NCBI RefSeq assembly: GCF_017068395.1
Contig: NZ_CP070619.1
Location: forward strand, 992,001-1,056,000
Direction of reading: 5' to 3'
Origin: Rhodococcus pseudokoreensis
Lineage (GTDB): Bacteria; Actinomycetota; Actinomycetes; Mycobacteriales; Mycobacteriaceae
Length of the DNA stretch: 64,000 bases
A program made the position numbers and the translations under genes. Of the stretch, positions 1 through 64,000 are shown one piece after another. How positions within the stretch are numbered: the first letter of the stretch is position 1; each line of letters begins with the position of its first letter. Under the pieces are notes generated by a model. It was not told the origin of the DNA, did not search any database, and saw nothing but the letters and a program-made list of their open reading frames with translations.

Positions 1-1
1 G

Positions 2-1012
2 GTGGGGATCGTCGCGGGGCTGATGGTCCTCGCAGCGCCTCTGCTCAGCGCGTCGCTCGGTGAGGTCACGTACACGGCGCTGCCCGAGAACGATCCCGCC
101 CGCATCGCCACCGACACCCTCACCACCGAATTTCCCACCACCGGGAACGGCGCCACTCTCATCCTCCGGGGCACCGACGGCACCGCGCCCACCGCCGCCG
201 ACGGAGCCGCAGTGGCCCAGGCCGCAGGCCAGGTTCCGGGCATCGGCGCCGCCACCGTCGTCGCGGCGGGCGGCGAACTGGTGGCCGTGCAGGCCGTCTA
301 CTCCGAGGGAGTGACCACCGACGACCAGAGCGCGGCGGTGGACGGTCTCCGCGCCATCTCCGCCCCCGAGGGAACCGAACTCCTCGTCGGCGGCGGCCAG
401 GCCACCGTCGACGACGGCAACGCGGCGATCGTGCACTGGATGCCGGTCATGATCGCGATCATGGTGGGTTCGACGCTGGTGCTGCTGTTCCTGGCGTTCG
501 GCTCGGTGGTGCTGCCGATCAAGGCGGTCGCGATGGCGGGGCTGAGTCTCGCCGCCACGTTCGGGGTGCTCACCTGGATCTTCGAACTGGGACACGGCGC
601 GGGCCTGCTCGGCGTCAGTCCGGCACCGCTCGAGGCGACGTTCGTTGTCCTCATTCTCGCCGTGGTCTTCGGCCTCTCGACCGATTACGAGGTGTTCCTG
701 ATGTCGCGCATGGTCGAGGCGCACGAGGCGGGCGCGACCACGGAGGAGGCGGTGCGTTTCGGCACCGAGCGCACGGGCCGGATCGTGACGGCCGCCGCGC
801 TGCTGCTCGTGGTGGTGACCGGGGCGTTCACCATCTCCGGTCTGTCGATCATGCGGTTCCTCGGCGTGGGCATGATCGTCGCGCTGCTCGTCGACGCGAC
901 GGTGGTCCGGATGCTCCTCGTTCCGTCCCTGGTGAAGCTGATGGGCGAGGCCAACTGGTGGGCCCCGGCCTGGATGAAGAGGGTGCACGCCAAGGTGGGT
1001 CTGGGCCACTAG
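2..1012 (+). CDS. MMPL/RND-family transporter, C-terminal half (5' truncated)
   Basis: This is the C-terminal half of an MMPL-type (RND superfamily) inner-membrane transporter, a family that exports lipids or drugs using the proton gradient. The window opens inside the gene, so the start is not visible. The first 20 residues look like transmembrane helix 7. An extracytoplasmic porter domain follows (about residues 25-140), then a cluster of helices from about residue 145 to 320. The segment GLSTDYEVFLMSR carries the Asp-Tyr pair typical of the MMPL proton-relay helix. The tail is short, with no long cytosolic extension, which fits the compact YdfJ-like actinobacterial members better than MmpL3-like ones. 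The substrate cannot be told. The acyl-CoA reductase gene follows after 32 bases. Confidence 0.88.
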   Translation: MGIVAGLMVLAAPLLSASLGEVTYTALPENDPARIATDTLTTEFPTTGNGATLILRGTDGTAPTAADGAAVAQAAGQVPGIGAATVVAAGGELVAVQAVYSEGVTTDDQSAAVDGLRAISAPEGTELLVGGGQATVDDGNAAIVHWMPVMIAIMVGSTLVLLFLAFGSVVLPIKAVAMAGLSLAATFGVLTWIFELGHGAGLLGVSPAPLEATFVVLILAVVFGLSTDYEVFLMSRMVEAHEAGATTEEAVRFGTERTGRIVTAAALLLVVVTGAFTISGLSIMRFLGVGMIVALLVDATVVRMLLVPSLVKLMGEANWWAPAWMKRVHAKVGLGH

Positions 1013-1020
1013 TGCATCAT

Positions 1021-1036
1021 CTTACTGTGGAGTAAG
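1021..1036. promoter_or_regulatory. Inverted repeat upstream of the acyl-CoA reductase gene (candidate operator)
   Basis: The sequence CTTACTGTGGAGTAAG has perfect 6-base arms around a 4-base centre. It ends 8 bases before the ATG at 1045, in the 32-base gap after the MMPL gene. Its size and symmetry resemble TetR-family operators, and it could equally be a translation-level hairpin. No regulator gene lies beside it, so its function is inferred from position only. Confidence 0.35.
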
Positions 1037-1044
1037 TTCGGGGC

Positions 1045-3039
1045 ATGGCCACCTACCTCGTCACCGGCGGTACCGGATTCCTGGGCCGGCACGTGCTGCC
1101 CCTGCTCCTCGACCGCGATGCATCAGCCGAGATCCACGTCCTCGTCCGGCGCGCGTCCGTCGCGCGACTGGAGGCGCTCGTCGACGGCATGCCCGGCGGC
1201 GAACGGGTGCATCCGCTGATCGGAGACCTGACGGAGCCCGGTCTCGGACTCGAATCCGCGCCCGCGGCCGACCACGTCCTGCACCTCGGCGCGATCTACG
1301 ACCTCACGGCCGGTGACGAGCAGGCCGCCACGAACGTCGACGGCACTCGTTCGGTGATCGCACTGGCGCGGGAACTGGATGCGACCCTCCACCACGTCTC
1401 CTCCATCGCCGTCGCGGGAGATCACGAGGGGCCGTTCGGGGAAACCGATTTCGATCTCGGCCAGGGCTTCCCCACCCCGTATCACCGCACCAAGTTCGAG
1501 GCGGAGAAACTGGTCCGCGACGCCGAGGGCCTGCGCACACGCATCTACCGCCCCGCCGCGGTGGTCGGCAGTTCGGTCACCGGCGAGATGGACAAGATCG
1601 ACGGCCCGTACTACCTCTTCCCCGCCATCGCGGCGCTCGCGAAACTCCCCGCCGCCCTGCCCGTGGCGGTCCCGCGGATCGGCGCGACCAACGTCGTGCC
1701 CGTCGACTACGTGGCGGCGGCCGTCGTGGAACTGATGACGGCACCCGGACGGGACGGCCAGACGTTCCACCTCGTCAATCCGCGCCCCCAGCCGGTCCGC
1801 GAGATCTACGCCGCGCTCGCCGAGGCGGCAGGCGCACCGCATCCCGCGATCGGACTGCCCGGCGAACTCGTCCGCCCGTTCCTCACCCCCACCCCCGACT
1901 CGGCCCTCGACGCGGGACGCAAGGCGGTGCTCGGTGCACTCGGCATCCCGCCGGTGCTCGTCGAGAACCTGACCCTGCCCACGGTGTTCGACGACCGCGG
2001 CACCCGGGAGGCGCTGCGCGGCACCGGCATCGAGGCACCTCCCTTCGCGTCGTACGCCGGCAGGCTGTGGTCGTATTGGCGCGAGAACCTCGACCCCGAC
2101 CGGGCACGCAGGCCCCACCCCGCCGGACCGCTCGTGGGCAGACACGTCGTGATCACCGGGGCGTCGTCCGGGATCGGCCGGAGTTCCGCGATCGCGACGG
2201 CCCGCAAGGGCGCGAAGGTCATGCTGCTCGCCCGCCGCACCGCGGAACTCGATGCCGTGGTCGCCGAGATCCGCGCGGCGGGCGGCGAGGCGTACGGCTA
2301 CCCCTGCGACATCACGGACGACGAGTCGGTCGAACACACCGTCAAAGCCGTTCTCGCCGAACACGATCACGTCGACATGCTCGTCAACAACGCGGGCCGC
2401 TCGATTCGCCGGGGCCTGTACCACTCGACGGACCGGTTCCACGATTTCGAACGGACCATGGCCGTCAACTACTTCGGCGCGGTCCGGCTGATTCTCGCCT
2501 TCCTCCCGCAGATGCGCGAGCGGCGGTTCGGCCACATCGTCAACATCAGCAGCGCCGGGGTCCAGGGCGCGACCCCGCGGTTCGCCGCGTACGTCGCCAG
2601 CAAATCGGCCCTCGACGGATTCACCGACGTCGCGGCATCCGAAACCCTCTCGGACGGAATCACGTTCACCACCATTCACATGCCGCTGGTCGAGACGCCG
2701 ATGATCGCACCCACCGGCCGGTACAACATCGGGCCGATCACGTCCCCGGAGAAGGCGGCCGCCATGGTCGTCCGGGCGCTGATCGAACGCCCCAAACGCA
2801 TCGACGTCCCGACCGGCACGCTCGGTGAACTCGGCCACGTCTTCGCACCGGCGGTCAAGGATCGTGTGATGCACCAGATGTACCGCATGTTCCCCGATTC
2901 ACCGGCCGCGAAGGGAACGAGCACGGACGACGCGGCGCCGGCCCCTCGGCGCACGCCGGAACCCCGGCACCACACGTCGTCGGTGCTCGGCCGCGCCGCC
3001 CGGAAGGTCGCAAGGCTGGTGCCCGGCACCCACTGGTGA
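1045..3039 (+). CDS. Two-domain SDR protein, probable fatty acyl-CoA reductase
   Basis: The 664-residue protein has two short-chain dehydrogenase modules. The N-terminal extended SDR has the nucleotide motif TGGTGFLG near residues 7-14 and a Tyr146-x3-Lys150 pair. The C-terminal classical SDR begins near residue 365 with TGASSGIG (371-378), then NNAG, a Ser near 502, and Tyr516-x3-Lys520. This size and order match the two-domain fatty acyl-CoA reductases (about 660 residues in Marinobacter; Rv3391 in M. tuberculosis), which reduce fatty acyl-CoA with NADPH to alcohols used in wax esters. Rhodococci store wax esters, so the role is plausible. Synteny with Rv3391, near imuB, supports the assignment. 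Chain length and end product (aldehyde or alcohol) cannot be read from sequence. Confidence 0.8.
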   Translation: MATYLVTGGTGFLGRHVLPLLLDRDASAEIHVLVRRASVARLEALVDGMPGGERVHPLIGDLTEPGLGLESAPAADHVLHLGAIYDLTAGDEQAATNVDGTRSVIALARELDATLHHVSSIAVAGDHEGPFGETDFDLGQGFPTPYHRTKFEAEKLVRDAEGLRTRIYRPAAVVGSSVTGEMDKIDGPYYLFPAIAALAKLPAALPVAVPRIGATNVVPVDYVAAAVVELMTAPGRDGQTFHLVNPRPQPVREIYAALAEAAGAPHPAIGLPGELVRPFLTPTPDSALDAGRKAVLGALGIPPVLVENLTLPTVFDDRGTREALRGTGIEAPPFASYAGRLWSYWRENLDPDRARRPHPAGPLVGRHVVITGASSGIGRSSAIATARKGAKVMLLARRTAELDAVVAEIRAAGGEAYGYPCDITDDESVEHTVKAVLAEHDHVDMLVNNAGRSIRRGLYHSTDRFHDFERTMAVNYFGAVRLILAFLPQMRERRFGHIVNISSAGVQGATPRFAAYVASKSALDGFTDVAASETLSDGITFTTIHMPLVETPMIAPTGRYNIGPITSPEKAAAMVVRALIERPKRIDVPTGTLGELGHVFAPAVKDRVMHQMYRMFPDSPAAKGTSTDDAAPAPRRTPEPRHHTSSVLGRAARKVARLVPGTHW

Positions 3040-3044
3040 CCGTC

Positions 3045-3923
3045 TCAGGGGGCGAGGGCGCGGACTCCGGTGGCGACCACGGGTCGCACCGGCTTCGGCG
3101 CCGCCCCGCAACTCGCCGGCCGCGGCGGCAGTTCCCGCTGCTCGAGGTCGACGACCCACCGACGCCCGTCGCGGTGGGTGACAACCGAATTCGCGTCCAC
3201 CGTCAGCTCGTCCGCGGCGGCGTCCACCAGATCGCGGACGGCGAGTTCCGCCACCTGCCCCGGGGTGTCCCAGCAACTGCGGCCGCGTAGCCCGCTCCGG
3301 TACACCTCGCCCCGGGCGGCGGCGCGGACCGCGTCGACACTCTCCTGCGCCGACAGCCGGCCGTACGTGTAGCCCGTCGGCAGCAGGATCAGCGACGGCG
3401 CGAACCGATGCCCGCCCGTGTGCGAGCACTCCCAAACCGCGTCGCCGAACTCCGCGGCCAGCCCGGCCGCGACCGGCCGCCCGAGCACGGCGCAGCACTG
3501 GTCCCTCTTCCCGTGCGCGCACACCAGGGCGACGGGGTCCGTCACCGGCGCGCCCAGACCGGGTGCGGGCCCCGCGACCAGACCGAGGTCCAGATCGAGC
3601 AGGTCTTCCGCGTAGCCGATCTCGAGCCGCTCGCACCACGACCGCGCGGGGTGCGACTGCGCCAGCAGCACCGTTCGCCGATCCGGTGACGCGGTGCCGC
3701 GGCCGGGCCTCCGGATGAACATGATCCGCACCCCGGCGGCGTCGGCGCGGGCGTCGAGCTCGCGGGCCAGGTCCGGTCCCAGCGCCGTGCCGTCGAGCAC
3801 GTCCCGGCCCCACGCTCCGGGGAATTCCACGCACACCCAGCCCCTGACGTGCGCAGCGGTGCCCGCGAGGGGTTCGTCGGTCGCGGACAATGCGGAGCAG
3901 GTGGCGGTGATCGTGTCAGGCAC
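3045..3923 (-). CDS. Sucrase/ferredoxin-like family protein
   Basis: This 292-residue protein belongs to the sucrase/ferredoxin-like family (thioredoxin-like fold, related to [2Fe-2S] ferredoxins). The family marks are a cysteine near the N-terminus (TATCSAL), a central block with one Cys followed seven residues on by Cys-Cys (CAHGKRDQCC), and a late CSHTGGHRFAP motif. Homologues in actinobacteria are mostly uncharacterised and the name does not imply sucrase activity. The gene converges with the acyl-CoA reductase gene, the stop codons being about 5 bases apart. It is the last of a leftward series starting near 7360. Iron-sulphur binding is inferred from family membership. Confidence 0.8.
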   Translation of the reverse strand: MPDTITATCSALSATDEPLAGTAAHVRGWVCVEFPGAWGRDVLDGTALGPDLARELDARADAAGVRIMFIRRPGRGTASPDRRTVLLAQSHPARSWCERLEIGYAEDLLDLDLGLVAGPAPGLGAPVTDPVALVCAHGKRDQCCAVLGRPVAAGLAAEFGDAVWECSHTGGHRFAPSLILLPTGYTYGRLSAQESVDAVRAAARGEVYRSGLRGRSCWDTPGQVAELAVRDLVDAAADELTVDANSVVTHRDGRRWVVDLEQRELPPRPASCGAAPKPVRPVVATGVRALAP

Positions 3924-3952
3924 GGTGCCATTGTGTCAGTCGCGGAAATCGG

Positions 3953-4531
3953 TCAGTCGTGGAACTTCCTGCGATCCGCCAGCTGCTGGACGAACTTCTC
4001 GATGCGGCGGGCACGCGTCTCCGGGCGTTTGGCGTCCTGCAGGCGGTAGTAGACGGCGTACCGGTTGTGGCTGTCGAGTGTCGCGTAGAACGCCTCGGCC
4101 TCGGGATTCCGCGCGAGGGCGTCCAGGAAGTCCTGCGGTATCTCCGCCCCCTTCTGTCCCGCGTACGCGCGGTCCCAGCGGCCGTCCGCCCGGGCCCGCT
4201 CGACCTCCGCCACGCCCGCGGGCTCGAGGAGACCGCCCTCGGCGAGTTTCTCCGCGAACTCCCGGTTCCGCTTCGACCACGGACTCCGTGCCGAGCGTGG
4301 GGTGAACCGTTGCACGAAGAAGTCGTCGTCGACGCGGCGCACCTGGCTGTCGATCCAGCCGTAGCACAGCGCGACCTCCAGCGCCCGGTCGTAGTCGATC
4401 GACGAATGCGCCGACCCCTTCTTCGCCATCTTCAGCCAGATACCGGGCGAGGAGGCGTGATGAGCGGCGAGCCACTCCCGGAACTCGGCCTGACCGGTGA
4501 AGTACTCGACGCTCAGCTCGGCAGCACCCAT
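3953..4531 (-). CDS. YdeI/OmpD-associated family protein
   Basis: This is a 192-residue protein of the YdeI/OmpD-associated family. The N-terminal part reads as the YdeI core, with LAAHHASSPGIWLKMAKKG, an ALCYGWIDSQ motif and RFTPR.ARSPWSKRN, all typical of the family. A helical C-terminal segment of charged residues follows. Some members have been linked to peptide or bacteriocin resistance in other bacteria, but the biochemical role is not settled. It lies 29 bases upstream of the sucrase/ferredoxin-like gene and 10 bases downstream of a small membrane-protein gene, so co-transcription is likely. Confidence 0.8.
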   Translation of the reverse strand: MGAAELSVEYFTGQAEFREWLAAHHASSPGIWLKMAKKGSAHSSIDYDRALEVALCYGWIDSQVRRVDDDFFVQRFTPRSARSPWSKRNREFAEKLAEGGLLEPAGVAEVERARADGRWDRAYAGQKGAEIPQDFLDALARNPEAEAFYATLDSHNRYAVYYRLQDAKRPETRARRIEKFVQQLADRRKFHD

Positions 4532-4541
4532 GCGCCTGAAT

Positions 4542-5054
4542 CTAGCGGGAGAACAGCTTTCCCGCCCAGACCCTCACGAATCCCTGGGACAGGTACCCGA
4601 GCGCTCCGAGCGCCAGCACCCACTTGGTGACGCTGACCGCGCTGGTGGTCCGGACGACCGCGTCGGTGATGTGCTCACGGTGCGACAACAGATGCAGTCC
4701 GACGACGTTCTCGGCGTAGTCGCCCGCCGCCGAGATCACCGGCGCCGCCGCCAGCACCCTCTGCGTTCTCGGTGACAGCGGGGTCAGTTCCGCCAGCCGC
4801 CGGGCGCCCGTGCGCAGCGCGACGGCGTAGATCAGCGGGTGGACGAAGTCCGGGTAGTAGTGGCTGCGGTAGCGCGCCGTGTCGGAGTCGGTCATGCCGT
4901 CGAGGATCGCCGTGTAGTCCCGGGCGGAGCGGGCCGTCTGGATCTCGGCGAGCCGGGGTGCCACGGGACCGAGCAGGCGGATGATGTTCGCCTGCGAGAT
5001 CACGAATGCTGCGGACCAGCCGAGGAGTCTGCGGTCGAGTGCGGTGAGCGCCAT
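4542..5054 (-). CDS. Conserved hypothetical membrane protein
   Basis: This 170-residue protein starts at ATG 5054. The reading frame stays open far upstream, but that extension lies inside the oxidase gene on the same strand and reads as Arg/Gly-rich nonsense, so I set the start at MALTALDRR. Hydrophobic stretches occur near residues 10-30, about 70-85, about 100-120 and 140-162, suggesting three or four membrane helices. No catalytic motif was recognised. It lies 35 bases after the R2lox gene and just before the YdeI-family gene, so it probably belongs to the same transcript. Function unknown. Confidence 0.65.
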   Translation of the reverse strand: MALTALDRRLLGWSAAFVISQANIIRLLGPVAPRLAEIQTARSARDYTAILDGMTDSDTARYRSHYYPDFVHPLIYAVALRTGARRLAELTPLSPRTQRVLAAAPVISAAGDYAENVVGLHLLSHREHITDAVVRTTSAVSVTKWVLALGALGYLSQGFVRVWAGKLFSR

Positions 5055-5089
5055 GAGCAGATCCTGCCATTGCCACCGCCGGGTGCGCC

Positions 5090-6064
5090 TCAGCCCGCGG
5101 CCTCGGACATCGCCTCGGCGTCCTCCTCGCCGAACTTCTCCTCCAGCGCCTCGGGCGAGTAGTCCAGGTCGATCTCCTCGACCGGGCGTCCACGCGCGGA
5201 TTCGATCGCCCCCAGCCGGCGCTGCGCCCGGTCCGCGGCGTACGCGATGAACTCCTGCGGGTCGAGCCCGTACGGCTGGACCTCGAATTGCTTGTTGACC
5301 CAGTCGATCATGCCCAGTGCCAACGGCATCAGCTCCGCCATCCGCTCCTGGACCACGCCCCAGTTGCCGTCGTCGGCGGCGACGTGCCTGCGGCACGTGA
5401 ACGTCCCCCACGCCATGTGGCGTCGTTCGTCGTCGCCGATCCTGCGGACCAGTTCCTGCATTCCCGGCAGGATTCCGCGCGTCGTGCACACCTTCTGCCA
5501 CGCGTAGTACCCGGTGAGCGCGAGGCTGCCCTCGATGACGTGGTTGTAGGTGACGCTGGCCCGCACCTGATTGGCCGGGCTGGGATCGGTCTCGAGGACC
5601 TTCAGCGATCCCGGCAACTCCTCGTAGAACAACTGCCGGTAGAACGGGTTGTCGGCGACGAACGGGTGCAGGTCCCGGGTCAGGCCCACCGCGTCCATCC
5701 ACAACCGGAACACCTGGGTGTGCTTGGCCTCCTCGAAACAGAACTGCGTGAGGTACATCTCGTCGCCGAAGCGCCCCTCGGCGGCCATCGCCTTCATGAA
5801 CGGCTGGATGTCCTCGGTGACCGCTTCCTCACCGGCGATGAACTGTGCGACCAGATACGTGGAGTTGCGCTGCTGCTCCGAGTTCAGCCCCTCCCAGTCC
5901 TCCGCGTCCCGGCTGAAGTCGAGGTCCGTGGGGTTCCAGAACTTGGCATTGCCCTTCGTGAACAGCCGCAACGGGAACGCGTCCCAGTTGAGTCCCCCGT
6001 CGCGAAGTGAGCTGAACCCTTGCCTGCCGGGCGTGTAAGGACGTCCGGGCGTGAGTGTCGACAT
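5090..6064 (-). CDS. R2-like ligand-binding oxidase (R2lox)
   Basis: This 324-residue ferritin-like protein is a homologue of Rv0233 and of the Geobacillus R2lox, not a true ribonucleotide reductase subunit. By alignment to the known enzyme the metal ligands are Glu79, Glu112, His115, Glu178, Glu213 and His216; the two ExxH-type pairs are visible in CFEEAKH and GDDERRH. Val82 and Tyr173 are both present at the positions that form the unusual Val-Tyr ether cross-link. Known members carry an Mn/Fe centre and a bound fatty-acid-like ligand. No NrdE partner is nearby. A purine-rich ribosome site (AAGGA) precedes the ATG. Substrate and pathway are unknown. It is the third gene from the start of the leftward series. 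Confidence 0.87.
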
Positions 6065-6156
6065 CGTGGGTCCTTCTTCCTCGTTCCGAGCCCCCTCTTT
6101 CCGCTTCCACGCTAGTCCTGTCGCGGCCGCCGCGGTTTACATTTTCAGACTTTTTG

Positions 6157-6936
6157 TCAGCTCGCCTGAGGCTGCATGAGAAACGGCAGGACCTCCGCCG
6201 CGAACTCGTCGTACCGGTCGCGGTGAATGCTGTGCCCGCCGGGAAACACCACCACCCGGCACCTCGGTATCGCCGCGACCGCGGAGTCGAGCTTGCGCGG
6301 GTCGACCATCCCGCCCGGTCCGCCGCGCAGGATGAGCGTATCGGCCTCGATGTCCGGCAATCGGTCCCACCACAACGGATCCGGGCGGCGGAACTGCTCG
6401 ATCGCGGAGCCCGTCATCGACCGGTCGAAGGCGAACACCGCCCGCGGATGCCGGATGACGCTCGTCGTCGCGTGCCACAGTTCCGGCAGCGACGGCAACC
6501 GGTTCGCGAACACCTGTTCCGGGTCACCGGGACGCAACGGGAGCGGGGCCTCCTCGATCACCAGCCGGCGGACCAGCCCCGGCCGGGCCTGCGCCGCGAG
6601 CGACGCGGCATGACCGCCGAGCGAGTGCCCCACGAGGTCCACCCTCGTCAGCCCCAGGTTGTCGCACACCTCCACCACGTCGGCGCCGAACTCCTCGAAC
6701 AGATACGACCCGGCTCGGGCACTGCGACCGTGCCCCCGCAGATCCGGGACGAGGACGCGTCTCCCCTGCGCGACGAGTGCGCGGGCGAAACGGTCCCAGG
6801 TGCCGCCGTCACCGCCCATCCCGTGCACCAGCACCACCGGCACGGGAGGGACGTCCGCCGGCACCGACGGCTCGCCGCTGTCCCGGTAGGCGATCTCGAT
6901 GCCGGTGCGCGTCGGGGTAGTCCTGCTCGTGTCCAC
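6157..6936 (-). CDS. Alpha/beta-fold hydrolase
   Basis: This 259-residue soluble alpha/beta hydrolase starts at GTG 6936. It has the oxyanion block VLVHGMGG (about 35-42), the PDLRGHGRS strand-turn, and the nucleophile elbow GHSLGG with Ser105. A late PGGHS motif supplies the catalytic His, and the acidic residue probably comes from the GGMVDPRKL region. The short lid between about 130 and 185 is helical. The set fits esterases, C-C hydrolases or lactonases, and the substrate is not evident. It lies 92 bases upstream of the R2lox gene and 40 bases downstream of the VOC gene on the same strand. Confidence 0.8.
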   Translation of the reverse strand: MDTSRTTPTRTGIEIAYRDSGEPSVPADVPPVPVVLVHGMGGDGGTWDRFARALVAQGRRVLVPDLRGHGRSARAGSYLFEEFGADVVEVCDNLGLTRVDLVGHSLGGHAASLAAQARPGLVRRLVIEEAPLPLRPGDPEQVFANRLPSLPELWHATTSVIRHPRAVFAFDRSMTGSAIEQFRRPDPLWWDRLPDIEADTLILRGGPGGMVDPRKLDSAVAAIPRCRVVVFPGGHSIHRDRYDEFAAEVLPFLMQPQAS

Positions 6937-6976
6937 GACAATCCAGACTAGCGAGCACCGGCACCCCGGCCGCGGA

Positions 6977-7360
6977 CTACCGGCCCGACCCGTACGGGCG
7001 GGTGATGATCTCCAGGTAGTGGCCGGACGGGTCGAGGAAGTAGACGCCCCGGCCGCCGTCGTTGGTGTTGATGGTGCCCGGCAGCGTCTGCCGCGGATCC
7101 GCCCAGTGGTCGAGACCCCACTCGACGATCAGGCCGTAGATCCGGTCGAAGTCGTCCTCCCCGACGAGGAATGCGTAATGCTGCGGCTGGAATTCGATCG
7201 GCGGTTCCGCGAAGTCGAGGGACACCCCGTTGTCGAGGGCGACCGCCAGGAAATGTCCGGCGGGCACGGCGTCCGGCAGCCCGAACAGCGTGGTGAAGAA
7301 CGTCGCCGACGCCTGCTTGTCCTTGGCGGCGACGATAGTGTGGTTGAAAGAAATGGTCAC
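6977..7360 (-). CDS. VOC (glyoxalase/dioxygenase) superfamily protein
   Basis: This 127-residue protein has the two beta-alpha-beta-beta-beta halves of the vicinal oxygen chelate fold: NHTIVAAKDKQASATFFTTLFGLP at the start and GRGVYFLDPSGHYLEIITRPY at the end. I placed the start at GTG 7360 because an AAAGGG ribosome site precedes it; an upstream extension reads as low-quality sequence. His8 and the late Glu in YLEI are at usual metal-ligand positions. Members range from glyoxalases to extradiol dioxygenases and resistance proteins, and no specific activity can be assigned. It is the first gene of the leftward series that runs down to 3045. Confidence 0.78.
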   Translation of the reverse strand: MTISFNHTIVAAKDKQASATFFTTLFGLPDAVPAGHFLAVALDNGVSLDFAEPPIEFQPQHYAFLVGEDDFDRIYGLIVEWGLDHWADPRQTLPGTINTNDGGRGVYFLDPSGHYLEIITRPYGSGR

Positions 7361-7532
7361 AGTCGACCCTTTCGAGGTATGCCACGAGCCGACGATGCGG
7401 CTGTGGCCGGCCTCCATGCCTGACGCTGTCCGCCACCGGCACGCGACCCTCTGCACAGCAAAGCATTTCGGACGGCCGGTCCGCAAGCGATGCCGGTGCG
7501 CGGGTTACGCCGCCCGCCCCACGCGGGGTCCG

Positions 7533-9086
7533 TCACTCATAGATTCCCTCCACCGACCAGCGGCCTGCCGTGCAGATCACCAGCAGCGCCCGCGACTCCT
7601 CCAGCAGCACCTGGGCCCTGGCCGCCGTCCGCGCCGCCGGAGGGTCCCACCACCGCTCGTCCACCGGCCACGGTCCGGCCCATCCGCACACCGCCCACTC
7701 TCTGCTCCCCCACCGCAGCCGCGCGGGGGGTGCACTGAACACACCACGTTCCGTGACCGTCACAGCCGTACCCCGATCGTCCGACATCCACACCTCCGGA
7801 TAGGCGGTCAGCACCGCGGCGGGCGCCGGTTCCGGCAACGTGCCCGGCCACGGCTCCGACGGGTCGTTGCGAGGAATCAACTCGTCACCCAACGGCAGCA
7901 ACGTGATGCGCTCCGCCGGGCCCCGCCCGCCGCTGAGGACCCCCACCTGCACGGCTTCCCCGCCGAGCAGGCCCTGCACCCGCACCAGAGCCCGCCGGGC
8001 CCGTTCGTCCTGATCGCCGACTCCACCCCACAACCCCAGCTGCAGGGCGCCTGCCGCCACCACCTCCACCGGCTCGAGCCGCAGGACGGCGATACCGGCG
8101 GTGGGCCGCTTCTCGCTGCGTCCGGTGAGCCACCCGTCCAGCTGCCACCGCACCCGGTCCGCTGTCGCCTCGGGTGTCAGCGGTTCCGCGCACCTCCAGA
8201 TCCGGGACAGTTGTTCACCGTTGCCGGTGCTCGCCGAGATCGACAGCCGGGTGCAGGCCACCGCGGCGTCCGACAGCGTGCGATGAAGCTTCTCCGCCAA
8301 TGCCCGTCCCGCGAAGGCGGCGGCGTCGACCCGTTCGATGACGGGATCGCACCGTTCCTCGACCTCCAGGTCCGGGGGCAGCGACCGCCCCGACGGCGGA
8401 CGCTCCGGCTCACCCCGCGCGGCCCGGTGCGCCAGCACCGCATCGGTTCCGAACCGCGACGCCACATCGCCCGCCGACAGTGCGGCGAAACTGCCGATCG
8501 TGCGCAACCCGAGCCGGTGCAGCAGATCGACCAGCTCCCCGCGGTGCGGCGCCGCGAGGCTCGGCTCCGCGGCCAGTTCCCGCATCGGGAGCGGCGCCAG
8601 GAAGACCGCCCCCTCACCGGGTGGCACGAGAGTTGCTCTGCGCGCGGCGATCACGGCCGTCGACAGCTGATCGGCGATACCGACCTGGCACTCCACCCCC
8701 ACCGCCGACACCTGATCCACCAGCCGTTCCGCGGCGGCTTCCTCCGAACCGAAATACCGGGCGACGCCGCGAGCGGACAGCACCACGAGACCGGGCCGCA
8801 ACACCTCGACGCCGGGCGCCACCGCGTCGACGGCGGAGGCGACCGGCTCGAACAGCCGCGCGTCGCGGTCGGGATCGGCTGCCACCACGTGCAACCGGGG
8901 GCACCGGGCCTGGGACTCGCGGCGGCGCAGACCCCGCCGCACCCCGTCCGCGCGGGCCGGTGCCGAACAGGCGATCACCCGGTTGCCCGACGTCACCGCC
9001 ACCGGATGGGTGGGCGGGAGATCCGCGGCGGCGGCCGCCGCGACCGCGGGCCAGTCGGGGCACCACAACGCCAGCACCCGGCTCAC
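7533..9086 (-). CDS. imuB: ImuB, Y-family polymerase-like mutasome subunit
   Basis: ImuB is the Y-family polymerase homologue that links ImuA' and DnaE2 in the mycobacterial mutasome for damage-induced mutagenesis. The 517-residue product starts at GTG 9086, overlapping the imuA' stop as GTGA. The first motif reads [10 protein letters not shown] where active Y-polymerases have the metal-binding Asp-x-Asp-x-F segment, and the usual SxDE-type motif reads [11 protein letters not shown]. It is therefore predicted to be catalytically dead, as described for mycobacterial ImuB. The motif QLGLWG (349-354) matches the beta-clamp-binding site of that family. The C-terminal region contains the dispensable ImuB tail domain. 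dnaE2 is not in the window. Regulation is from the SOS box before imuA'. Confidence 0.93.
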
Positions 9087-9955
9087 AGGCCCACCACCTC
9101 CACCGGCTCGGGGAAGGGGACGTTTCCGAGAGGCACCACCGGTTCCGGGGCGCCCACCCATTCCACCCGGCCCTGCGCCGACCGCACGTCCAGCCGGGTG
9201 GTGCGCGGCTGGAACGACCGCCCCCGGGCGCACACCGCCAGGCTGAGGGACCGCAACCGCCCGCAGCCCCGGTCCTGAGATCCGTTGCCCAGCCCGGCAT
9301 AACCGTGCACCCGCGCCTCCAGCCGCATCTCCGCGCCGTCCCAGTGCCCGTCCGTGACGACCAGGGTCGCCCCCTTGCTCCGGGCGCGGGCCACCACCGC
9401 ACGCGCCCGGGACGGCGCCACCGACGCCCCTCCCAGCCCGAGCACCACCAGATCCATTCCGTCCAGCAGCACCGCGGCGATCTCCACCGGATCGGCGCCC
9501 GGGTCCGGGATCAGGGCCAGCCGTTCCAGCTGCGCGCCCATCTCGACCGCGGCCAGCACCCCGAGCCGGGGATGCCCGATCACCGCGACGTGACCGCCCC
9601 CCGCGGTCACGGATGCGACCAACCCCAGCAGGAGCGAGGTGGCACCCGACACCGACACCACCGAACCGCGCACCAGCCCGCCCCGGGGAAGGAGGCCGGC
9701 CAGCGCAGCCGGAACCGGAAGCACCCCGGCGGCATGGGAATCGGGAGCCGTGGACGTGCCCGTCGCAGGAAACCCGCCGTCCACCGCGGCCCGGCCCGCC
9801 ACCGATTCACCGCGCGCGGGAACAGCGGCCATCCGCCGCCGGAGGTAGTCCAGACGCTCCTGCCGGGACAGCCCGGACAACTCGGGAGACCCCGGCACCG
9901 GAAACCCCGGCTCGCCGGCCACTTCAGCCAACTCGACACCCCTGACACTCGACAC
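9083..9955 (-). CDS. imuA': ImuA', SOS mutasome accessory protein
   Basis: ImuA' is the RecA-fold-like partner of ImuB and DnaE2 in the actinobacterial mutasome. The 290-residue product contains the region [35 protein letters not shown], which resembles a degenerate RecA/SulA Walker region without a canonical GxxxxGKT. The start is GTG 9955, or TTG 9958, since the frame is closed upstream and no strong ribosome site separates them. The stop overlaps the imuB start by 4 bases, so the two are translationally coupled. An SOS box lies about 52 bases upstream. The position matches Rv3395c in M. tuberculosis. The C-terminus probably contacts ImuB, as in the family. Confidence 0.88.
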
Positions 9956-10006
9956 CAACAGCGGTCGGCAACCACGGGGAAGACGCGGCTCGAACAGACG
10001 CTTTGT

Positions 10007-10022
10007 TCGAACGTATTTTCGA
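10007..10022 (-). promoter_or_regulatory. LexA-type SOS box upstream of imuA'
   Basis: The 16 bases TCGAACGTATTTTCGA match the mycobacterial/actinobacterial SOS box TCGAAC-N4-GTTCGA at 11 of 12 fixed positions. The site lies 52 bases upstream of the imuA' start, in the 178-base gap shared with the divergent kinase gene. DNA-damage induction of imuA'-imuB through LexA is well known in mycobacteria. LexA might also affect the kinase promoter, but that is only a possibility. Confidence 0.85.
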
Positions 10023-10133
10023 ACCCGTTTCCAGTAAAGCCGGTCCGCGAATGCCCGTCAAGTGGACCCAGAACGACCAGGTCAGGACGGCCGCGCGTCC
10101 CGTGTCCGCACAATCCTCTAACCTGAACGCGTG

Positions 10134-11345
10134 ATGGAGCAGGAGCAGAGCGAAAGGGGCATCGGACCCGAATACCTGGTGGCCGGAAGGTACCGCCTGC
10201 GGTCCAAACTGGGCGGCGGCGGAATGGGCGCGGTCTGGCTCGCACGGGACACCCTGCTGCACCGCGACGTCGCCATCAAACAGGTCACCACGACGGCCGG
10301 ACTCGACCCCGACGAGGCCCGCCGGGTCCGCGACCGCACCATGCGGGAAGGCCGCAACGCCGCCAAACTCGCGCACCGGCATTCCATCGCGATGTACGAC
10401 GTGGCGCTCGAGGCCGGGGAGCCCTGGCTGGTGATGGAGTACCTGCCGTCCCGCAGCCTCGCCCAGGCGATGAACATCGCCGACACCCTGCCCCCGCTCG
10501 AGGTCGCCCAGATCGGCGCGCAGGTGGCCGACGCGCTCACCGCCGCCCACGCCGCGGGGATCGTGCACCGGGACATCAAGCCGGGCAACATCCTCGTCGC
10601 CGACCGCGGCCGGGAACTCGGCACCGTCAAGATCAGCGACTTCGGTATCGCCCGGGCCAAGGGCGATTCCGCGGACACCGCGAACGGGGTCATCACCGGC
10701 ACGCCGGCGTACTTCTCCCCCGAGGTCGCCCGCGGTCAGGACCCCACCGAGGCCAGCGACGTCTTCTCGCTCGGGTCCACGCTGTACACCGTCGTCGAAG
10801 GACAGCCGCCGTTCGGGATCGACTCCGATTCCATCGCACTCCTGCACCGGGTCGCGAAGGCCGAGATCTACCGTCCGAGCAAGGCCGGACCGCTCACCGA
10901 CACGCTGCTGCACCTTCTCGAACCCGACCCGGCGCGTCGCCCGACGATGGCCGAGGCCCGCGACGCCCTGGCCCGGGTGGCCATGGCCGGGGACGGCAAC
11001 GTCGCGCACCTCGTCGGCTCGCCCGTCTATTCCGCGGACGGCACCATCCCGGCGTGGGCTCACCGTTCGACACCGTTGCCCGACTCACGGCGCCGCGGCA
11101 AACTGGTCGGTTCCACGCAGGCCGGGCTGCCCGCCGTCCATCAGAGCACGCCGTTGAAGAACGTGCCGCGTCCGCTCGGCCGGTTGCAGTGGCCTCCGCG
11201 CCCGGCGAAACCCGCTCCGGGTTCACCGGCTCCCACGGTCCGCGACCAGGTGGTCGCGTGGGCGCCGATCGCCATGGGTGTCATGGTCGCGATCCTGATC
11301 CTGGCCGTGCTCGTGGCCGTGATCGTCCTGCTCGCGCAGCCCTGA
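10134..11345 (+). CDS. Membrane-anchored Ser/Thr protein kinase (PknB-like, Hanks type)
   Basis: This 403-residue kinase has a complete eukaryotic-type domain: glycine loop LGGGGMGAVW (about 26-35), Lys49 in VAIKQ, catalytic HRDIKPGN (145-152), DFG (169-171) and the GTPAYFSPE P+1 region. A Pro/Arg-rich linker (about 305-365) leads to one transmembrane helix near the C-terminus (about 378-399) with almost nothing beyond it, so there is no external sensor domain. The catalytic domain should be cytosolic. Start is ATG 10134; GTG 10131 directly before it is the alternative. It is divergent from imuA' and convergent with the response regulator gene. Substrates are unknown. Confidence 0.9.
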   Translation: MEQEQSERGIGPEYLVAGRYRLRSKLGGGGMGAVWLARDTLLHRDVAIKQVTTTAGLDPDEARRVRDRTMREGRNAAKLAHRHSIAMYDVALEAGEPWLVMEYLPSRSLAQAMNIADTLPPLEVAQIGAQVADALTAAHAAGIVHRDIKPGNILVADRGRELGTVKISDFGIARAKGDSADTANGVITGTPAYFSPEVARGQDPTEASDVFSLGSTLYTVVEGQPPFGIDSDSIALLHRVAKAEIYRPSKAGPLTDTLLHLLEPDPARRPTMAEARDALARVAMAGDGNVAHLVGSPVYSADGTIPAWAHRSTPLPDSRRRGKLVGSTQAGLPAVHQSTPLKNVPRPLGRLQWPPRPAKPAPGSPAPTVRDQVVAWAPIAMGVMVAILILAVLVAVIVLLAQP

Positions 11346-11357
11346 CCCCGGGGAACG

Positions 11358-12017
11358 TCAGTCGATGCGCCTGCGGTGCGCCCACCTCGTGAGCGCATTC
11401 CGGTTGGACTGCTGCGTCTTCCGCAGCACGTTCGACGCATGCGTTTCGACCGTCTTCACCGAGATCACCAGTTCCTCGGCGATCTCGCGGTACGTGTAAC
11501 CGCGGGCGAGCAGACGCAGCACTTCCAGCTCCCGCGGTGTCAGCGAATCCAGCTCCGGATCCAGCTGCGGCTCAGGAGCATTGGACCGTCCGGTGAAGGA
11601 GTCCAGGACGAAACCTGCGAGCCGCGGACTGAACACGGCGTCACCGCCGGCCACCCGGCGTACGCCGTCGGCCAGCTCGGCGCCCGAGATCGTCTTGGTG
11701 ACGTACCCGCGGGCGCCCGCGCGAATCACGGCGATCACGTCCTCGGCGGCGTCGGACACACTCAGCGCCAGGCACACCGGACCCGACTCGATGCCCCGCA
11801 GCACGGCGACACCGCCGCCGTCGGGCATGTGGACGTCGAGCAGTACGACGTGCGGCGAGGTGGCGTTGATCCCGGACACCGCCTCCGCGACACCGCCCGC
11901 CTCGCCGACCACCTCCATGTCCGCTTCCCTGCCCAGCTCGGCGCGGACACCGGAGCGGAACACGGCATGATCGTCGACGAGAAAGACACGGTACGGGGGT
12001 GTTTCAGGCAAAGTCAC
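11358..12017 (-). CDS. NarL/LuxR-family response regulator
   Basis: This 219-residue regulator has a receiver domain (about 9-125) with the acidic pair Asp15-Asp16, phospho-acceptor Asp61 in LLDVHMPDGGG, and a Lys in the VTKT switch motif. A LuxR-type helix-turn-helix follows (about 153-217; LTPRELEVLRLLARGYTYREIAEELVIS as its start). It begins at GTG 12017, behind the ribosome site GAGGAA. It lies 67 bases downstream of the histidine kinase gene on the same strand and forms its two-component pair. The adjacent PspC-domain genes suggest envelope-stress or membrane-state control. The palindrome at 13461 is a possible binding site. Confidence 0.9.
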   Translation of the reverse strand: MTLPETPPYRVFLVDDHAVFRSGVRAELGREADMEVVGEAGGVAEAVSGINATSPHVVLLDVHMPDGGGVAVLRGIESGPVCLALSVSDAAEDVIAVIRAGARGYVTKTISGAELADGVRRVAGGDAVFSPRLAGFVLDSFTGRSNAPEPQLDPELDSLTPRELEVLRLLARGYTYREIAEELVISVKTVETHASNVLRKTQQSNRNALTRWAHRRRID

Positions 12018-12084
12018 TGCGGCTGTTCCTCGGCGTGGGCGGTAGTGTCACCCCACTGTAGAGCGTGTCGCACGATTCACGTGC

Positions 12085-13461
12085 TCACGCGCCCTGACTG
12101 AACGGCACGTCCTCGACCCCGGTGTCCGCGCTCTCGGCGGTCCCCGCTCCCGCGCGCGCCCGGCCGTTCCGCGGCATGTGGATTCGCACCTCGGTGCCCT
12201 TGCCGGGCGCGGACCGCACGTCGACGTGCCCGCCTCGCCGTTCGATCCGCCCGCGAATCGACTTCGCCAGCCCCTGCCGGTCCGGGGACACCTCGTCGAC
12301 GTCGAATCCGACGCCGCGGTCGCGGACGAACACACTGACCTGCTCGCGCTCGGCCTCGGCGAACAGGTTGATGTCGGTCTCCCCGGAATGCTTGGCGGCG
12401 TTGACCAGAGCTTCGCGCGTCGCGCCGAGCACCGCCGTGAAACTCTCCTTCGACAGCCCCTCGCCGGTGCCGTCGACGTCGAGCGCCACGTCGCCGACCG
12501 TCACCGGCCGCACGGTGACGCCGTGGTGGTCCTCGACCTCGCCCGCGATGATGCGCAACGCCTCCGCCAGGCTCGAATGGTCGGTGTCTCCCCCACCGAA
12601 CAACCACTTGCGCAGTTCCCGTTCCTGCCCCCGCGCGAGCCGCGCGACCTCCTGCGGATGGTCGGCCTGTTTCTGGATCAGCGCCAGGGTCTGCAGGACG
12701 GAGTCGTGCAGGTGCGACGCGATCTCCTCACGCTCCTCGTTGCGGATCCGGGCGGCACGCTCCGCCCCCAGCGCCCGCCACAGCCGCAGCCACAGGGGCA
12801 CGGTCAGCAGTCCGGCGCCGACCAGGGTGACCACGACCGCCAGCAACGACGAACGCAGCGCGGCGAAGTCGACCTGCGCGAGGATCACCACACCGAGACC
12901 GGACACGATGAGCGTCACGCCGCCGAGGACCCGCGCCCAGGTGAGGACGGTGGGGCGCTGCGGCAACCCGATGACGGTGCGCGGCCCCTCCGAATCGAAT
13001 TCGCGCCACACGAGGGCCGCGCCGACCGCCACCACGATGATCGGTGCGATCACCGAACCGACCCGGCCGCTGAACAACCACGACAACGCAGACGCCCCGG
13101 CCAGGCCGATCGCGATCAGCCCGTACGCTCTGCGCCGCTCGGACGCACTGGGCTTCTCGGTGTCCGAACCCGCGGCCGTGAAGATCCACAACAGCCCGTA
13201 GCCGACGATGCCCGCGCCGGCGAGCGCGGCGAGACAGGCGAACGCGACCCGCACCTTCATCACGTCGACACCCAGCTGGTCGGCGATACCACCTGCGACG
13301 CCGCCGACGATGCGGCCACCGGTCCGGCGTTCGAGCCGCGGCATGGGGAGACCGCCGGGCGGTACCGGCGCGGTCACGGCGCCCGCGTACTGGGCGCCGC
13401 CCGCGGACGTGTTCACAGGTTGCACACTTTCGATACTGGCACGATCCCGGGGCCGCGGCAT
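12085..13461 (-). CDS. PspC-domain sensor histidine kinase (HisKA_3 type)
   Basis: This 458-residue kinase has an N-terminal PspC domain (about residues 40-97, starting PRLERRTGGRIVGG), further membrane helices between about 112 and 230, then a HisKA_3 dimerisation helix with SHLHDSVLQ (phospho-His about 252) and a C-terminal HATPase domain (RDRGVGFD, and GKGTEVRIHMP at the end). It pairs with the downstream response regulator. ATG 13461 was chosen; GTG 13425 is possible and would place the palindrome at 13461-13477 fully upstream. PspC modules sense membrane damage in phage-shock systems, so the ligand is probably a membrane state. The divergent neighbour also carries PspC. Confidence 0.88.
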   Translation of the reverse strand: MPRPRDRASIESVQPVNTSAGGAQYAGAVTAPVPPGGLPMPRLERRTGGRIVGGVAGGIADQLGVDVMKVRVAFACLAALAGAGIVGYGLLWIFTAAGSDTEKPSASERRRAYGLIAIGLAGASALSWLFSGRVGSVIAPIIVVAVGAALVWREFDSEGPRTVIGLPQRPTVLTWARVLGGVTLIVSGLGVVILAQVDFAALRSSLLAVVVTLVGAGLLTVPLWLRLWRALGAERAARIRNEEREEIASHLHDSVLQTLALIQKQADHPQEVARLARGQERELRKWLFGGGDTDHSSLAEALRIIAGEVEDHHGVTVRPVTVGDVALDVDGTGEGLSKESFTAVLGATREALVNAAKHSGETDINLFAEAEREQVSVFVRDRGVGFDVDEVSPDRQGLAKSIRGRIERRGGHVDVRSAPGKGTEVRIHMPRNGRARAGAGTAESADTGVEDVPFSQGA

Positions 13462-13477
13462 CAGGGTCCGACCCTGA
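13461..13477. promoter_or_regulatory. 17-base palindrome between the PspC kinase and PspC-protein genes
   Basis: The sequence TCAGGGTCCGACCCTGA has perfect 8-base arms around one central base. It overlaps the ATG chosen for the histidine kinase, or lies 36 bases upstream of the alternative GTG 13425. A single half-site TCAGGGTAC recurs at 13515-13523, nearer the divergent PspC-protein gene. Symmetry and location suit autoregulation by the NarL-type regulator, as known for Streptomyces PspC-type two-component systems, but the sequence differs from those sites. Confidence 0.5.
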
Positions 13478-13565
13478 CTTCGGGCCGCGTTCCGGCCCAC
13501 CCCGACCGGAAAGATCAGGGTACTTCCCGATGTACGGGCGATGCGGCGACCGGAACGATGGTCGT

Positions 13566-14996
13566 ATGAGCAATGGGAGCTTCCAAGAGCAGATACAGGA
13601 TCTGTGGCGGACCCGACCGGTGCGGTTGCCCGGCCGTGGCCACGTCGCCGGTGTCTGTGCGGGAATCGGCTACCGCTACGGCGTCGATCCCGTACTGATA
13701 CGAGTCGCGTTCGTCGTGTCCACCATTTTCGGCGGCGCCGGTGTGCTCCTCTACCTGGCGTGCTGGCTCGCCCTCACGAAGTCGGGCGACCCGGCCTCCC
13801 CCGCGGAGTCGCTGATGGGACGCGGTCACAGTTCCGACTCGGGCACCAAGACCGTGGTCCTTCTCGTCGCACTGGCGATCGTGGTGAGCACCGTCGGCCC
13901 CTTCGGAGTCGGCCTCGGCGGTTCCGGGCTGATCAGCATGGCGCTGATGCTCGGCGGCCTGTGGCTGCTGTACCAGCGGCAGCCGATCCCCCCGCCGTCG
14001 CCTGTCGGAGCCGTCGCCCCCGGTGTCGGCACCGGCTATCCCGGGACGAGTTTCTCGCCCGGACAGTTCGGCGCCAACCCGTTCGGCCCGGGCACGTACG
14101 GTTCGGGGGCGTACGGTCCGTACACGAAGCTTCCCGACTCCTACACGCCGAGCGCACCTCCCACGACTGGGCCGCCGGCGGACGCGACCGGCGAGGCCCC
14201 GACCGAGGCACTGCAATCCGAAACCCCTGCCGCCCAGACCGATCCGGTGTCGTTCGAGAAGTCCCCGACCGCCGGCCCGCGGGTCGACACACCGTCGGCG
14301 CCGTTCGCACCGCTCGAGCCGCGGCCTCCGGCATGGGACCCGCTCGGTGTCGCGCCGTTCGCGTGGGACCTGCCCGAGCCGGCCAGGACCACCACTCCCG
14401 CAGTGCAACCGGAGCGCACGCATTCCCGCCTGACCACCATGGTGATCGGACTGGCCATCCTCGCGGCCGCGGCGGCGACGGCGCTGGCGGTCGCCACCGG
14501 ATCCGACTGGCTCAACCCCGGTCGGATCGGCGCGGTCGCGCTCGCCGTCATCGGAGTGGGGCTGCTGATCGGCGGCTTCCTGCGCAAGGGCTACGGGCTT
14601 CTCGTCGTCGCAGGCCCCCTGGCCGGTTTCGTGATCCTCGCCTCGCTCGTCGGGTCACTCGACCTGAACAGCGAGAACATGGGCGACCGGACCTGGGTGC
14701 CCCTGACGGCGGCCGACATCGACCCCGCCTACTCCGGTGGGTTCGGCAGTTTCACGCTCGACCTCCGGAACGTCACGCTCACCGAGGACAAGACGGTCGA
14801 CGTCAGCGGCCAGTTCGGTGAGGTCGTGGTGCTCCTGCCGCCCGGCATGAACGTCGAGAACCACTGCACCGCACAGTTCGGCGACGCGCAGTGCCTCCCC
14901 GACGGTCTCGACGGCGGTGCCGACGGCACGGACGGTCACGTCCTGACCCTCAATGCAGATATCCGGTTCGGAAGTATGGAGGTGCGCCGTGGATGA
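13566..14996 (+). CDS. PspC-domain membrane protein
   Basis: This 476-residue protein has a PspC domain at residues about 15-75 (RPVRLPGRGHVAGVCAGIGYRYGVDPVLIR as its start), two more hydrophobic segments near 95-135, and a Pro/Gly/Thr-rich linker (about 145-280). Three helices follow (about 295-370), then a C-terminal domain with VTLTEDKTVDVSGQFGEVVVLLP that resembles the LiaF-like or adhesin-like beta domain of cell-envelope stress proteins. It is divergent from the PspC histidine kinase, so both are probably controlled from the 104-base gap. The stop overlaps the next small gene. Role in membrane-stress sensing or protection is inferred from domains and neighbours. Confidence 0.85.
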   Translation: MSNGSFQEQIQDLWRTRPVRLPGRGHVAGVCAGIGYRYGVDPVLIRVAFVVSTIFGGAGVLLYLACWLALTKSGDPASPAESLMGRGHSSDSGTKTVVLLVALAIVVSTVGPFGVGLGGSGLISMALMLGGLWLLYQRQPIPPPSPVGAVAPGVGTGYPGTSFSPGQFGANPFGPGTYGSGAYGPYTKLPDSYTPSAPPTTGPPADATGEAPTEALQSETPAAQTDPVSFEKSPTAGPRVDTPSAPFAPLEPRPPAWDPLGVAPFAWDLPEPARTTTPAVQPERTHSRLTTMVIGLAILAAAAATALAVATGSDWLNPGRIGAVALAVIGVGLLIGGFLRKGYGLLVVAGPLAGFVILASLVGSLDLNSENMGDRTWVPLTAADIDPAYSGGFGSFTLDLRNVTLTEDKTVDVSGQFGEVVVLLPPGMNVENHCTAQFGDAQCLPDGLDGGADGTDGHVLTLNADIRFGSMEVRRG

Positions 14997-15216
14997 CGTC
15001 GACGACACTCAGGACGGCGAGCAGACCCGGACGAGAAAACGCCCGTCACCGCTCCTGCTCCTCGCGGGCGTGGCAGCACTGCTGGTGAGCGGATGGGCGC
15101 TCGCGGGGCCGTTCTCGCTGGAGCCGCTCGCGAACGTCGAATTCCGCTGGCTGTTCGTGGTGGTCGCGGTGCTGGTCGGCGTGGTGCTCGTGTTCGCACC
15201 CAACCGGCGACGATAG
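14989..15216 (+). CDS. Small membrane protein coupled to the PspC-domain gene
   Basis: This is a 75-residue protein with an acidic N-terminus (residues 1-15), then two hydrophobic helices (about 24-40 and 52-70), ending in APNRRR. It starts at GTG 14989, 8 bases before the end of the PspC-domain gene, with GGAGG seven bases upstream, so translation is coupled. No family was recognised. Basic residues at the C-terminus suggest both ends face the cytosol. It probably works with the PspC-domain protein at the membrane. Confidence 0.72.
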   Translation: MDDVDDTQDGEQTRTRKRPSPLLLLAGVAALLVSGWALAGPFSLEPLANVEFRWLFVVVAVLVGVVLVFAPNRRR

Positions 15217-15230
15217 GCGCTGACGCGCAC

Positions 15231-15270
15231 GTGCGCGGTGAGCGAGTCAGGCGACTCGCTCACCGCGCAC
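15231..15270. terminator. Bidirectional hairpin between the PspC operon and guaA
   Basis: Perfect 18-base arms, GTGCGCGGTGAGCGAGTC and its complement, flank a 4-base loop. It lies 14 bases after the small membrane-protein stop and 6 bases from the guaA stop, so it can end transcription from both sides. There is no clear T-run. Confidence 0.75.
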
Positions 15271-15276
15271 AGTGCG

Positions 15277-16848
<1,572 letters not shown>

Positions 16849-16912
16849 CGGGTCAGTCTAATCGGCGCAGCTCTGTGGTCTGCGCGACCCCACGACCCGG
16901 CCCTTGCGGGTG

Positions 16913-18655
16913 CTATGCAACGCCGTGCTTCTGGGTGTCGGGCAGCACCGAGCCGTTTCGGATCTCGACGATCGGCAGCACCAGCGCGGCGGGCGCGCCT
17001 TCCGGGACGACCGGATTGATCGGCGCGACCGGGTTCAGCCGCCGGTAGCCCTCCCCCTGCGCCGGACGCAGGTCCGTTTCGCCCTTGTTCGGCCACAGCG
17101 ATGCCGCGCGCTCTGCTTGCGCCGAGATCGTCAGCGACGGGTTGACGCCCAGGTTCGCGGACACGGCCGAGCCGTCGACCACGCTCAGCGTCGGGTAACC
17201 CCACACCCGGTGGTACGGGTCGATGACGCCGTGCGACGGTTCCGCCGCGATCGTGCAACCGCCGAGGAAGTGCGCGGTGAGCGGGATGTTGAACACATCG
17301 CCCCAGGTGCCGCCTGCGCGACCGTCGATCTTCTCCGCGATCCGCCGGGTCGCCTCGTTGCCCGCCGGGATCCAGCTGGGGTTCGGCTGACCGTGGCCCT
17401 GCTTGCTGGTGACCTTGCGCCGGCCGAACAGGCCCTTCTTCGTGTACGTGGTGATGGAGTTGTCGAGGTTCTGCATCACCAGCGCGATGATGGTGCGCTC
17501 GCTCCACTTGTACGGGGTGAGGACCTTCAGTGCCGTCGGGTCCTTCGCGAGTTCCCGGAGGAACGTCATCCACCGCCTGCCGCCGCCGTCGGTCAGCAGC
17601 GTCTGCAACATGGCCATCGAGTTCGACCCCTTGCCGTAGCGCACCGGCTCCACGTGAGTGTCGGACGTCGGGTGGAACGACGACGTGATGGCGACGCCCT
17701 TCGTGAGCTCGAGCGCCGGGTCCACCTTGTTCTTGGCGGCGCCGAGGATCGATTCCGAGTTGGTGCGGGTCAGCACACCCAGCCGGTCGGAGATCTTGGG
17801 CAGCGCGCCCGACTCCTTCTGGTCGAACAGCAGGTGCTGAGTGCCCCACGTGCCGGCGGCCAGGACGACGTTCGCGGCGGTGTACGTCTTGCGGTTCCGG
17901 TTCTTCCGCGGCCCGCTGCGCCGGGTGAAGACGTCCCAGGTGCCGTCGGACGCCTCGCGCAGTCCGCTGACCGTCGTCATCGGGATGATCTCCGCGCCGG
18001 CCTTCTCCGCGAGTCCCAAGTAATTCTTGAGCAGGGTGTTCTTGGCGCCGTGCCGGCATCCGGTCATGCATTCGCCGCATTCGATGCATCCGGTGCGGTC
18101 GGGGCCGACGCCGCCGAAGTACGGGTCCGGCACCGTCTTGCCCGCTTCGCCGAAGAACACGCCGACCGGGGTCTGGATGAACGTGTCGCCCACACCCATG
18201 TCCTCGGCGACCGACTTGATGATCTCGTCCGCGGGGGTCATGTGCGGATTCTGGACGACGCCGAGCATCTTGCGGGCCTGCTCGTAGTACGGCGTGAGCT
18301 CGTCGTGCCAGTCGGTGATGTGCGACCACTGCTTGTCCTGGAAGAAGGAGGCAGGCGGCTTGTAGAGGGTGTTCGCGTAGTTGAGTGAACCGCCGCCGAC
18401 TCCGGCGCCGGCGAGGATGAGGCAGTCGCGGAGCAGGTGGACGCGCTGGATGCCGAAGAAACCGAGGGCGGGCGCCCAGAGGAACTTCTTGAGATCCCAG
18501 CTGGTCTTCGCGAAGTCCGCGTCGGCGTAGCGACGGCCCGCCTCGAGGATGCCGACCTTGTACCCCTTCTCGACCAACCGGAGCGCGGTGACACTGCCAC
18601 CGAATCCGGAACCGACGATGAGGACGTCGTAATCCGTTGTGCGCTGCTTGCTCAT
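16913..18655 (-). CDS. choD: GMC-family oxidoreductase, ChoD-like (putative cholesterol oxidase)
   Basis: This 580-residue FAD enzyme matches Rv3409c (ChoD). The FAD-binding Rossmann motif is VLIVGSGFGGS (11-21) and a GVGGGSLNYANT segment (86-96) follows. The C-terminal GMC half contains HFLGGCTIA and a PSLTISAQAERAA-type end. Four cysteines at 190, 193, 196 and 200 give C-x2-C-x2-C-x3-C, like a [4Fe-4S] site; I recall related GMC proteins sharing several of these residues. The cholesterol oxidase role is doubtful in M. tuberculosis, so treat the name as a family label. ATG 18655 has GGAGGT upstream. It lies between guaA and guaB3, with its own promoter region and a candidate operator at 18709. 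Confidence 0.85.
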   Translation of the reverse strand: MSKQRTTDYDVLIVGSGFGGSVTALRLVEKGYKVGILEAGRRYADADFAKTSWDLKKFLWAPALGFFGIQRVHLLRDCLILAGAGVGGGSLNYANTLYKPPASFFQDKQWSHITDWHDELTPYYEQARKMLGVVQNPHMTPADEIIKSVAEDMGVGDTFIQTPVGVFFGEAGKTVPDPYFGGVGPDRTGCIECGECMTGCRHGAKNTLLKNYLGLAEKAGAEIIPMTTVSGLREASDGTWDVFTRRSGPRKNRNRKTYTAANVVLAAGTWGTQHLLFDQKESGALPKISDRLGVLTRTNSESILGAAKNKVDPALELTKGVAITSSFHPTSDTHVEPVRYGKGSNSMAMLQTLLTDGGGRRWMTFLRELAKDPTALKVLTPYKWSERTIIALVMQNLDNSITTYTKKGLFGRRKVTSKQGHGQPNPSWIPAGNEATRRIAEKIDGRAGGTWGDVFNIPLTAHFLGGCTIAAEPSHGVIDPYHRVWGYPTLSVVDGSAVSANLGVNPSLTISAQAERAASLWPNKGETDLRPAQGEGYRRLNPVAPINPVVPEGAPAALVLPIVEIRNGSVLPDTQKHGVA

Positions 18656-18708
18656 CACTCGACCTCCAACGAACCTGAGTTTATTACTCGCCAGTATGCA
18701 CCCGGCAG

Positions 18709-18726
18709 TTGTGACAGCTGCCACAA
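18709..18726. promoter_or_regulatory. 18-base near-palindrome in the choD promoter region
   Basis: TTGTGACAGCTGCCACAA consists of two 9-base half-sites with one mismatch. It is centred about 62 bases upstream of the choD ATG. Twenty bases further upstream, GTTAC and GTAAC arms at 18729-18745 form another short repeat. The position suits a repressor or activator site. It does not match the KstR consensus that I recall for cholesterol genes. Confidence 0.45.
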
Positions 18727-18785
18727 GGGTTACCTTAACTGTAACGAGAGGTATCAGGAACGGTCGCGATACCCGCAAACGCACG

Positions 18786-18840
18786 TCGCCCGATGCCTCA
18801 TCAGCGCAGTTGAACTGCACCGATGCGACATCGGGCGACG
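18786..18840 (-). terminator. Hairpin downstream of guaB3
   Basis: Arms GTCGCCCGATG and CATCGGGCGAC (11 bases, perfect) enclose a 33-base loop that contains its own small stem, GCAGT/ACTGC. It begins 25 bases after the guaB3 stop. It probably ends the guaB2-guaB3 transcript and separates it from choD. Confidence 0.5.
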
Positions 18841-18864
18841 AGAGAAGCAGTGGCGGCGTTCGCC

Positions 18865-20004
18865 TCAGGCGCGAACCGTCAGGCCCACCTTCTGGAATTC
18901 CTTCAAATCGGAGTATCCGGCCTTCGCCATCGAGCGGCGCAGTCCGCCGACCAGGTTCAGGGAACCGAACGGGTCGTCCGACGGGCCGGTCAGGACCCGG
19001 TCCAGCGACGGGCGGTCACCGAACGAGACCGGCAGCATCGTGCCGCGCGGGACCGACGGGTGCGCGGCAGCCGACGGCCAGTACCAGCCGCCGCCGGGAG
19101 CCTCCGCGGCAACGGCCAGCGGCGCGCCCAGAACTGCGGCGTCCGCGCCACAGGCGATCGCCTTCGCGAGGTCGCCCGAAGACGTGATGTCGCCGTCCGC
19201 GATGACGTGGACGTAACGTCCACCCGTCTCGTCGAGGTAGTCGCGGCGGGCCGCGGCGGCGTCCGCGATCGCCGTCGCCATCGGGAGACCGATACCCAGC
19301 ACCTCACCGGTGGTCGTGGCGCCCTCGGTGGAGCCGTACCCGACGATCACCCCGGCCGCGCCCGTGCGCATCAGATGCAGAGCGGTGCGGTGATCACTCA
19401 CCCCACCGGCCACCACCGGAACGTCCAACTCCGAGATGAACGTCTTCAGGTTCAGCGGCTCGCTGTCGCCGTGGACGACGTGCTCTGCAGAGATGATCGT
19501 GCCGTGCACCACCAGCAGGTCGATGCCCGCCTCCAGCAACTGCGGGGTCAGCGCCCGCGCGTTCTGCGGACTGACCCGCACGGCGGTGGTGACACCCGCG
19601 TCGCGGACCTGCGCCACGGCGGCGGCCAGGAGACCCGGCTGCAACGGCGCCGCATGCAGTTCCTGCAGCTTCTTGATCGGCGCCTCGACGTCCACGTCCG
19701 ACTCCGCCAGCGCAACGAGTTCGGCGAGCTTGGCCTCGACGTCCGCGTGCCGGCCCCACAGGCCCTCACCGTTGATGACCCCGAGGCCACCGCGCTTGCC
19801 GAGTTCGATCGCGAACGACGGCGACACGAGCGCATCGGTGGGATGCGCGAGCACCGGAATGTCGAACCGGTACGCATCGAGCTGCCAGGACGTCGACACC
19901 TCCTTGGAGGAGCGGGTCCGGCGGGAGGGGACGATGTCGATGTCGTCCAGCTCATAGGTTCGTCGGGCTGTTCGGCCCATGCCGATCTCAACGAGGTCGC
20001 GCAC
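18865..20004 (-). CDS. guaB3: GuaB3, IMP dehydrogenase-family paralogue
   Basis: This 379-residue protein is the GuaB3-type IMPDH/GMPR-family barrel found next to guaB2 in actinobacteria. It begins MRDLVEIGMGRTARRTYELDDIDIVPS in pattern (GTG start 20004) and has no CBS domain insert. The usual catalytic Cys loop GSxCTT is not seen; the matching region reads VIVGYGSTEGATTTGEVLGIGLPMATA, so the reaction is uncertain. GuaB3 has been described variously as an IMPDH-like enzyme or a paralogue of unknown role. It lies 33 bases after guaB2 and is probably co-transcribed with it. Confidence 0.88.
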   Translation of the reverse strand: MRDLVEIGMGRTARRTYELDDIDIVPSRRTRSSKEVSTSWQLDAYRFDIPVLAHPTDALVSPSFAIELGKRGGLGVINGEGLWGRHADVEAKLAELVALAESDVDVEAPIKKLQELHAAPLQPGLLAAAVAQVRDAGVTTAVRVSPQNARALTPQLLEAGIDLLVVHGTIISAEHVVHGDSEPLNLKTFISELDVPVVAGGVSDHRTALHLMRTGAAGVIVGYGSTEGATTTGEVLGIGLPMATAIADAAAARRDYLDETGGRYVHVIADGDITSSGDLAKAIACGADAAVLGAPLAVAAEAPGGGWYWPSAAAHPSVPRGTMLPVSFGDRPSLDRVLTGPSDDPFGSLNLVGGLRRSMAKAGYSDLKEFQKVGLTVRA

Positions 20005-20037
20005 GCGCGCCCCTTTCTCGTGAATCGTGACTGGTTG

Positions 20038-21618
<1,581 letters not shown>

Positions 21619-21791
21619 TCAGATCTGAAACTGCGGGAATACGGATACCAGGAAAAGTCCGGAGGGACGATCGATATTCCCAGCTCCGCACACCATGATA
21701 TCGGCTCGACGCGATCGCCACGGAGCCCACCCACGCTGGGCGTACGCCGAACGGCTGGCGCAGACCGGGCTGACCTGCGTACCGTGGTGCT

Positions 21792-22196
21792 GTGCGCGAT
21801 CAACTGCCTCCAGGTCTGCCCCCGGACCCCTTCGCCGGCGACCCCGCCGACCCGTCCGCAGCTCTCGATGCGATCGAACCGGGCCAGCCACTCGACCCCC
21901 ACGAGCGTCTCGCCGTGGAGGAAGACCTGGCCGACCTCGCCGTGTACGAGGCGCTGCTGGCGCATCGTGGGATCCGCGGTCTCGTCGTCTGCTGCGAAGA
22001 CTGCCAGCAAGATCACTACCACGATTGGGACATGCTCCGTGCCAACCTCCTCCAGCTTCTGGTCGACGGCACCGTGCGCCCCCACGAGCCCGCCTACGAT
22101 CCGACACCCGAGGCCTACGTCACCTGGGACTACTGCCGCGGATACGCGGACGCCTCGATGAACGACGCTCTGCACGGAGACGGCTTCGACGCCTGA
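21792..22196 (+). CDS. Conserved DUF5319-type protein (Rv3412-like)
   Basis: This 134-residue acidic protein starts at GTG 21792 and is homologous to Rv3412 of M. tuberculosis. It has a proline-rich N-terminus (DQLPPGLPPDPFAGDPADP in part) and a conserved central block GLVVCCEDCQQDHYHDWDML. Cys67, Cys68, Cys71, His75 and His77 are arranged like a metal site. The C-terminal half has aromatic residues in AYVTWDYCRGYADA. No function is known. It is divergent from guaB2, separated by 230 bases, and convergent with rsdA, with a hairpin between. Metal binding is my inference. Confidence 0.82.
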   Translation: MRDQLPPGLPPDPFAGDPADPSAALDAIEPGQPLDPHERLAVEEDLADLAVYEALLAHRGIRGLVVCCEDCQQDHYHDWDMLRANLLQLLVDGTVRPHEPAYDPTPEAYVTWDYCRGYADASMNDALHGDGFDA

Positions 22197-22249
22197 TCCG
22201 GCACAACCCGATACGAACTCTGTATTCACAGACTCCTGAATTCACAGAC

Positions 22250-22286
22250 AACTGTGGCCCGACACGCGAAGTGCCGGGCCACAGTT
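22250..22286. terminator. Bidirectional hairpin between the Rv3412-like gene and rsdA
   Basis: Arms AACTGTGGCCCG and CGGGCCACAGTT (12 bases, perfect) flank a 13-base loop. It lies midway between the two converging stop codons. Just beside it, ATTCACAGAC occurs twice (22224 and 22240). Confidence 0.75.
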
Positions 22287-22312
22287 GTGTGTGCGGGTGG
22301 GCCGCCGAGCCG

Positions 22313-23359
22313 CTAGCTGGTAGGCGGCAGCACCGGGACCGGGGTCGTGGTGGTCGGTAGCGGTACCGTCGAGGGCTGCTGCTGCTGAGACGGCTGCTGC
22401 TGAGTCGGCGGCAACGTGGTCGGATTGTCCGGCGGCAGTATCGGCAACTGCATGATCGTCGGATCCGGGCTCGTGGACGGCATCGTCTCGGGCGGAAGCG
22501 GCGGCTGCGGTGGGATGGTGGGGAGCTGCGGCAGCGGAATCGGCGGCAACCCCGGAATTTGCAGATCCGTGGGCAGCTGGGTTCCCGGCAGCAGTTCGGC
22601 TCCCGGCACCGTCGTCGAACCGGGTGTCCCCGGCACCGTGGCAGGCAGTTCAGCGGTCTGCGACGGCGCGCCGGTGGTCGTGGTTCCGGGTGTCGTCGTC
22701 GCGGCCGGCGGTGTGGTCGGGGCGATCTTCTCGACCTCCGCGGCCAGCTTCGCCCGCCACACGTCGAGTTCGTTGCGCATGTCGGCGTCGCGCACCCCGC
22801 CCGAACGGTCGGCGGCACCGTCGAGCAGGTTCTTCGCCGACTCCGCGTCGCCCGCGGCGATCAGCCGTTCGGCCTCCTGCAGCTGCGACGTGGTGTCGAT
22901 CTGCGCGACGGTCGAATCGGCCTGCTGGCTGAACACGACCGATTTGACACTCCACAGCGGATCGCCGGGTTCGGCGTCGTACGAGAAGATGGTGGCACCG
23001 CCCATGACGACCGCGATCGCGGCGGCAGCGCCCGCGATGGGTCGCAACAGGCGGAGCTTGCCGCGGGCGGCGCTGCGTGCGGAACGAACGTTGTCCGAGG
23101 CGTCGATCGCCGCGATCACGTCGTCGAGCAGCGGCCCGGTCGGCATCGGCGTCGACACGATGTCGGCACGCCAATTGGTCAGCAGAAGCGCGAGCTCGTA
23201 CTGCTCCGGCGAATCCGTTGCGACGGGACCGCCACCGGCGATCGCATCGATCAGCGCGTCGTCGCGGCGCACAGCCGCGACGTCCACCGGTGCGTCGTCT
23301 CCTGGGAGATCGGCATCGGGATTGCCGTTGCGCTTGATGCCCCTAGCCAAACCTCTCAC
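22313..23359 (-). CDS. rsdA: Anti-sigma-D factor RsdA
   Basis: This 348-residue membrane anti-sigma factor is homologous to Rv3413c. The cytosolic N-terminus (about 1-104) has the DDALIDAIAGGG and LLLTNWRADI segments that should bind SigD. One transmembrane helix lies at about 105-125. The external part has a helical region up to about residue 215, then a Pro/Thr-rich tail with long poly-Q/P runs (SQQQQP and similar) to the end. GTG 23359 overlaps the sigD stop by 17 bases, so the two are coupled. It probably releases SigD by regulated proteolysis, as described in M. tuberculosis. The tail is likely unfolded in the periplasm or wall. Confidence 0.85.
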   Translation of the reverse strand: MRGLARGIKRNGNPDADLPGDDAPVDVAAVRRDDALIDAIAGGGPVATDSPEQYELALLLTNWRADIVSTPMPTGPLLDDVIAAIDASDNVRSARSAARGKLRLLRPIAGAAAAIAVVMGGATIFSYDAEPGDPLWSVKSVVFSQQADSTVAQIDTTSQLQEAERLIAAGDAESAKNLLDGAADRSGGVRDADMRNELDVWRAKLAAEVEKIAPTTPPAATTTPGTTTTGAPSQTAELPATVPGTPGSTTVPGAELLPGTQLPTDLQIPGLPPIPLPQLPTIPPQPPLPPETMPSTSPDPTIMQLPILPPDNPTTLPPTQQQPSQQQQPSTVPLPTTTTPVPVLPPTS

Positions 23360-23921
23360 CTGCCCTCGTCACTTCTTTTTTCAGTTTCGCGATGGCTCGG
23401 TGTTGAGCCACGCGGACAGCTCCCGCGGTACTACCCACGGCCGCGGCCGTCTCCTCCGCCGACATACCGACCACGAGCCGGAGGATCAAGATCTCCCGGT
23501 GCTTCTCCGGCAGCGTGCTCAGCAGTTCGTTCATCTGCCTGCTCGCTTCCGAGTCCAGCGCCCGTTGTTCGGGTCCGTCATCGTTGGCTACGACATCAGG
23601 TACTTCGGCGACGGGCTCCGACTTGTTACGTGCGGAGTTCCGATGCGCGTCGGCGACCTTGTGCGCGGCGATCCCGTAGACGAATGCCATGAACGGCCGG
23701 CCCTGATCCTCGTAGCGAGGTAGGGCCGTCATCACGGCGAGGCACACTTCTTGTGCCACGTCGTCCGCGGAGAGTTGTCCCCTCTCCGCAGCACCGACCC
23801 TGGCTCTGCAGTAACGCACAACCAGGGGCCGAATGTTTTCCAGGACCAGAGCTAAAGCGGCCCGGTCACCCTGCGTTGCAGCGGCGACTGCGGAGTCCAA
23901 CTCCTCGCTCGTGTTAGTCAT
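23343..23921 (-). CDS. sigD: ECF RNA polymerase sigma factor SigD
   Basis: This 192-residue ECF sigma factor is homologous to Rv3414c. Region 2 begins near residue 26 (LENIRPLVVRYCRARVG) and includes DDVAQEVCLAVMTALPRYEDQGRPF and MAFVYGIAAHKVADAHR. Region 4 is LPEKHREILILRLVVGMSAEETAAAVG, followed by the recognition helix GAVRVAQHRAIAKLKKEV. ATG 23921 was chosen; an open upstream frame is not coding-like. Its stop overlaps the rsdA start. The regulon in related species includes ribosomal and starvation genes, which is not tested here. Confidence 0.92.
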   Translation of the reverse strand: MTNTSEELDSAVAAATQGDRAALALVLENIRPLVVRYCRARVGAAERGQLSADDVAQEVCLAVMTALPRYEDQGRPFMAFVYGIAAHKVADAHRNSARNKSEPVAEVPDVVANDDGPEQRALDSEASRQMNELLSTLPEKHREILILRLVVGMSAEETAAAVGSTAGAVRVAQHRAIAKLKKEVTRAGERFG

Positions 23922-24081
23922 CGTTGCTGAATATCCTGGCGTTACAGTGGCACCTCCCCCGATGGGTGTGCTCCCGCTCTCAGCGGAACACTCCAAGAGT
24001 AACGGTGCGGACCGAACGGTATTCGCCCGGATTCGCACCGATTCGTGATCAACCCGGCCCCGCGGTGCCCGACCAGCGGAG

Positions 24082-24909
24082 TCAGATTCGGAAGCGCCCA
24101 CCTCGCGCCCTGATGAGGGCTTCGCACTCCTTGCACACCGCCTTCGCACGTGAGTCGGACGTCACACCACCGAGCAACATCGCAGCCGCCCACTTCAGAG
24201 GTATCAGGCCGTACCGATCGCAGCGGTCGAGCACATCCGCGGCGAGCCGCGCCGCCGCACCGGAATCGGAGTCCCCCGTCATCGACGCGCTCCGCAGCAG
24301 ATCCGATTTGACGTGGTGCCGCACCGATCCGGCGGCCTCCGAAATTTCTGCCGCGGTCTCGGCGTGGCGGCGCGCCGAGGCGAAGTCCCCAGCCGCGAGA
24401 AACAACTCTGCGCGCACCCAGTGCCTCCGGACGTGCTGCCGCCACAGTTCGCCGGGGGCGTGCGCGTCCAGGTACTCGGAGCACCGATCGAGCAGCCGCC
24501 TGCCCAGCGCGAGCCGGCCGCACCCCAGTGCGTCGGCGGCGAGTCCCGTCAGTGCGTCGCATCGCGCCTCCACGGTGAGAACATCGTCGTCGGGACCCGT
24601 CCCGGCGACGGCCAGGGCCCGGCCGTCGAATCCCGACGCCACGGCGTGCCAGCCGAGTTGCCTCAACAGCGACGCCTGCGTGCTCCAGGCGAGCGAGACG
24701 ACCGCGGGTTCGGCAACCCCTCCGCGTGTCAGGGCGTCCAGTTCGGCGCGGGACCGGCTGTAGTGTCCACGGGCGCCCCACGCCACCGCCCGCATCCAGC
24801 GTTCGACGGGAACGTCCGACTCCGGCAGGGGGCCTGCACTCGGATCGGCGCCGAACGCCGCGCGGATCAGTGAATTCGTGACGTCGGATCGGAGAGAGGA
24901 GTCGGGCAC
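24082..24909 (-). CDS. Conserved hypothetical protein (Rv3415c-like)
   Basis: This 275-residue protein, mostly alpha-helical and rich in Ala, Leu and Arg, matches Rv3415c in length and place. No catalytic motif was found. The pattern of paired helices (for example WGARGHYSRSRAELDALTR, TLVEARCDALTGLAADALG-like and WVRAELFLAAGDFASARRHAETAAEIS) suggests TPR-like repeats. It starts at GTG 24909 and is separated from sigD by 160 bases, so it probably has its own transcript. A protein-protein scaffold is a reasonable guess only. Confidence 0.72.
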   Translation of the reverse strand: MPDSSLRSDVTNSLIRAAFGADPSAGPLPESDVPVERWMRAVAWGARGHYSRSRAELDALTRGGVAEPAVVSLAWSTQASLLRQLGWHAVASGFDGRALAVAGTGPDDDVLTVEARCDALTGLAADALGCGRLALGRRLLDRCSEYLDAHAPGELWRQHVRRHWVRAELFLAAGDFASARRHAETAAEISEAAGSVRHHVKSDLLRSASMTGDSDSGAAARLAADVLDRCDRYGLIPLKWAAAMLLGGVTSDSRAKAVCKECEALIRARGGRFRI

Positions 24910-24944
24910 GCCGAGATCATCGCATCGCCCGGCCTGCGCGGCGG

Positions 24945-25967
24945 TCAGGTGACCGCAGCGACGGCGTCCACGGCCGCATCCAGGGTGCCCAGGGCCGCGA
25001 TCGTCCGAGGTAGCGACTGTGTCCGGCTACCGGGACCGCCCGCGAGCATGGTCAGCCCGGTGCGCCTGCGGCGGATCGCCCGCAGCAGGGACGCGACGTC
25101 GCATCCGGCGGCAGGCAACCAGAGCACGATCACGTCCGGTTCGGCGTTGGTGACGGCGGCGAGCAACGCCGACCGGCACAGCGGTAGCGCGATCCGCGTG
25201 TCCACCGAGGCGGTGGCCAGGGCGGCGCCCAGGGCACGGAACTCGAGACCGTACGGGTCGGCGGGAATCGTGTCCGGCGTGTCCGCGGGCACCTGCACGA
25301 GCAGGACCCGGCCGCCGCCGCCGATCGGTGCATCCAGCGTCATCGTGGACAGGATCCCCGCGACGCATTCCGCGAAGACACGAACACTCGCCGCGGCGGC
25401 GTCGGAGTTCCTGCCCTCGTCCGCCCACTCGAGCACCGGAGCGACCACCGTCGTCCACATCGAGCTGAATCCTCGCTCCGCGACGGCGCGCACGACGATC
25501 CGGCGGATGGTCACGACGTCCCGCGCCAGCAATGCGCCCGACAGATTGCGGACGGCGGCGTCGGCGGCAACGAGGCCGGAAAAGGGTGACAAAAGGTTCG
25601 ACGAGCCTGTTTTCGTCCCGTTCACCGAGTTGTCATCCAGATTTTCGCCACCCGGCCGGAGGCCACTTTCTGACGAATATGTAGCCATTGCGTTAATCGC
25701 ATATCTCGCGGCCTCCGCGGAGTTTGCACCACCGTCCAGAGCCTGTTGCATGCATTCGAGCCGGGCAACGTCGCGCGGCGTGTACCGCCGGTGACTTCCC
25801 TGCGGGTGGACGGACGGGCCGATGCCGTAGCGGCGGTCCCAGGTGCGAAGCGTCGACGGGGCCACCCCGAGCCTTCTGGCCAGCGCAGATACCGACATCG
25901 TGGGCCCCTCGTCCGGAGATCCGGAGGGGGTCTGCGTTTCAGGCTCCGCGGGCTGGGGCACCCGCAC
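24945..25967 (-). CDS. MerR-like regulator with degenerate B12-binding-like domain
   Basis: This roughly 340-residue protein has a MerR-type winged helix starting at SVSALARRLGVAPSTLRTWDRRYGIG, with SHRRYTPRDVARLECMQ as its wing. A middle helical bundle (about 115-190, LLARDVVTIRRIVVRAVAERG) and a C-terminal alpha/beta domain follow, like the CarH/LitR plan of helical plus cobalamin-binding domains. The B12 signature (E/DxH and the lower-ligand His) is absent: the matching loop reads VQVPADTPDTIPADPYGLEFRALG. The start is uncertain. GTG 25967 has coding-like codons; ATG 25898 follows a GAGGGG site and would begin at the HTH; GTG 26012 is the longest. It is divergent from whiB3. The ligand is unknown. 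Confidence 0.72.
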   Translation of the reverse strand: MRVPQPAEPETQTPSGSPDEGPTMSVSALARRLGVAPSTLRTWDRRYGIGPSVHPQGSHRRYTPRDVARLECMQQALDGGANSAEAARYAINAMATYSSESGLRPGGENLDDNSVNGTKTGSSNLLSPFSGLVAADAAVRNLSGALLARDVVTIRRIVVRAVAERGFSSMWTTVVAPVLEWADEGRNSDAAAASVRVFAECVAGILSTMTLDAPIGGGGRVLLVQVPADTPDTIPADPYGLEFRALGAALATASVDTRIALPLCRSALLAAVTNAEPDVIVLWLPAAGCDVASLLRAIRRRRTGLTMLAGGPGSRTQSLPRTIAALGTLDAAVDAVAAVT

Positions 25968-26056
25968 ATCGTTACCCGTGACCCAAGGTCTTTCAACCCG
26001 AAACGGAAACACGGAACCGCGGGAAAGTAAATATTTTCCAGGTTAACTTTCAGCTC

Positions 26057-26077
26057 GTGGGATATGTAAATTCCCAC
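26057..26077. promoter_or_regulatory. Inverted repeat in the MerR-whiB3 intergenic region
   Basis: GTGGGA and TCCCAC arms flank a 9-base AT-rich spacer, within an unusually AT-rich stretch (about 26020-26115) for this genome. It lies upstream of both the MerR-like gene and whiB3. It could be the operator of the MerR-like protein. The assignment is by location only. Confidence 0.35.
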
Positions 26078-26089
26078 TGTGAACAACTA

Positions 26090-26119
26090 TTGACGCGATT
26101 TCCGAACCGACTCTACGGT
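26090..26119 (+). promoter_or_regulatory. Candidate primary-sigma promoter of whiB3
   Basis: TTGACG at 26090-26095 and TACGGT at 26114-26119 are separated by 18 bases, which fits an actinobacterial housekeeping promoter. The predicted start of transcription is 70-80 bases before the whiB3 ATG. The -10 element is a weak match. Confidence 0.4.
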
Positions 26120-26204
26120 TAGCAACGTGAATGATTCAGCGGCTTGAACGTCGAGCCCACGGTCCGCTCGCCGCCCGAGGCGAGCTTGCAGCTAAGGAGT
26201 CCAC

Positions 26205-26498
26205 ATGCCTGCACCCAACCACCTTCCCGGCCCGAACGCCGATATCTGGGATTGGCAGATGCACGGACTGTGCCGCGGAGTCGACTCCTCGATGTTCTTC
26301 CATCCCGACGGGGAGCGCGGCCGTGCCCGCGCACAGCGGGAAACCCGTGCGAAGGAAATGTGCCGGCGCTGCCCCGTCCTCGCCCAGTGCCGCAATCACG
26401 CGCTGAGCGTGTCCGAGCCGTACGGGATCTGGGGTGGAATGTCCGAAACGGAACGCGAGATGCACGCCCGGCACAGACGCGGCCGGATCGCCGTTTGA
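26205..26498 (+). CDS. whiB3: WhiB-family [4Fe-4S] redox regulator WhiB3
   Basis: This 97-residue protein is a WhiB-type iron-sulphur transcription regulator. Cys23, Cys53, Cys56 and Cys62 are the four conserved ligands, and GIWGG (75-79) is the family turn. The N-terminus NADIWDWQMHGLCRG and the DSSMFFHPDGERGRAR stretch closely match WhiB3 of M. tuberculosis, which binds the primary sigma factor and responds to redox and nitric oxide. ATG 26205 follows an AAGGAG site. It stands alone, divergent from the MerR-like gene, with its own terminator. Lipid-synthesis control is the mycobacterial role and is inferred here. Confidence 0.93.
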   Translation: MPAPNHLPGPNADIWDWQMHGLCRGVDSSMFFHPDGERGRARAQRETRAKEMCRRCPVLAQCRNHALSVSEPYGIWGGMSETEREMHARHRRGRIAV

Positions 26499-26516
26499 CC
26501 GCTCGCCCACACTCAC

Positions 26517-26550
26517 CGAGGAACCCTCGCCGCCGCGCGAGGGTTCCTCG
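26517..26550 (+). terminator. Terminator hairpin after whiB3
   Basis: Arms CGAGGAACCCTCGC and GCGAGGGTTCCTCG (14 bases, perfect) flank a 6-base loop, 19 bases after the whiB3 stop. It should insulate whiB3 from sigK. Confidence 0.8.
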
Positions 26551-26573
26551 CGTCACTTCGATCCCCTCGCCAC

Positions 26574-26600
26574 CCATCCACGGCGACTCGGTCTCCGAAT
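26574..26600 (+). promoter_or_regulatory. SigK-type promoter upstream of sigK
   Basis: CCATCC at 26574-26579 and CCGAAT at 26595-26600, with 15 bases between, match the -35 and -10 elements reported for SigK promoters in M. tuberculosis (CCATCC, 16-17 bases, CCGAAT). The spacer is one base shorter than that report. The -10 element is 28 bases before the sigK ATG. This indicates autoregulation of sigK-rskA. Confidence 0.7.
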
Positions 26601-26628
26601 GCCTACCGGCTGGAGGAGATGAGCGGAC

Positions 26629-27297
26629 ATGCACGCTACCGTGGTTCTCGATGAAGCGAGACGAGCGCTGGTGACGAACCACGAGGGCAATACCCCGGCA
26701 GAAGACGTGTGCTCGGCGGACGCGGCGAGGGCGCACAGCGCCCGAGCCACCGAATCCGCGGAACTATCCGACACCATGGCCCGCGTGGCGAACGGGGACG
26801 CCGACGCGTTCGCCGAACTGTACGACCGGACGAGCGCCCGAGTCCACGGCATGGTCCTGCGGGTCCTGCGCGACCCCGGGTACGCGGAGGAGACGACGCA
26901 GGAAGTCTTTCTCCAGGCATGGCGCACCGCGTCGAACTTCGATCCGGCCCGAGGTTCCGTACTGTCCTGGCTGATGACACTCGCGCACCGCCGGGCCGTC
27001 GACCGCGTGCGCTCGGAGCAGGCAGGCACCGACCGCGAGGCACTCTACGAGACCACCAACATCGCGGGGCCGTTCGACCACGTCACCGAGGAGGTGACCC
27101 GCCGGCTCGAGCATCAATCGGTGCTCGCCTGCCTCGACTCGCTCACGGACATGCAGCGTGAGTCCGTTGCGATGGCGTATTACGACGGCCGCACCTACCG
27201 GGAGGTCGCCTCCCAGCTGGGGGTCGCGCTGTCGACGGTGAAGACGCGCATCCGTGACGGACTGACGCGTCTTCGCGGCTGCCTGGGAGGTCTCTGA
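26629..27297 (+). CDS. sigK: ECF RNA polymerase sigma factor SigK
   Basis: This 222-residue ECF sigma factor resembles SigK. Region 2 contains FAELYDRTSARVHGMVLRVLRD, ETTQEVFLQAWRTASNFDPARGSVLSWLMTLAHRRAVDRVR, and the linker leads to region 4 at LTDMQRESVAMAYYDGRTYREVASQLGVALSTVKTRIRDGL. About 40 extra N-terminal residues precede region 2 compared with the mycobacterial protein. ATG 26629 has GGAGGAG 10 bases upstream; a start near Met49 is possible. The anti-sigma gene rskA follows two bases later. Control is from the SigK-type promoter upstream. In M. tuberculosis sigK lies elsewhere, so its position beside whiB3 differs. Confidence 0.87.
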   Translation: MHATVVLDEARRALVTNHEGNTPAEDVCSADAARAHSARATESAELSDTMARVANGDADAFAELYDRTSARVHGMVLRVLRDPGYAEETTQEVFLQAWRTASNFDPARGSVLSWLMTLAHRRAVDRVRSEQAGTDREALYETTNIAGPFDHVTEEVTRRLEHQSVLACLDSLTDMQRESVAMAYYDGRTYREVASQLGVALSTVKTRIRDGLTRLRGCLGGL

Positions 27298-27299
27298 AC

Positions 27300-28019
27300 A
27301 TGAACGACGAACTCGTGGGCATGGCCTACCCGTACGCACTCGACGCGCTCGACGACAGCGAGCGCCGCGAACTCGGCACCGATCTCGCCGGCACCGACGA
27401 GGACACCCGCTCGACGTTCACCGACGAGGTCCGGCGGATCCGCGAAGCGTTCGCGGTGGTGAGCGCTGTGGGCGCCGTCGAACCGCCACCACGGGTGCGG
27501 ACCCGGGTACTCGACGAGATCAGGCGTCCCGCACCCGCGCCGACGTCGCTCGCCGAGCGCCGCTCCCGTAGGCGGCGCTGGCAGATCGCCGTCGCCGCCG
27601 CCGCGGCCGTCGGTGTGCTCGCCGGCGGAACGGTGATCGTCCGGCAACTCACGGAAGGCCCGGCGCCCACCGTGGCGGAGCAGGTACTCGACGCCGCCGA
27701 CATGCACTCGTCGACGAGTGCGATCGCGGCAGGCGGGTCCGCGACCGCCAACTACTCGAAGTCGCAGGACGCCGTGGTGTTCGTGATGGACGGAGTCGCC
27801 CCGCCCAGCGCGGACACCGTGTACCAGCTGTGGTTGATGCCCGAATCCGGGGATGCGCCCGTGCCCGCCGGCACCGTGTCGGCCGGCGACGTGCAGCCGA
27901 CCACGACGATCGTCCTCGACGACGTGGGGTCGATGTCGAAGCTGGCCGTCACCGTCGAACCGCCCGGCGGGTCACCCCAGCCGACGTCCGAACCGTTCGC
28001 GGTGTTGCAACTGAGCTGA
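27300..28019 (+). CDS. rskA: Anti-sigma-K factor RskA
   Basis: This 239-residue protein has a cytosolic anti-sigma domain at the N-terminus (about 1-90; MAYPYALDALDDSERRE is typical of RskA). One transmembrane helix lies at about 97-118 after RRSRRRRW. A C-terminal external RskA domain (about 125-239) ends with the WLMPESGDAPVPAGTVSAGD and LAVTVEPPGGSPQPTSEPF motifs. SigK would be held at the membrane until RskA is cleaved by regulated proteolysis. ATG 27300 is two bases after the sigK stop. It is followed by a strong hairpin and faces groEL1. Confidence 0.87.
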   Translation: MNDELVGMAYPYALDALDDSERRELGTDLAGTDEDTRSTFTDEVRRIREAFAVVSAVGAVEPPPRVRTRVLDEIRRPAPAPTSLAERRSRRRRWQIAVAAAAAVGVLAGGTVIVRQLTEGPAPTVAEQVLDAADMHSSTSAIAAGGSATANYSKSQDAVVFVMDGVAPPSADTVYQLWLMPESGDAPVPAGTVSAGDVQPTTTIVLDDVGSMSKLAVTVEPPGGSPQPTSEPFAVLQLS

Positions 28020-28040
28020 TCCGGCCGCCTCCGGACAGAG

Positions 28041-28074
28041 AAAACCCCCGTGCGGTGATCCGCACGGGGGTTTT
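28041..28074. terminator. Bidirectional terminator between rskA and groEL1
   Basis: Arms AAAACCCCCGTGCGG and CCGCACGGGGGTTTT (15 bases, perfect) flank a TGAT loop. T-runs occur on both strands, so it can act as an intrinsic terminator in both directions. Confidence 0.92.
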
Positions 28075-28115
28075 CGTTCGAACGATCGGAGCCCGATCGG
28101 CCGCGACGGCAGAGC

Positions 28116-29810
<1,695 letters not shown>

Positions 29811-29821
29811 TCACGTATGGC

Positions 29822-30121
29822 TTACTTGGAGACGACAGCCAGCACGTCGCGTGCCGACAGGATCAGGTACTCCTGGCCGGCGTACTTGATCTCGGTTCCG
29901 CCGTACTTGGAGTAGATGACCGTGTCACCCTCCTTGACGTCGACCGGGATGCGGTTGCCCTGCTCGTTGACGCGGCCTTCGCCGACTGCGACGACAGTGC
30001 CCTCCTGGGGCTTCTCCTTGGCCGTGTCGGGAATGACCAGGCCGGAGGCAGTCGTCGTCTCAGCCTCGTTGGCCTGGACGAGGATCTTGTCCTCGAGCGG
30101 CTTGATGTTGACGCTCGCCAC
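29822..30121 (-). CDS. groES: Co-chaperonin GroES (10 kDa)
   Basis: GroES is the 99-residue lid of the GroEL ring. The sequence begins [31 protein letters not shown] in pattern, contains the mobile loop and the roof region, and ends VLAVVSK. GTG 30121 is the start, with GGAGGG upstream. It is first in the groES-groEL1 operon, about 124 bases downstream of the CIRCE element. Confidence 0.96.
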
Positions 30122-30244
30122 GATGAGCCCTCCACTTTGGGGTATGCGGATCCGGAGACTTCTCCGGACTCCTGTTTGAGTGTTCCGTTTACGGCACTTC
30201 ACACAGCCCCGTCGTCGCGGGTGCCGGAGCTCGATCGGCGCCAC

Positions 30245-30271
30245 TTGGCACTCTATACGTGAGAGTGCCAA
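30245..30271. promoter_or_regulatory. CIRCE element (HrcA operator)
   Basis: TTGGCACTC at 30245-30253 and GAGTGCCAA at 30263-30271 are separated by nine bases. This matches the CIRCE consensus TTAGCACTC-N9-GAGTGCTAA apart from one paired A-to-G/T-to-C change, which keeps the symmetry. It sits 124 bases upstream of groES and 81 bases upstream of the divergent phosphoesterase gene. HrcA should repress groES-groEL1 through it. Confidence 0.93.
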
Positions 30272-30351
30272 CCCTCAAGGAGAAGGGGGTGGTAGATCGC
30301 GCCGCGCCGAATATCGTCCTGTCTCAGGGGTCGTCACCTAAGGTTCCTCTG

Positions 30352-32070
30352 GTGTCTGACATGAATAGGCGTAAATTCCTCACGTTTGCCGGGCTCGGGG
30401 CGATCGGGACGGTGGGGTTCGGAGCACGCCCGTGGGGGTTGCAGTACGCGGGCGCGGCCCCGCTCCCGACCTCCGGGGCAGGCACCACCCTCGAAGCGGT
30501 GGCCGTCCCCCTCGGAAGCTCCGGCTACCGCAGGCTCGGCGCGGGACCGGGGTGGCCGACGATCGTCCGCACCGAACTCGCCGAGGCCCGCAGTGGGCGC
30601 GAGGACCGGCGCACCGCACTCGCCTCCCTCGTCCAGCTCACAGACGTCCACCTCGTCGACGCCCAGTCCCCGATGCGCTTCGAATACGTGCACCCCTTCA
30701 CCGGTTCCGCGTTCCGCCCGCACGAGACGCTCACCGCGCAGGGTCTCGTCGCCCTGGTCGCCCGCGTCAACGCGCTCGCGTCCGGCCCGCACACCCGGCG
30801 CGCGTTCGATGCGGTCGTGAGTACCGGCGACAACACCGACAACAAGGAGTTCGCCGAACTCGGCTGGTTCCTCACCGCGCTCAACGGCGGCACCATCGTC
30901 CCCAACACGGGCGCCCCCGACCGCTACGAAGGCGTGCAGAACTCGGGGGCGGACCTGTACTGGAACCCGGAGTCCTCCATCCAGGACATGTACAAGAAGG
31001 CCGGGTTCCCCGAGATTCCCGGCCTGCTCGGCGCGGCGATCGCCCCCGTCACCAGCCCCGGCCTGAACACCCCCTGGTACTGCGTCTTCGGCAACCACGA
31101 CGACTCGGTGGAGGGCACCGTCCCGAGCGGCATCCCCCCGCTCGAAGCCATGTACACCGGTTCGCTGAAGTTCGAGGTCCCCGGCTCGCCGGAACAGGCG
31201 AAGGCCGTCGACATCGCCACCAAGTTCGACCCCGGCGCCATTCCCGCTGCGCTGTCCGCGTTCACCACACCACCACGGGTCGTCACGCCCGACCCCGCGC
31301 GGGCACCGTTCACTCCCCGCCAGTTCATCGCCGCACATCTGGACCCGGCCAACACCGGCCCCGGGCCGGCCGGTCACGGCTTCGCACCCGACGCCGGTGA
31401 GACCGGAATCGGCTACTACTCGTTCGAGATCGCACCCGGCGTCGTCGGAATCAGCATGGATTCCACCAACCGGGCCGGGTTCGTCGACGGCTCGCTCGGC
31501 GCGGCGCAGTTCCGGTGGATCGAGGACACCCTGGCGGCAGGCAGCAGCCGGTACTACGACACTTCGGGCAACCCGGTGTCGCAGGCACGCAGCGACACCT
31601 GGTTCGTCCTGTTCAGCCACCACACCAGCGGCAGCATGGACAACGTCGTCCCCGACCCCGCCGCCCCGGCGGAACCCCGGATCCGGGGTTCGCGACTGGT
31701 GGACCTGCTGCACCGATTCCCGAACGTCCTCGCCTGGGTGAACGGACACACCCACGAGAACCGGATCACCCCGTGGCCCGGATCCACTCCGGAGCAGTCG
31801 TTCTGGGAGATCAACACGGCCTCGCACATCGACTTCCCCCAGCACGGGCGGATCATCGAGGTGGTCGACAACGTCGACGGAACCGTGTCGCTGCTCACCA
31901 CGCTGTTCGAGGCCGACAGCCCGTACGCCGTGGACCACACCGACCTCTCACCGCTCGGGCTGGCGTCGCTGTACCGGGAGTTGTCGTTCAACGACATTCA
32001 CGCCGACCCCGACCTGGGCGGCGGGACGGCCGACCGGAACGTCGAACTGGTGCTGGCGTCGGGTCGCTAG
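30352..32070 (+). CDS. Tat-exported metallophosphoesterase
   Basis: This is a 572-residue metallophosphoesterase of the type with TIGR03767-like features. The N-terminus MNRRKFLTFAGLGAIG carries a twin-arginine signal. The dinuclear metal motifs are in order: LTDVHLVDAQ, STGDNTDN, FGNHDD, FSHHTSG and NGHTHEN. I chose GTG 30352 because AAGG lies 8 bases upstream; ATG 30361 would also keep the Tat signal. The protein should be exported and act on phosphoesters outside the membrane; the substrate is unknown. Its start is 81 bases from the CIRCE element, so HrcA may influence it. Confidence 0.85.
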   Translation: MSDMNRRKFLTFAGLGAIGTVGFGARPWGLQYAGAAPLPTSGAGTTLEAVAVPLGSSGYRRLGAGPGWPTIVRTELAEARSGREDRRTALASLVQLTDVHLVDAQSPMRFEYVHPFTGSAFRPHETLTAQGLVALVARVNALASGPHTRRAFDAVVSTGDNTDNKEFAELGWFLTALNGGTIVPNTGAPDRYEGVQNSGADLYWNPESSIQDMYKKAGFPEIPGLLGAAIAPVTSPGLNTPWYCVFGNHDDSVEGTVPSGIPPLEAMYTGSLKFEVPGSPEQAKAVDIATKFDPGAIPAALSAFTTPPRVVTPDPARAPFTPRQFIAAHLDPANTGPGPAGHGFAPDAGETGIGYYSFEIAPGVVGISMDSTNRAGFVDGSLGAAQFRWIEDTLAAGSSRYYDTSGNPVSQARSDTWFVLFSHHTSGSMDNVVPDPAAPAEPRIRGSRLVDLLHRFPNVLAWVNGHTHENRITPWPGSTPEQSFWEINTASHIDFPQHGRIIEVVDNVDGTVSLLTTLFEADSPYAVDHTDLSPLGLASLYRELSFNDIHADPDLGGGTADRNVELVLASGR

Positions 32071-32603
32071 ACCCGGCGCTTGCGGGCCCAGTCGACGGCC
32101 GCGACGACCGCGCGGATGCCGACGCCGAGCAGGATCAGATTCCCGATGATCTGCACACTCACGACGGCTCGGGACGCATCGGTCGTCGCGGCGATGTCGC
32201 CGAACCCGACGGTGGAGAACACGGTGAGCGAGAAGTACAGCGCGCCCATGCGCGTGAGGGGTTCGGTGAAATAGCCCGGATCGCTTTCGGACATCAGGCA
32301 ATATCCTGCCGCGAACCCGAGCAGGTAGAGCGGCAGGATCAGGGAGAGTGCCTCGATGGCCTGGAGCGCAGGCACGTCGGACCGGAAGATCCGGCGGATC
32401 TGCCAGACCGCCGCCGAGCCGACGACCAGCAGGCCCCCCGCCAGGAAGAGCACAGCGGACATGTTCCCGATCGAGGTCCACGGCAGGGCGAAGTAGACCA
32501 CCACGCACAGGACGACGGTGCCGAGCGGGCGCACGCATGCGCGCACCAGAAGCCGTCGGCGCTCGCGTCTCGTGAGGTTGCGAAAATCGCTGGCGTGTCC
32601 CAT
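32067..32603 (-). CDS. Two-TM potassium channel family protein
   Basis: This 178-residue protein has the potassium-channel selectivity filter TVGFGD (131-136), preceded by a pore helix in ALYFSLTVFS and followed by the inner helix (about 140-168). Three further hydrophobic stretches lie between about 26 and 104, so it has more helices than a minimal KcsA. A basic N-terminus (TRRERRRLL) and C-terminal ARKRRV face the cytosol. There is no RCK domain. Its stop codon overlaps that of the convergent phosphoesterase gene by four bases. Ion conduction is inferred from the filter. Confidence 0.85.
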   Translation of the reverse strand: MGHASDFRNLTRRERRRLLVRACVRPLGTVVLCVVVYFALPWTSIGNMSAVLFLAGGLLVVGSAAVWQIRRIFRSDVPALQAIEALSLILPLYLLGFAAGYCLMSESDPGYFTEPLTRMGALYFSLTVFSTVGFGDIAATTDASRAVVSVQIIGNLILLGVGIRAVVAAVDWARKRRV

Positions 32604-32810
32604 GAGATTCCTTTGGACAACTGTGCAGGTGAGACCGGATATCGAGCGCCATCTTCGTCTTCGGGGGCCGGAAGTCGGGAGCGAAATCCGTTTGTTTTCT
32701 GTAACGTTCAGATAACAGTCGCCGATTCAACGGGCAGGGAATCCCCGCTGAACAGGGCGTTCCGGCAGAGACAGCAGGTCACGCGTCGAAAACGTGAGGG
32801 GGTGTGTGTG

Positions 32811-34469
32811 ATGGGTATGTCCCTGGGGATGTCGACCGGCGCGGCAGGTGTGAGTTCCGCGCTCCTCACCACCGCCTCCAACGGCGCGCAGAACGTCGAG
32901 TTCCGTTACCTGTCCGCCGATCAGGCCCACACCGACCTCGGTGACCTGGTCCGGTCGTCGATCTCGTTGATGACCACCCAGGTTCCCGCCGATCCCACCA
33001 CGCCCGACGCGTTCGCCGTCGCGTACCGGACGCAGGAGCAGGCCCACTCGATCCGCAGCGCCGTCAGCAGGCAGCGCCATCGCGTGCACCTCGTGCCCGA
33101 GACCGCGGCGACCCTCACCTACCTGCGTCACACCGGCGAGGTCGCGCAGCATGCCACCGTCGCGATCGTCGACTTCGGCGAGTCCGGGTTGTCCGTCGCC
33201 GTCGTCGATCAGGTGGACGGCACCGTCCTGCACGCCGACCGCACGAGCCACGTGAGCGGCACCGGATTCGACGACCTGATCTTCCACCACGTCGTCGGCA
33301 GCCTCACCACCCCGCATCCCCTGCGGCACCTGGACCGGGATCTGCTCTCGGCGCGGTGCCGCGTCGCCAAGGAGCAGTTGTCCTCGGAGCCGAAGTCGCA
33401 CGTCGACATCGATCTGCAGGGCATCCGCCCGATCGAGATCAGCCGCACCGGGTTCGACGAGATCGCCGCACCGACGGTCCGGGTTGCGGTGGAGTTCATC
33501 CGTGCCACGATCGCCGACTCCCCGCGCCGACCCGAGGCTCTGGCCCTGGTCGGTGGCGGCGCGAACATTCCCGCGATCACGGCCGCAGTGACCGGGGCCT
33601 TCACCGCACGGGTCATCACGGTGCCCGAACCCGACACGGCGACCGCGAAGGGGGCGGCGCTGCTCGCCGTGTCCTCCGCCATCCGCGACTACCCGCCCAC
33701 CGAGTCGAACCGCCCCGGTTCCGCCGCGAAGGTGTCGGGGGCTCTCGTCGGCGCGCTCGTGGTCGGCGGCCTCGTTCTCGGTTACGGCGTCAAGGAACTC
33801 GCGCCCGCACCCGATCCCAACGTCTCCCCAGCGGGCACCGACATGTTCCAGACCACCGAGCAGGTCGCGACCACGACGACCGACGAACCTCCCGCCACGC
33901 GGATCCCGTCGTACGATCCGACGCCGACGTCGGAGTACTACCCCAATCAGGTCGCCCCGCCCACGTCCGAACCGCAGACGGACCGGACTCCCGCACAGGC
34001 GCCCGATTCGACGACCGAGACGACGCCCCCGCGTACCACCACCTCGCTACCGACCCCCACGGCTCCCGCACGTCCGACGCTGCCCGGAACAGAGCCGCCG
34101 CAGCCCTCGTGGCCGCATATCGAGTGGCCCGCGATTCCGCCGCTGTGGCCGCAGGTTCCCGGTGAGTCGACGCCGAACGAGCCGAGCCCCGTCGCGCCCG
34201 CACCCGGCGGTCCCGAAGCGGCACCGCCGCCGAACGGGGCGCCCACTGCACCCGCCGAATCCACCGCGCCCGCGGCACCCCCCGCGCCTGCGGCGCCGAC
34301 CGCGCCCCCGGAGTCGGTGCCCGCCGCCCCCGAAGGGCTGTTCCCGATGATCCCGGCGCCGGGCACGGTTGCTCCGAGTGCTCCCGCCGGGGCGCAGCCG
34401 AGCGGCACTCAGCCCGGTGAGGCGCTGACTCCCCCGGCCACGCAGACCGTCACCATTCCGGTCAGCTGA
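32811..34469 (+). CDS. Membrane-tethered Hsp70-like protein with Pro-rich tail
   Basis: This 552-residue protein has an actin/Hsp70-type nucleotide domain (1-295). Phosphate-1 is [15 protein letters not shown], where the canonical D-L-G-T-T is degenerate. Phosphate-2 is DFGESG (121-126), and the adenosine motif is [10 protein letters not shown] (247-255). There is no Hsp70 substrate-binding domain. A single hydrophobic helix at about 308-326 follows, then about 225 residues rich in Pro, Thr and Ala, probably outside the membrane. ATG 32811 follows GAGGGGG. The last eight bases overlap tsaD on the other strand. ATPase activity is doubtful given motif loss. A role in envelope sensing is a guess. 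Confidence 0.78.
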
Positions 34470-35499
34470 ACACCTGACTGGTCGCCACCGACAGTCCGGG
34501 GTCACTGGCCACGGTCAGCAGGGAAGGCGCGGCGCCACCGGCGATCAGATGCGCGCCGAGCGAGGCGATCATCACTCCGTTGTCGGTGCACAGACGCGGT
34601 TTCGGGACCCGCAGGGTCAGACCGGCTTCGGCGCAGCGTTCCTCGGCGAGCGCCCGGATGCGTGAGTTGGCGGTGGCGCCGCCACCGAGCACCAGTGTGT
34701 CCACGCCGACGTCGCGGGCGGCGCGTACCGCTTTCATCGTCAGCACGTCGGCCACGGCCTCCTGGAAGCTCGCGGAGATGTCCGGCACCGAGTACGCCTC
34801 GTCCGCCCGCTCCTTCGATTCCACGTACCGCGCGACGGCCGTCTTCAGCCCGGAGAACGAGAAGTCGTGCCGTGCGTCCCGGGGTCCGGTCATGCCGCGC
34901 GGGAACGGAATCGCGTTCCGGTCGCCGTCCTGCGCCGCGGCGTCGAGGGCGGGGCCACCGGGGAATCCGAGTCCGAGGAGGCGGGCCACCTTGTCGAACG
35001 CTTCGCCTGCGGCGTCGTCCACGGTGGTGCCCAGTTCGACGATGGGCTTCGCGAGGTCCTCGACGTGCAGCAGGTGGGTGTGCCCACCGGACACGAGCAG
35101 GGCCACGCAGGGCGGCATCGGTCCGTGCTCGAGGGTGTCCACCGAAACGTGCCCGCCGAGGTGGTTCACCGCATAGAACGGGACGTCCCATGCCGCCGCA
35201 TACGCTTTCGCGGCCGCGACACCGACGAGCAGGGCCCCGGCCAGACCGGGTCCGATGGTGACGGCGAGTGCGTCCGGCTTGACGATCCCGGCGACGGCGA
35301 GCGCCCGCCGCATCGTCGGGACGATCGCCTCGAGATGCGCGCGGGACGCGACCTCCGGCACCACGCCGCCGTAGCGTGCGTGCTGGTCGACGCTGGATGC
35401 GACCTCGTCCGCGAGGAGCTCGCAGGTTCCGTCGCCGTTCCACCGGACGATGCCGACTCCGGTCTCGTCACAAGAGCTTTCGATCCCCATGACGATCAT
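34462..35499 (-). CDS. tsaD: tRNA N6-threonylcarbamoyladenosine transferase TsaD
   Basis: TsaD transfers the threonylcarbamoyl group to A37 of ANN-decoding tRNAs with TsaB and TsaE. The 345-residue product starts [15 protein letters not shown] and has the metal ligands His113 and His117 in AVNHLGGH and the late Asp in LCTDNG. The lengths and motifs match the Kae1/TsaD family. Its start overlaps rimI by four bases. It lies at the end of the tsaE-tsaB-rimI-tsaD group, and its 3' end overlaps the Hsp70-like gene. Confidence 0.95.
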
Positions 35500-35975
35500 T
35501 GCAGCGGCTCCTCACCCGTTCCGGGGCGACGCATCGTGAAGGCGTCCGCACCGCTCGGTTGGTAGTACTTCTTACGGGTTCCCACGATCTCGAATCCTTC
35601 ACGTCGGTACAGGGCGATCGCCGCGTCGTTGTCGGTGCGCACCTCGAGAAACACGGGGCCGCCCCTGGTGTCGGCCACCCGCAGCAGTTCGTCGAGGAGG
35701 GCCCCGCCGATCCCCCGCCGCTGGCACGCCGGGTCGGTTCCGATCGTGTGGATCTCGGATTCGGGGTGCGAACCGTTGCCCAGCAGCGCGATTCCGGCGT
35801 ATCCGACGACGTGGCCGGTGTCGTCGCGCGCCACGGCGTAGTGCACGTGCGGGGCGGCGAGTTCCGCCCTGAACGCCTGCGCGCTCCAAGGGCCGTCGCC
35901 GGCGAAGAGGAGAGTCTCGAGCTCCGCGCACCGTTCGGCGTCGGCGGCCGCCATCGGTTCGATGCGGAACGTCAT
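35496..35975 (-). CDS. rimI: Ribosomal-protein-alanine N-acetyltransferase RimI
   Basis: This is a 159-residue GNAT-fold acetyltransferase. The acetyl-CoA loop is [15 protein letters not shown] and the C-terminal [17 protein letters not shown] matches RimI. In mycobacteria it acetylates N-termini. It overlaps tsaD and tsaB by four bases at each end, so expression is coupled. RimI genes often sit with tsaB and tsaD; the substrate (S18 or others) is not shown. Confidence 0.88.
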
Positions 35976-36631
35976 TTCTTCCGGTCCGCCAGTTCCACCG
36001 CGTCCGGGCGTCGCAGATAGAGCGGGACGAGCGCCGCCGGGGCCGCACTGCCGAACAGCGCATCCGCGGCCACCGCGACCAGCCCTGCGGGCGAGGGGGT
36101 TTCCACCGGTTCGACCGGCAGATCGAAGAAGTCGACGTGTGACGGCGATCCCGCCACCACCTCGGACGGCATCGGCTCGAGCTCGCGCGGCTTCACCACC
36201 GCGGGACCCTCCACCCGGACGCCCGCCGAATAACGCGCCCAGTACACCTCGCGCCGGCGGGCGTCCGTGACGACGAGCAGATCCCGGTCACCGTCCACCT
36301 GCGCCGCGATGGCGTCGAGGCTGCACACCCCGTGCACCGGAATGCCGAGGGCGTCGGCGAACGCGGCGGCGGTGGCCATCCCCACGCGCAGTCCCGTGAA
36401 CGGACCCGGCCCGGCCCCGACGACCACCGCGTCGAGGTCCGCGGGGACGTGCCGCGCCTCGGCGAGGCACTCCAGGATGTGCGGGGTGAGCACTTCCGCG
36501 TGTGCGCGCGGGTTGACCGTCACCCGCACCGCGAGCGTGTGGACCGACTCCACCGATGCGGAGCCGGCCGAAACCCGGACGACTCCGGCGGTCACGGCAG
36601 GCGTGGACGTGTCGATGGCGAGAACAAGCAC
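35972..36631 (-). CDS. tsaB: tRNA threonylcarbamoyladenosine protein TsaB
   Basis: TsaB is the 219-residue non-catalytic partner of TsaD in t6A synthesis, of the ASKHA fold. The N-terminus LVLAIDTSTPAVTAGVV and the middle block VVVGAGPGPFTGLRVGMATA are diagnostic. GTG 36631 was chosen; GTG 36652 would add seven residues. The upstream open frame is not coding-like because tsaE ends at 36681. It is overlapped by rimI downstream. Confidence 0.92.
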   Translation of the reverse strand: MLVLAIDTSTPAVTAGVVRVSAGSASVESVHTLAVRVTVNPRAHAEVLTPHILECLAEARHVPADLDAVVVGAGPGPFTGLRVGMATAAAFADALGIPVHGVCSLDAIAAQVDGDRDLLVVTDARRREVYWARYSAGVRVEGPAVVKPRELEPMPSEVVAGSPSHVDFFDLPVEPVETPSPAGLVAVAADALFGSAAPAALVPLYLRRPDAVELADRKK

Positions 36632-36680
36632 GGTAACTGAGGGTACTCGCACGTCAGAACCGCTCCCGACACCCGACCCG

Positions 36681-37181
36681 TCAGGAAATCCACTCCCAGT
36701 GGGCCGTGCGGACATCCGACTCCGGTTCGCGGCGCAGGCGTACCCGGAGATGACGATCGACCAGCTGCTCGACGATGCCCTCACCCCATTCGACGACGAC
36801 AACGGCTGCGGCCAGGTCGGTGTCGAGGTCGAGTGCGTCGAGTTCGTCCAGCGCGTGCGGGCCGCTTCCGCCCAGTCGGTACGCGTCCACGTGCACCATC
36901 CCGACCGGGGCACCCCCACCCGGACGGGTGCCCGCCCGGTGCTCCCGCGCGATGACGAATGTGGGCGAAGTCACTCTCCCCTGCACGCCGAGGCCGGCAC
37001 CGATTCCCTTCGTCAGTGCGGTCTTCCCCGCACCGAGAGGTCCGTCGAGCACCACGAGATCACCGGCGACGAGTCCCCGGGCCAGGTTCCGCCCGAACTC
37101 CTCGGTGTCCTCCGCCGTCGCCAGCACCACGGTCCCGCTCACGGGCAGTACTCCTTCCTCAGCCGACATCGGACTGCTCAC
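36681..37181 (-). CDS. tsaE: tRNA threonylcarbamoyladenosine ATPase TsaE
   Basis: TsaE is the P-loop ATPase that supports TsaB-TsaD. The 166-residue product has Walker A GPLGAGKT (47-54), TSPTF, and the late VVEWGEG motif of the family. Its start overlaps the end of the upstream alpha/beta hydrolase gene by 23 bases, which couples the two. An N-terminal extension of about 15 residues precedes the core. Confidence 0.93.
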   Translation of the reverse strand: MSSPMSAEEGVLPVSGTVVLATAEDTEEFGRNLARGLVAGDLVVLDGPLGAGKTALTKGIGAGLGVQGRVTSPTFVIAREHRAGTRPGGGAPVGMVHVDAYRLGGSGPHALDELDALDLDTDLAAAVVVVEWGEGIVEQLVDRHLRVRLRREPESDVRTAHWEWIS

Positions 37182-38223
37182 GCGATTCGAATGTGGCCAG
37201 GCCGCGATGCAACAACCGGTCGACCGCGTCCGACACCACGGACGGGAACTCGAGCTGCACCAGGTGGCCGGCGCCGCGCACCCGCACCAGTTCGGACTCC
37301 GGCAGGTCCGCCGCCAGTTTCCGGGAACTGCCGAACGGGATCGTCATGTCGCTGTCGCCGCACACCACGACGGACGGGGTGTGCTCGAGCGCCTCGAGTG
37401 ACGCGGACTCGTCGTGCAGTTCGAGCGTGCGCAGGAAGTTCACGATGGTGACCACCGACGTCCGGTCCAGCATGGAGTCGGAGAACTTGTGCAGCCGCGG
37501 ACTCACGTCCGTGCCGTACGACGCCGCCCGCAGGATAGGGGTGATCAGGACGCGGGCCGCGCCGCGCGCGTGCTGGACGAGTTCGGGCGAGGTCCGGACA
37601 GCGAGCCGGAAGCCGTCGATGACCGGGTTCTGCAGGTTCCGCGTCAGTCCGGTCTCGCTGAGCCCGGCCGCGGCCGTGGCCACCAGACCGGCACCGATCA
37701 CCCGCTCCGCCACCAGCTCGGGCCGCTGCCCGGCGAAGGCGAGCACCGTCATCCCACCCATCGAATGCCCCACCAGCACAATCGGTCCGGTGGGCGCCTT
37801 CGCCTCGACGACGGTCGCGAGATCGGCGCCCAGCTGAGCGATGGTGCAGCTCGCCGCGGACGGCACACCCGAATCGCCGTGCCCGCGTTGGTCGTAGAAC
37901 ACCATCCGCACGTCGTCGCCCCACCGCTCGGCGAGCTGACGGCGCTGGAAGTGCCACGACGTCATGTCCAGGCAGTACCCGTGCACGAACACCGCCGTCA
38001 CCGGGGCGTTCTCCGGGCCCACCTCGCGGACGGCGAGCGCGACGCCGTCCTCAGCGACCACCACGCTGCGCCGGTCCCGCGACATCAGGGTGAAGTCCTC
38101 GTCGCCGTAGATCTCACGCCCCGGCCGGGTCGCACTGCGCACCGCGTTGACTCCCGCCACCGAGCCGAGCGCCAGCGCGCTCAGAACACCGCCGACGAGT
38201 CCCAGCCGCTTCGACACACCCAT
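37159..38223 (-). CDS. Membrane-anchored alpha/beta hydrolase
   Basis: This is a 354-residue alpha/beta hydrolase with a hydrophobic N-terminal segment (about 8-28) that should act as a signal anchor. The catalytic set includes HGY at about 81, YDQRGHGDS, the nucleophile elbow GHSMGG (Ser154), an acidic residue in VVCGDSDMTIP and a late RGAGHLVQLE His. It is conserved between alr and tsaE in mycobacteria. Substrate not known; an ester or lipid at the envelope is plausible. It starts two bases after the alr stop. Confidence 0.82.
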   Translation of the reverse strand: MGVSKRLGLVGGVLSALALGSVAGVNAVRSATRPGREIYGDEDFTLMSRDRRSVVVAEDGVALAVREVGPENAPVTAVFVHGYCLDMTSWHFQRRQLAERWGDDVRMVFYDQRGHGDSGVPSAASCTIAQLGADLATVVEAKAPTGPIVLVGHSMGGMTVLAFAGQRPELVAERVIGAGLVATAAAGLSETGLTRNLQNPVIDGFRLAVRTSPELVQHARGAARVLITPILRAASYGTDVSPRLHKFSDSMLDRTSVVTIVNFLRTLELHDESASLEALEHTPSVVVCGDSDMTIPFGSSRKLAADLPESELVRVRGAGHLVQLEFPSVVSDAVDRLLHRGLATFESREQSDVG

Positions 38224-38225
38224 GC

Positions 38226-39431
38226 CTACGTGCCCGTCCCACCGACGTAGCTGCGCACCGTGCGTCCGCGCACCCCCGTCACCACCTCGTAATGGATGGT
38301 GTCGAGCTTGTCGGCCCACTCCTGTGCGATCGGCTCGCCGAGGTCCCCGTTGCCGAAGAACACCGCGGTGTCCCCCTCCCGGACTCCCCCACCGTCCGGG
38401 CCGAGATCGACGACCACCTGGTCCATGCAGACACGTCCGATCCCCGGACGTCGCTCCGCACCCAACTGGACCTCGAATCGGCCGCTCAGCGACCGCGGGA
38501 GCCCGTCCGCGTACCCGAACGGCAGCAACGCCACCGTCGTGTCCCGGGGTGCCACCCATTGGTGCCCGTAGGACACGCCTTCACCTGCCGCCACCTTCTT
38601 CACCAGAGCCACCCTCGATCGCAGTGTCATCGCCGGTCGCAACCCGAACTGACCGAGTTCGGGAACGGGCGACAGCCCATATATCGCGATTCCCGGGCGA
38701 ACCATGTCAAAACGCAGGTCGGGGCGGGTCAGGGTGGCCGCGGAATTGGACAGGTGCACCACTTCGGGGACCAGTCCGCGACGCTTGGCGTCCGCGATCG
38801 CGTCGACCAGTCGATCGCGCTGGGAATCGATCCAGGCGTGGTGCGGCTCGTCGGCGTGGGCCAGATGCGAGAAGATGCCGCGCAGCCGCACCGACCCCTC
38901 GGCCTGGGCGCGCGCCAGGTCGACGAGGACCTGCTCCAGTTCGTCGGGCGCCACCCCGTTGCGGTTCAGGCCGGTGTCGACCTTCATCGTGACGATCGCC
39001 GTGGTGCCGACGGTCCGCGCCGCAGCCACCACCGCGGCGAGGTGGCGCGGCGAGGAGACGCCGAGTTCGACGCCGTCCGCGATCGCGGGGGCGAAATCGG
39101 CGTCGACGGTGTGCAGCCACGCGAGGACGGGCGCGTCGATCCCGGCACGGCGCAGCGTCAGCGCCTCCGACACCGTTGTCACACCCAGTTCCGACGCTCC
39201 CGCGGCCAGCGCCGCGCGGGCCACGGCTACCGCACCGTGGTTGTAGCCGTCCGCCTTCACGACGGCCATCATCGCCGCGCCCCGAGCGCTGTCGCGCAGG
39301 ATCCCGACGTTGTGCGCAATCGCGTCCAGATCCACCACTGCCTCGGCCTGCGGTGCCGGCGCCGCCTGCGCGGGCGCTACGGGTTCGCTGTGTCCGTGAT
39401 CGTCGGCCGGTACTGCTTCAGCAAGCGTCAT
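38226..39431 (-). CDS. alr: Alanine racemase
   Basis: Alanine racemase makes D-alanine for peptidoglycan using PLP. The 401-residue product has Lys59 and Tyr63 in [10 protein letters not shown], the second catalytic Tyr in GVSYGHQW, and a long PLP barrel. About 30 extra residues at the N-terminus (Ala, Pro, His-rich) precede the core VDLDAIAHN. It follows nnr by 17 bases. In some actinobacteria it is essential. No regulatory site was seen. Confidence 0.95.
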
Positions 39432-39448
39432 ATGTTCGATCCTGCCAT

Positions 39449-40930
39449 TCACGAGGTGGCCGGCATTTCCTCGGGTGACACCCCCGCACGGAGAACCCTG
39501 ATCGACTCCCTGAGGTGCGCGAGCAGCGTCCCGGCGGAGATCGGTGCAGTTCCGCGCCCCGCGGAGAGGTCGGCGCCGCCGCCTCGCGCCGCCAGATTCG
39601 CGGCCAGGGAGTGTGCGCGCGCACCCACCGCGGCGGCCCGGTCCGGGGTGAGGCCCGCGGCCATGAGTGCGCCGATGATCCCGGCGAGCACGTCCCCCGC
39701 CCCCGCCGTGGCGGACCACGAACCGCCCGCCTCGTTGACGAAGACCCGGCCGCCGGGTTCGGCGATCACCGTGGCCCGTCCCTTGAGCAGCACGTGCGCG
39801 TTCCAGTCGGCGGCGAGCGCGCGCACCGACGCCACCCGGTCCGGACCCGGATCCTTCCCCGTCAAGCGGGCGAACTCCCCGGCGTGCGGTGTCAGCAGCG
39901 TCGCTGCCGTCCGCGAGCGCACCAGGTCGGGGTCCTCGGCGAGCAGGGTCAGTCCGTCCGCGTCGACCAGTGCCGGCACGTCGGCGTCGAGTACCGTCCG
40001 CAGCGTCCGGCGGGCGGCGTCGTCGGTGCCCATGCCCGGCCCGACCACCCACGACTGGACGCGTCCGGCCTTCGCGAGTTCGGCGGTCGCGATCACCTCC
40101 GGCGCATGCGCGAGCACCTCGCCCGTGCACGGCCCGGCGTAGCGGACGAGCCCCGACGTGGCGGTGACCGCCGCTCCCGTGCACAGGACCCCGGCTCCGG
40201 GGTAGCCGTCGCTGCCCGCGACCACCCCCACCACTCCCTGCGAGTACTTGTCGTCCTCGGCTCCCGGCACCGGCCACGCCGCGCCCACGTCGGCGGCGTC
40301 GAGCGCGGTGATCCCGACGTCGCCGAGCGACAGTCCGATGCGCACCAACTCGACCCGGCCACAGTGCGCCGCGCCGAGCGCGTGAACCGGTTTGAGGGCG
40401 CCGAACGCCACGGTGACGGCGGCGCGCACGGCGGGCCCGTCGACAGCGCCCGTGTCCGGATCCACACCACTCGGCAGGTCCGCCGACACGATCGGCGCCT
40501 CGATCCGGTCGACCAGCGCAGCGGCATCGGGCCGCAGCGGTCCCCGGCCGGAGATTCCGACGATCCCGTCGATCACCAGATCGGGCAGACCGAGGTCGTC
40601 GGACGGGGCGGCCACCCGTCCGCCGGCCGCGGTGAACGCCGCCAGGCCCGCCGCGTGCGTCTTCTCCGGTTTCAGCAGGACCGCGGTGGCGGCGACACCG
40701 CGCTTCCGCAACATCGCCCCCGCCCACAACGCGTCCCCGCCGTTGTCACCGGACCCCACCAGAACAGTGATGGTGCGACCGGCGACACCCCCGGTCCGCG
40801 CCCGCAGTTCCGCCGCCACCACCGTGGCGAGCCCGTGCGCTGCGCGTCGCATCAGTGCGCCGTCGGGAAGCGATGCCAGCAACGGCGCCTCCGCGGCTCG
40901 AACCTCGTCAGCGGTGTAGTAGCCCCGCAT
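39449..40930 (-). CDS. nnr: Bifunctional NAD(P)H-hydrate epimerase/dehydratase Nnr
   Basis: This 493-residue enzyme repairs damaged NAD(P)HX. The N-terminal YjeF_N epimerase domain (about 1-215) has [14 protein letters not shown] and DLPSGVD. The C-terminal dehydratase domain (about 230-490) has the ATP- or ADP-dependent kinase-like motifs [12 protein letters not shown] and [13 protein letters not shown], plus an Asn in the WVVGPGMG region. The start is ATG 40930. It lies upstream of alr and is probably co-transcribed. Confidence 0.93.
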
Positions 40931-41011
40931 GGGAACTCCTCGTCGAGCCGGCGCCACGGCCGGCCGCTGTGCGTTGAAGGGTCGGTACCGGGCCAGACTA
41001 CGCTCGACGTC

Positions 41012-41386
41012 ATGCGTGTACGTGGAACGTCGTGGATCGCCGGAGTGGCTCTCGCCGCGAGCATTTCGATGACGGCCGTCGTATCCGGGTGCAGTTCGCC
41101 CGCCGACGAGGCACCCGAGGCACCGACCGGACCCGTCGTGCAGGTCGCGAACATGGCCTATGCGCCGTCGACGATCACCGTCCGGGCCGGCGACACCGTC
41201 ACCTGGAATTTCGACGACCGGGGCGTCACCCACGACGTGGTGGGTGTCGGGGCCGCGAAGAGCGTGCTGCGGAGCCGGCTGATGCAGACCGGCACGTTCA
41301 CGTACACGTTCACCGAACCGGGCACCTACGAGTACACCTGTTCGCTGCACCCGGACATGACGGGCACCGTCGTCGTCACTCCGTAG
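41012..41386 (+). CDS. Cupredoxin-domain lipoprotein
   Basis: This 124-residue protein has a lipobox ending VVSGC (Cys27), so it should be a lipoprotein on the outer face of the membrane. The cupredoxin fold follows, with copper ligands His74, Cys110, His113 and Met116 in the order typical of type 1 copper (TYEYTCSLHPDM). It could carry electrons to an oxidase or bind copper. The role in this organism is unknown. It is divergent from nnr and faces glmS across a perfect hairpin that overlaps its stop codon. Confidence 0.87.
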   Translation: MRVRGTSWIAGVALAASISMTAVVSGCSSPADEAPEAPTGPVVQVANMAYAPSTITVRAGDTVTWNFDDRGVTHDVVGVGAAKSVLRSRLMQTGTFTYTFTEPGTYEYTCSLHPDMTGTVVVTP

Positions 41387-41413
41387 GGGCGCGGCCGGGC
41401 CGCGCCCCTACGG
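41381..41413. terminator. Bidirectional hairpin between the cupredoxin gene and glmS
   Basis: Arms CCGTAGGGGCGCGGC and its complement (15 bases, perfect) flank a 3-base loop. The left arm includes the cupredoxin stop codon. It ends five bases from the glmS stop. Confidence 0.82.
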
Positions 41414-41417
41414 CGCG

Positions 41418-43280
41418 TTATTCGACGGTGACGGACTTGGCGAGGTTACGCGGCTTGTCGACGTCGTAGCCCCGTGTCTGCGCGACCTCCGCCGCGAAGA
41501 CCTGCAACGGCACCGTCGACAGCAGCGGCTGCAGCAGCGTCGGCGCCGCCGGGATCTCGATGAGGTGGTCGGCGAACGGCCGCACGGCCTCGTCGCCTTC
41601 CTCCGCGATCACCACGGTCCGCGCACCGCGGGCCTGGATCTCCCGGATGTTGCTGAGCAACTTCGAGTGCAGCACCGCGCGCCCCTTGGGCGACGGCATC
41701 ACCACGATCACCGGCAACCCGTCCTCGATCAGCGCGATCGGCCCGTGCTTGAGTTCGCCGGCCGCGAAGCCCTCGGCGTGCATGTACGCCAGCTCCTTGA
41801 GCTTGAGCGCACCCTCGAGCGCAACCGGGTAGCCCACGTGGCGGCCCAGGAACAGGACCGTCGACGACGACGCCAGCTCCCGCGCCAGCGCCCGCACCGG
41901 TTCCACCGTCTCGAGTACCCGGCTCACCAGAGCGGGCATCGCCTCGAGATCGGCGTACTCGCGTGCCACCTCGTCCGGATACTTGGTGCCACGGGCCTGT
42001 GCGAGAGCCAGACCGACCAAGTAGTTCGCCGTGACCTGCGCGAGGAACGCCTTGGTCGACGCGACACCGATCTCCGGACCGGCCCGGGTGTAGAGGACGG
42101 CGTCGGCCTCGCGGGGAATCTGCGCACCGTTCGTGTTGCAGACCGCCAGCACCCGCGCCTTCTGATCCTTCGCGTGGCGCACCGCCTCAAGGGTGTCGGC
42201 CGTCTCACCGGACTGCGAAATGGCGACGACCAGCGTCGACCGGTCCAGGACCGGGTCGCGGTAGCGGAATTCGCTGGCGAGCTCGACCTCGACAGGCAAC
42301 CGGGTCCAGTGCTCGATGGCGTACTTCGCGAGCAGCCCCGAGTGGTAGGCACTGCCGCAGGCGACGACGAAGACCTTGTCGACGTCGCGCAGCTCCTGAT
42401 CAGACAGTCGCTGCTCGTCGAGAACGATCTTCCCGTCCGCGAAGTGACCGAGCAGGGTGTCCGCGACCGCGCCCGGCTGCTCCTCGATCTCCTTGAGCAT
42501 GAAGTAGTCGTGGCCGCCCTTCTCGGCGGCGGCAAGGTCCCAGTCGATGCGGAACGGGCGGCCCTGCGCCTCGGATCCGTCGAAGTTCAGAATCGAGTAC
42601 CCGTCCGCGGTGATCACCACGACCTGGTCCTGTCCCAGCTCGACCGCGTCGCGGGTGTGCTCGATGAACGCCGCGACATCGGACCCGACGAACGTCTCAC
42701 CCTCGCCGACACCGATGACCAGCGGCGTCGAGCGACGCGCCGCGACGATGGTGTCCGGGTGATCGGAGTGCGTGAAGACGAGCGTGAACGCACCCTCCAG
42801 CCGGCGCAGCACGCTCAGCGCGCTCGCGACGAAGTCGCCTGCCGTCTCGCCCGACGCGTAGGCCCGCGCGACGAGGTGCACCGCGACCTCGGTGTCGGTG
42901 TCGCTGGTGAAGTCGATTCCGTCGTGCTCGAGTTCGGCCCGCAGCGGGGCGAAGTTCTCGATGATGCCGTTGTGGACGACGGCGACCGTGTTCCCCGCAT
43001 CACGGTGCGGGTGCGCGTTGCGGTCGGTGGGCCGGCCGTGCGTGGCCCACCGGGTGTGCCCGATCCCTGTGCTCCCGGTGAAGTGCTCGGCCCCGACCTC
43101 GTCGAGTTCGGCCTCCAGATTCGCGAGACGCCCCGCCTTCCGCTCGACCGCCATTCCGCCCTGCCCGTCGAGCACGGCGATGCCGGCAGAGTCGTATCCG
43201 CGGTATTCCATTCGCCGCAAAGCCTCCACGACAACAGTCAGAGCCTGCCGGTGGCCGACGTATCCCACGATTCCGCACAT
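41418..43280 (-). CDS. glmS: Glutamine-fructose-6-phosphate aminotransferase GlmS
   Basis: GlmS makes glucosamine-6-phosphate from fructose-6-phosphate and glutamine, the entry to peptidoglycan sugars. The 620-residue product begins MCGIVGYVG with the N-terminal nucleophile Cys2. The glutaminase domain (about 1-225) is followed by two SIS sugar-isomerase domains with SQSGETADT and the C-terminal KSVTVE end. No glmS ribozyme-like sequence was recognised in the 97 bases upstream. Confidence 0.97.
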   Translation of the reverse strand: MCGIVGYVGHRQALTVVVEALRRMEYRGYDSAGIAVLDGQGGMAVERKAGRLANLEAELDEVGAEHFTGSTGIGHTRWATHGRPTDRNAHPHRDAGNTVAVVHNGIIENFAPLRAELEHDGIDFTSDTDTEVAVHLVARAYASGETAGDFVASALSVLRRLEGAFTLVFTHSDHPDTIVAARRSTPLVIGVGEGETFVGSDVAAFIEHTRDAVELGQDQVVVITADGYSILNFDGSEAQGRPFRIDWDLAAAEKGGHDYFMLKEIEEQPGAVADTLLGHFADGKIVLDEQRLSDQELRDVDKVFVVACGSAYHSGLLAKYAIEHWTRLPVEVELASEFRYRDPVLDRSTLVVAISQSGETADTLEAVRHAKDQKARVLAVCNTNGAQIPREADAVLYTRAGPEIGVASTKAFLAQVTANYLVGLALAQARGTKYPDEVAREYADLEAMPALVSRVLETVEPVRALARELASSSTVLFLGRHVGYPVALEGALKLKELAYMHAEGFAAGELKHGPIALIEDGLPVIVVMPSPKGRAVLHSKLLSNIREIQARGARTVVIAEEGDEAVRPFADHLIEIPAAPTLLQPLLSTVPLQVFAAEVAQTRGYDVDKPRNLAKSVTVE

Positions 43281-43377
43281 GGTTCATCAGGGTACTTGGA
43301 CCGGCCGACGCCGCGAAGTCGGAGTGTGGGCCGCATCGGCTCTCTCGCCGGGCCGCGAATCGGATAACGTTCTCCCC

Positions 43378-44214
43378 GTGGCGCCGAAACCGAAGACCCT
43401 GGCCCGTGAACTGTCCAAGCGGGGACCGCACCGCGTGCTGCGCGGTGACCTCGCCCTCGCCGGACAGCCGGGCGTCGTATACACGCCCGAATCAGGCTTC
43501 AACCTGCCCGCCGTCGCGTTCGCGCACAGCTGGATGGCAGGTGCCGACCACTACCGGAAGACGCTCGAACATCTGGCGTCGTGGGGAATCGTCGTGGCCG
43601 CCCCCAACAGCGAACGCGGTCCCGTGCCCTCTCACCTGGGCCTCGCCACCGACCTGCGGGCCACCCTCGACATCTGTGTCGGTGTGCGTCTCGGTCCGGG
43701 ACAGATCAGCGTGCGGCCCGACCGCGTCGCTTTCGCAGGCCACGGCATGGGTGCGGGTGCGGCAGTGCTCGCCGCCGCCCAGCAGGACGTGGCTGCGGTC
43801 GCCGCCCTGTTCCCGGCGCCGACAGCGCCGAAGGCCGAGAGGTATGCGTCCAAGATCACAGCGCCGGGGCTCGTCGTGGCCGGTGCCGACATCGACACCA
43901 TGAACAGCAACGCCAAGGCGCTGGCCGAGGCGTGGGGCGGCGAGCACGTCCTGCGCGCCGTCAACGGCGCCTCGGAGTCCGGGCTCACCGAAGGTCGCCG
44001 CCTGCTGGGCGCACTCGGCATCGGCGGTTCGGAACGCAAGACGCAGCAGATCACCCGCGCACTGCTGACCGGCTTCCTGCTCTACCACCTCACCGAGGAC
44101 AAGAAGTACGACGTGTTCGCGGAGGCGGACGCCGAACTTCCCCACACCACCCTCGTCGATCCGCACGAGGAGCACACCAAAGCCGGGTTCCAGGGCGTGC
44201 TCCCGCACATCTGA
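43378..44214 (+). CDS. Alpha/beta-hydrolase-fold protein lacking the nucleophile Ser (Rv3438-like)
   Basis: This 278-residue protein is like a dienelactone hydrolase or PET-hydrolase-type fold. The start is GTG 43378. The strand pattern, AFAHSWMAGADHY and the elbow VAFAGHGMGAG are recognisable, but the elbow reads G-H-G-M-G where active enzymes have G-x-S-x-G, so Ser is replaced by Gly; the codon is GGC. Catalysis by the usual mechanism is therefore unlikely. It may be a binding or pseudoenzyme role. The gene is divergent from glmS and convergent with the type VII-like trio. M. tuberculosis has a similar gene beside glmS. Confidence 0.75.
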   Translation: MAPKPKTLARELSKRGPHRVLRGDLALAGQPGVVYTPESGFNLPAVAFAHSWMAGADHYRKTLEHLASWGIVVAAPNSERGPVPSHLGLATDLRATLDICVGVRLGPGQISVRPDRVAFAGHGMGAGAAVLAAAQQDVAAVAALFPAPTAPKAERYASKITAPGLVVAGADIDTMNSNAKALAEAWGGEHVLRAVNGASESGLTEGRRLLGALGIGGSERKTQQITRALLTGFLLYHLTEDKKYDVFAEADAELPHTTLVDPHEEHTKAGFQGVLPHI

Positions 44215-44223
44215 GCTACTCGG

Positions 44224-44442
44224 TCACACCAGCCAGCTGCGGGGACGGTAGTACTCGTCGTCATCGTCGAGGGTTCGCGGTCGCGGCGGCAACACCGGCG
44301 ACACCGCAGCCGCGGGCTCGCTGCGGCTCGCTGCGGCTGCCTCGTCTCTCGCTCTGCGTTCGTCGATCCGCTCCCGGAACATTTCCAGGTCGGCGCGCAT
44401 CTGTGCCCGTTGTGCCCGCAGCTGGGCGGCGCGGTGGCTCAC
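44224..44442 (-). CDS. Small charged protein, third gene of the glmS-glmM trio
   Basis: This 72-residue protein starts at GTG 44442, overlapping the previous stop as GTGA. Residues about 1-35 form an Arg/Glu-rich coiled-coil-like helix (AAQLRAQRAQMRADLEMFRERIDERR starts it), then a Ser/Ala/Pro stretch and an acidic DDDDEYYRPRSWLV end. It is too short for most automatic calls but the overlap and codon bias support it. It may bind the larger protein encoded upstream. Function unknown. Confidence 0.6.
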   Translation of the reverse strand: MSHRAAQLRAQRAQMRADLEMFRERIDERRARDEAAAASRSEPAAAVSPVLPPRPRTLDDDDEYYRPRSWLV

Positions 44443-46583
44443 AGCGGACCGGCCTCGGCCAGCTCGGCGCCGCTGTCGAGTCCGGCGACCGGTCCGGTCG
44501 CGAGTTCGGGTGCAGACCGCGGTTCCTGCGGCGGGGCCGGTTCGGCAGGCGCCGCGGGGACCGGCTCCGGCTGCATCGTCACCACCTGCGGCGGCGGGAC
44601 GGTCGCGGCGTCCCCGGCGGGTGCAGGGGCCGGTGCGTCCTCGTGGTCCGGCACGGCGTCCCCGACAGGCGGCCCGTCTTCGGTGGTCGTTGCCGATGCG
44701 CCCTCTAATCCAGCGTCGACGTGCGATTCCGGGTCCGGCTCGGCGGGCGCGCAGTCGGCACCGCCGGGGTCTCCATCGGCCGCAGCGTTTTCGGCGAGAA
44801 TCTGCGGCAGGCCGTCCGGGCCGATCTCGACCCCGAACCTGGCCGTCCCGCCGTGTCCGTCGCTCATCTCGAGATGAATCCCCTGACCGTCCGCATCGAC
44901 GGCCAGCGTCCACGATTTCCCGTCGAGGTCCAGTTCGAGACTCTTGCCGTGAGCCGGCTCGCCTCCGTCCGCAGGCGGATCGTCGAGTTCGTCGCGGAGG
45001 TCGTCGGGGTTGCCGTCCTCGTCGGCCCTGTCGCTGAGGCCCGAGAGGGTGTCCTCGATCAACGGGCGCAGGATCGACCCGAGATCCGCCAGCCCTCCCG
45101 CCAGTCCCTGCCGCACCATATCGCCCAGGCCGGGAACGTTTCCCGCGCCCGGGACTGCGCCCGGCGCCGGCACGAGCGACCCGGGAATACCAGGAATCCC
45201 GGGCATCGCGGGCACGACCGGAGCGGTCGTCATAGGTGCCGCGGACGCCGGCGGTGCGGCCCCGGTCGGAGAAGCCGCGGCGATCGGAGGTGCGGCGATC
45301 GGAGGGGCGGCGGCCGCCGGACCGGTGGTCGCATCGCCGCTACCGGATCGTGGCGGGAGGTAGGCGGGGCCGTCGTTCGCGGGTGCCGCGGCGGGTCCGG
45401 TCGGGGCAGCAGGTGCGGGACCCGGTCCGGGTGCGGCGGCCGGGACGGTGCCGGCGTTCTGCGCCTCGGGTGCACTCGGTGCGGGCGCCGGTTCGGGTGT
45501 GTCCTCGGGCCGGAACCCGGGCTGCACCTCGATCGACCGCGCCTCCGCGACGACGGCGTCGTAGGCGGCGTGCACCGCTTCGGCGCAGTCCGCGCAGGCA
45601 GCGGTGAACTCCTGTTGCTTCTCCTCGTACACGCGCCGGAAGTTCGCGTCGAGCCAGTCCTTGGTGATTCCAGCGGCCCGCCGCACCACGTCGTCGCGGT
45701 CGAGGCGACGCAGGGCACCGGCGCCCCCGTCCTTGTACAGGCCGTTCACGTGCCGGTAGTCGTCGTCGGCGAGTTCGGGGAACCAGTAGGACGCGTCTTC
45801 CATGCAGTCCTTCGCGACGGAATTGTCGCCGTCCTTACCCTCGGCGTAGATCTGCGCGAGGACGTCGATCTGCGCGGCGCTGTACCCCCCGACCGTCGGC
45901 TGGTGCAGCGACACCACCTTGTACGCCTTGTTCGTCACGGCGGCGCTCAGGGTGAGGTTCGCTTCGAACAGCACCTCGGCGAGGTCTCGGAGCCGATCGA
46001 CGGTGGCGGCGGACTCGACGTTCCGGCGATCAGCGGCGTCGATTGCTGCGGCGGCGGCGATTCCGCTCCACCCGGTTCGCACCGCGGTGACACATTTCTC
46101 GTTGTCGTCGAGTTCCGTGCGGGCCGCCTCGACGCTGCGTCCGAGGGTGTCGACGTCGCGGGCGAGCGCATGCAGGCGCATCCCCCGCTCGGCGTCGAAC
46201 CGCGCGTAGTAGTCGGTGAGTTCGAGGGATTCGTATCCCAGTCTTCTCGCGGCGGGCAGGAACAACTCGAAGAATTCGAGCCCGCGAGCGCCGAGATCGA
46301 GCATGTCCTCGGGATCGTTGAGCGAATCGGGGCGCAGGTGCTCGCCCAGCGCGAGCCGGGATGCGTTGGCGGCCTGGGCGTCGCTGCCGTCCTCGAGCAG
46401 TGCCGCGTACCGCTGGTCGGCGGACGGCGTCCGGTCGCGTGTGCCGAGTTCGTACTCGTCGAAGTACGGCTGCCACGACGACTTGTCTTCCTCCCGGGAG
46501 GCGGCCCACGCCTGGAGGAGTTGCTCCTTGAATTCGCGGCTCAGGTTCGGGTCTTCGATCAGCGTTCTGGGATCGGTGGTCAC
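44439..46583 (-). CDS. Large Ala/Pro-rich type VII secretion-like protein (Rv3439c-like)
   Basis: This is a 714-residue protein, longer than the 467 residues I recall for the mycobacterial relative. An N-terminal helical domain (1-350) has a W-S-G motif (172-174) between helices, like the WXG hinge of ESX proteins. Then follows an Ala/Pro/Gly-rich segment (about 380-520), a helix (GNVPGLGDMVRQGLAGGL), an acidic stretch, a beta-rich segment KSLELDLDGKSWTLAVDADG, and an Ala/Pro tail. It starts at GTG 46583, overlapping the EspC-like stop. It is probably a secreted or surface ESX-type protein. No signal peptide was seen. Confidence 0.72.
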   Translation of the reverse strand: MTTDPRTLIEDPNLSREFKEQLLQAWAASREEDKSSWQPYFDEYELGTRDRTPSADQRYAALLEDGSDAQAANASRLALGEHLRPDSLNDPEDMLDLGARGLEFFELFLPAARRLGYESLELTDYYARFDAERGMRLHALARDVDTLGRSVEAARTELDDNEKCVTAVRTGWSGIAAAAAIDAADRRNVESAATVDRLRDLAEVLFEANLTLSAAVTNKAYKVVSLHQPTVGGYSAAQIDVLAQIYAEGKDGDNSVAKDCMEDASYWFPELADDDYRHVNGLYKDGGAGALRRLDRDDVVRRAAGITKDWLDANFRRVYEEKQQEFTAACADCAEAVHAAYDAVVAEARSIEVQPGFRPEDTPEPAPAPSAPEAQNAGTVPAAAPGPGPAPAAPTGPAAAPANDGPAYLPPRSGSGDATTGPAAAAPPIAAPPIAAASPTGAAPPASAAPMTTAPVVPAMPGIPGIPGSLVPAPGAVPGAGNVPGLGDMVRQGLAGGLADLGSILRPLIEDTLSGLSDRADEDGNPDDLRDELDDPPADGGEPAHGKSLELDLDGKSWTLAVDADGQGIHLEMSDGHGGTARFGVEIGPDGLPQILAENAAADGDPGGADCAPAEPDPESHVDAGLEGASATTTEDGPPVGDAVPDHEDAPAPAPAGDAATVPPPQVVTMQPEPVPAAPAEPAPPQEPRSAPELATGPVAGLDSGAELAEAGPL

Positions 46584-46888
46584 CACTGCACCCCGTTCAC
46601 GTCGGCGACCATGTCGGCGTCCGTTCCGGAGTAGCGCGCCGCGGCGGCCCGGAACGCGTGACCGAACGATTCCGCGTCTGCGGCCCACTGCTCGAGCGCG
46701 ACCCCGACGACACCGAGGGCGTCCCGCACCGCGTCACCTTTCGCGGTGTAGTCGCGGCCCGCCTGCGCCCCGGCAAATTCCAGCCGGCCGGTCTCGACGG
46801 CCTGCTGTCTCAGGACCTCCGCCGACCGCAGCAGCCTGGTGCCCGCGTCCGTCACCACCGCGACGTCCACCTCGAGTCCCTCGCCCAT
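46580..46888 (-). CDS. EspC-like type VII secretion-associated protein (Rv3440c-like)
   Basis: This 102-residue helical protein resembles the EspC/DUF2580 family. The first helix includes AGTRLLRSAEVLRQQAVETG. The C-terminal part AARYSGTDADM has Tyr86-x3-Asp90, the YxxxD/E type VII secretion signal. A Trp lies at 68, outside a WXG turn. ATG 46888 follows a GGGTGGGG site. Its stop is overlapped by the large protein gene. The pair resembles EspA/EspC-type substrates and could be exported by an ESX system, perhaps the ESX-4 at 52-64 kb. That link is inferred. Confidence 0.72.
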   Translation of the reverse strand: MGEGLEVDVAVVTDAGTRLLRSAEVLRQQAVETGRLEFAGAQAGRDYTAKGDAVRDALGVVGVALEQWAADAESFGHAFRAAAARYSGTDADMVADVNGVQW

Positions 46889-46927
46889 TGCCCCACCCTC
46901 TCTTCGCGACCTACTGCATTAGACGCG

Positions 46928-46968
46928 ACAGCGCACCGATCGGTTCCCCCGGCCGATCGGTGCGCTGT
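46928..46968 (-). terminator. Terminator hairpin after glmM
   Basis: Arms ACAGCGCACCGATCGG and its complement (16 bases, perfect) flank a 9-base loop, six bases after the glmM stop. Confidence 0.8.
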
Positions 46969-46974
46969 GTCCGT

Positions 46975-48312
46975 TCACACGGAGGCGACGGTGCCCGCCA
47001 GTTCGTCGGCGAGTTTACGAGCCACTTCGAGGTCGGAAGCCTCGACCATCACCCGCACGAGTTGCTCGGTGCCGGACGGCCGCAGGAGCACCCGGCCGTT
47101 CTCGCCGAGGCTGCGCTCCGCGGCCAGTACCGCGTCGAGCACCACCGGTGAGGCGGCGACGGCACGTTTGTCGGCGACCTTGACGTTGATCAGCACCTGC
47201 GGGAGCGTCGTCATCGCCGACGCCAGTTCCGCGATCGGCTGCCCGGTTTCCGCCATCCGGCCCATCAGCCGCAGCCCCGTCAGCACTCCGTCGCCGGTGG
47301 TGCCGAAGGCGGGGAACACGACGTGCCCGGACTGTTCGCCGCCCAGGCTGAAGCCGCCGGATCGGAGTCCCTCGAGGACGTAGCGATCACCGACAGCCGT
47401 TGTGACCAGCGAGATTCCGGCCTCGCGCATGGCGATGTGCAGGCCGAGATTGCTCATGACGGTCGCGACGAGGGTGTCGTCGGCCAGTTCGCCCGCATCG
47501 CGCATGCCGAGGGCGAGCACGGTCATGATGGCGTCGCCGTCGATGAGGGAACCGCCTGCGTCGACGGCGAGGCATCGATCAGCGTCCCCGTCGTGTGCGA
47601 GCCCCAGGTCGGCGCCGTGCTGGACGACGGCCTTCTGCAGGCCCTCGAGGTGCGTCGATCCGCAGTTCTCGTTGATGTTGAGCCCGTCGGGTTCCGCGTT
47701 GATCGCGACGACGGTGGCGCCGGCGGCCCGGTAGGCGGCGGGTGCGACGTCCGAGGCCGCGCCGTGCGCACAGTCCACGACCACGGTCAGTCCGTCGAGG
47801 CTGTTCGGGAGCGCGGTCGTCAGGTGCTGCAGGTACCGGTCCGCGGCGTCCGGCACCGTGCGGACACGTCCGATCCCGGCCCCGGTGGGCGCCCGCCGGG
47901 TCGCGGTGCCGGTGGCGACGGATTCGATCCGGTCTTCCACCTCGTCGTCGAGTTTGTGTCCGCCTGCCGCGAAGATCTTGATGCCGTTGTCGGGCATCGG
48001 ATTGTGCGAGGCGGAGATCATGACACCGAGAGCCGCGTCCAGTTCCGCGGTCAGGAACGCCACCGCGGGTGTCGGCAGCACCCCGACGTTCAGGACGTCG
48101 ACGCCGGCAGACGTCAGGCCCGCGACGACCGCCGCCTCGAGCATTTCGCCGCTGGCTCTCGGGTCACGGCCGACCACGGCCGTCTTGCGTCCGCCCGAAC
48201 CCGGCGACGCCAGCACCGTCGCGGCGGCGGAGGCCACCTGCAACGCCAACTCGGCGGTCAGCTCGGTATTCGCGAGACCACGAACCCCATCCGTCCCGAA
48301 CAATCGACCCAT
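46975..48312 (-). CDS. glmM: Phosphoglucosamine mutase GlmM
   Basis: GlmM interconverts glucosamine-6-phosphate and glucosamine-1-phosphate for UDP-GlcNAc. The 445-residue product has the phosphoserine loop SASHNP with Ser102, the metal loop DGDADR, the sugar-binding GGEQSGH and the phosphate loop [14 protein letters not shown] 48312 was chosen over an upstream frame because it gives the [12 protein letters not shown] start typical of the family. It lies downstream of rpsI, after two hairpins. Confidence 0.96.
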
Positions 48313-48361
48313 AGACCAGACCCCTCGCACCTAGAAAACCCATTACATCTCGGATAAAGCA

Positions 48362-48400
48362 CGAGAGCAGGCGTCCGGTAACGATGGACGCCTGCTCTCG
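48362..48400 (-). terminator. Hairpin downstream of rpsI (distal)
   Basis: Arms CGAGAGCAGGCGTCC and its complement (15 bases) flank a 9-base loop. It is the second of two hairpins after the rpsI stop and precedes glmM. Confidence 0.75.
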
Positions 48401-48411
48401 GGAAGAACAGT

Positions 48412-48442
48412 GCCGAAGCCGACCCCGGAGGGCGGCTTCGGC
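48412..48442 (-). terminator. Hairpin downstream of rpsI (proximal)
   Basis: Arms GCCGAAGCCG and CGGCTTCGGC (10 bases) flank an 11-base loop, six bases after the rpsI stop codon. Confidence 0.6.
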
Positions 48443-48448
48443 GACACA

Positions 48449-48985
48449 TCAGCGCTTCGAGTACTGAGATGCCTTGCGGGCCTTCTTCAGGCCGTACTTC
48501 TTGCGCTCGACGGCGCGGGCGTCACGCGTGAGGAAGCCGGCGCTCTTCAGAGCCGGACGGTCCTCGGGGGTGACCTCGATGAGCGCACGGGCGATGGCGA
48601 GACGCAGTGCGCCGGCCTGTCCGGACGGTCCGCCACCGTGCAGCAGCGCCACGATGTCGAAGGACTCGGCACGCTCGACCGTGACCAGCGGAGCCTTGAT
48701 CAGCTGCTGGTGCACCTTGTTCGGGAAGTAGTCCTCGATGGTGCGGCCGTTGAGCTTGAAGTCGCCCGAACCGGGGGTCAGACGGACGCGGACAACCGCT
48801 TCCTTACGACGACCGACGGTCTGGATGGGGCGATCGATCACGATCGGGGCCTGCGGCGCAGCAGCGGCCTCGATGTCCTCGGCGACCTCGGGCTCCTCGA
48901 CGGACACGTACTCGTCCGCCGCGACCTCGACAACCTCGGTGATCTCTTCGGGGTTGGACACGTTCTGCTCCTCCGGCGCCGTCAC
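48449..48985 (-). CDS. rpsI: 30S ribosomal protein S9
   Basis: S9 is a small-subunit protein that contacts the P-site tRNA through its C-terminal tail. The 178-residue product has a long acidic N-terminal extension (about 1-48), then the core [19 protein letters not shown] and the basic tail [13 protein letters not shown]. It overlaps rplM by four bases. Such extensions occur in actinobacteria. It forms the rplM-rpsI operon. Confidence 0.97.
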
Positions 48986-49425
48986 TGGGCCACCTGCTTG
49001 ATCTCGAATGGCACCGGCTGCTGCGCGGCGTGGGGGTGGTTCGGGCCCGCGTAGACCTTCAGCTTGCTGCTGATGGCGCGACCCAGCTTGTTCTTGGGGA
49101 GCATGCCGACGATGGCCTTCTCCACGAGGCGGTCGGGGTTCTTGTCGAGAACCTCACCGACGGAGCGGGACTTCAGACCACCGGGGTGTCCGGAGTGGTG
49201 GTAGAGGAACTTGCCCTCGCGCTTGTTGCCGCTGATCGCGACCTTCTCGGCGTTGATGATGACGACGAAGTCGCCGCCGTCAACGTGCGGTGCAAAGGTG
49301 GGCTTGTGCTTGCCGCGCAGCAAGTTGGCTGCCTGGACGGCAAGGCGGCCGAGCACCACGTCAGTGGCGTCGATGACGTGCCACGTGCGGGTCACATCTC
49401 CGGCCTTCGGGGTGTACGTAGACAC
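48982..49425 (-). CDS. rplM: 50S ribosomal protein L13
   Basis: L13 is an early-assembling large-subunit protein. The 147-residue product has [34 protein letters not shown] and LPKNKLGR, all conserved. It is upstream of rpsI and overlaps it by four bases. The 168 bases upstream towards rocD probably hold the promoter of this operon. Confidence 0.97.
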
Positions 49426-49593
49426 AGAACTTCCTCGTCTTGTTCAATCCGCTGCTGGCCATTGCGTATCGTCGAGCGATTCCCGGCGGCCAGTTGAGAC
49501 CCGAGAACCGCCAGCCACTGCGACACGGAGACGCAGCGGCGCACGGCACGCCAACGGAGAACAATACCGGTCAGGGCGCCCCAGGGTCAAAAC

Positions 49594-50820
49594 TCACTCG
49601 GCGAGCGCATCGGCGAGCTGTTCGACCGCCCATGTCAGCTCGTCCCGTTCGATCACCAGCGGCGGGGCGATGCGGATCGTGCCCTCGTGCGCGTCCTTCG
49701 CGAGGACCCGGCGCGCCAGGAGTCTTTCACAGATCGTCCGGGCGGCCGGCATACCGTCGGCCAGCTGGACGCCGGCCCACAGTCCGCGCCCCCGCACCTC
49801 CGACACGTGCTCGGGCGGCAACTGCGACAGCATCTCGTGCAGGTAGGCGCCCAGCTCACGGCTCCGCTGCTGATATTCGCCCGTCTCGAGCAGGTCCACC
49901 ACCGCACTGCCCACCGCGCAGGCGAGCGGGTTGCCCCCGAACGTGCTGCCGTGCTGCCCGGGGCCGATCACCGCCATCACCGGCCAGTCGGCGACGACGG
50001 CGGACACCGGCATTAAACCGCCGCCGAGCGCCTTGCCCAGCACGTACACGTCGGGGGTCACGTTCTCGTGGTCGCACGCGAACGTCTCGCCGGTCCGCCC
50101 GAGCCCGCTCTGGATCTCGTCGGCGATCATCAGGATTCCGCGCCGGGTGCAGATGTCCCGGACCGCTGCGAGGTAGCCCGCGGGCGGCACCAGGACTCCG
50201 GCCTCGCCCTGGATCGGCTCGAGGAGCACGGCCACCGTGTTCTCGGTGATCGCGGCCTCGAGCGCGTCCGCGTTCCCGTATTCGACGGACGCGAATCCTG
50301 CCGGGTACGGGCCGAATCCCGTGTACGCGTCCGGATCGGACGAGAACCCGACGATCGCGATGGTGCGGCCGTGGAAGTTCCCGGCGCACGTGATCACCTC
50401 GGCGCGCCCCGGCGGCACACCCTTGACGTCGTACCCCCACTTGCGGGCCAGTTTCAGCGCGGTCTCGACGGCCTCGGCGCCCGTGTTCATGGGCAGCACC
50501 GCTTCCTTGCGGCACAGCCGGCTCAGGTCCTCGCAGAAGGACGCGAAACGGTCGTGCTGGAAGGCACGGCTGGTCAGGGTGAGCCGGCCGAGTTGTTCGC
50601 GCGCCACCCGCACGAGCGCGGGGTGTGCATGGCCGAAGTTGAGCGCCGAGTATCCGGCGAGAACGTCCAGGTAGTCGACGCCGTCGATTCCCTTCACCCA
50701 CGCGCCTGCACCCGATTCGATCACCACAGGAAGCGGCGAGTAGTTGTGGGCGCTGTGCTCCTCGGCCCTGCTCAGCTGCTCACGCGTGGCATCCGACACG
50801 GAAACGGCACCGTCCGACAT
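49594..50820 (-). CDS. rocD: Ornithine-oxo-acid aminotransferase RocD
   Basis: RocD converts ornithine and 2-oxoglutarate to glutamate semialdehyde and glutamate with PLP. The 408-residue product has the class III aminotransferase pattern: LPMNTGAEAVETALKLARKWGY, a central DEIQSGLGRTG and the PLP-lysine motif VLGKALGGG. It lies six bases after the dimethylargininase gene, so the two form an operon. In M. tuberculosis rocD is split in two; here it is a single frame. Confidence 0.93.
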   Translation of the reverse strand: MSDGAVSVSDATREQLSRAEEHSAHNYSPLPVVIESGAGAWVKGIDGVDYLDVLAGYSALNFGHAHPALVRVAREQLGRLTLTSRAFQHDRFASFCEDLSRLCRKEAVLPMNTGAEAVETALKLARKWGYDVKGVPPGRAEVITCAGNFHGRTIAIVGFSSDPDAYTGFGPYPAGFASVEYGNADALEAAITENTVAVLLEPIQGEAGVLVPPAGYLAAVRDICTRRGILMIADEIQSGLGRTGETFACDHENVTPDVYVLGKALGGGLMPVSAVVADWPVMAVIGPGQHGSTFGGNPLACAVGSAVVDLLETGEYQQRSRELGAYLHEMLSQLPPEHVSEVRGRGLWAGVQLADGMPAARTICERLLARRVLAKDAHEGTIRIAPPLVIERDELTWAVEQLADALAE

Positions 50821-50826
50821 TGCTGG

Positions 50827-51741
50827 TCACCCCTGACTTTCGTCCCGGATCCCGCGGAACCCGCGGAGCTCCAAAGTGCTGCACTTGATTCCGCCACCCG
50901 ATTTGAGGAATTCCGAATAGTCGACCGGAACGGGCTCGTACCCGCGGTCCGACAACTGTTCGGCGAGGTGTGAAGCCTGCACGGGCAACACCACATTGGC
51001 GCCGTCGCTGACCAGGTTGAGGCCGAGCCAGTCGGTGTCCGTCTCCGCCGCGATCACCGCATCGGGGAACATCCGCTCGAGAACTGCGCGACTGTCGGGC
51101 GGGAACGCGGCGGGCAGGTACGCGATGGTGCTGTCGTCGAGCACGCCCAGCGCCGTGTTGAGGTGGTAGTAGCGGGGATTCACCAGGTTCAGAGTGATCA
51201 CCGGACGACCGAGGTGCGCCGACGCCTCGGCGTGCGACCGTGGGTCGGACCGGAACCCCGTTCCGGCGAGGATCACGTCGCCGACGACGAGGAAGTCGCC
51301 CTCCCCCTCGTTGACGTACCGCGGCAGGGTGGGCCTGATCAGCCCGTTGTCCCGAAACCACCGGAACACGTGTTCGGCCTCGGCGCGACGCTCGGCGGTC
51401 CGGTACCGGGCGCCGAGGGCGACGCCGTCGACGACGAGTCCGCTGTCGGTGACGAACACCATGTCCGGGAGACCCTGGACGGGGTCGATGGTCAGCACCT
51501 CGTGGCCGAGCCGCCGGTAGGTGTCCGCGAGTGCACACCACTGCGACATCGCACGGTCCCGGTCCACGGGTTCGCCGGGGCGCATCCAGTCGTTGATGGC
51601 GTAGACGACGTCGAAATATGTGGGCGGGCACATCAGGTATGTCCGCGGGTGCGCCTGGCGGACGGCGCGGATGGCGCCGCCCGGCGCTACCGCCGGATCC
51701 TCGTACGGGTTCTCGGACTCGATACCAGCAGTGGGCGCCAT
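50827..51741 (-). CDS. Dimethylargininase (DDAH)/amidinotransferase-family protein
   Basis: This is a 304-residue guanidino-group hydrolase, similar to Rv2323c. The fold shows the PPTYFDVVYAINDWM N-terminal motif, a central catalytic His in NPRYYHLNTAL, and a late Cys in GGGIKCSTLEL, the nucleophile. The family hydrolyses dimethylarginine to citrulline, or related arginine-type substrates. ATG 51741 was chosen because a GGGGGAG site lies five bases upstream; GTG 51783 is possible. It is the first gene of a two-gene operon with rocD and is divergent from an Lrp regulator. Confidence 0.83.
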   Translation of the reverse strand: MAPTAGIESENPYEDPAVAPGGAIRAVRQAHPRTYLMCPPTYFDVVYAINDWMRPGEPVDRDRAMSQWCALADTYRRLGHEVLTIDPVQGLPDMVFVTDSGLVVDGVALGARYRTAERRAEAEHVFRWFRDNGLIRPTLPRYVNEGEGDFLVVGDVILAGTGFRSDPRSHAEASAHLGRPVITLNLVNPRYYHLNTALGVLDDSTIAYLPAAFPPDSRAVLERMFPDAVIAAETDTDWLGLNLVSDGANVVLPVQASHLAEQLSDRGYEPVPVDYSEFLKSGGGIKCSTLELRGFRGIRDESQG

Positions 51742-51822
51742 CTCCACTCCCCCTCGATCGGTGTCGGTGACATCAGTATCCACCCACCAAAAGGCCTGAT
51801 CAATGCGCTAGCGTTCCATCAC

Positions 51823-52275
51823 ATGGATGATTCGTTGCGTCTGGACGGGCTCGATCGGCGGATCGTTGCGCGGCTGGAGCGCAACGCACGGTCCAGCTTC
51901 GCCACGATCGGCGCCGAGGTCGGGCTGTCCGCACCCGCAGTGAAGCGCCGGGTCGATCGACTGGTCGAGTCAGGAGTGATCACCGGATTCCATGCAGTGC
52001 TCGATCCCCGCGCCCTCGGCCCCGGCGTCGAGGTGTTCGTCGAGTTGTACTGCAGCGGTCGCACGTCGGCCGTCGAGATCGCGCGGATCGTGTCCCGCCA
52101 CACCGAGGTTCAGGAGGCGTACACCGTCACCGGCGACGCCAACGCCCTGCTCCGCGTCCGGACCACCGACACCGCGCACCTCGAACGAACGCTGGAGAAC
52201 CTGCGGTCGGAGCCAGCCGTACTCCAGACCAAGAGCAGTGTCGTCCTCAGCCGCCTGATTCCGCCCGCCGACTGA
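51823..52275 (+). CDS. Lrp/AsnC-family transcriptional regulator
   Basis: This is a 150-residue Lrp-type regulator: helix-turn-helix (about 8-55, LDGLDRRIVARLERNARSSFATIGAEVG onset, KRRVDRLVESGVI) followed by the RAM effector domain (about 65-145; TGDANALLRVRTTD). ATG 51823 is the start. It is divergent from the ddaH-rocD operon with 81 bases between, so it most likely controls that operon in response to arginine or ornithine. The same pairing exists as Rv2324 with Rv2321c-Rv2323c in M. tuberculosis. Confidence 0.88.
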   Translation: MDDSLRLDGLDRRIVARLERNARSSFATIGAEVGLSAPAVKRRVDRLVESGVITGFHAVLDPRALGPGVEVFVELYCSGRTSAVEIARIVSRHTEVQEAYTVTGDANALLRVRTTDTAHLERTLENLRSEPAVLQTKSSVVLSRLIPPAD

Positions 52276-52302
52276 TCCCCCGTCACCAACCACCGAGACG
52301 AC

Positions 52303-52335
52303 AGTGCCCCAGCAACCGTGGATTGCTGGGGCACT
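52303..52335. terminator. Bidirectional hairpin between the Lrp gene and esxT
   Basis: Arms AGTGCCCCAGCAA and TTGCTGGGGCACT (13 bases, perfect) flank a 7-base loop. It separates the arginine module from the ESX-4 locus. Confidence 0.8.
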
Positions 52336-52354
52336 CGGGTGTGTCACGCGAAGA

Positions 52355-52636
52355 TCAGAGCCACGCCGTGGCGTTCCGGTCTTCCGCGGTCTGCATGTCG
52401 ATGGCGCCGTCCTGGACGACCTTCGAGATCGTCTGCAGGACCTGGAGCAGATCCTCGTGAGAGGAGTCCCACTTGGCCTGCACAGCCTGGTAGTTGTCCC
52501 GCGCGCCGCTCTCCCACTGCGCCACGAGGCCGTTCACGTAGCCCTTGAGCTCGTCGTGCGTCTCCCGCAGCTTCGCTTCGTTCGACTTGATGTCGGCCGC
52601 CAGCGCCTGCAACTCGGCAAATCCGTACTTCAACAT
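52355..52636 (-). CDS. esxT: WXG100-family ESX-4 substrate EsxT
   Basis: This is a 93-residue helical-hairpin protein of the WXG100 superfamily, paired with EsxU. The central turn is QWESG (Trp41, Gly44), a W-x-x-G variant of the canonical W-x-G. The helices run about 5-38 and 46-85. There is no signal peptide. It lies 43 bases downstream of esxU, in the order known for Rv3444c-Rv3445c. It should be exported through the ESX-4 machinery as a heterodimer. ATG 52636 is the start. Confidence 0.85.
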   Translation of the reverse strand: MLKYGFAELQALAADIKSNEAKLRETHDELKGYVNGLVAQWESGARDNYQAVQAKWDSSHEDLLQVLQTISKVVQDGAIDMQTAEDRNATAWL

Positions 52637-52679
52637 TCGGTGCTCCCCTCGAGCTTCGTAACTGTTCTCGGTGCCGGCG

Positions 52680-52997
52680 CTAGATGTCGAGCGATCCCGA
52701 GGCTCCGGCCGAATGGATCGCGTCCTGGTTGGCCTGCTCGGCGGCGTCGTAGCCCTTGCCGTTCTCGCGGATCTTCACCGCAATCTCGTCCAGCGACTCC
52801 TGCATACGGCGCGAAGCATCTCCGTACCGTGCCATCAGGTTCATGAACGCCGTCTGGGCTCCACCCTGCCAAGCCGACGACGACTCCTCGCAACGGCCCT
52901 TGAGGCTGTTGATCGTGCCCTGCAGCTGGCTGTTCACCGTCTGCACGTGATTGGCCGCGACCTCCATCTGGCCGACATCGGTAATAACACCCGCCAT
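52680..52997 (-). CDS. esxU: WXG100-family ESX-4 substrate EsxU
   Basis: This is a 105-residue WXG100 protein: helix, turn W-Q-G (43-45), helix. The C-terminal helix contains Tyr83-x3-Glu87 in GYDAAEQ, the YxxxD/E export signal that the ESX translocase reads. The length matches Rv3445c. It is upstream of esxT and downstream of the Rv3446c-like gene after 132 bases, so the Esx pair probably has its own promoter. Confidence 0.88.
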   Translation of the reverse strand: MAGVITDVGQMEVAANHVQTVNSQLQGTINSLKGRCEESSSAWQGGAQTAFMNLMARYGDASRRMQESLDEIAVKIRENGKGYDAAEQANQDAIHSAGASGSLDI

Positions 52998-53129
52998 GTG
53001 TGACTCCTTCTGCTCTCGGTGCGGCGGCCCCCACTGGACTGCCCGAATTCACCCCTACACAAGATTGGACGCGCCATCCGCCCAATCGGTTCCACCTCTG
53101 TGGAAGATTTTCCGGCGAAGAGAACTGGG

Positions 53130-54518
53130 TCACTGGACGATCACCAGTGACCGCACGACGTCTTCGCACACGCTCTCGATCGATTCCCATTCCTCGGCCA
53201 GGAACTGGCAGCCGACGCTCACCTGAAGATCGCGTTCGACGAGTACGTGCCATCGCACGGCGGAGCTTTCGTCGGGGAACTCGCTGTACGCGATGCCGGG
53301 TCGACCTCCGAACACGACGTCGCGCTCGAGTTCGCCGAACAGTTCGGGCCGGCCGCGCTGCGCAATCTTCGACGCGAGCGTCGCCGCCACCTCGTCGTAT
53401 CCGGAACCTTCTCGAACCGCGGTCTGCGTGATGATGATTCGCCTGTCCGCTCCACCCGCGGGCACCAACTCCAGCCGTGGCACGGAGGAGGTCGACGCGG
53501 TGGGCGCCCGCTCCTTCCATCCGCTCGGCAGCGTCACGCGAATGCCGCCCATCTCGAGGACAGCGTCGGTCGTGGTGGTGGTCGGCACCGCGGACCGGGT
53601 GAGCGTCGGGGTCGGGGCCGCCGGGGCAGCGCTCGCGTCGAGTGCGCGGACCTTTTCGGTGCCGGCATCGGGCTCCCGAAGTGTGAAGACGAGGACGGCT
53701 CCGACGACCACTGCCAGCACCGCAGCCACTGCGAGGAACGTGGGCCGCACGTTCCGCCGATAGCCGCGATCCGATCCCTGTAGTGCCGGTTCGAGCCAGT
53801 TCGCCTGCGGTACAGCCATCGTCGGCGGCGCTTCATCGACGTCGACCACGCCGGCGGCGAGTGCCCGCGCAATCTCTTCACCGGTGACGATCCGGACATC
53901 GGTGTTCGGGGACGCGACCGCGATCACGGCGTCCCGCATCGATGCGCGCTCCTGCGAATCTCCGACTCCTGTCAGGAGCAGTCCGTCGACAGGGCGATCG
54001 CCGCGGGCCCGTGCGCCGAGTTCCACGATCGCCGCAGCCCACTCGTCGATCCCCTCGTCGGCGCAGAGCGACGAGTCGTGCTCGCATGCGACGACCCGGT
54101 ATCCGCCGACCTCGCCGACCACGTAACTGGCCGTGGCTCCCATCGTCCGGCTTTCGAGCACCAGCCATCGGCCACCGGACGAAGCAGCACTCTCGGCCGC
54201 CGCCACGGCGACCGGAACCAGCACGGTGTCGGCGGCGATTCGTGAACCCGCGGCGGCGAGCACGTCCCGACGGGCGGAACCCCACTCCGTCGGGTGCGAC
54301 AGGACCGCCGTCGCGACCGGCGGCGCCTCCCCCGCATGGCCGATCACAGACCGGAACACCGCGGTCAGTGCGTCGGACACCGCGAGAACACCACCGTCGA
54401 CGTCGACGTATTCGTCGTCGACGAAGCAGAGCGGTGTCGTCTCGTGTACCGCCCTCGTCGCGCCCTGCACGCAGGACCACATGCCGGATTCAGTGAGGTG
54501 AATCGCGACCGACGACAT
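53130..54518 (-). CDS. Type VII secretion-associated protein (Rv3446c-like)
   Basis: This 462-residue protein has a cytosolic N-terminal domain (about 1-225), whose ATAVLSHPTEWGSARRDVLAAAG and later VPVAVAAAESA segments look like part of an Hsp70/actin fold. One transmembrane helix (260-280) follows, then a Thr-rich linker and an external domain (about 315-462; IRVTLPSGWKER, ERDVVFGGRPGIAY). It belongs to the family called type VII secretion-associated protein, Rv3446c type. ATG 54518 shares one base with the eccC4 stop. Its presence in ESX-4 loci suggests a structural or regulatory role; the mechanism is unknown. Confidence 0.83.
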   Translation of the reverse strand: MSSVAIHLTESGMWSCVQGATRAVHETTPLCFVDDEYVDVDGGVLAVSDALTAVFRSVIGHAGEAPPVATAVLSHPTEWGSARRDVLAAAGSRIAADTVLVPVAVAAAESAASSGGRWLVLESRTMGATASYVVGEVGGYRVVACEHDSSLCADEGIDEWAAAIVELGARARGDRPVDGLLLTGVGDSQERASMRDAVIAVASPNTDVRIVTGEEIARALAAGVVDVDEAPPTMAVPQANWLEPALQGSDRGYRRNVRPTFLAVAAVLAVVVGAVLVFTLREPDAGTEKVRALDASAAPAAPTPTLTRSAVPTTTTTDAVLEMGGIRVTLPSGWKERAPTASTSSVPRLELVPAGGADRRIIITQTAVREGSGYDEVAATLASKIAQRGRPELFGELERDVVFGGRPGIAYSEFPDESSAVRWHVLVERDLQVSVGCQFLAEEWESIESVCEDVVRSLVIVQ

Positions 54519-57500
54519 CACAGCGGGGGCATCCACGCGAGCTGGATCAGGCCGGTACCCGCGCGGTTGACCAGCGTTCCGCGTCCGGGAGGCATCGCGC
54601 TCGGACGAACGGTGCCGATGAGGTTGCCTTCCTCCCGGTTGCCGCTCATCACGAGGCCCGTGGATTGCAGATCGCGCAGGCGTGCGATGACCGGTTCGTA
54701 CATTGCTCGTGCGGCACCGCCGGAGCGTCGCGCGATGATCAGGTGGAATCCGATGTCACGGGCGTGCGGCAGGAATTCGACGATTGCGGAGACGGGGTTG
54801 CCGCTCGAAGTCACGACGAGGTCGTAGTCGTCGATGACGACGAAGATTTCGGGGCCCGACCACCAGGACCGGTCGCGCTGCTGCTGGCGGCTGAAACCGG
54901 GACCGGGCATGCGCTCCTTCAGCAGGAACGCGAGATCCCTCATGTTCGTCCCCAGCACGTCCTCGGACGGTGCGTACGAGGCGAGGTGCTCCGTTTCGAC
55001 GACACCGAGCATCGTGCGCCGGTAGTCGCCGAGAATGATCTTCGCCTGTTTGCTCGTGTTCGACGCCATGATGCCCTCGCAGATGTTCCGCAGGAGCGTC
55101 GTCTTGCCGCATTCGGTGTCGCCGAACACCAGGAAGTGGGGCTGTTCGGCAAAGTTGAGGAATGTCGGGGCCAACTCGGCCTCGTCGAGGCCGATCGGAA
55201 TCTGCAGACATGCCTGCGCAGGGTCGAGGTAGGACGGCCACCCCCCAGCAGCGTGGAGCAGATCTTCGCGCGCGATCTGTGCGGGCAGCATTCGCACTGC
55301 CGGAGCGGGCCGGCCGTGGGTCGCGGCGACGACGGCCGACACCGCGTGCGCCACCCCGGTTGCCAGGTCGGTCGGATCCGAACTTCCGTCGAATCTCGGC
55401 AACCCGACCAGCAGATGCAGGCTGTCGCGGGTCATGCCGCGTCCGGGCCTGCCTTCGGGAACGAGCGCCGCGGTCTTGCGACCGAGGTCGGAATCCGAGG
55501 GATCACCGAGCCGCAACTCGATGCGCGTGCCGAGCTGATCCTTGAGCGCGGGCCGGACCTCGCCCCACCGTGACGCGGTGAGGACGACGTGCACGCCGTA
55601 CGACAACCCCTGCGACGCAAGGTTGGTGATCTGCTGTTCGAGAGCCTCGAAATCCTGACGGATGCTGCCGAACCCGTCGATCACCAGGAACACATCGCCG
55701 AACGGGTCCTGCGCGACCCCCGCAGCCGGGCCGCCACTAGCGGGGTCGGACGCGCGCAGACGGCGGAACTCCGCCATCGACTCGACACCGAGTTCGCGGA
55801 AACGCTCCTCGCGTTGACGCACGATGGTGTTCATCTCGGCGATGGTGCGCCGCACCCGGTCCACGTCGAGGCGGTTGGCGACCGAGCCGACGTGCGGAAG
55901 TCCCGACAGTCCGGCGAGCGTGCCGCCACCGAAGTCGAGGCAGTAGAACTGCACCTGCTCCGCGGAATGGGTGGCGGCCAACGACGTGATGAGCGTGCGG
56001 ATCGCAGTGGACTTGCCCGATTGCGGTCCACCCACCACCGCCATGTTGCCGGTGGAGCCGGACAGATCCACGACGAGCGGGTCGCGCCGCTGGTCGTAGG
56101 GCCTGTCGATGATCCCGATCGGTGCACGCAGCGAGCTCAGCGCGGGAACCGGTTCGGTGAGAACGGACCTCGGCAGCATCTGGTCGAGGGTCGGCGCGGC
56201 GTCGAGGGGCCGCAGCCACACCTCGTGGGCGCGCGGTCCGCGGTCCTTGATCCGCTCGACCACGACGTCGATGGTGGTGCGGGTTTCCGCAGCCTCCTCG
56301 GTCAGGTGGAGCGACTGTGGTTCGTCGAGGATCTCGACGACGTCGACGGCGACGGGCGCGGCCGTGAAGATCTTCGGCCGCAGTTCGACCGCCGCCTCAC
56401 CCGGCCGCCGCACGGTGTCGACCCGACTGCCCTCGTAGGTGCCGGACACGTACGAGGCCTGGAAACGGACGATCTCCGCGGAATCGCATTTGAGGTATCC
56501 GGCGCCCGGAGTCGCGGGCAGGTGGTAGGCGTCCGGCACGCCGAGCACGGTGCGCGATTCGTTGGCCGAGAACGTCTTGAGGCCGATCCGGTACGACAGG
56601 TGGCTGTCGAGGCCTCGCAGTTTGCCTTCTTCGAGCCGCTGACTCGCCAGGAGCAGGTGAATGTGCAGCGAGCGGCCGAGCCTGCCGATGGCGACGAAGA
56701 GGTCCGCGAACTCGGGCTGCTGACTGAGCAGTTCGGAGAATTCGTCGACGACGATGAACAGTGCGGGCAGCGGGTCGAGGTCGGCGCCGGCCTGGCGGGC
56801 CTTCTCGTATTCGGTGACGTTCGCGAAGTTCCCGGAGGAGCGCAGGAGTTCCTGGCGTCGGTTCATCTCACCGGCGAGGGCGTCCCGCATCCGGTCGACC
56901 ATCGCGAGTTCCTCGGCGAGGTTGGTGATCACCGCGGCGACGTGCGGCGCGTCCTCGAGACCGAGGAACGTGGCGCCGCCCTTGAAGTCGACGAGGACGA
57001 GGTTGAGCGCGTCGGGCGAATGCGTCGAGATCAGCCCGAGCACCAACGTCCGCAGGAACTCCGACTTACCGGAACCGGTGGCACCGATGCACAGGCCGTG
57101 GGGCCCCATTCCGTTCTCGGCCGACTCCTTGAGGTCGATCTCGACCGGGTGACCGTCGACTCCCACACCGATCGGGACCCGCAGCCGGTCGCGGCCCTGG
57201 CGGGGCAGCCACGCGTGATCCGGGTTGAGACGGCCGACGTCGCCGATCCCCAGCATCTGGCTCCACGTCTGTACCGGCTGGTCGTCGTCGCCGGCGTCCA
57301 CCGCCGTCTGCGACGCCGTCCGGTACGGCGCGAGCCGCCGGGCCAGTGTTTCCGCCTGGTGAGCGCTGACGAGGTCCGCTGTCGCGAACATCTCCACTCC
57401 GGCTCCGCTGCGGGCGCCGAGGGATCCGTCCTGCGCGACGAGTTGGAGGCCACGTGTGGCCGTCAGTCGCGGGCAGAAGCCGCTGATGTCGACAACGGAG

Positions 57501-58519
57501 ACCGCGTCGACGCCGCCGTCGGTGATCATTCCCGATTCGCCCTCGAGGATCCCGCCGTCGACGACGATGACGAACTGCGGAACACCGGGCGCGGCGGGCG
57601 CGTTGCGCGAGAACCGGTTTCGCATCGACAGCTGCGGGCCGAGCGCGGATTCGAGTTCGAGGATCGAGCCGTAGATCATGCGGGACGAACCGACACCGTC
57701 GGACGAGTCCGGATGCTGCGCGTGCGGCAACCACTTCGCCCAGTCCCACTCGTGCTCCGTGTCCGGGCCGCACACGACGGCAACGAGGAGATTGTCCGGG
57801 CCGTGGAATGCGCACAATTGCATGAGCATCGACCGCACCAGGGACCGTGCGGTACCCCGGTCCCCTTCCACGGAGATGGCCGCGAAGCCGCGCAGCGACA
57901 CCGCGGTGGGCAGATCCTGAACGACGGAGTGCGCGCGGACGAAGCGACGAAGCGACACCGCTGCAACCGGTTCCAGGTCCTCCACCGGTCCGGTCTCCGG
58001 CGCGATCAGGCGGGTCGCGAGGCGCTGGCTTCCCCGGCCGACGCGCACGTGGCAGTAGTCGGGGTCGGTGATGCGGCGTTCCCACATGCGCGCCGTGCCT
58101 GCGAGGGTCCAGAGCAGGCCGGGTTCGGGGTGGCTCCAGTCGAGCGCTTTTCGCTGCTGCTCGCCGGTCTCGTTGACGTCGCGCCGCAGCTGATCGAGGT
58201 AGCGCAGGTAGTCCTTGCGGTCTTCGTTGGCCTCCGCCGCTTTCGGACCGCCACGGCCACCGCCGGCCAGCATGCCGAGCATCGACACCATCATCATGAC
58301 GGGAAAGAGCATCGACATCGGATTGCGGGCCATGCCCGACGAGAACATCAGGGCCATCATCCCGACCATGGCGACGACCATGACCACGGGAAGGAGCTTG
58401 GTCAGAAGGTTTCCGGGAACCAGACGTGGAATCTCGGGCGGAGCCTGCAGGCTCACTTCGCCGCCCGGAATGCGTGGTACTTCCCGTCGCGCTTTGCGCA
58501 CGAACCGAATAGTGCTCAC
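54518..58519 (-). CDS. eccC4: Type VII secretion ATPase EccC4
   Basis: EccC4 is the FtsK/SpoIIIE-type motor of ESX-4, 1333 residues, with EccCa and EccCb fused. Two N-terminal transmembrane helices lie at about 40-60 and 70-86. Three P-loop ATPase domains follow: GATGSGKS (479-486), GGPQSGKS (830-837) and GDTECGKT (1133-1140). Domain 1 has the Walker B-type FIVVDEF with Glu593; domain 2 reads FLVIDGF without the acidic residue, and domain 3 has IFVVIDDYD. Domain 1 is thus the most complete. GTG 58519 is the start. The next gene, Rv3446c-like, starts on its stop codon. Confidence 0.95.
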   Translation of the reverse strand: MSTIRFVRKARREVPRIPGGEVSLQAPPEIPRLVPGNLLTKLLPVVMVVAMVGMMALMFSSGMARNPMSMLFPVMMMVSMLGMLAGGGRGGPKAAEANEDRKDYLRYLDQLRRDVNETGEQQRKALDWSHPEPGLLWTLAGTARMWERRITDPDYCHVRVGRGSQRLATRLIAPETGPVEDLEPVAAVSLRRFVRAHSVVQDLPTAVSLRGFAAISVEGDRGTARSLVRSMLMQLCAFHGPDNLLVAVVCGPDTEHEWDWAKWLPHAQHPDSSDGVGSSRMIYGSILELESALGPQLSMRNRFSRNAPAAPGVPQFVIVVDGGILEGESGMITDGGVDAVSVVDISGFCPRLTATRGLQLVAQDGSLGARSGAGVEMFATADLVSAHQAETLARRLAPYRTASQTAVDAGDDDQPVQTWSQMLGIGDVGRLNPDHAWLPRQGRDRLRVPIGVGVDGHPVEIDLKESAENGMGPHGLCIGATGSGKSEFLRTLVLGLISTHSPDALNLVLVDFKGGATFLGLEDAPHVAAVITNLAEELAMVDRMRDALAGEMNRRQELLRSSGNFANVTEYEKARQAGADLDPLPALFIVVDEFSELLSQQPEFADLFVAIGRLGRSLHIHLLLASQRLEEGKLRGLDSHLSYRIGLKTFSANESRTVLGVPDAYHLPATPGAGYLKCDSAEIVRFQASYVSGTYEGSRVDTVRRPGEAAVELRPKIFTAAPVAVDVVEILDEPQSLHLTEEAAETRTTIDVVVERIKDRGPRAHEVWLRPLDAAPTLDQMLPRSVLTEPVPALSSLRAPIGIIDRPYDQRRDPLVVDLSGSTGNMAVVGGPQSGKSTAIRTLITSLAATHSAEQVQFYCLDFGGGTLAGLSGLPHVGSVANRLDVDRVRRTIAEMNTIVRQREERFRELGVESMAEFRRLRASDPASGGPAAGVAQDPFGDVFLVIDGFGSIRQDFEALEQQITNLASQGLSYGVHVVLTASRWGEVRPALKDQLGTRIELRLGDPSDSDLGRKTAALVPEGRPGRGMTRDSLHLLVGLPRFDGSSDPTDLATGVAHAVSAVVAATHGRPAPAVRMLPAQIAREDLLHAAGGWPSYLDPAQACLQIPIGLDEAELAPTFLNFAEQPHFLVFGDTECGKTTLLRNICEGIMASNTSKQAKIILGDYRRTMLGVVETEHLASYAPSEDVLGTNMRDLAFLLKERMPGPGFSRQQQRDRSWWSGPEIFVVIDDYDLVVTSSGNPVSAIVEFLPHARDIGFHLIIARRSGGAARAMYEPVIARLRDLQSTGLVMSGNREEGNLIGTVRPSAMPPGRGTLVNRAGTGLIQLAWMPPL

Positions 58520-58701
58520 TACTCGCCCCCCATGACTACAACCGCCCCGAAAAAACCGTGCAGCCGATCCGATCCCGAAACTCCGGGTCCGCCCCCCTGG
58601 GCTCGATCCGCGAAGTCAGACACTAACCCATGGAGGGCGATCGGGCATATAGGAGGTCCGGGCCCTGGTGGACACTGGAGGCGCCGCCTGCTGTGTCGTA
58701 A

Positions 58702-58737
58702 GGTCACGGTGATCAAATCGGACGACGATCCGTGACC
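58702..58737. promoter_or_regulatory. Inverted repeat in the eccC4-eccD4 intergenic region
   Basis: Arms GGTCACGG and CCGTGACC (8 bases, perfect) are 20 bases apart, in the 284-base gap between the divergent eccC4 and eccD4 genes. The right arm ends 66 bases before the eccD4 start. It may be an operator or a 5' leader stem for eccD4. The rest of the gap holds nothing else I can name. Confidence 0.4.
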
Positions 58738-58803
58738 GGTCGTCGATCGGTGTCGTAACGGCGCAGATGGGGTTGTGCGTCGGAAGAGTTGGGGGAATTC
58801 GCA

Positions 58804-60276
58804 GTGTCCATCACCCATGACGAATCGCGGGGATCCGCCTCGTCCACCCGTCCCGGTGCCGCGGCCGATCTGTGCCGCATCACCGTCCTGTCGACGCATT
58901 CGCAGGTCGACATGGCCGTACCGTTCGGTGTGCCGCTCGCCATCCTCGTCCCGGGGATCGTCGACACCATCCGCACCCATCGCAGTACCAACGATTTCGA
59001 CGACTCCCTCGAACAGTACGAACCGAGCGAGTGGGTTCTCGCGAAGATCGGGCACTCGCCGCTCTCGACCACGTTGACGTTGCACGAGCACGGAATCCGC
59101 GACGGCGATCTCCTCGTGCTCCAGAGCGTGCACGCCAGCGCACCGCCGCCGCTCTTCGACGACATCATGTACAACGTCGCGATCGCGGACGCCGAGGGCG
59201 ACCGCGAGTGGACCCGGGGTTCCGCGCGGGTCGTGGGCTCCGTCGCCGCCGTGCTCGGCACCGTCGTCGGTTCGTTCGCGCTGTTGTGGTCCGGGGCGGG
59301 GACGGAAGGATTTCTGGGGGCGGGTTGTGCCCTCGCGACGGCCCTGCTGTTCCTGATCGCGGGAGCGGTCACCGGCCGCGTCTACGGCGACGCGCCCAGT
59401 TCAGTGGTCCTCAGCGGGTGCGCCGTTCCCCTCTCGTTCGCTGCGGGAATTCTGTTCGTGCCCGGCGATCTCGGCGCTGCGCACGTGCTCCTCGGGCTCG
59501 CACTGGCCGGCACCACCGCCGTTCTGGCGTTGCGGCTGGGCGGTGTCGGACTGCGATTGTTCACGGCACTGTCGGTGACGTCGCTGTTCGGATCGATCGC
59601 CGCGCTCGTCGCCACGCTGTTCGGCAACCCGATCGCCGCGGTCGGCGCGGGCGTCGTGGCGGCGGCGCTGATCGGACTCGCCTTCTCGGCCCGGGTGTCG
59701 ATACTGCTGGCGAAGCTTCCGCTGCCTCCCGTCCCGGCGCCGGGCACGTCGGTCGATCCGTCCGAGGACGACCCGGACGACGAGGTCACGATGCCCTCGT
59801 TCGACTCCCTCGCGCAGCGTGCGGCACGTGCCCGCAAGTACCTCACGGGCCTAGTGGGAGCGATGACGGCACTCGCCGTGATCGGCGCCCTCGTCGCGGC
59901 GTATCCCGGCGTGCACGACGGAATCTTCTGGCCCGGGCTCTCTCTCGCAGTCGCCACCGCGACCGTTTTGATGTTCCGGGGACGCACGTACAGCAGCGCC
60001 GAGCAGGCCGTTCCGCTGATCGCGGGCGGCGTGACGATTCTGGTTCTGCTGCTCACCGCCGCGGCTGTCGCCGTACCCGACTTCGCGATCGCATCGTTCG
60101 CCGTCGCGATCCTGTTCGCCGTCGGTGGGCTGGTGCTGGGAATCCTCGCCCCCCGCCAGACGTTCTCGCCCGTGATGCGGCGGGTGGCCGAGCTCATCGA
60201 TCTGGCGGTGATCGCGTCGATCGTCCCGCTGGTGTGCTGGGTGACCGGTCTCTACTCGCTGATGCGTGGACTGTGA
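58804..60276 (+). CDS. eccD4: Type VII secretion membrane channel protein EccD4
   Basis: EccD4 is the largest membrane component of the ESX-4 complex. The 490-residue product starts at GTG 58804. An N-terminal ubiquitin-like domain (about 24-110; CRITVLSTHSQVDMAVPFGVPLAIL onset) faces the cytosol. Eleven hydrophobic helices follow from about residue 140 to the end (LRSLMRGL-type C-terminus reads LYSLMRGL). Its stop overlaps the mycP4 start as GTGA. Confidence 0.93.
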   Translation: MSITHDESRGSASSTRPGAAADLCRITVLSTHSQVDMAVPFGVPLAILVPGIVDTIRTHRSTNDFDDSLEQYEPSEWVLAKIGHSPLSTTLTLHEHGIRDGDLLVLQSVHASAPPPLFDDIMYNVAIADAEGDREWTRGSARVVGSVAAVLGTVVGSFALLWSGAGTEGFLGAGCALATALLFLIAGAVTGRVYGDAPSSVVLSGCAVPLSFAAGILFVPGDLGAAHVLLGLALAGTTAVLALRLGGVGLRLFTALSVTSLFGSIAALVATLFGNPIAAVGAGVVAAALIGLAFSARVSILLAKLPLPPVPAPGTSVDPSEDDPDDEVTMPSFDSLAQRAARARKYLTGLVGAMTALAVIGALVAAYPGVHDGIFWPGLSLAVATATVLMFRGRTYSSAEQAVPLIAGGVTILVLLLTAAAVAVPDFAIASFAVAILFAVGGLVLGILAPRQTFSPVMRRVAELIDLAVIASIVPLVCWVTGLYSLMRGL

Positions 60277-61664
60277 GGCGCCGGCTCACCCGCGTCGTCC
60301 TGGCCACCGCGATCGTGGCGGTCACCGCCGCCGTGGGTCAGGGCGGCGCCTCGGCCGTGGTGCCCGCTCCCGTGGACGTCGGACTCGTTCCACCGGCGGA
60401 CCGCCAGAAGGCCGAGCTACGCCGCAATTGCAAAGATGCCGTGCGCGTACCGGACGGCCCCGACGTTCCGGCGGCCCAGCGCGATCTCGACTTCCAATCG
60501 GTCTGGCCGATCACCAGGGGTGCCGGTCAGCTCGTCGCGGTGATCGACACCGGCGTCTCGCCGCACCCCCGACTCCCCGGACTCATGGATGGCGGCGACC
60601 TCGTGGGGACGCAGACCGGGACGGTCGACTGCGACGCGCACGGCACGCTCGTCGCCGGGTTGATCGGTGCCTCGCAGGTGCCCGGCTCCGGTTTCTCCGG
60701 CGGCGCACCGGATTCGCGGATCCTGTCGATCCGGCAGTCGAGCAAAGCGTACAACACCGCCGGCCAGGCCGACGAGGTCGACAACGCGGGCAACGCGGTC
60801 GGCGGATACGGAAATGTCGTGACGATGGCGACGGCGATCCGGCGTGCGGCCGACCAGGGTGCGACCGTCATCAATATCTCCGAGGTCGCGTGCAAGACCG
60901 CTGCGGAGGGGATCGGCAGCGGCGACCGGTACGTCGGGGCCGCCGTGAAATACGCCGTCACGGTGCACAACGCCGTGGTGGTCGCGGCGGCAGGCAACTT
61001 CGGTTCCGGAGACTGCAAGATTCAGAATCCACCGGTCGACCCCCTCCGGCCCGGCGCCGATCTGTCGGACTCCGTGGGCACGATTGCCAGTCCCGCGTGG
61101 TACGACGACTACGTGCTCACCGTCGGCTCCGTCGACGCGAACGGGTCGGCGAGCGACTTCAGCCTGGCCGGTCCATGGGTCGACGTCGCTGCTCCGGGAA
61201 CCGGTCTGACGTCGCTGCACCCGACCACCGGCGACCTGACGAACACGACCTACGGCCCGGAGGGCAACGCCGAGCCGGTGCAGGGAACCAGTTTCGCCGC
61301 CCCGTTCGTCTCGGCGACCGTCGCCCTGGTCCGTTCGCGGTTCCCGCAACTCTCCGCACAACAGGTCATGGCTCGTATCGAGGCCACGGCGCATGCCCCG
61401 GCAGAGGGGTGGAATCCGTCGGTAGGACACGGCATCATCGATCCGCTGGCGGCAGTCACCGCCGACGTTCCCCTCGACGATGTCACCGTCGATCAGTCGA
61501 ATTCCGTCGCGATCGACGCGCTTCCGGCCGCTGCTCCCCCGGATCATCGGCCGCGCAACGTCGCTGTGGCGGCCACCGGAACACTGGGTGCACTGCTCGT
61601 GCTCGGCGTCCTGGCGTCGTTTCCGCTCCGCCGCCGGTTCCGCTCGGCGACCGACCGGCACTGA
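60273..61664 (+). CDS. mycP4: Mycosin MycP4, subtilisin-like protease
   Basis: MycP4 is the membrane-anchored subtilase of ESX-4. The 463-residue product starts at GTG 60273. It has a signal peptide (about 1-28), then the catalytic triad Asp92 (VIDTG), His123 (DAHGT) and Ser340 (GTSFAAP), plus the oxyanion Asn in AGN (241-243). An extended loop (about 140-180) is typical of mycosins. The C-terminal transmembrane helix (about 425-450) ends in a basic tail. It should sit on the outer face of the membrane and stabilise the ESX complex. Confidence 0.95.
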   Translation: MRRRLTRVVLATAIVAVTAAVGQGGASAVVPAPVDVGLVPPADRQKAELRRNCKDAVRVPDGPDVPAAQRDLDFQSVWPITRGAGQLVAVIDTGVSPHPRLPGLMDGGDLVGTQTGTVDCDAHGTLVAGLIGASQVPGSGFSGGAPDSRILSIRQSSKAYNTAGQADEVDNAGNAVGGYGNVVTMATAIRRAADQGATVINISEVACKTAAEGIGSGDRYVGAAVKYAVTVHNAVVVAAAGNFGSGDCKIQNPPVDPLRPGADLSDSVGTIASPAWYDDYVLTVGSVDANGSASDFSLAGPWVDVAAPGTGLTSLHPTTGDLTNTTYGPEGNAEPVQGTSFAAPFVSATVALVRSRFPQLSAQQVMARIEATAHAPAEGWNPSVGHGIIDPLAAVTADVPLDDVTVDQSNSVAIDALPAAAPPDHRPRNVAVAATGTLGALLVLGVLASFPLRRRFRSATDRH

Positions 61665-61674
61665 CCCGATCCGC

Positions 61675-61725
61675 TTCGCGGGGAGGATGCCGGCCGCTTG
61701 CGCGCGCCGGCATCCTCCCCGCGAA
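61675..61725. terminator. Bidirectional hairpin between mycP4 and eccB4
   Basis: Arms of 20 bases, perfect (61675-61694 and 61706-61725), flank an 11-base loop between the converging mycP4 and eccB4 genes. There is no strong T-run. Confidence 0.8.
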
Positions 61726-61728
61726 CTC

Positions 61729-63219
61729 CTACTTGGATCCTGACGCGACAGCGGCAGGGTCGAGATCCGGCGCGACACCGTCGTGTGCGACGAGCGCCGA
61801 CGACTTTCCGAGCGAGGGGCCCTGCGCCAGGAGGCCCAGTATCTGCCAGGGCGCGAGAGGCTGGGCGCCGTCGAGCCCCAACGCCTTGGCGGAGTCCTTG
61901 TCCGCGTCCTTGTCCGGGATGCCGAACCGAACTCCCGTGTCCGCGACGAAGAACCAGCTGTCGCGTCGTGTGCTCGTGGGCTCGATGCCGGTGGACTGCA
62001 CGAAACCGCTGGTCCCCGGTTGTACGTAGACCGTGTCGGCGTTGTCGCCCGCGTCGTCCGCCTGGGCCAGTTCGACCGCGCGGGCGTCGCCGGGGATCGG
62101 AAGGGTCCGGCCCGCGACCAGCGACAGTTCGGCCGCCGGACCGCTCGAGCCGGTCTCGTCCGGCGCACGGAGAGGCTTCCAGGTCAGGCAGCTCACGGGA
62201 CTGTCGGAGGCATCGACGATCGTGGGTGCCGACTCGGGGAAACTGTCCACCGCAAGCTGTTCCACGGAGGGGATTCGCTTGGTGGCGTCCGGCGGGACGC
62301 TCGACATCTCGGTCTCGCCGTGCGAGTCCGACAGGAAGATCAGGTTCGCGACGGCCGAGCTGATCTTCTGGATGCCGTCGCTAAGGACCACGTAGTGGGC
62401 GGTCTCGGAGCCGATGAGCGCCGTGAACACCGATCCCACGACCTTGTCCTGCAACGGATACCGGGGGCTGCTCCCGGCCCCCGGAATGACGGGTGCCGTG
62501 AGTGGCGGCACTTCGGGGATGGCGTTGATGAGACCCTTGCTCACCGGGCGCGGCCGGGCGCCTTCGAGGCCCAGCGCACGGGTGACAGCGGGGTCGTCCA
62601 GGTCGACCCGAGCCCGCTTGCCGCCGTATATCAGGTACGCCGCGTCGGAAGTCGACGCGAGCAGTCCCTGATCTCCCGTGAGGGTCCCGCCACCGTTGGA
62701 GGCCTCCGGCTGGCCGACGATGACCGATGTTGTGACGGAATGACTTCCGTCGGCTGCGATCGAATCGCACACGGTCCACGGTGTCTTCGCCGCGGGATCT
62801 CCGGCCGGCAGTGCCGACGGCGCGCCGGGAATCCCGACGAGGGCACCGCGCGGGCGGGTGTCGAGTTCGGATTCCTTGACGATCACCGGATTCTCGGACT
62901 TTCCGACGATGAGCCGTGCGGACGCGAGATTCAGGACGGGACGGAGTGTGTCGCCCATGACGACGAACATGGCGCCCGAATCCTTGCCGACGACGATCGA
63001 CGCGTCACCGATCTTGTCCTGCGGACGGAACAGCGCCAGCGCGGCGCACCCGGCGAGGCCGAGCGACGCGATCACGACCCCCACCGCGAGTGCGCGCGAC
63101 TGCGACCGCATGGGGTCGTGCAACATTCGGACGTCGCGGCGCACCAGGGCGTGCTCCATCCTTCTGACCAGAAAGCGATACCCGTTGACCTGCCACCGGG
63201 TAGTGGGTGTTACAGCCAT
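61729..63219 (-). CDS. eccB4: Type VII secretion protein EccB4
   Basis: EccB4 is a single-pass membrane component with a large extracytoplasmic domain. The 496-residue product has a short basic N-terminus (TRWQVNGYRFLVRRMEHAL onset, the EccB signature), a transmembrane helix (about 43-63) and repeats of the external domain. Two Cys (in PWTVCDS and SCLTW) may form the conserved disulphide. ATG 63219 follows GGGGGAGG. It converges with mycP4 and is divergent from eccE4. Confidence 0.93.
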   Translation of the reverse strand: MAVTPTTRWQVNGYRFLVRRMEHALVRRDVRMLHDPMRSQSRALAVGVVIASLGLAGCAALALFRPQDKIGDASIVVGKDSGAMFVVMGDTLRPVLNLASARLIVGKSENPVIVKESELDTRPRGALVGIPGAPSALPAGDPAAKTPWTVCDSIAADGSHSVTTSVIVGQPEASNGGGTLTGDQGLLASTSDAAYLIYGGKRARVDLDDPAVTRALGLEGARPRPVSKGLINAIPEVPPLTAPVIPGAGSSPRYPLQDKVVGSVFTALIGSETAHYVVLSDGIQKISSAVANLIFLSDSHGETEMSSVPPDATKRIPSVEQLAVDSFPESAPTIVDASDSPVSCLTWKPLRAPDETGSSGPAAELSLVAGRTLPIPGDARAVELAQADDAGDNADTVYVQPGTSGFVQSTGIEPTSTRRDSWFFVADTGVRFGIPDKDADKDSAKALGLDGAQPLAPWQILGLLAQGPSLGKSSALVAHDGVAPDLDPAAVASGSK

Positions 63220-63331
63220 TGTTCCTCCCCCGTGCTGCACAGCGCTCGGGGTGACACAGTACAGTTCCATCGACAATCTTCACGGCGGACGGGTACGGGT
63301 CTGCTGGGTTCAGGTATTCGGGGGAGGAACC

Positions 63332-64000
63332 ATGGACCGTTCACGTGTCACACGTCGGCCGTCGCCTCTTCGGTTTTCGGCGGCCGAGGTGATCATCGCG
63401 CAACTTCTGGGGGTGACCGGCGGGGTCGTGGCCTCGCTGTGCGGGCTGGTCTGGTGGGGCGCCGTCGCACTTGCCGTCGTCCTCGTCGTCGCCGCGCTCG
63501 TCCGGGTGGGCGGCTGGTCGAGCCTGGACTGGGCGCGGACGTATTGGCGGTACTGCACCGAACCCGGCCGGGCGGAGTCCCGCACCGTCGACTTCCAGGC
63601 GCCGACCGGTCAGTCCGTCGGGCTCCGCTGGGACGGGGGGAACGTGGTCGCCGTCGTCGAGGTCCTGCCTCCCGCGGGCAGTCTCACCCAGATCACCCGA
63701 GACGGCTTCCAGACGACGCACGAACTCCCCACCGACGCGCTCGCCGCGTGCCTCGTGCAGCACGACATTTCGCTGACCGGTATCGACATCGTCAGCCACG
63801 GTTATCGCGCCGCGGCGGGCACGCCGGCAACCGATGTGTACGACAGGCTGGTCGGCCCGCTCCCGGCGACGGCGACCCGGATGGTGTGGCTCGCCCTGCG
63901 ATTCGACGCCACCGAGAGCGTCGCGGCCGTGGCGCGGCGAGGCGGCGGTGAGGAAGGCGCTTCCCGCGCGATCACGATCGCGGCCGGCCGGGTCGTGCGC
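63332..64000 (+). CDS. eccE4: Type VII secretion protein EccE4 (partial, 3' end outside window)
   Basis: This frame runs from ATG 63332 with no stop to the end of the window (223 residues visible). GGGGGAGGAAC precedes the ATG. Two hydrophobic helices (about 20-40 and 42-60, FSAAEVIIAQLLGVTGGVVASL to ALVVLVVAALVRV in pattern) are followed by a soluble domain that starts RTYWRYC and includes TRDGFQTTHELPTDALAACLVQHDI, VSHGY and YDRLVGPLPA, as in EccE proteins. EccE is a peripheral component of ESX-1, -2, -3 and -5, but not of M. tuberculosis ESX-4, while other actinobacterial ESX-4 loci carry it. It is divergent from eccB4 over 112 bases. Confidence 0.83.
   Translation, partial: MDRSRVTRRPSPLRFSAAEVIIAQLLGVTGGVVASLCGLVWWGAVALAVVLVVAALVRVGGWSSLDWARTYWRYCTEPGRAESRTVDFQAPTGQSVGLRWDGGNVVAVVEVLPPAGSLTQITRDGFQTTHELPTDALAACLVQHDISLTGIDIVSHGYRAAAGTPATDVYDRLVGPLPATATRMVWLALRFDATESVAAVARRGGGEEGASRAITIAAGRVVR

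What the first reader, a model, noticed from the sequence alone, without database searches (positions are those of the whole stretch)
44224..46888. Type VII-like trio between glmS and glmM: EspC-like protein, a 714-residue WSG protein and a 72-residue coiled coil
Three overlapping genes form one unit. The first has a YxxxD export signal, the second an ESX-like helical domain with W-S-G and a long Ala/Pro tail, and the third is a short charged helix overlapping by GTGA. They lie away from the ESX-4 core yet between two cell-wall sugar genes. They may be an ESX-4 substrate system with its own chaperone, and I know of no defined function.
Basis: partly seen in the sequence, partly recalled or inferred. 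Interest (0 to 1): 0.7.

Follow-up and report, generated by a model that had tools for sequence, protein, structure and literature searches.

The report
Conserved ESX-4-linked three-gene secretion cassette
Three small neighbouring genes in a soil bacterium appear to form a cargo package for ESX-4, a protein-export machine whose cargo is largely unknown, because they share its likely switch-on signal and decay in lineages that lost the machine.

Summary
The trio is real: EspC-like (102 aa), a 714-aa protein and a 72-aa protein, joined by two GTGA overlaps. The large protein has a WXG100/EsxB-like hairpin with W-S-G at the turn. Relatives sit near glmM in many genera of the family and in two other families.

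Three findings tie it to ESX-4. (1) An ECF-type promoter, GGAAC-N16..18-[CG]GTC, precedes the trio in 56 of 68 loci (20 of 27 genera) and the EsxU/T pair in 54 of 69, against about 4% of random windows. (2) In two lineages without ESX-4 the trio is broken or partly deleted while the genes between persist. (3) The large and third proteins have conserved C-terminal tails, LxEAGPL and SWLV.

The M. tuberculosis counterparts should be Rv3439c/Rv3440c (gene order recalled); Rv3439c is "Ppr2", a Rip1-PDZ interactor.

Best reading: an ESX-4 substrate pair with a helper, in the ESX-4 regulon. Export is untested. Some ESX-4 genomes lack the trio, and the Mycobacterium loci lack a W-tailed third gene.

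The parts
46922..46947 (-). ECF-type promoter GGAAC-N17-CGTC (GGAACCGATCGGTGCGCTGTCGCGTC) upstream of the trio
   Evidence: motif in 56 of 68 relatives (20 of 27 genera); total length 26 in 51 of 55 aligned cases
46930..46966 (-). strong inverted repeat between glmM and the trio (glmM terminator-like by position); overlaps the promoter
   Evidence: 96-base stretch folds at -42 kcal/mol, z -3.1; the terminator scan did not list it (no T run)
46580..46888 (-). EspC-like protein, 102 aa (helical T7SS partner, by homology)
   Evidence: (PF10824 E 0.0023, below cut-off)
46619..46633 (-). YxxxD export-type motif (YSGTD, residues 86-90)
44439..46583 (-). large protein, 714 aa: WXG100-like head plus Ala/Pro linker and conserved C-tail; likely orthologue of Rv3439c/Ppr2
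45912..46175 (-). WXG100-like hairpin (residues 137-224, W172-S-G174 at the turn)
   Evidence: (EsxB 3fav_A E 1.9e-5 for the family profile)
44442..44477 (-). C-terminal tail DSGAELAEAGPL (residues 703-714)
   Evidence: LxxAG tail in 46 of 60 family members; 120 of 6436 ORFs of the same stretches
44224..44442 (-). third protein, 72 aa, charged, with C-terminal tail
44227..44262 (-). C-terminal tail DDEYYRPRSWLV of the third protein
   Evidence: W-L near the end in 31 of 37 third ORFs that overlap by 4 bases; Trp in last 7 residues in 745 of 6436 control ORFs
53068..53093 (-). same ECF-type promoter upstream of esxU (GGAACCGATTGGGCGGATGGCGCGTC)
52680..52997 (-). EsxU-like protein of ESX-4
52355..52636 (-). 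EsxT-like protein of ESX-4, ends ..NATAWL
54518..58519 (-). EccC of ESX-4
61729..63276 (-). EccB of ESX-4
46975..48312 (-). glmM (upstream neighbour)
43294..44214 (+). DLH/PETase-like hydrolase, convergent with the trio (start codon not determined)
41418..43280 (-). glmS

Best explanation
The trio is a substrate cassette of the neighbouring ESX-4 type VII secretion system and belongs to the ESX-4 regulon. SHOWN by sequence: conserved operon and synteny, EspC-like partner, WXG100 head, the same ECF-type promoter motif upstream of the trio and of esxUT, conserved C-terminal tails on the large and third proteins, and decay or partial deletion of the trio in lineages that lost ESX-4. INFERRED: an ECF sigma factor (probably SigM) switches on esxUT and the trio together. 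The EspC-like protein pairs with the WXG100/PPE-like head and supplies the YxxxD export signal. The short C-terminal tails (LxEAGPL on the large protein, SWLV on the third) dock the complex on the ESX-4 ATPase EccC or a shared receptor. The large protein is exported, and its long Ala/Pro linker lets it span or sit in the envelope. The third protein escorts it and may stay behind.
For: Synteny GlmM-EspC-large-small-DLH(opposite)-GlmS with ESX-4 on the far side of rplM-rpsI-glmM. Family profile against EsxB structures E 1.9e-5; 11 of 36 members match WXG100; hairpin with WSG at the turn. YxxxD/E in 32 of 68 EspC-like proteins of the own family and, read from the printed ends, in 12 of 12 loci of two other families. 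GGAAC-N16..18-[CG]GTC upstream of the trio in 56 of 68 against 136 of 3400 random windows, in 20 of 27 genera, and upstream of EsxU/T in 54 of 69 against 116 of 3450. Loss: G230 and G105 have no EccB and no EccC beyond FtsK-level matches. G230 keeps only a broken remnant. G105 keeps an EspC-like ORF but lost the large gene. rplM, rpsI, glmM, hydrolase and glmS persist around them. LxxAG tail 46 of 60; EAGPL in 27 with 20 different DNA spellings, so selection acts on the protein. No stretch of transmembrane strength in any of the three, which speaks against an ordinary Sec route.
Against: No secretion, binding or expression data were available. ESX-4 genomes without the trio at this site exist: four genomes of genus g4 (gaps 116-190 bp), G060 (332 bp) and G033, so ESX-4 does not need it. 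14 of 60 loci had no third-ORF candidate and 9 of the 46 candidates lack the Trp tail; these include all 7 Mycobacterium loci. Only two loss events are informative (G230 with its relative G251, and G105); within the genus the Fisher test gives p = 0.048. YxxxD/E is missing in 36 of 68. The window's own proteins score below Pfam cut-offs. The promoter motif is missing in 7 of 27 genera, among them all 3 Corynebacterium-like loci of g3 tested, and was found in only 4 of 12 loci of the other families. Loci of one genus are not independent.
Confidence: 0.72

Rival explanations
1. The large protein is mainly a regulator of the Rip1 site-2 protease (the Ppr2 role reported for Rv3439c) and has nothing to do with secretion; the ESX-like fold is only ancestry.
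For: Review passage: the Rip1 PDZ domain used as yeast two-hybrid bait found Ppr2 = Rv3439c. A long tail with a conserved C-terminus could suit a PDZ-type interactor.
Against: It does not explain the promoter shared with esxUT, the EspC-like partner, or decay on ESX-4 loss. Mycobacterial C-termini end ..LPQVGE/Q/S, not a typical hydrophobic PDZ ligand (recalled). I saw one yeast two-hybrid report, second-hand.
Confidence: 0.1
2. The trio is a polymorphic-toxin-like unit: the large protein is an ESX-4 effector with a toxic C-terminus and the third protein is its immunity partner.
For: A three-gene layout resembles LXG effectors with two partner proteins (abstract); homologues in other families have frames of 545-1049 aa.
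Against: Tails are low-complexity and no enzyme domain was found in the proteins scanned. The third protein's C-terminal tail is conserved across genera, unlike what one expects of a variable immunity protein. The Mycobacterium loci have no W-tailed third gene.
Confidence: 0.07
3. The trio is a passive neighbour carried along by the conserved ribosomal/glm block; its association with ESX-4 is only shared vertical descent.
For: The whole block is old and mostly inherited together.
Against: In G230, G105 and G251 the block between ESX-4 and the trio is intact while the trio is broken or gone. The shared promoter motif is specific.
Confidence: 0.06
4. The proteins are ESX-4-associated but stay inside: a cytosolic chaperone or assembly complex that loads EsxU/T (EspG-like role).
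For: Promoter shared with esxUT; the third protein's W-L tail loosely resembles the EsxT tail ..NATAWL.
Against: A WXG100 head with a YxxxD partner is the usual signature of substrates, not chaperones (recalled); no EspG family match in the Pfam scans.
Confidence: 0.12

Closest known systems
Rv3440c-Rv3439c of M. tuberculosis (Rv3439c = Ppr2)
   Same: Same place by recalled H37Rv gene order (glmS Rv3436c ... glmM Rv3441c, then ESX-4). Described in print as 'alanine and proline rich' and 'conserved hypotheticals'. Mycobacterium relatives of the large protein lie next to glmM in the stretches examined; named species.
   Different: No W-tailed third gene in the 7 Mycobacterium loci. C-terminus TPCEIAA[DEG][EQ]LPQ[VA]G[EQS] instead of LxEAGPL. 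I saw it described only as a Rip1-PDZ partner. The M. tuberculosis sequence itself was not retrieved here.
EspC/EspA-type and PE/PPE substrate pairs of ESX systems
   Different: No Pfam PE/PPE match; no EspG seen; BAR domains and coiled coils reach the same Z. Present in Corynebacterium-like genomes (genus inferred) and in other families, whereas the published model (PMC4791881, passages) adds pe/ppe later with plasmid ESX clusters.
LXG toxin with dual targeting factors Lap1/Lap2 (T7SSb)
   Same: One large substrate with two small helical partners, one carrying FxxxD (abstract).
   Different: T7SSa/ESX-4 in Actinobacteria; no LXG or toxin domain found; the third protein is not shown to be a WXG100 hairpin.
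EsxU/EsxT (ESX-4 WXG100 substrates; ExsI in C. glutamicum)
   Same: Same promoter motif and same WXG100 superfamily; secretion by ESX-4 reported for them (passages).
   Different: 100-aa proteins inside the ESX-4 cluster; the trio lies beyond rplM-rpsI-glmM and its large member has a long tail.

Membership tests
WXG100 / Esx superfamily (large protein) | W-x-G at the turn of a two-helix hairpin | tested here: met
   Helices 137-171 and 175-224 around W172-S-G174; this W is 90% or more conserved in 36 rows
WXG100 / Esx superfamily (large protein) | Sequence-profile relation to Esx proteins | tested here: met
   Family profile against EsxB 3fav_A E 1.9e-5; 11 of 36 members match PF06013 at E<=0.01. 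The window protein alone matches none
EspC family PF10824 (first protein) | Score above the Pfam gathering cut-off | tested here: not met
   18.8 against 23.5 bits; relative P0056 carries a precomputed PF10824 hit
EspC family PF10824 (first protein) | C-terminal YxxxD/E motif | tested here: met
   YSGTD in the window, Y and D invariant in 9 of 9; 32 of 68 in the family, 11 of 27 genera; 12 of 12 in loci of two other families (read from printed ends)
PE/PPE pair | PE and PPE domain match by sequence | tested here: not met
   No PE/PPE family in Pfam scans
PE/PPE pair | PPE fold | tested here: inconclusive
ESX-4 substrate | Export that depends on EccC/EccB of ESX-4 | not testable with these tools
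   No proteome data; only genomic association
ESX-4 regulon under an ECF sigma factor | Shared promoter motif upstream of trio and esxUT | tested here: met
   56 of 68 and 54 of 69 loci; present at both places in the window
ESX-4 regulon under an ECF sigma factor | The sigma factor is SigM | not testable with these tools
   SigM consensus recalled; the paper on SigM and ESX-4 was seen only as a title in a reference list and is not held
LXG-Lap1-Lap2 type targeting-factor system | Two small WXG100-like partners that bind the substrate head | tested here: inconclusive
   One EspC-like partner; the third protein matches no family at a meaningful score and was not folded

The most novel reading that the evidence does not exclude
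The large protein is an exported feedback ligand: made with EsxU/T under an ECF sigma factor (SigM-like), carried across the membrane by ESX-4, it then binds the extracytoplasmic PDZ domain of the Rip1 site-2 protease (as reported for Rv3439c/Ppr2) and tunes release of that sigma factor, so that the secretion system reads its own export activity. Steps in hand: shared promoter motif, gene retention that follows ESX-4, Rip1-PDZ report. Missing: export, the sigma factor's identity, and any effect on Rip1. The sidedness of the Rip1 PDZ domain and the Ppr1-anti-SigM link are recalled.
Probability: 0.1. Interest if true: 0.87.

Novelty: new variant of a known kind. Interest (0 to 1): 0.68.

Why it matters
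ESX-4 is regarded as the ancestral ESX system, yet its cargo beyond EsxU/T is largely unknown; a 2025 paper states that identifying further ESX-4 substrates 'will be essential' (PMC11791044, passage). This cassette is a specific, widely conserved candidate with its own promoter, partner and tails, so it can be tagged, deleted and tested directly. It also offers an old PE/PPE-like pair next to ESX-4, which bears on how PE/PPE proteins arose, and a possible link from ESX-4 to Rip1 signalling through Ppr2.

Tried and rejected
Spurious third ORF: rejected; homologues at the same place with a conserved tail.

Tail conservation as a DNA-level effect of the gene overlap: rejected; EAGPL is spelled 20 different ways in 27 cases.

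Choice bias in the third-ORF count: one search picked a W-ending frame where one existed (37 of 46). Counting only the ORF that overlaps by exactly 4 bases gives 31 of 37.

W-L tail as a genome-wide signal: a TCN-coded pattern in the own genome gave 3 matches against 5 in the reversed controls, none a convincing gene end; the pattern would miss AGC-coded serine, as in the window's own gene.

PDZ ligand at the C-terminus as the common function: weakened, because mycobacterial tails end in E/Q/S. The 72 of 79 count for TPCEIAA is circular, since that peptide was a search pattern, and is not used.

sigma-70 promoters: none found; one terminator-like site against 1.3 expected. Class-level search: 9 of 148 genomes, all of the own family. 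The second AlphaFold job and the Foldseek search never ran.

The Fisher test was fed 19 same-genus genomes where the table has 20; corrected (0.05 to 0.048; no change of odds). M. tuberculosis itself was not among the 80 named loci, so orthology with Rv3439c rests on its Mycobacterium relatives and recalled gene order.
Full report
WHAT IS THERE. Three minus-strand genes, 46888 to 44224, overlap as GTGA twice. They encode an EspC-like 102-aa protein with YSGTD near its end, a 714-aa protein, and a 72-aa charged protein. Upstream lies glmM, downstream a convergent DLH-like hydrolase and then glmS. ESX-4 (esxT 52355, esxU, EccC 54518-58519, EccB 61729-63276) lies beyond rpsI and rplM. None of the three has a hydrophobic stretch of transmembrane strength. 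The window is from a Rhodococcus opacus-like genome: named relatives of the large protein include R. opacus, R. koreensis and R. wratislaviensis.

DISTRIBUTION. With the domain profile, 207 of 251 Mycobacteriaceae genomes have a hit at E<=1e-3; by my hand count from that table, 184 are at E<=1e-7. Weak hits near 1e-5 can be EsxT itself. The stretches fetched mostly show GlmM, EspC-like, large, small, hydrolase, GlmS in that order, sometimes with other genes between; in L120 the large gene lies on the other side of glmM, and L054 and L056 have no glmM in the stretch. The EspC-like gene was found in 68 of 77 loci that contain glmM. Several genomes without a strong profile hit still hold a positional cassette; in four Corynebacterium-like loci (genus inferred, not named) the large proteins end in KTGEW, KAGTW, HAGRW and SAGGWS. 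The cassette also occurs in two other families of the order, f14 and f2; f14 is probably Pseudonocardiaceae (inferred). In 12 of 12 such loci an EspC-like protein was found, each with YxxxD/E in the printed end. The large frames are 545-1049 aa, and 11 of 12 loci have nearby a small protein with a W-containing acidic tail such as DEEDFSQRSWLQ (10 by the script, L258 by eye; in L257 and L261 the listed one lies upstream). At class level only own-family genomes matched, 9 of 148. Named Mycobacterium species carry the large protein (80 of 180 confirmed loci returned). The loci called Mycobacterium below (L062, L111-L116) share genus code g29 with G157, whose contig matches the Mycolicibacter arupensis record of L137.

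TAILS. In 46 of 60 large proteins the sequence ends in an [LV]xx[AV]G motif within three residues of the stop, against 120 of 6436 ORFs of the same stretches, family members included. Exact EAGPL occurs in 27, with 20 distinct 15-base spellings. Mycobacterium has TPCEIAA[DEG][EQ]LPQ[VA]G[EQS] in 7 of 7. A compact 197-aa homologue (L130) has lost the linker but ends ..GELILAGDR. Of the 60 loci, 46 have a candidate third ORF and 37 of these have Trp within the last 7 residues, always with a W-L near the end; the control for Trp is 745 of 6436. That script preferred W-ending frames; counting only ORFs that overlap by exactly 4 bases, 31 of 37 end in W-L, in 11 of 16 genera. The 14 loci without a candidate and the 9 candidates without Trp include all 7 Mycobacterium loci. 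The likeness of this tail to the EsxT C-terminus (..NATAWL in the window) is short and only suggestive.

PROMOTER. GGAAC-N16..18-[CG]GTC lies upstream of the EspC-like gene in 56 of 68 loci, against 136 of 3400 random 280-base windows from the same stretches; by genus, 20 of 27 have it at least once, and the misses include all 3 Corynebacterium-like loci of genus g3 tested. In 51 of 55 aligned cases the element is exactly 26 bases long, with consensus gGGAACCg....g....c.g.tGCGTCcaA. The same pattern lies upstream of the EsxU/T pair in 54 of 69 stretches, against 116 of 3450. In the 64-kb window a stricter form occurs three times: trio, esxU, and one copy at 22687 inside a coding frame. In the loci of the other families it was found in 4 of 12, against 7 of 600. 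The form agrees with ECF sigma factors; SigM is named from recall and from the title of a 2018 PNAS paper seen in a reference list. The paper itself was not available.

LOSS WITH ESX-4. EccB was absent in 8 of 251 genomes. Of these, G013, G200 and G231 have EccC pieces, so they look like assembly gaps. G230, G105 and G034 are complete and have no EccC beyond FtsK-level matches. G234 and G241 are incomplete. G230 is a rhodococcus whose 7,804,765-bp contig equals the R. jostii RHA1 chromosome as I recall it. It keeps rplM, rpsI, glmM, hydrolase and glmS at 95-99% identity, but between glmM and the hydrolase has only a 0.98-kb remnant: the EspC-like gene and the WXG100 head are gone, the rest of the large gene lies in different frames, and the third gene's frame has a stop inside. 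A second rhodococcus without EccB, G251 (EccC not searched genome-wide), has no trio but a fossil promoter and an unrelated 3.2-kb insert. G105 keeps an EspC-like ORF 70% identical to that of its relative G118, but nearly all of the large gene is deleted. ESX-4 and the trio lie on opposite sides of retained genes, so they were lost by separate changes. The statistics are modest: Fisher p 0.0012 over all genomes, ignoring relatedness and using my hand count, and 0.048 within the genus. In g4 the trio is absent whether or not ESX-4 is present, so G034 is uninformative. ESX-4 genomes without a trio at the site are g4 (L225, L227, L229, L230), G060 and G033.

LITERATURE SEEN. PMC6963305 (one passage): the Rip1 PDZ bait found Ppr1 and Ppr2, Ppr2 = Rv3439c. 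PMC7000724 (passage): Rv3439c 'alanine and proline rich', listed non-essential. PMC5602289 (passage): only a SNP listing. PMC7771538 (passage): Rv3440c 'conserved hypotheticals'. PMC11791044 (passages): further ESX-4 substrates remain to be identified. PMC9401124 (passages): EsxU/T are ESX-4 substrates. PMC9600955 and PMC10653861 (abstracts and outlines): partner proteins of T7SSb effectors. PMC4791881 (passages and its ESX-4 section): ESX-4 as ancestral, pe/ppe added later on plasmids. PMC12607788 (abstract, passages): C. glutamicum ESX-4 secretes ExsI. PMC8262963 (passages): no link to the trio. PMC4821874 (passages): nothing on the trio or ESX-4. That the trio is undescribed as an ESX-4 unit rests on the ten searches in an open-access library only.

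VERDICT. The cassette is very probably part of the ESX-4 regulon and most likely supplies an exported pair with a helper. Export, partner binding and the role of the tails are inferred.

Noticed in passing
window 49594-52275: Between rplM and esxT this genome has an ornithine-type aminotransferase, a DDAH-like hydrolase (PF19420, E 1.9e-5) and an Lrp/AsnC-like ORF (names of the first and last recalled), which separate ESX-4 from the ribosomal/glm block.
   Followed up: no
window 44800-44950 (residues about 545-600 of the large protein); L262, L263, L267: The tail holds a short beta-type module (KSLELDLDGKSWTLAVDADG..GTARFGVEIGPDGLPQI); by eye, similar modules appear twice in the larger homologues of the other families.
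   Followed up: partly
L244:14865-18017: In the EccB-negative rhodococcus G251 the site holds a fossil promoter followed by an insert with a TnpB-like ORF (IS605-type, by recall) where relatives carry the trio.
   Followed up: partly
window 22313-23359: A 348-aa ORF resembling an anti-sigma-D factor (recalled) contains the third strict GGAACC..CGTC match of the window, inside the coding frame, probably by chance.
   Followed up: partly
L256, L257, L259-L263, L265-L267: Loci of other families carry small proteins with an acidic W-tail (DDDFSNNSWMK, DEDFANRDWFV), in some loci two of them or one upstream of the EspC-like gene; four such proteins scanned matched no Pfam or NCBIfam model above cut-off.
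   Followed up: partly
L054, L055, L056 (genome G022, genus g23): Some genomes carry two or three copies of the large-protein domain; L054 and L056 have no glmM in the stretch and different C-termini.
   Followed up: no
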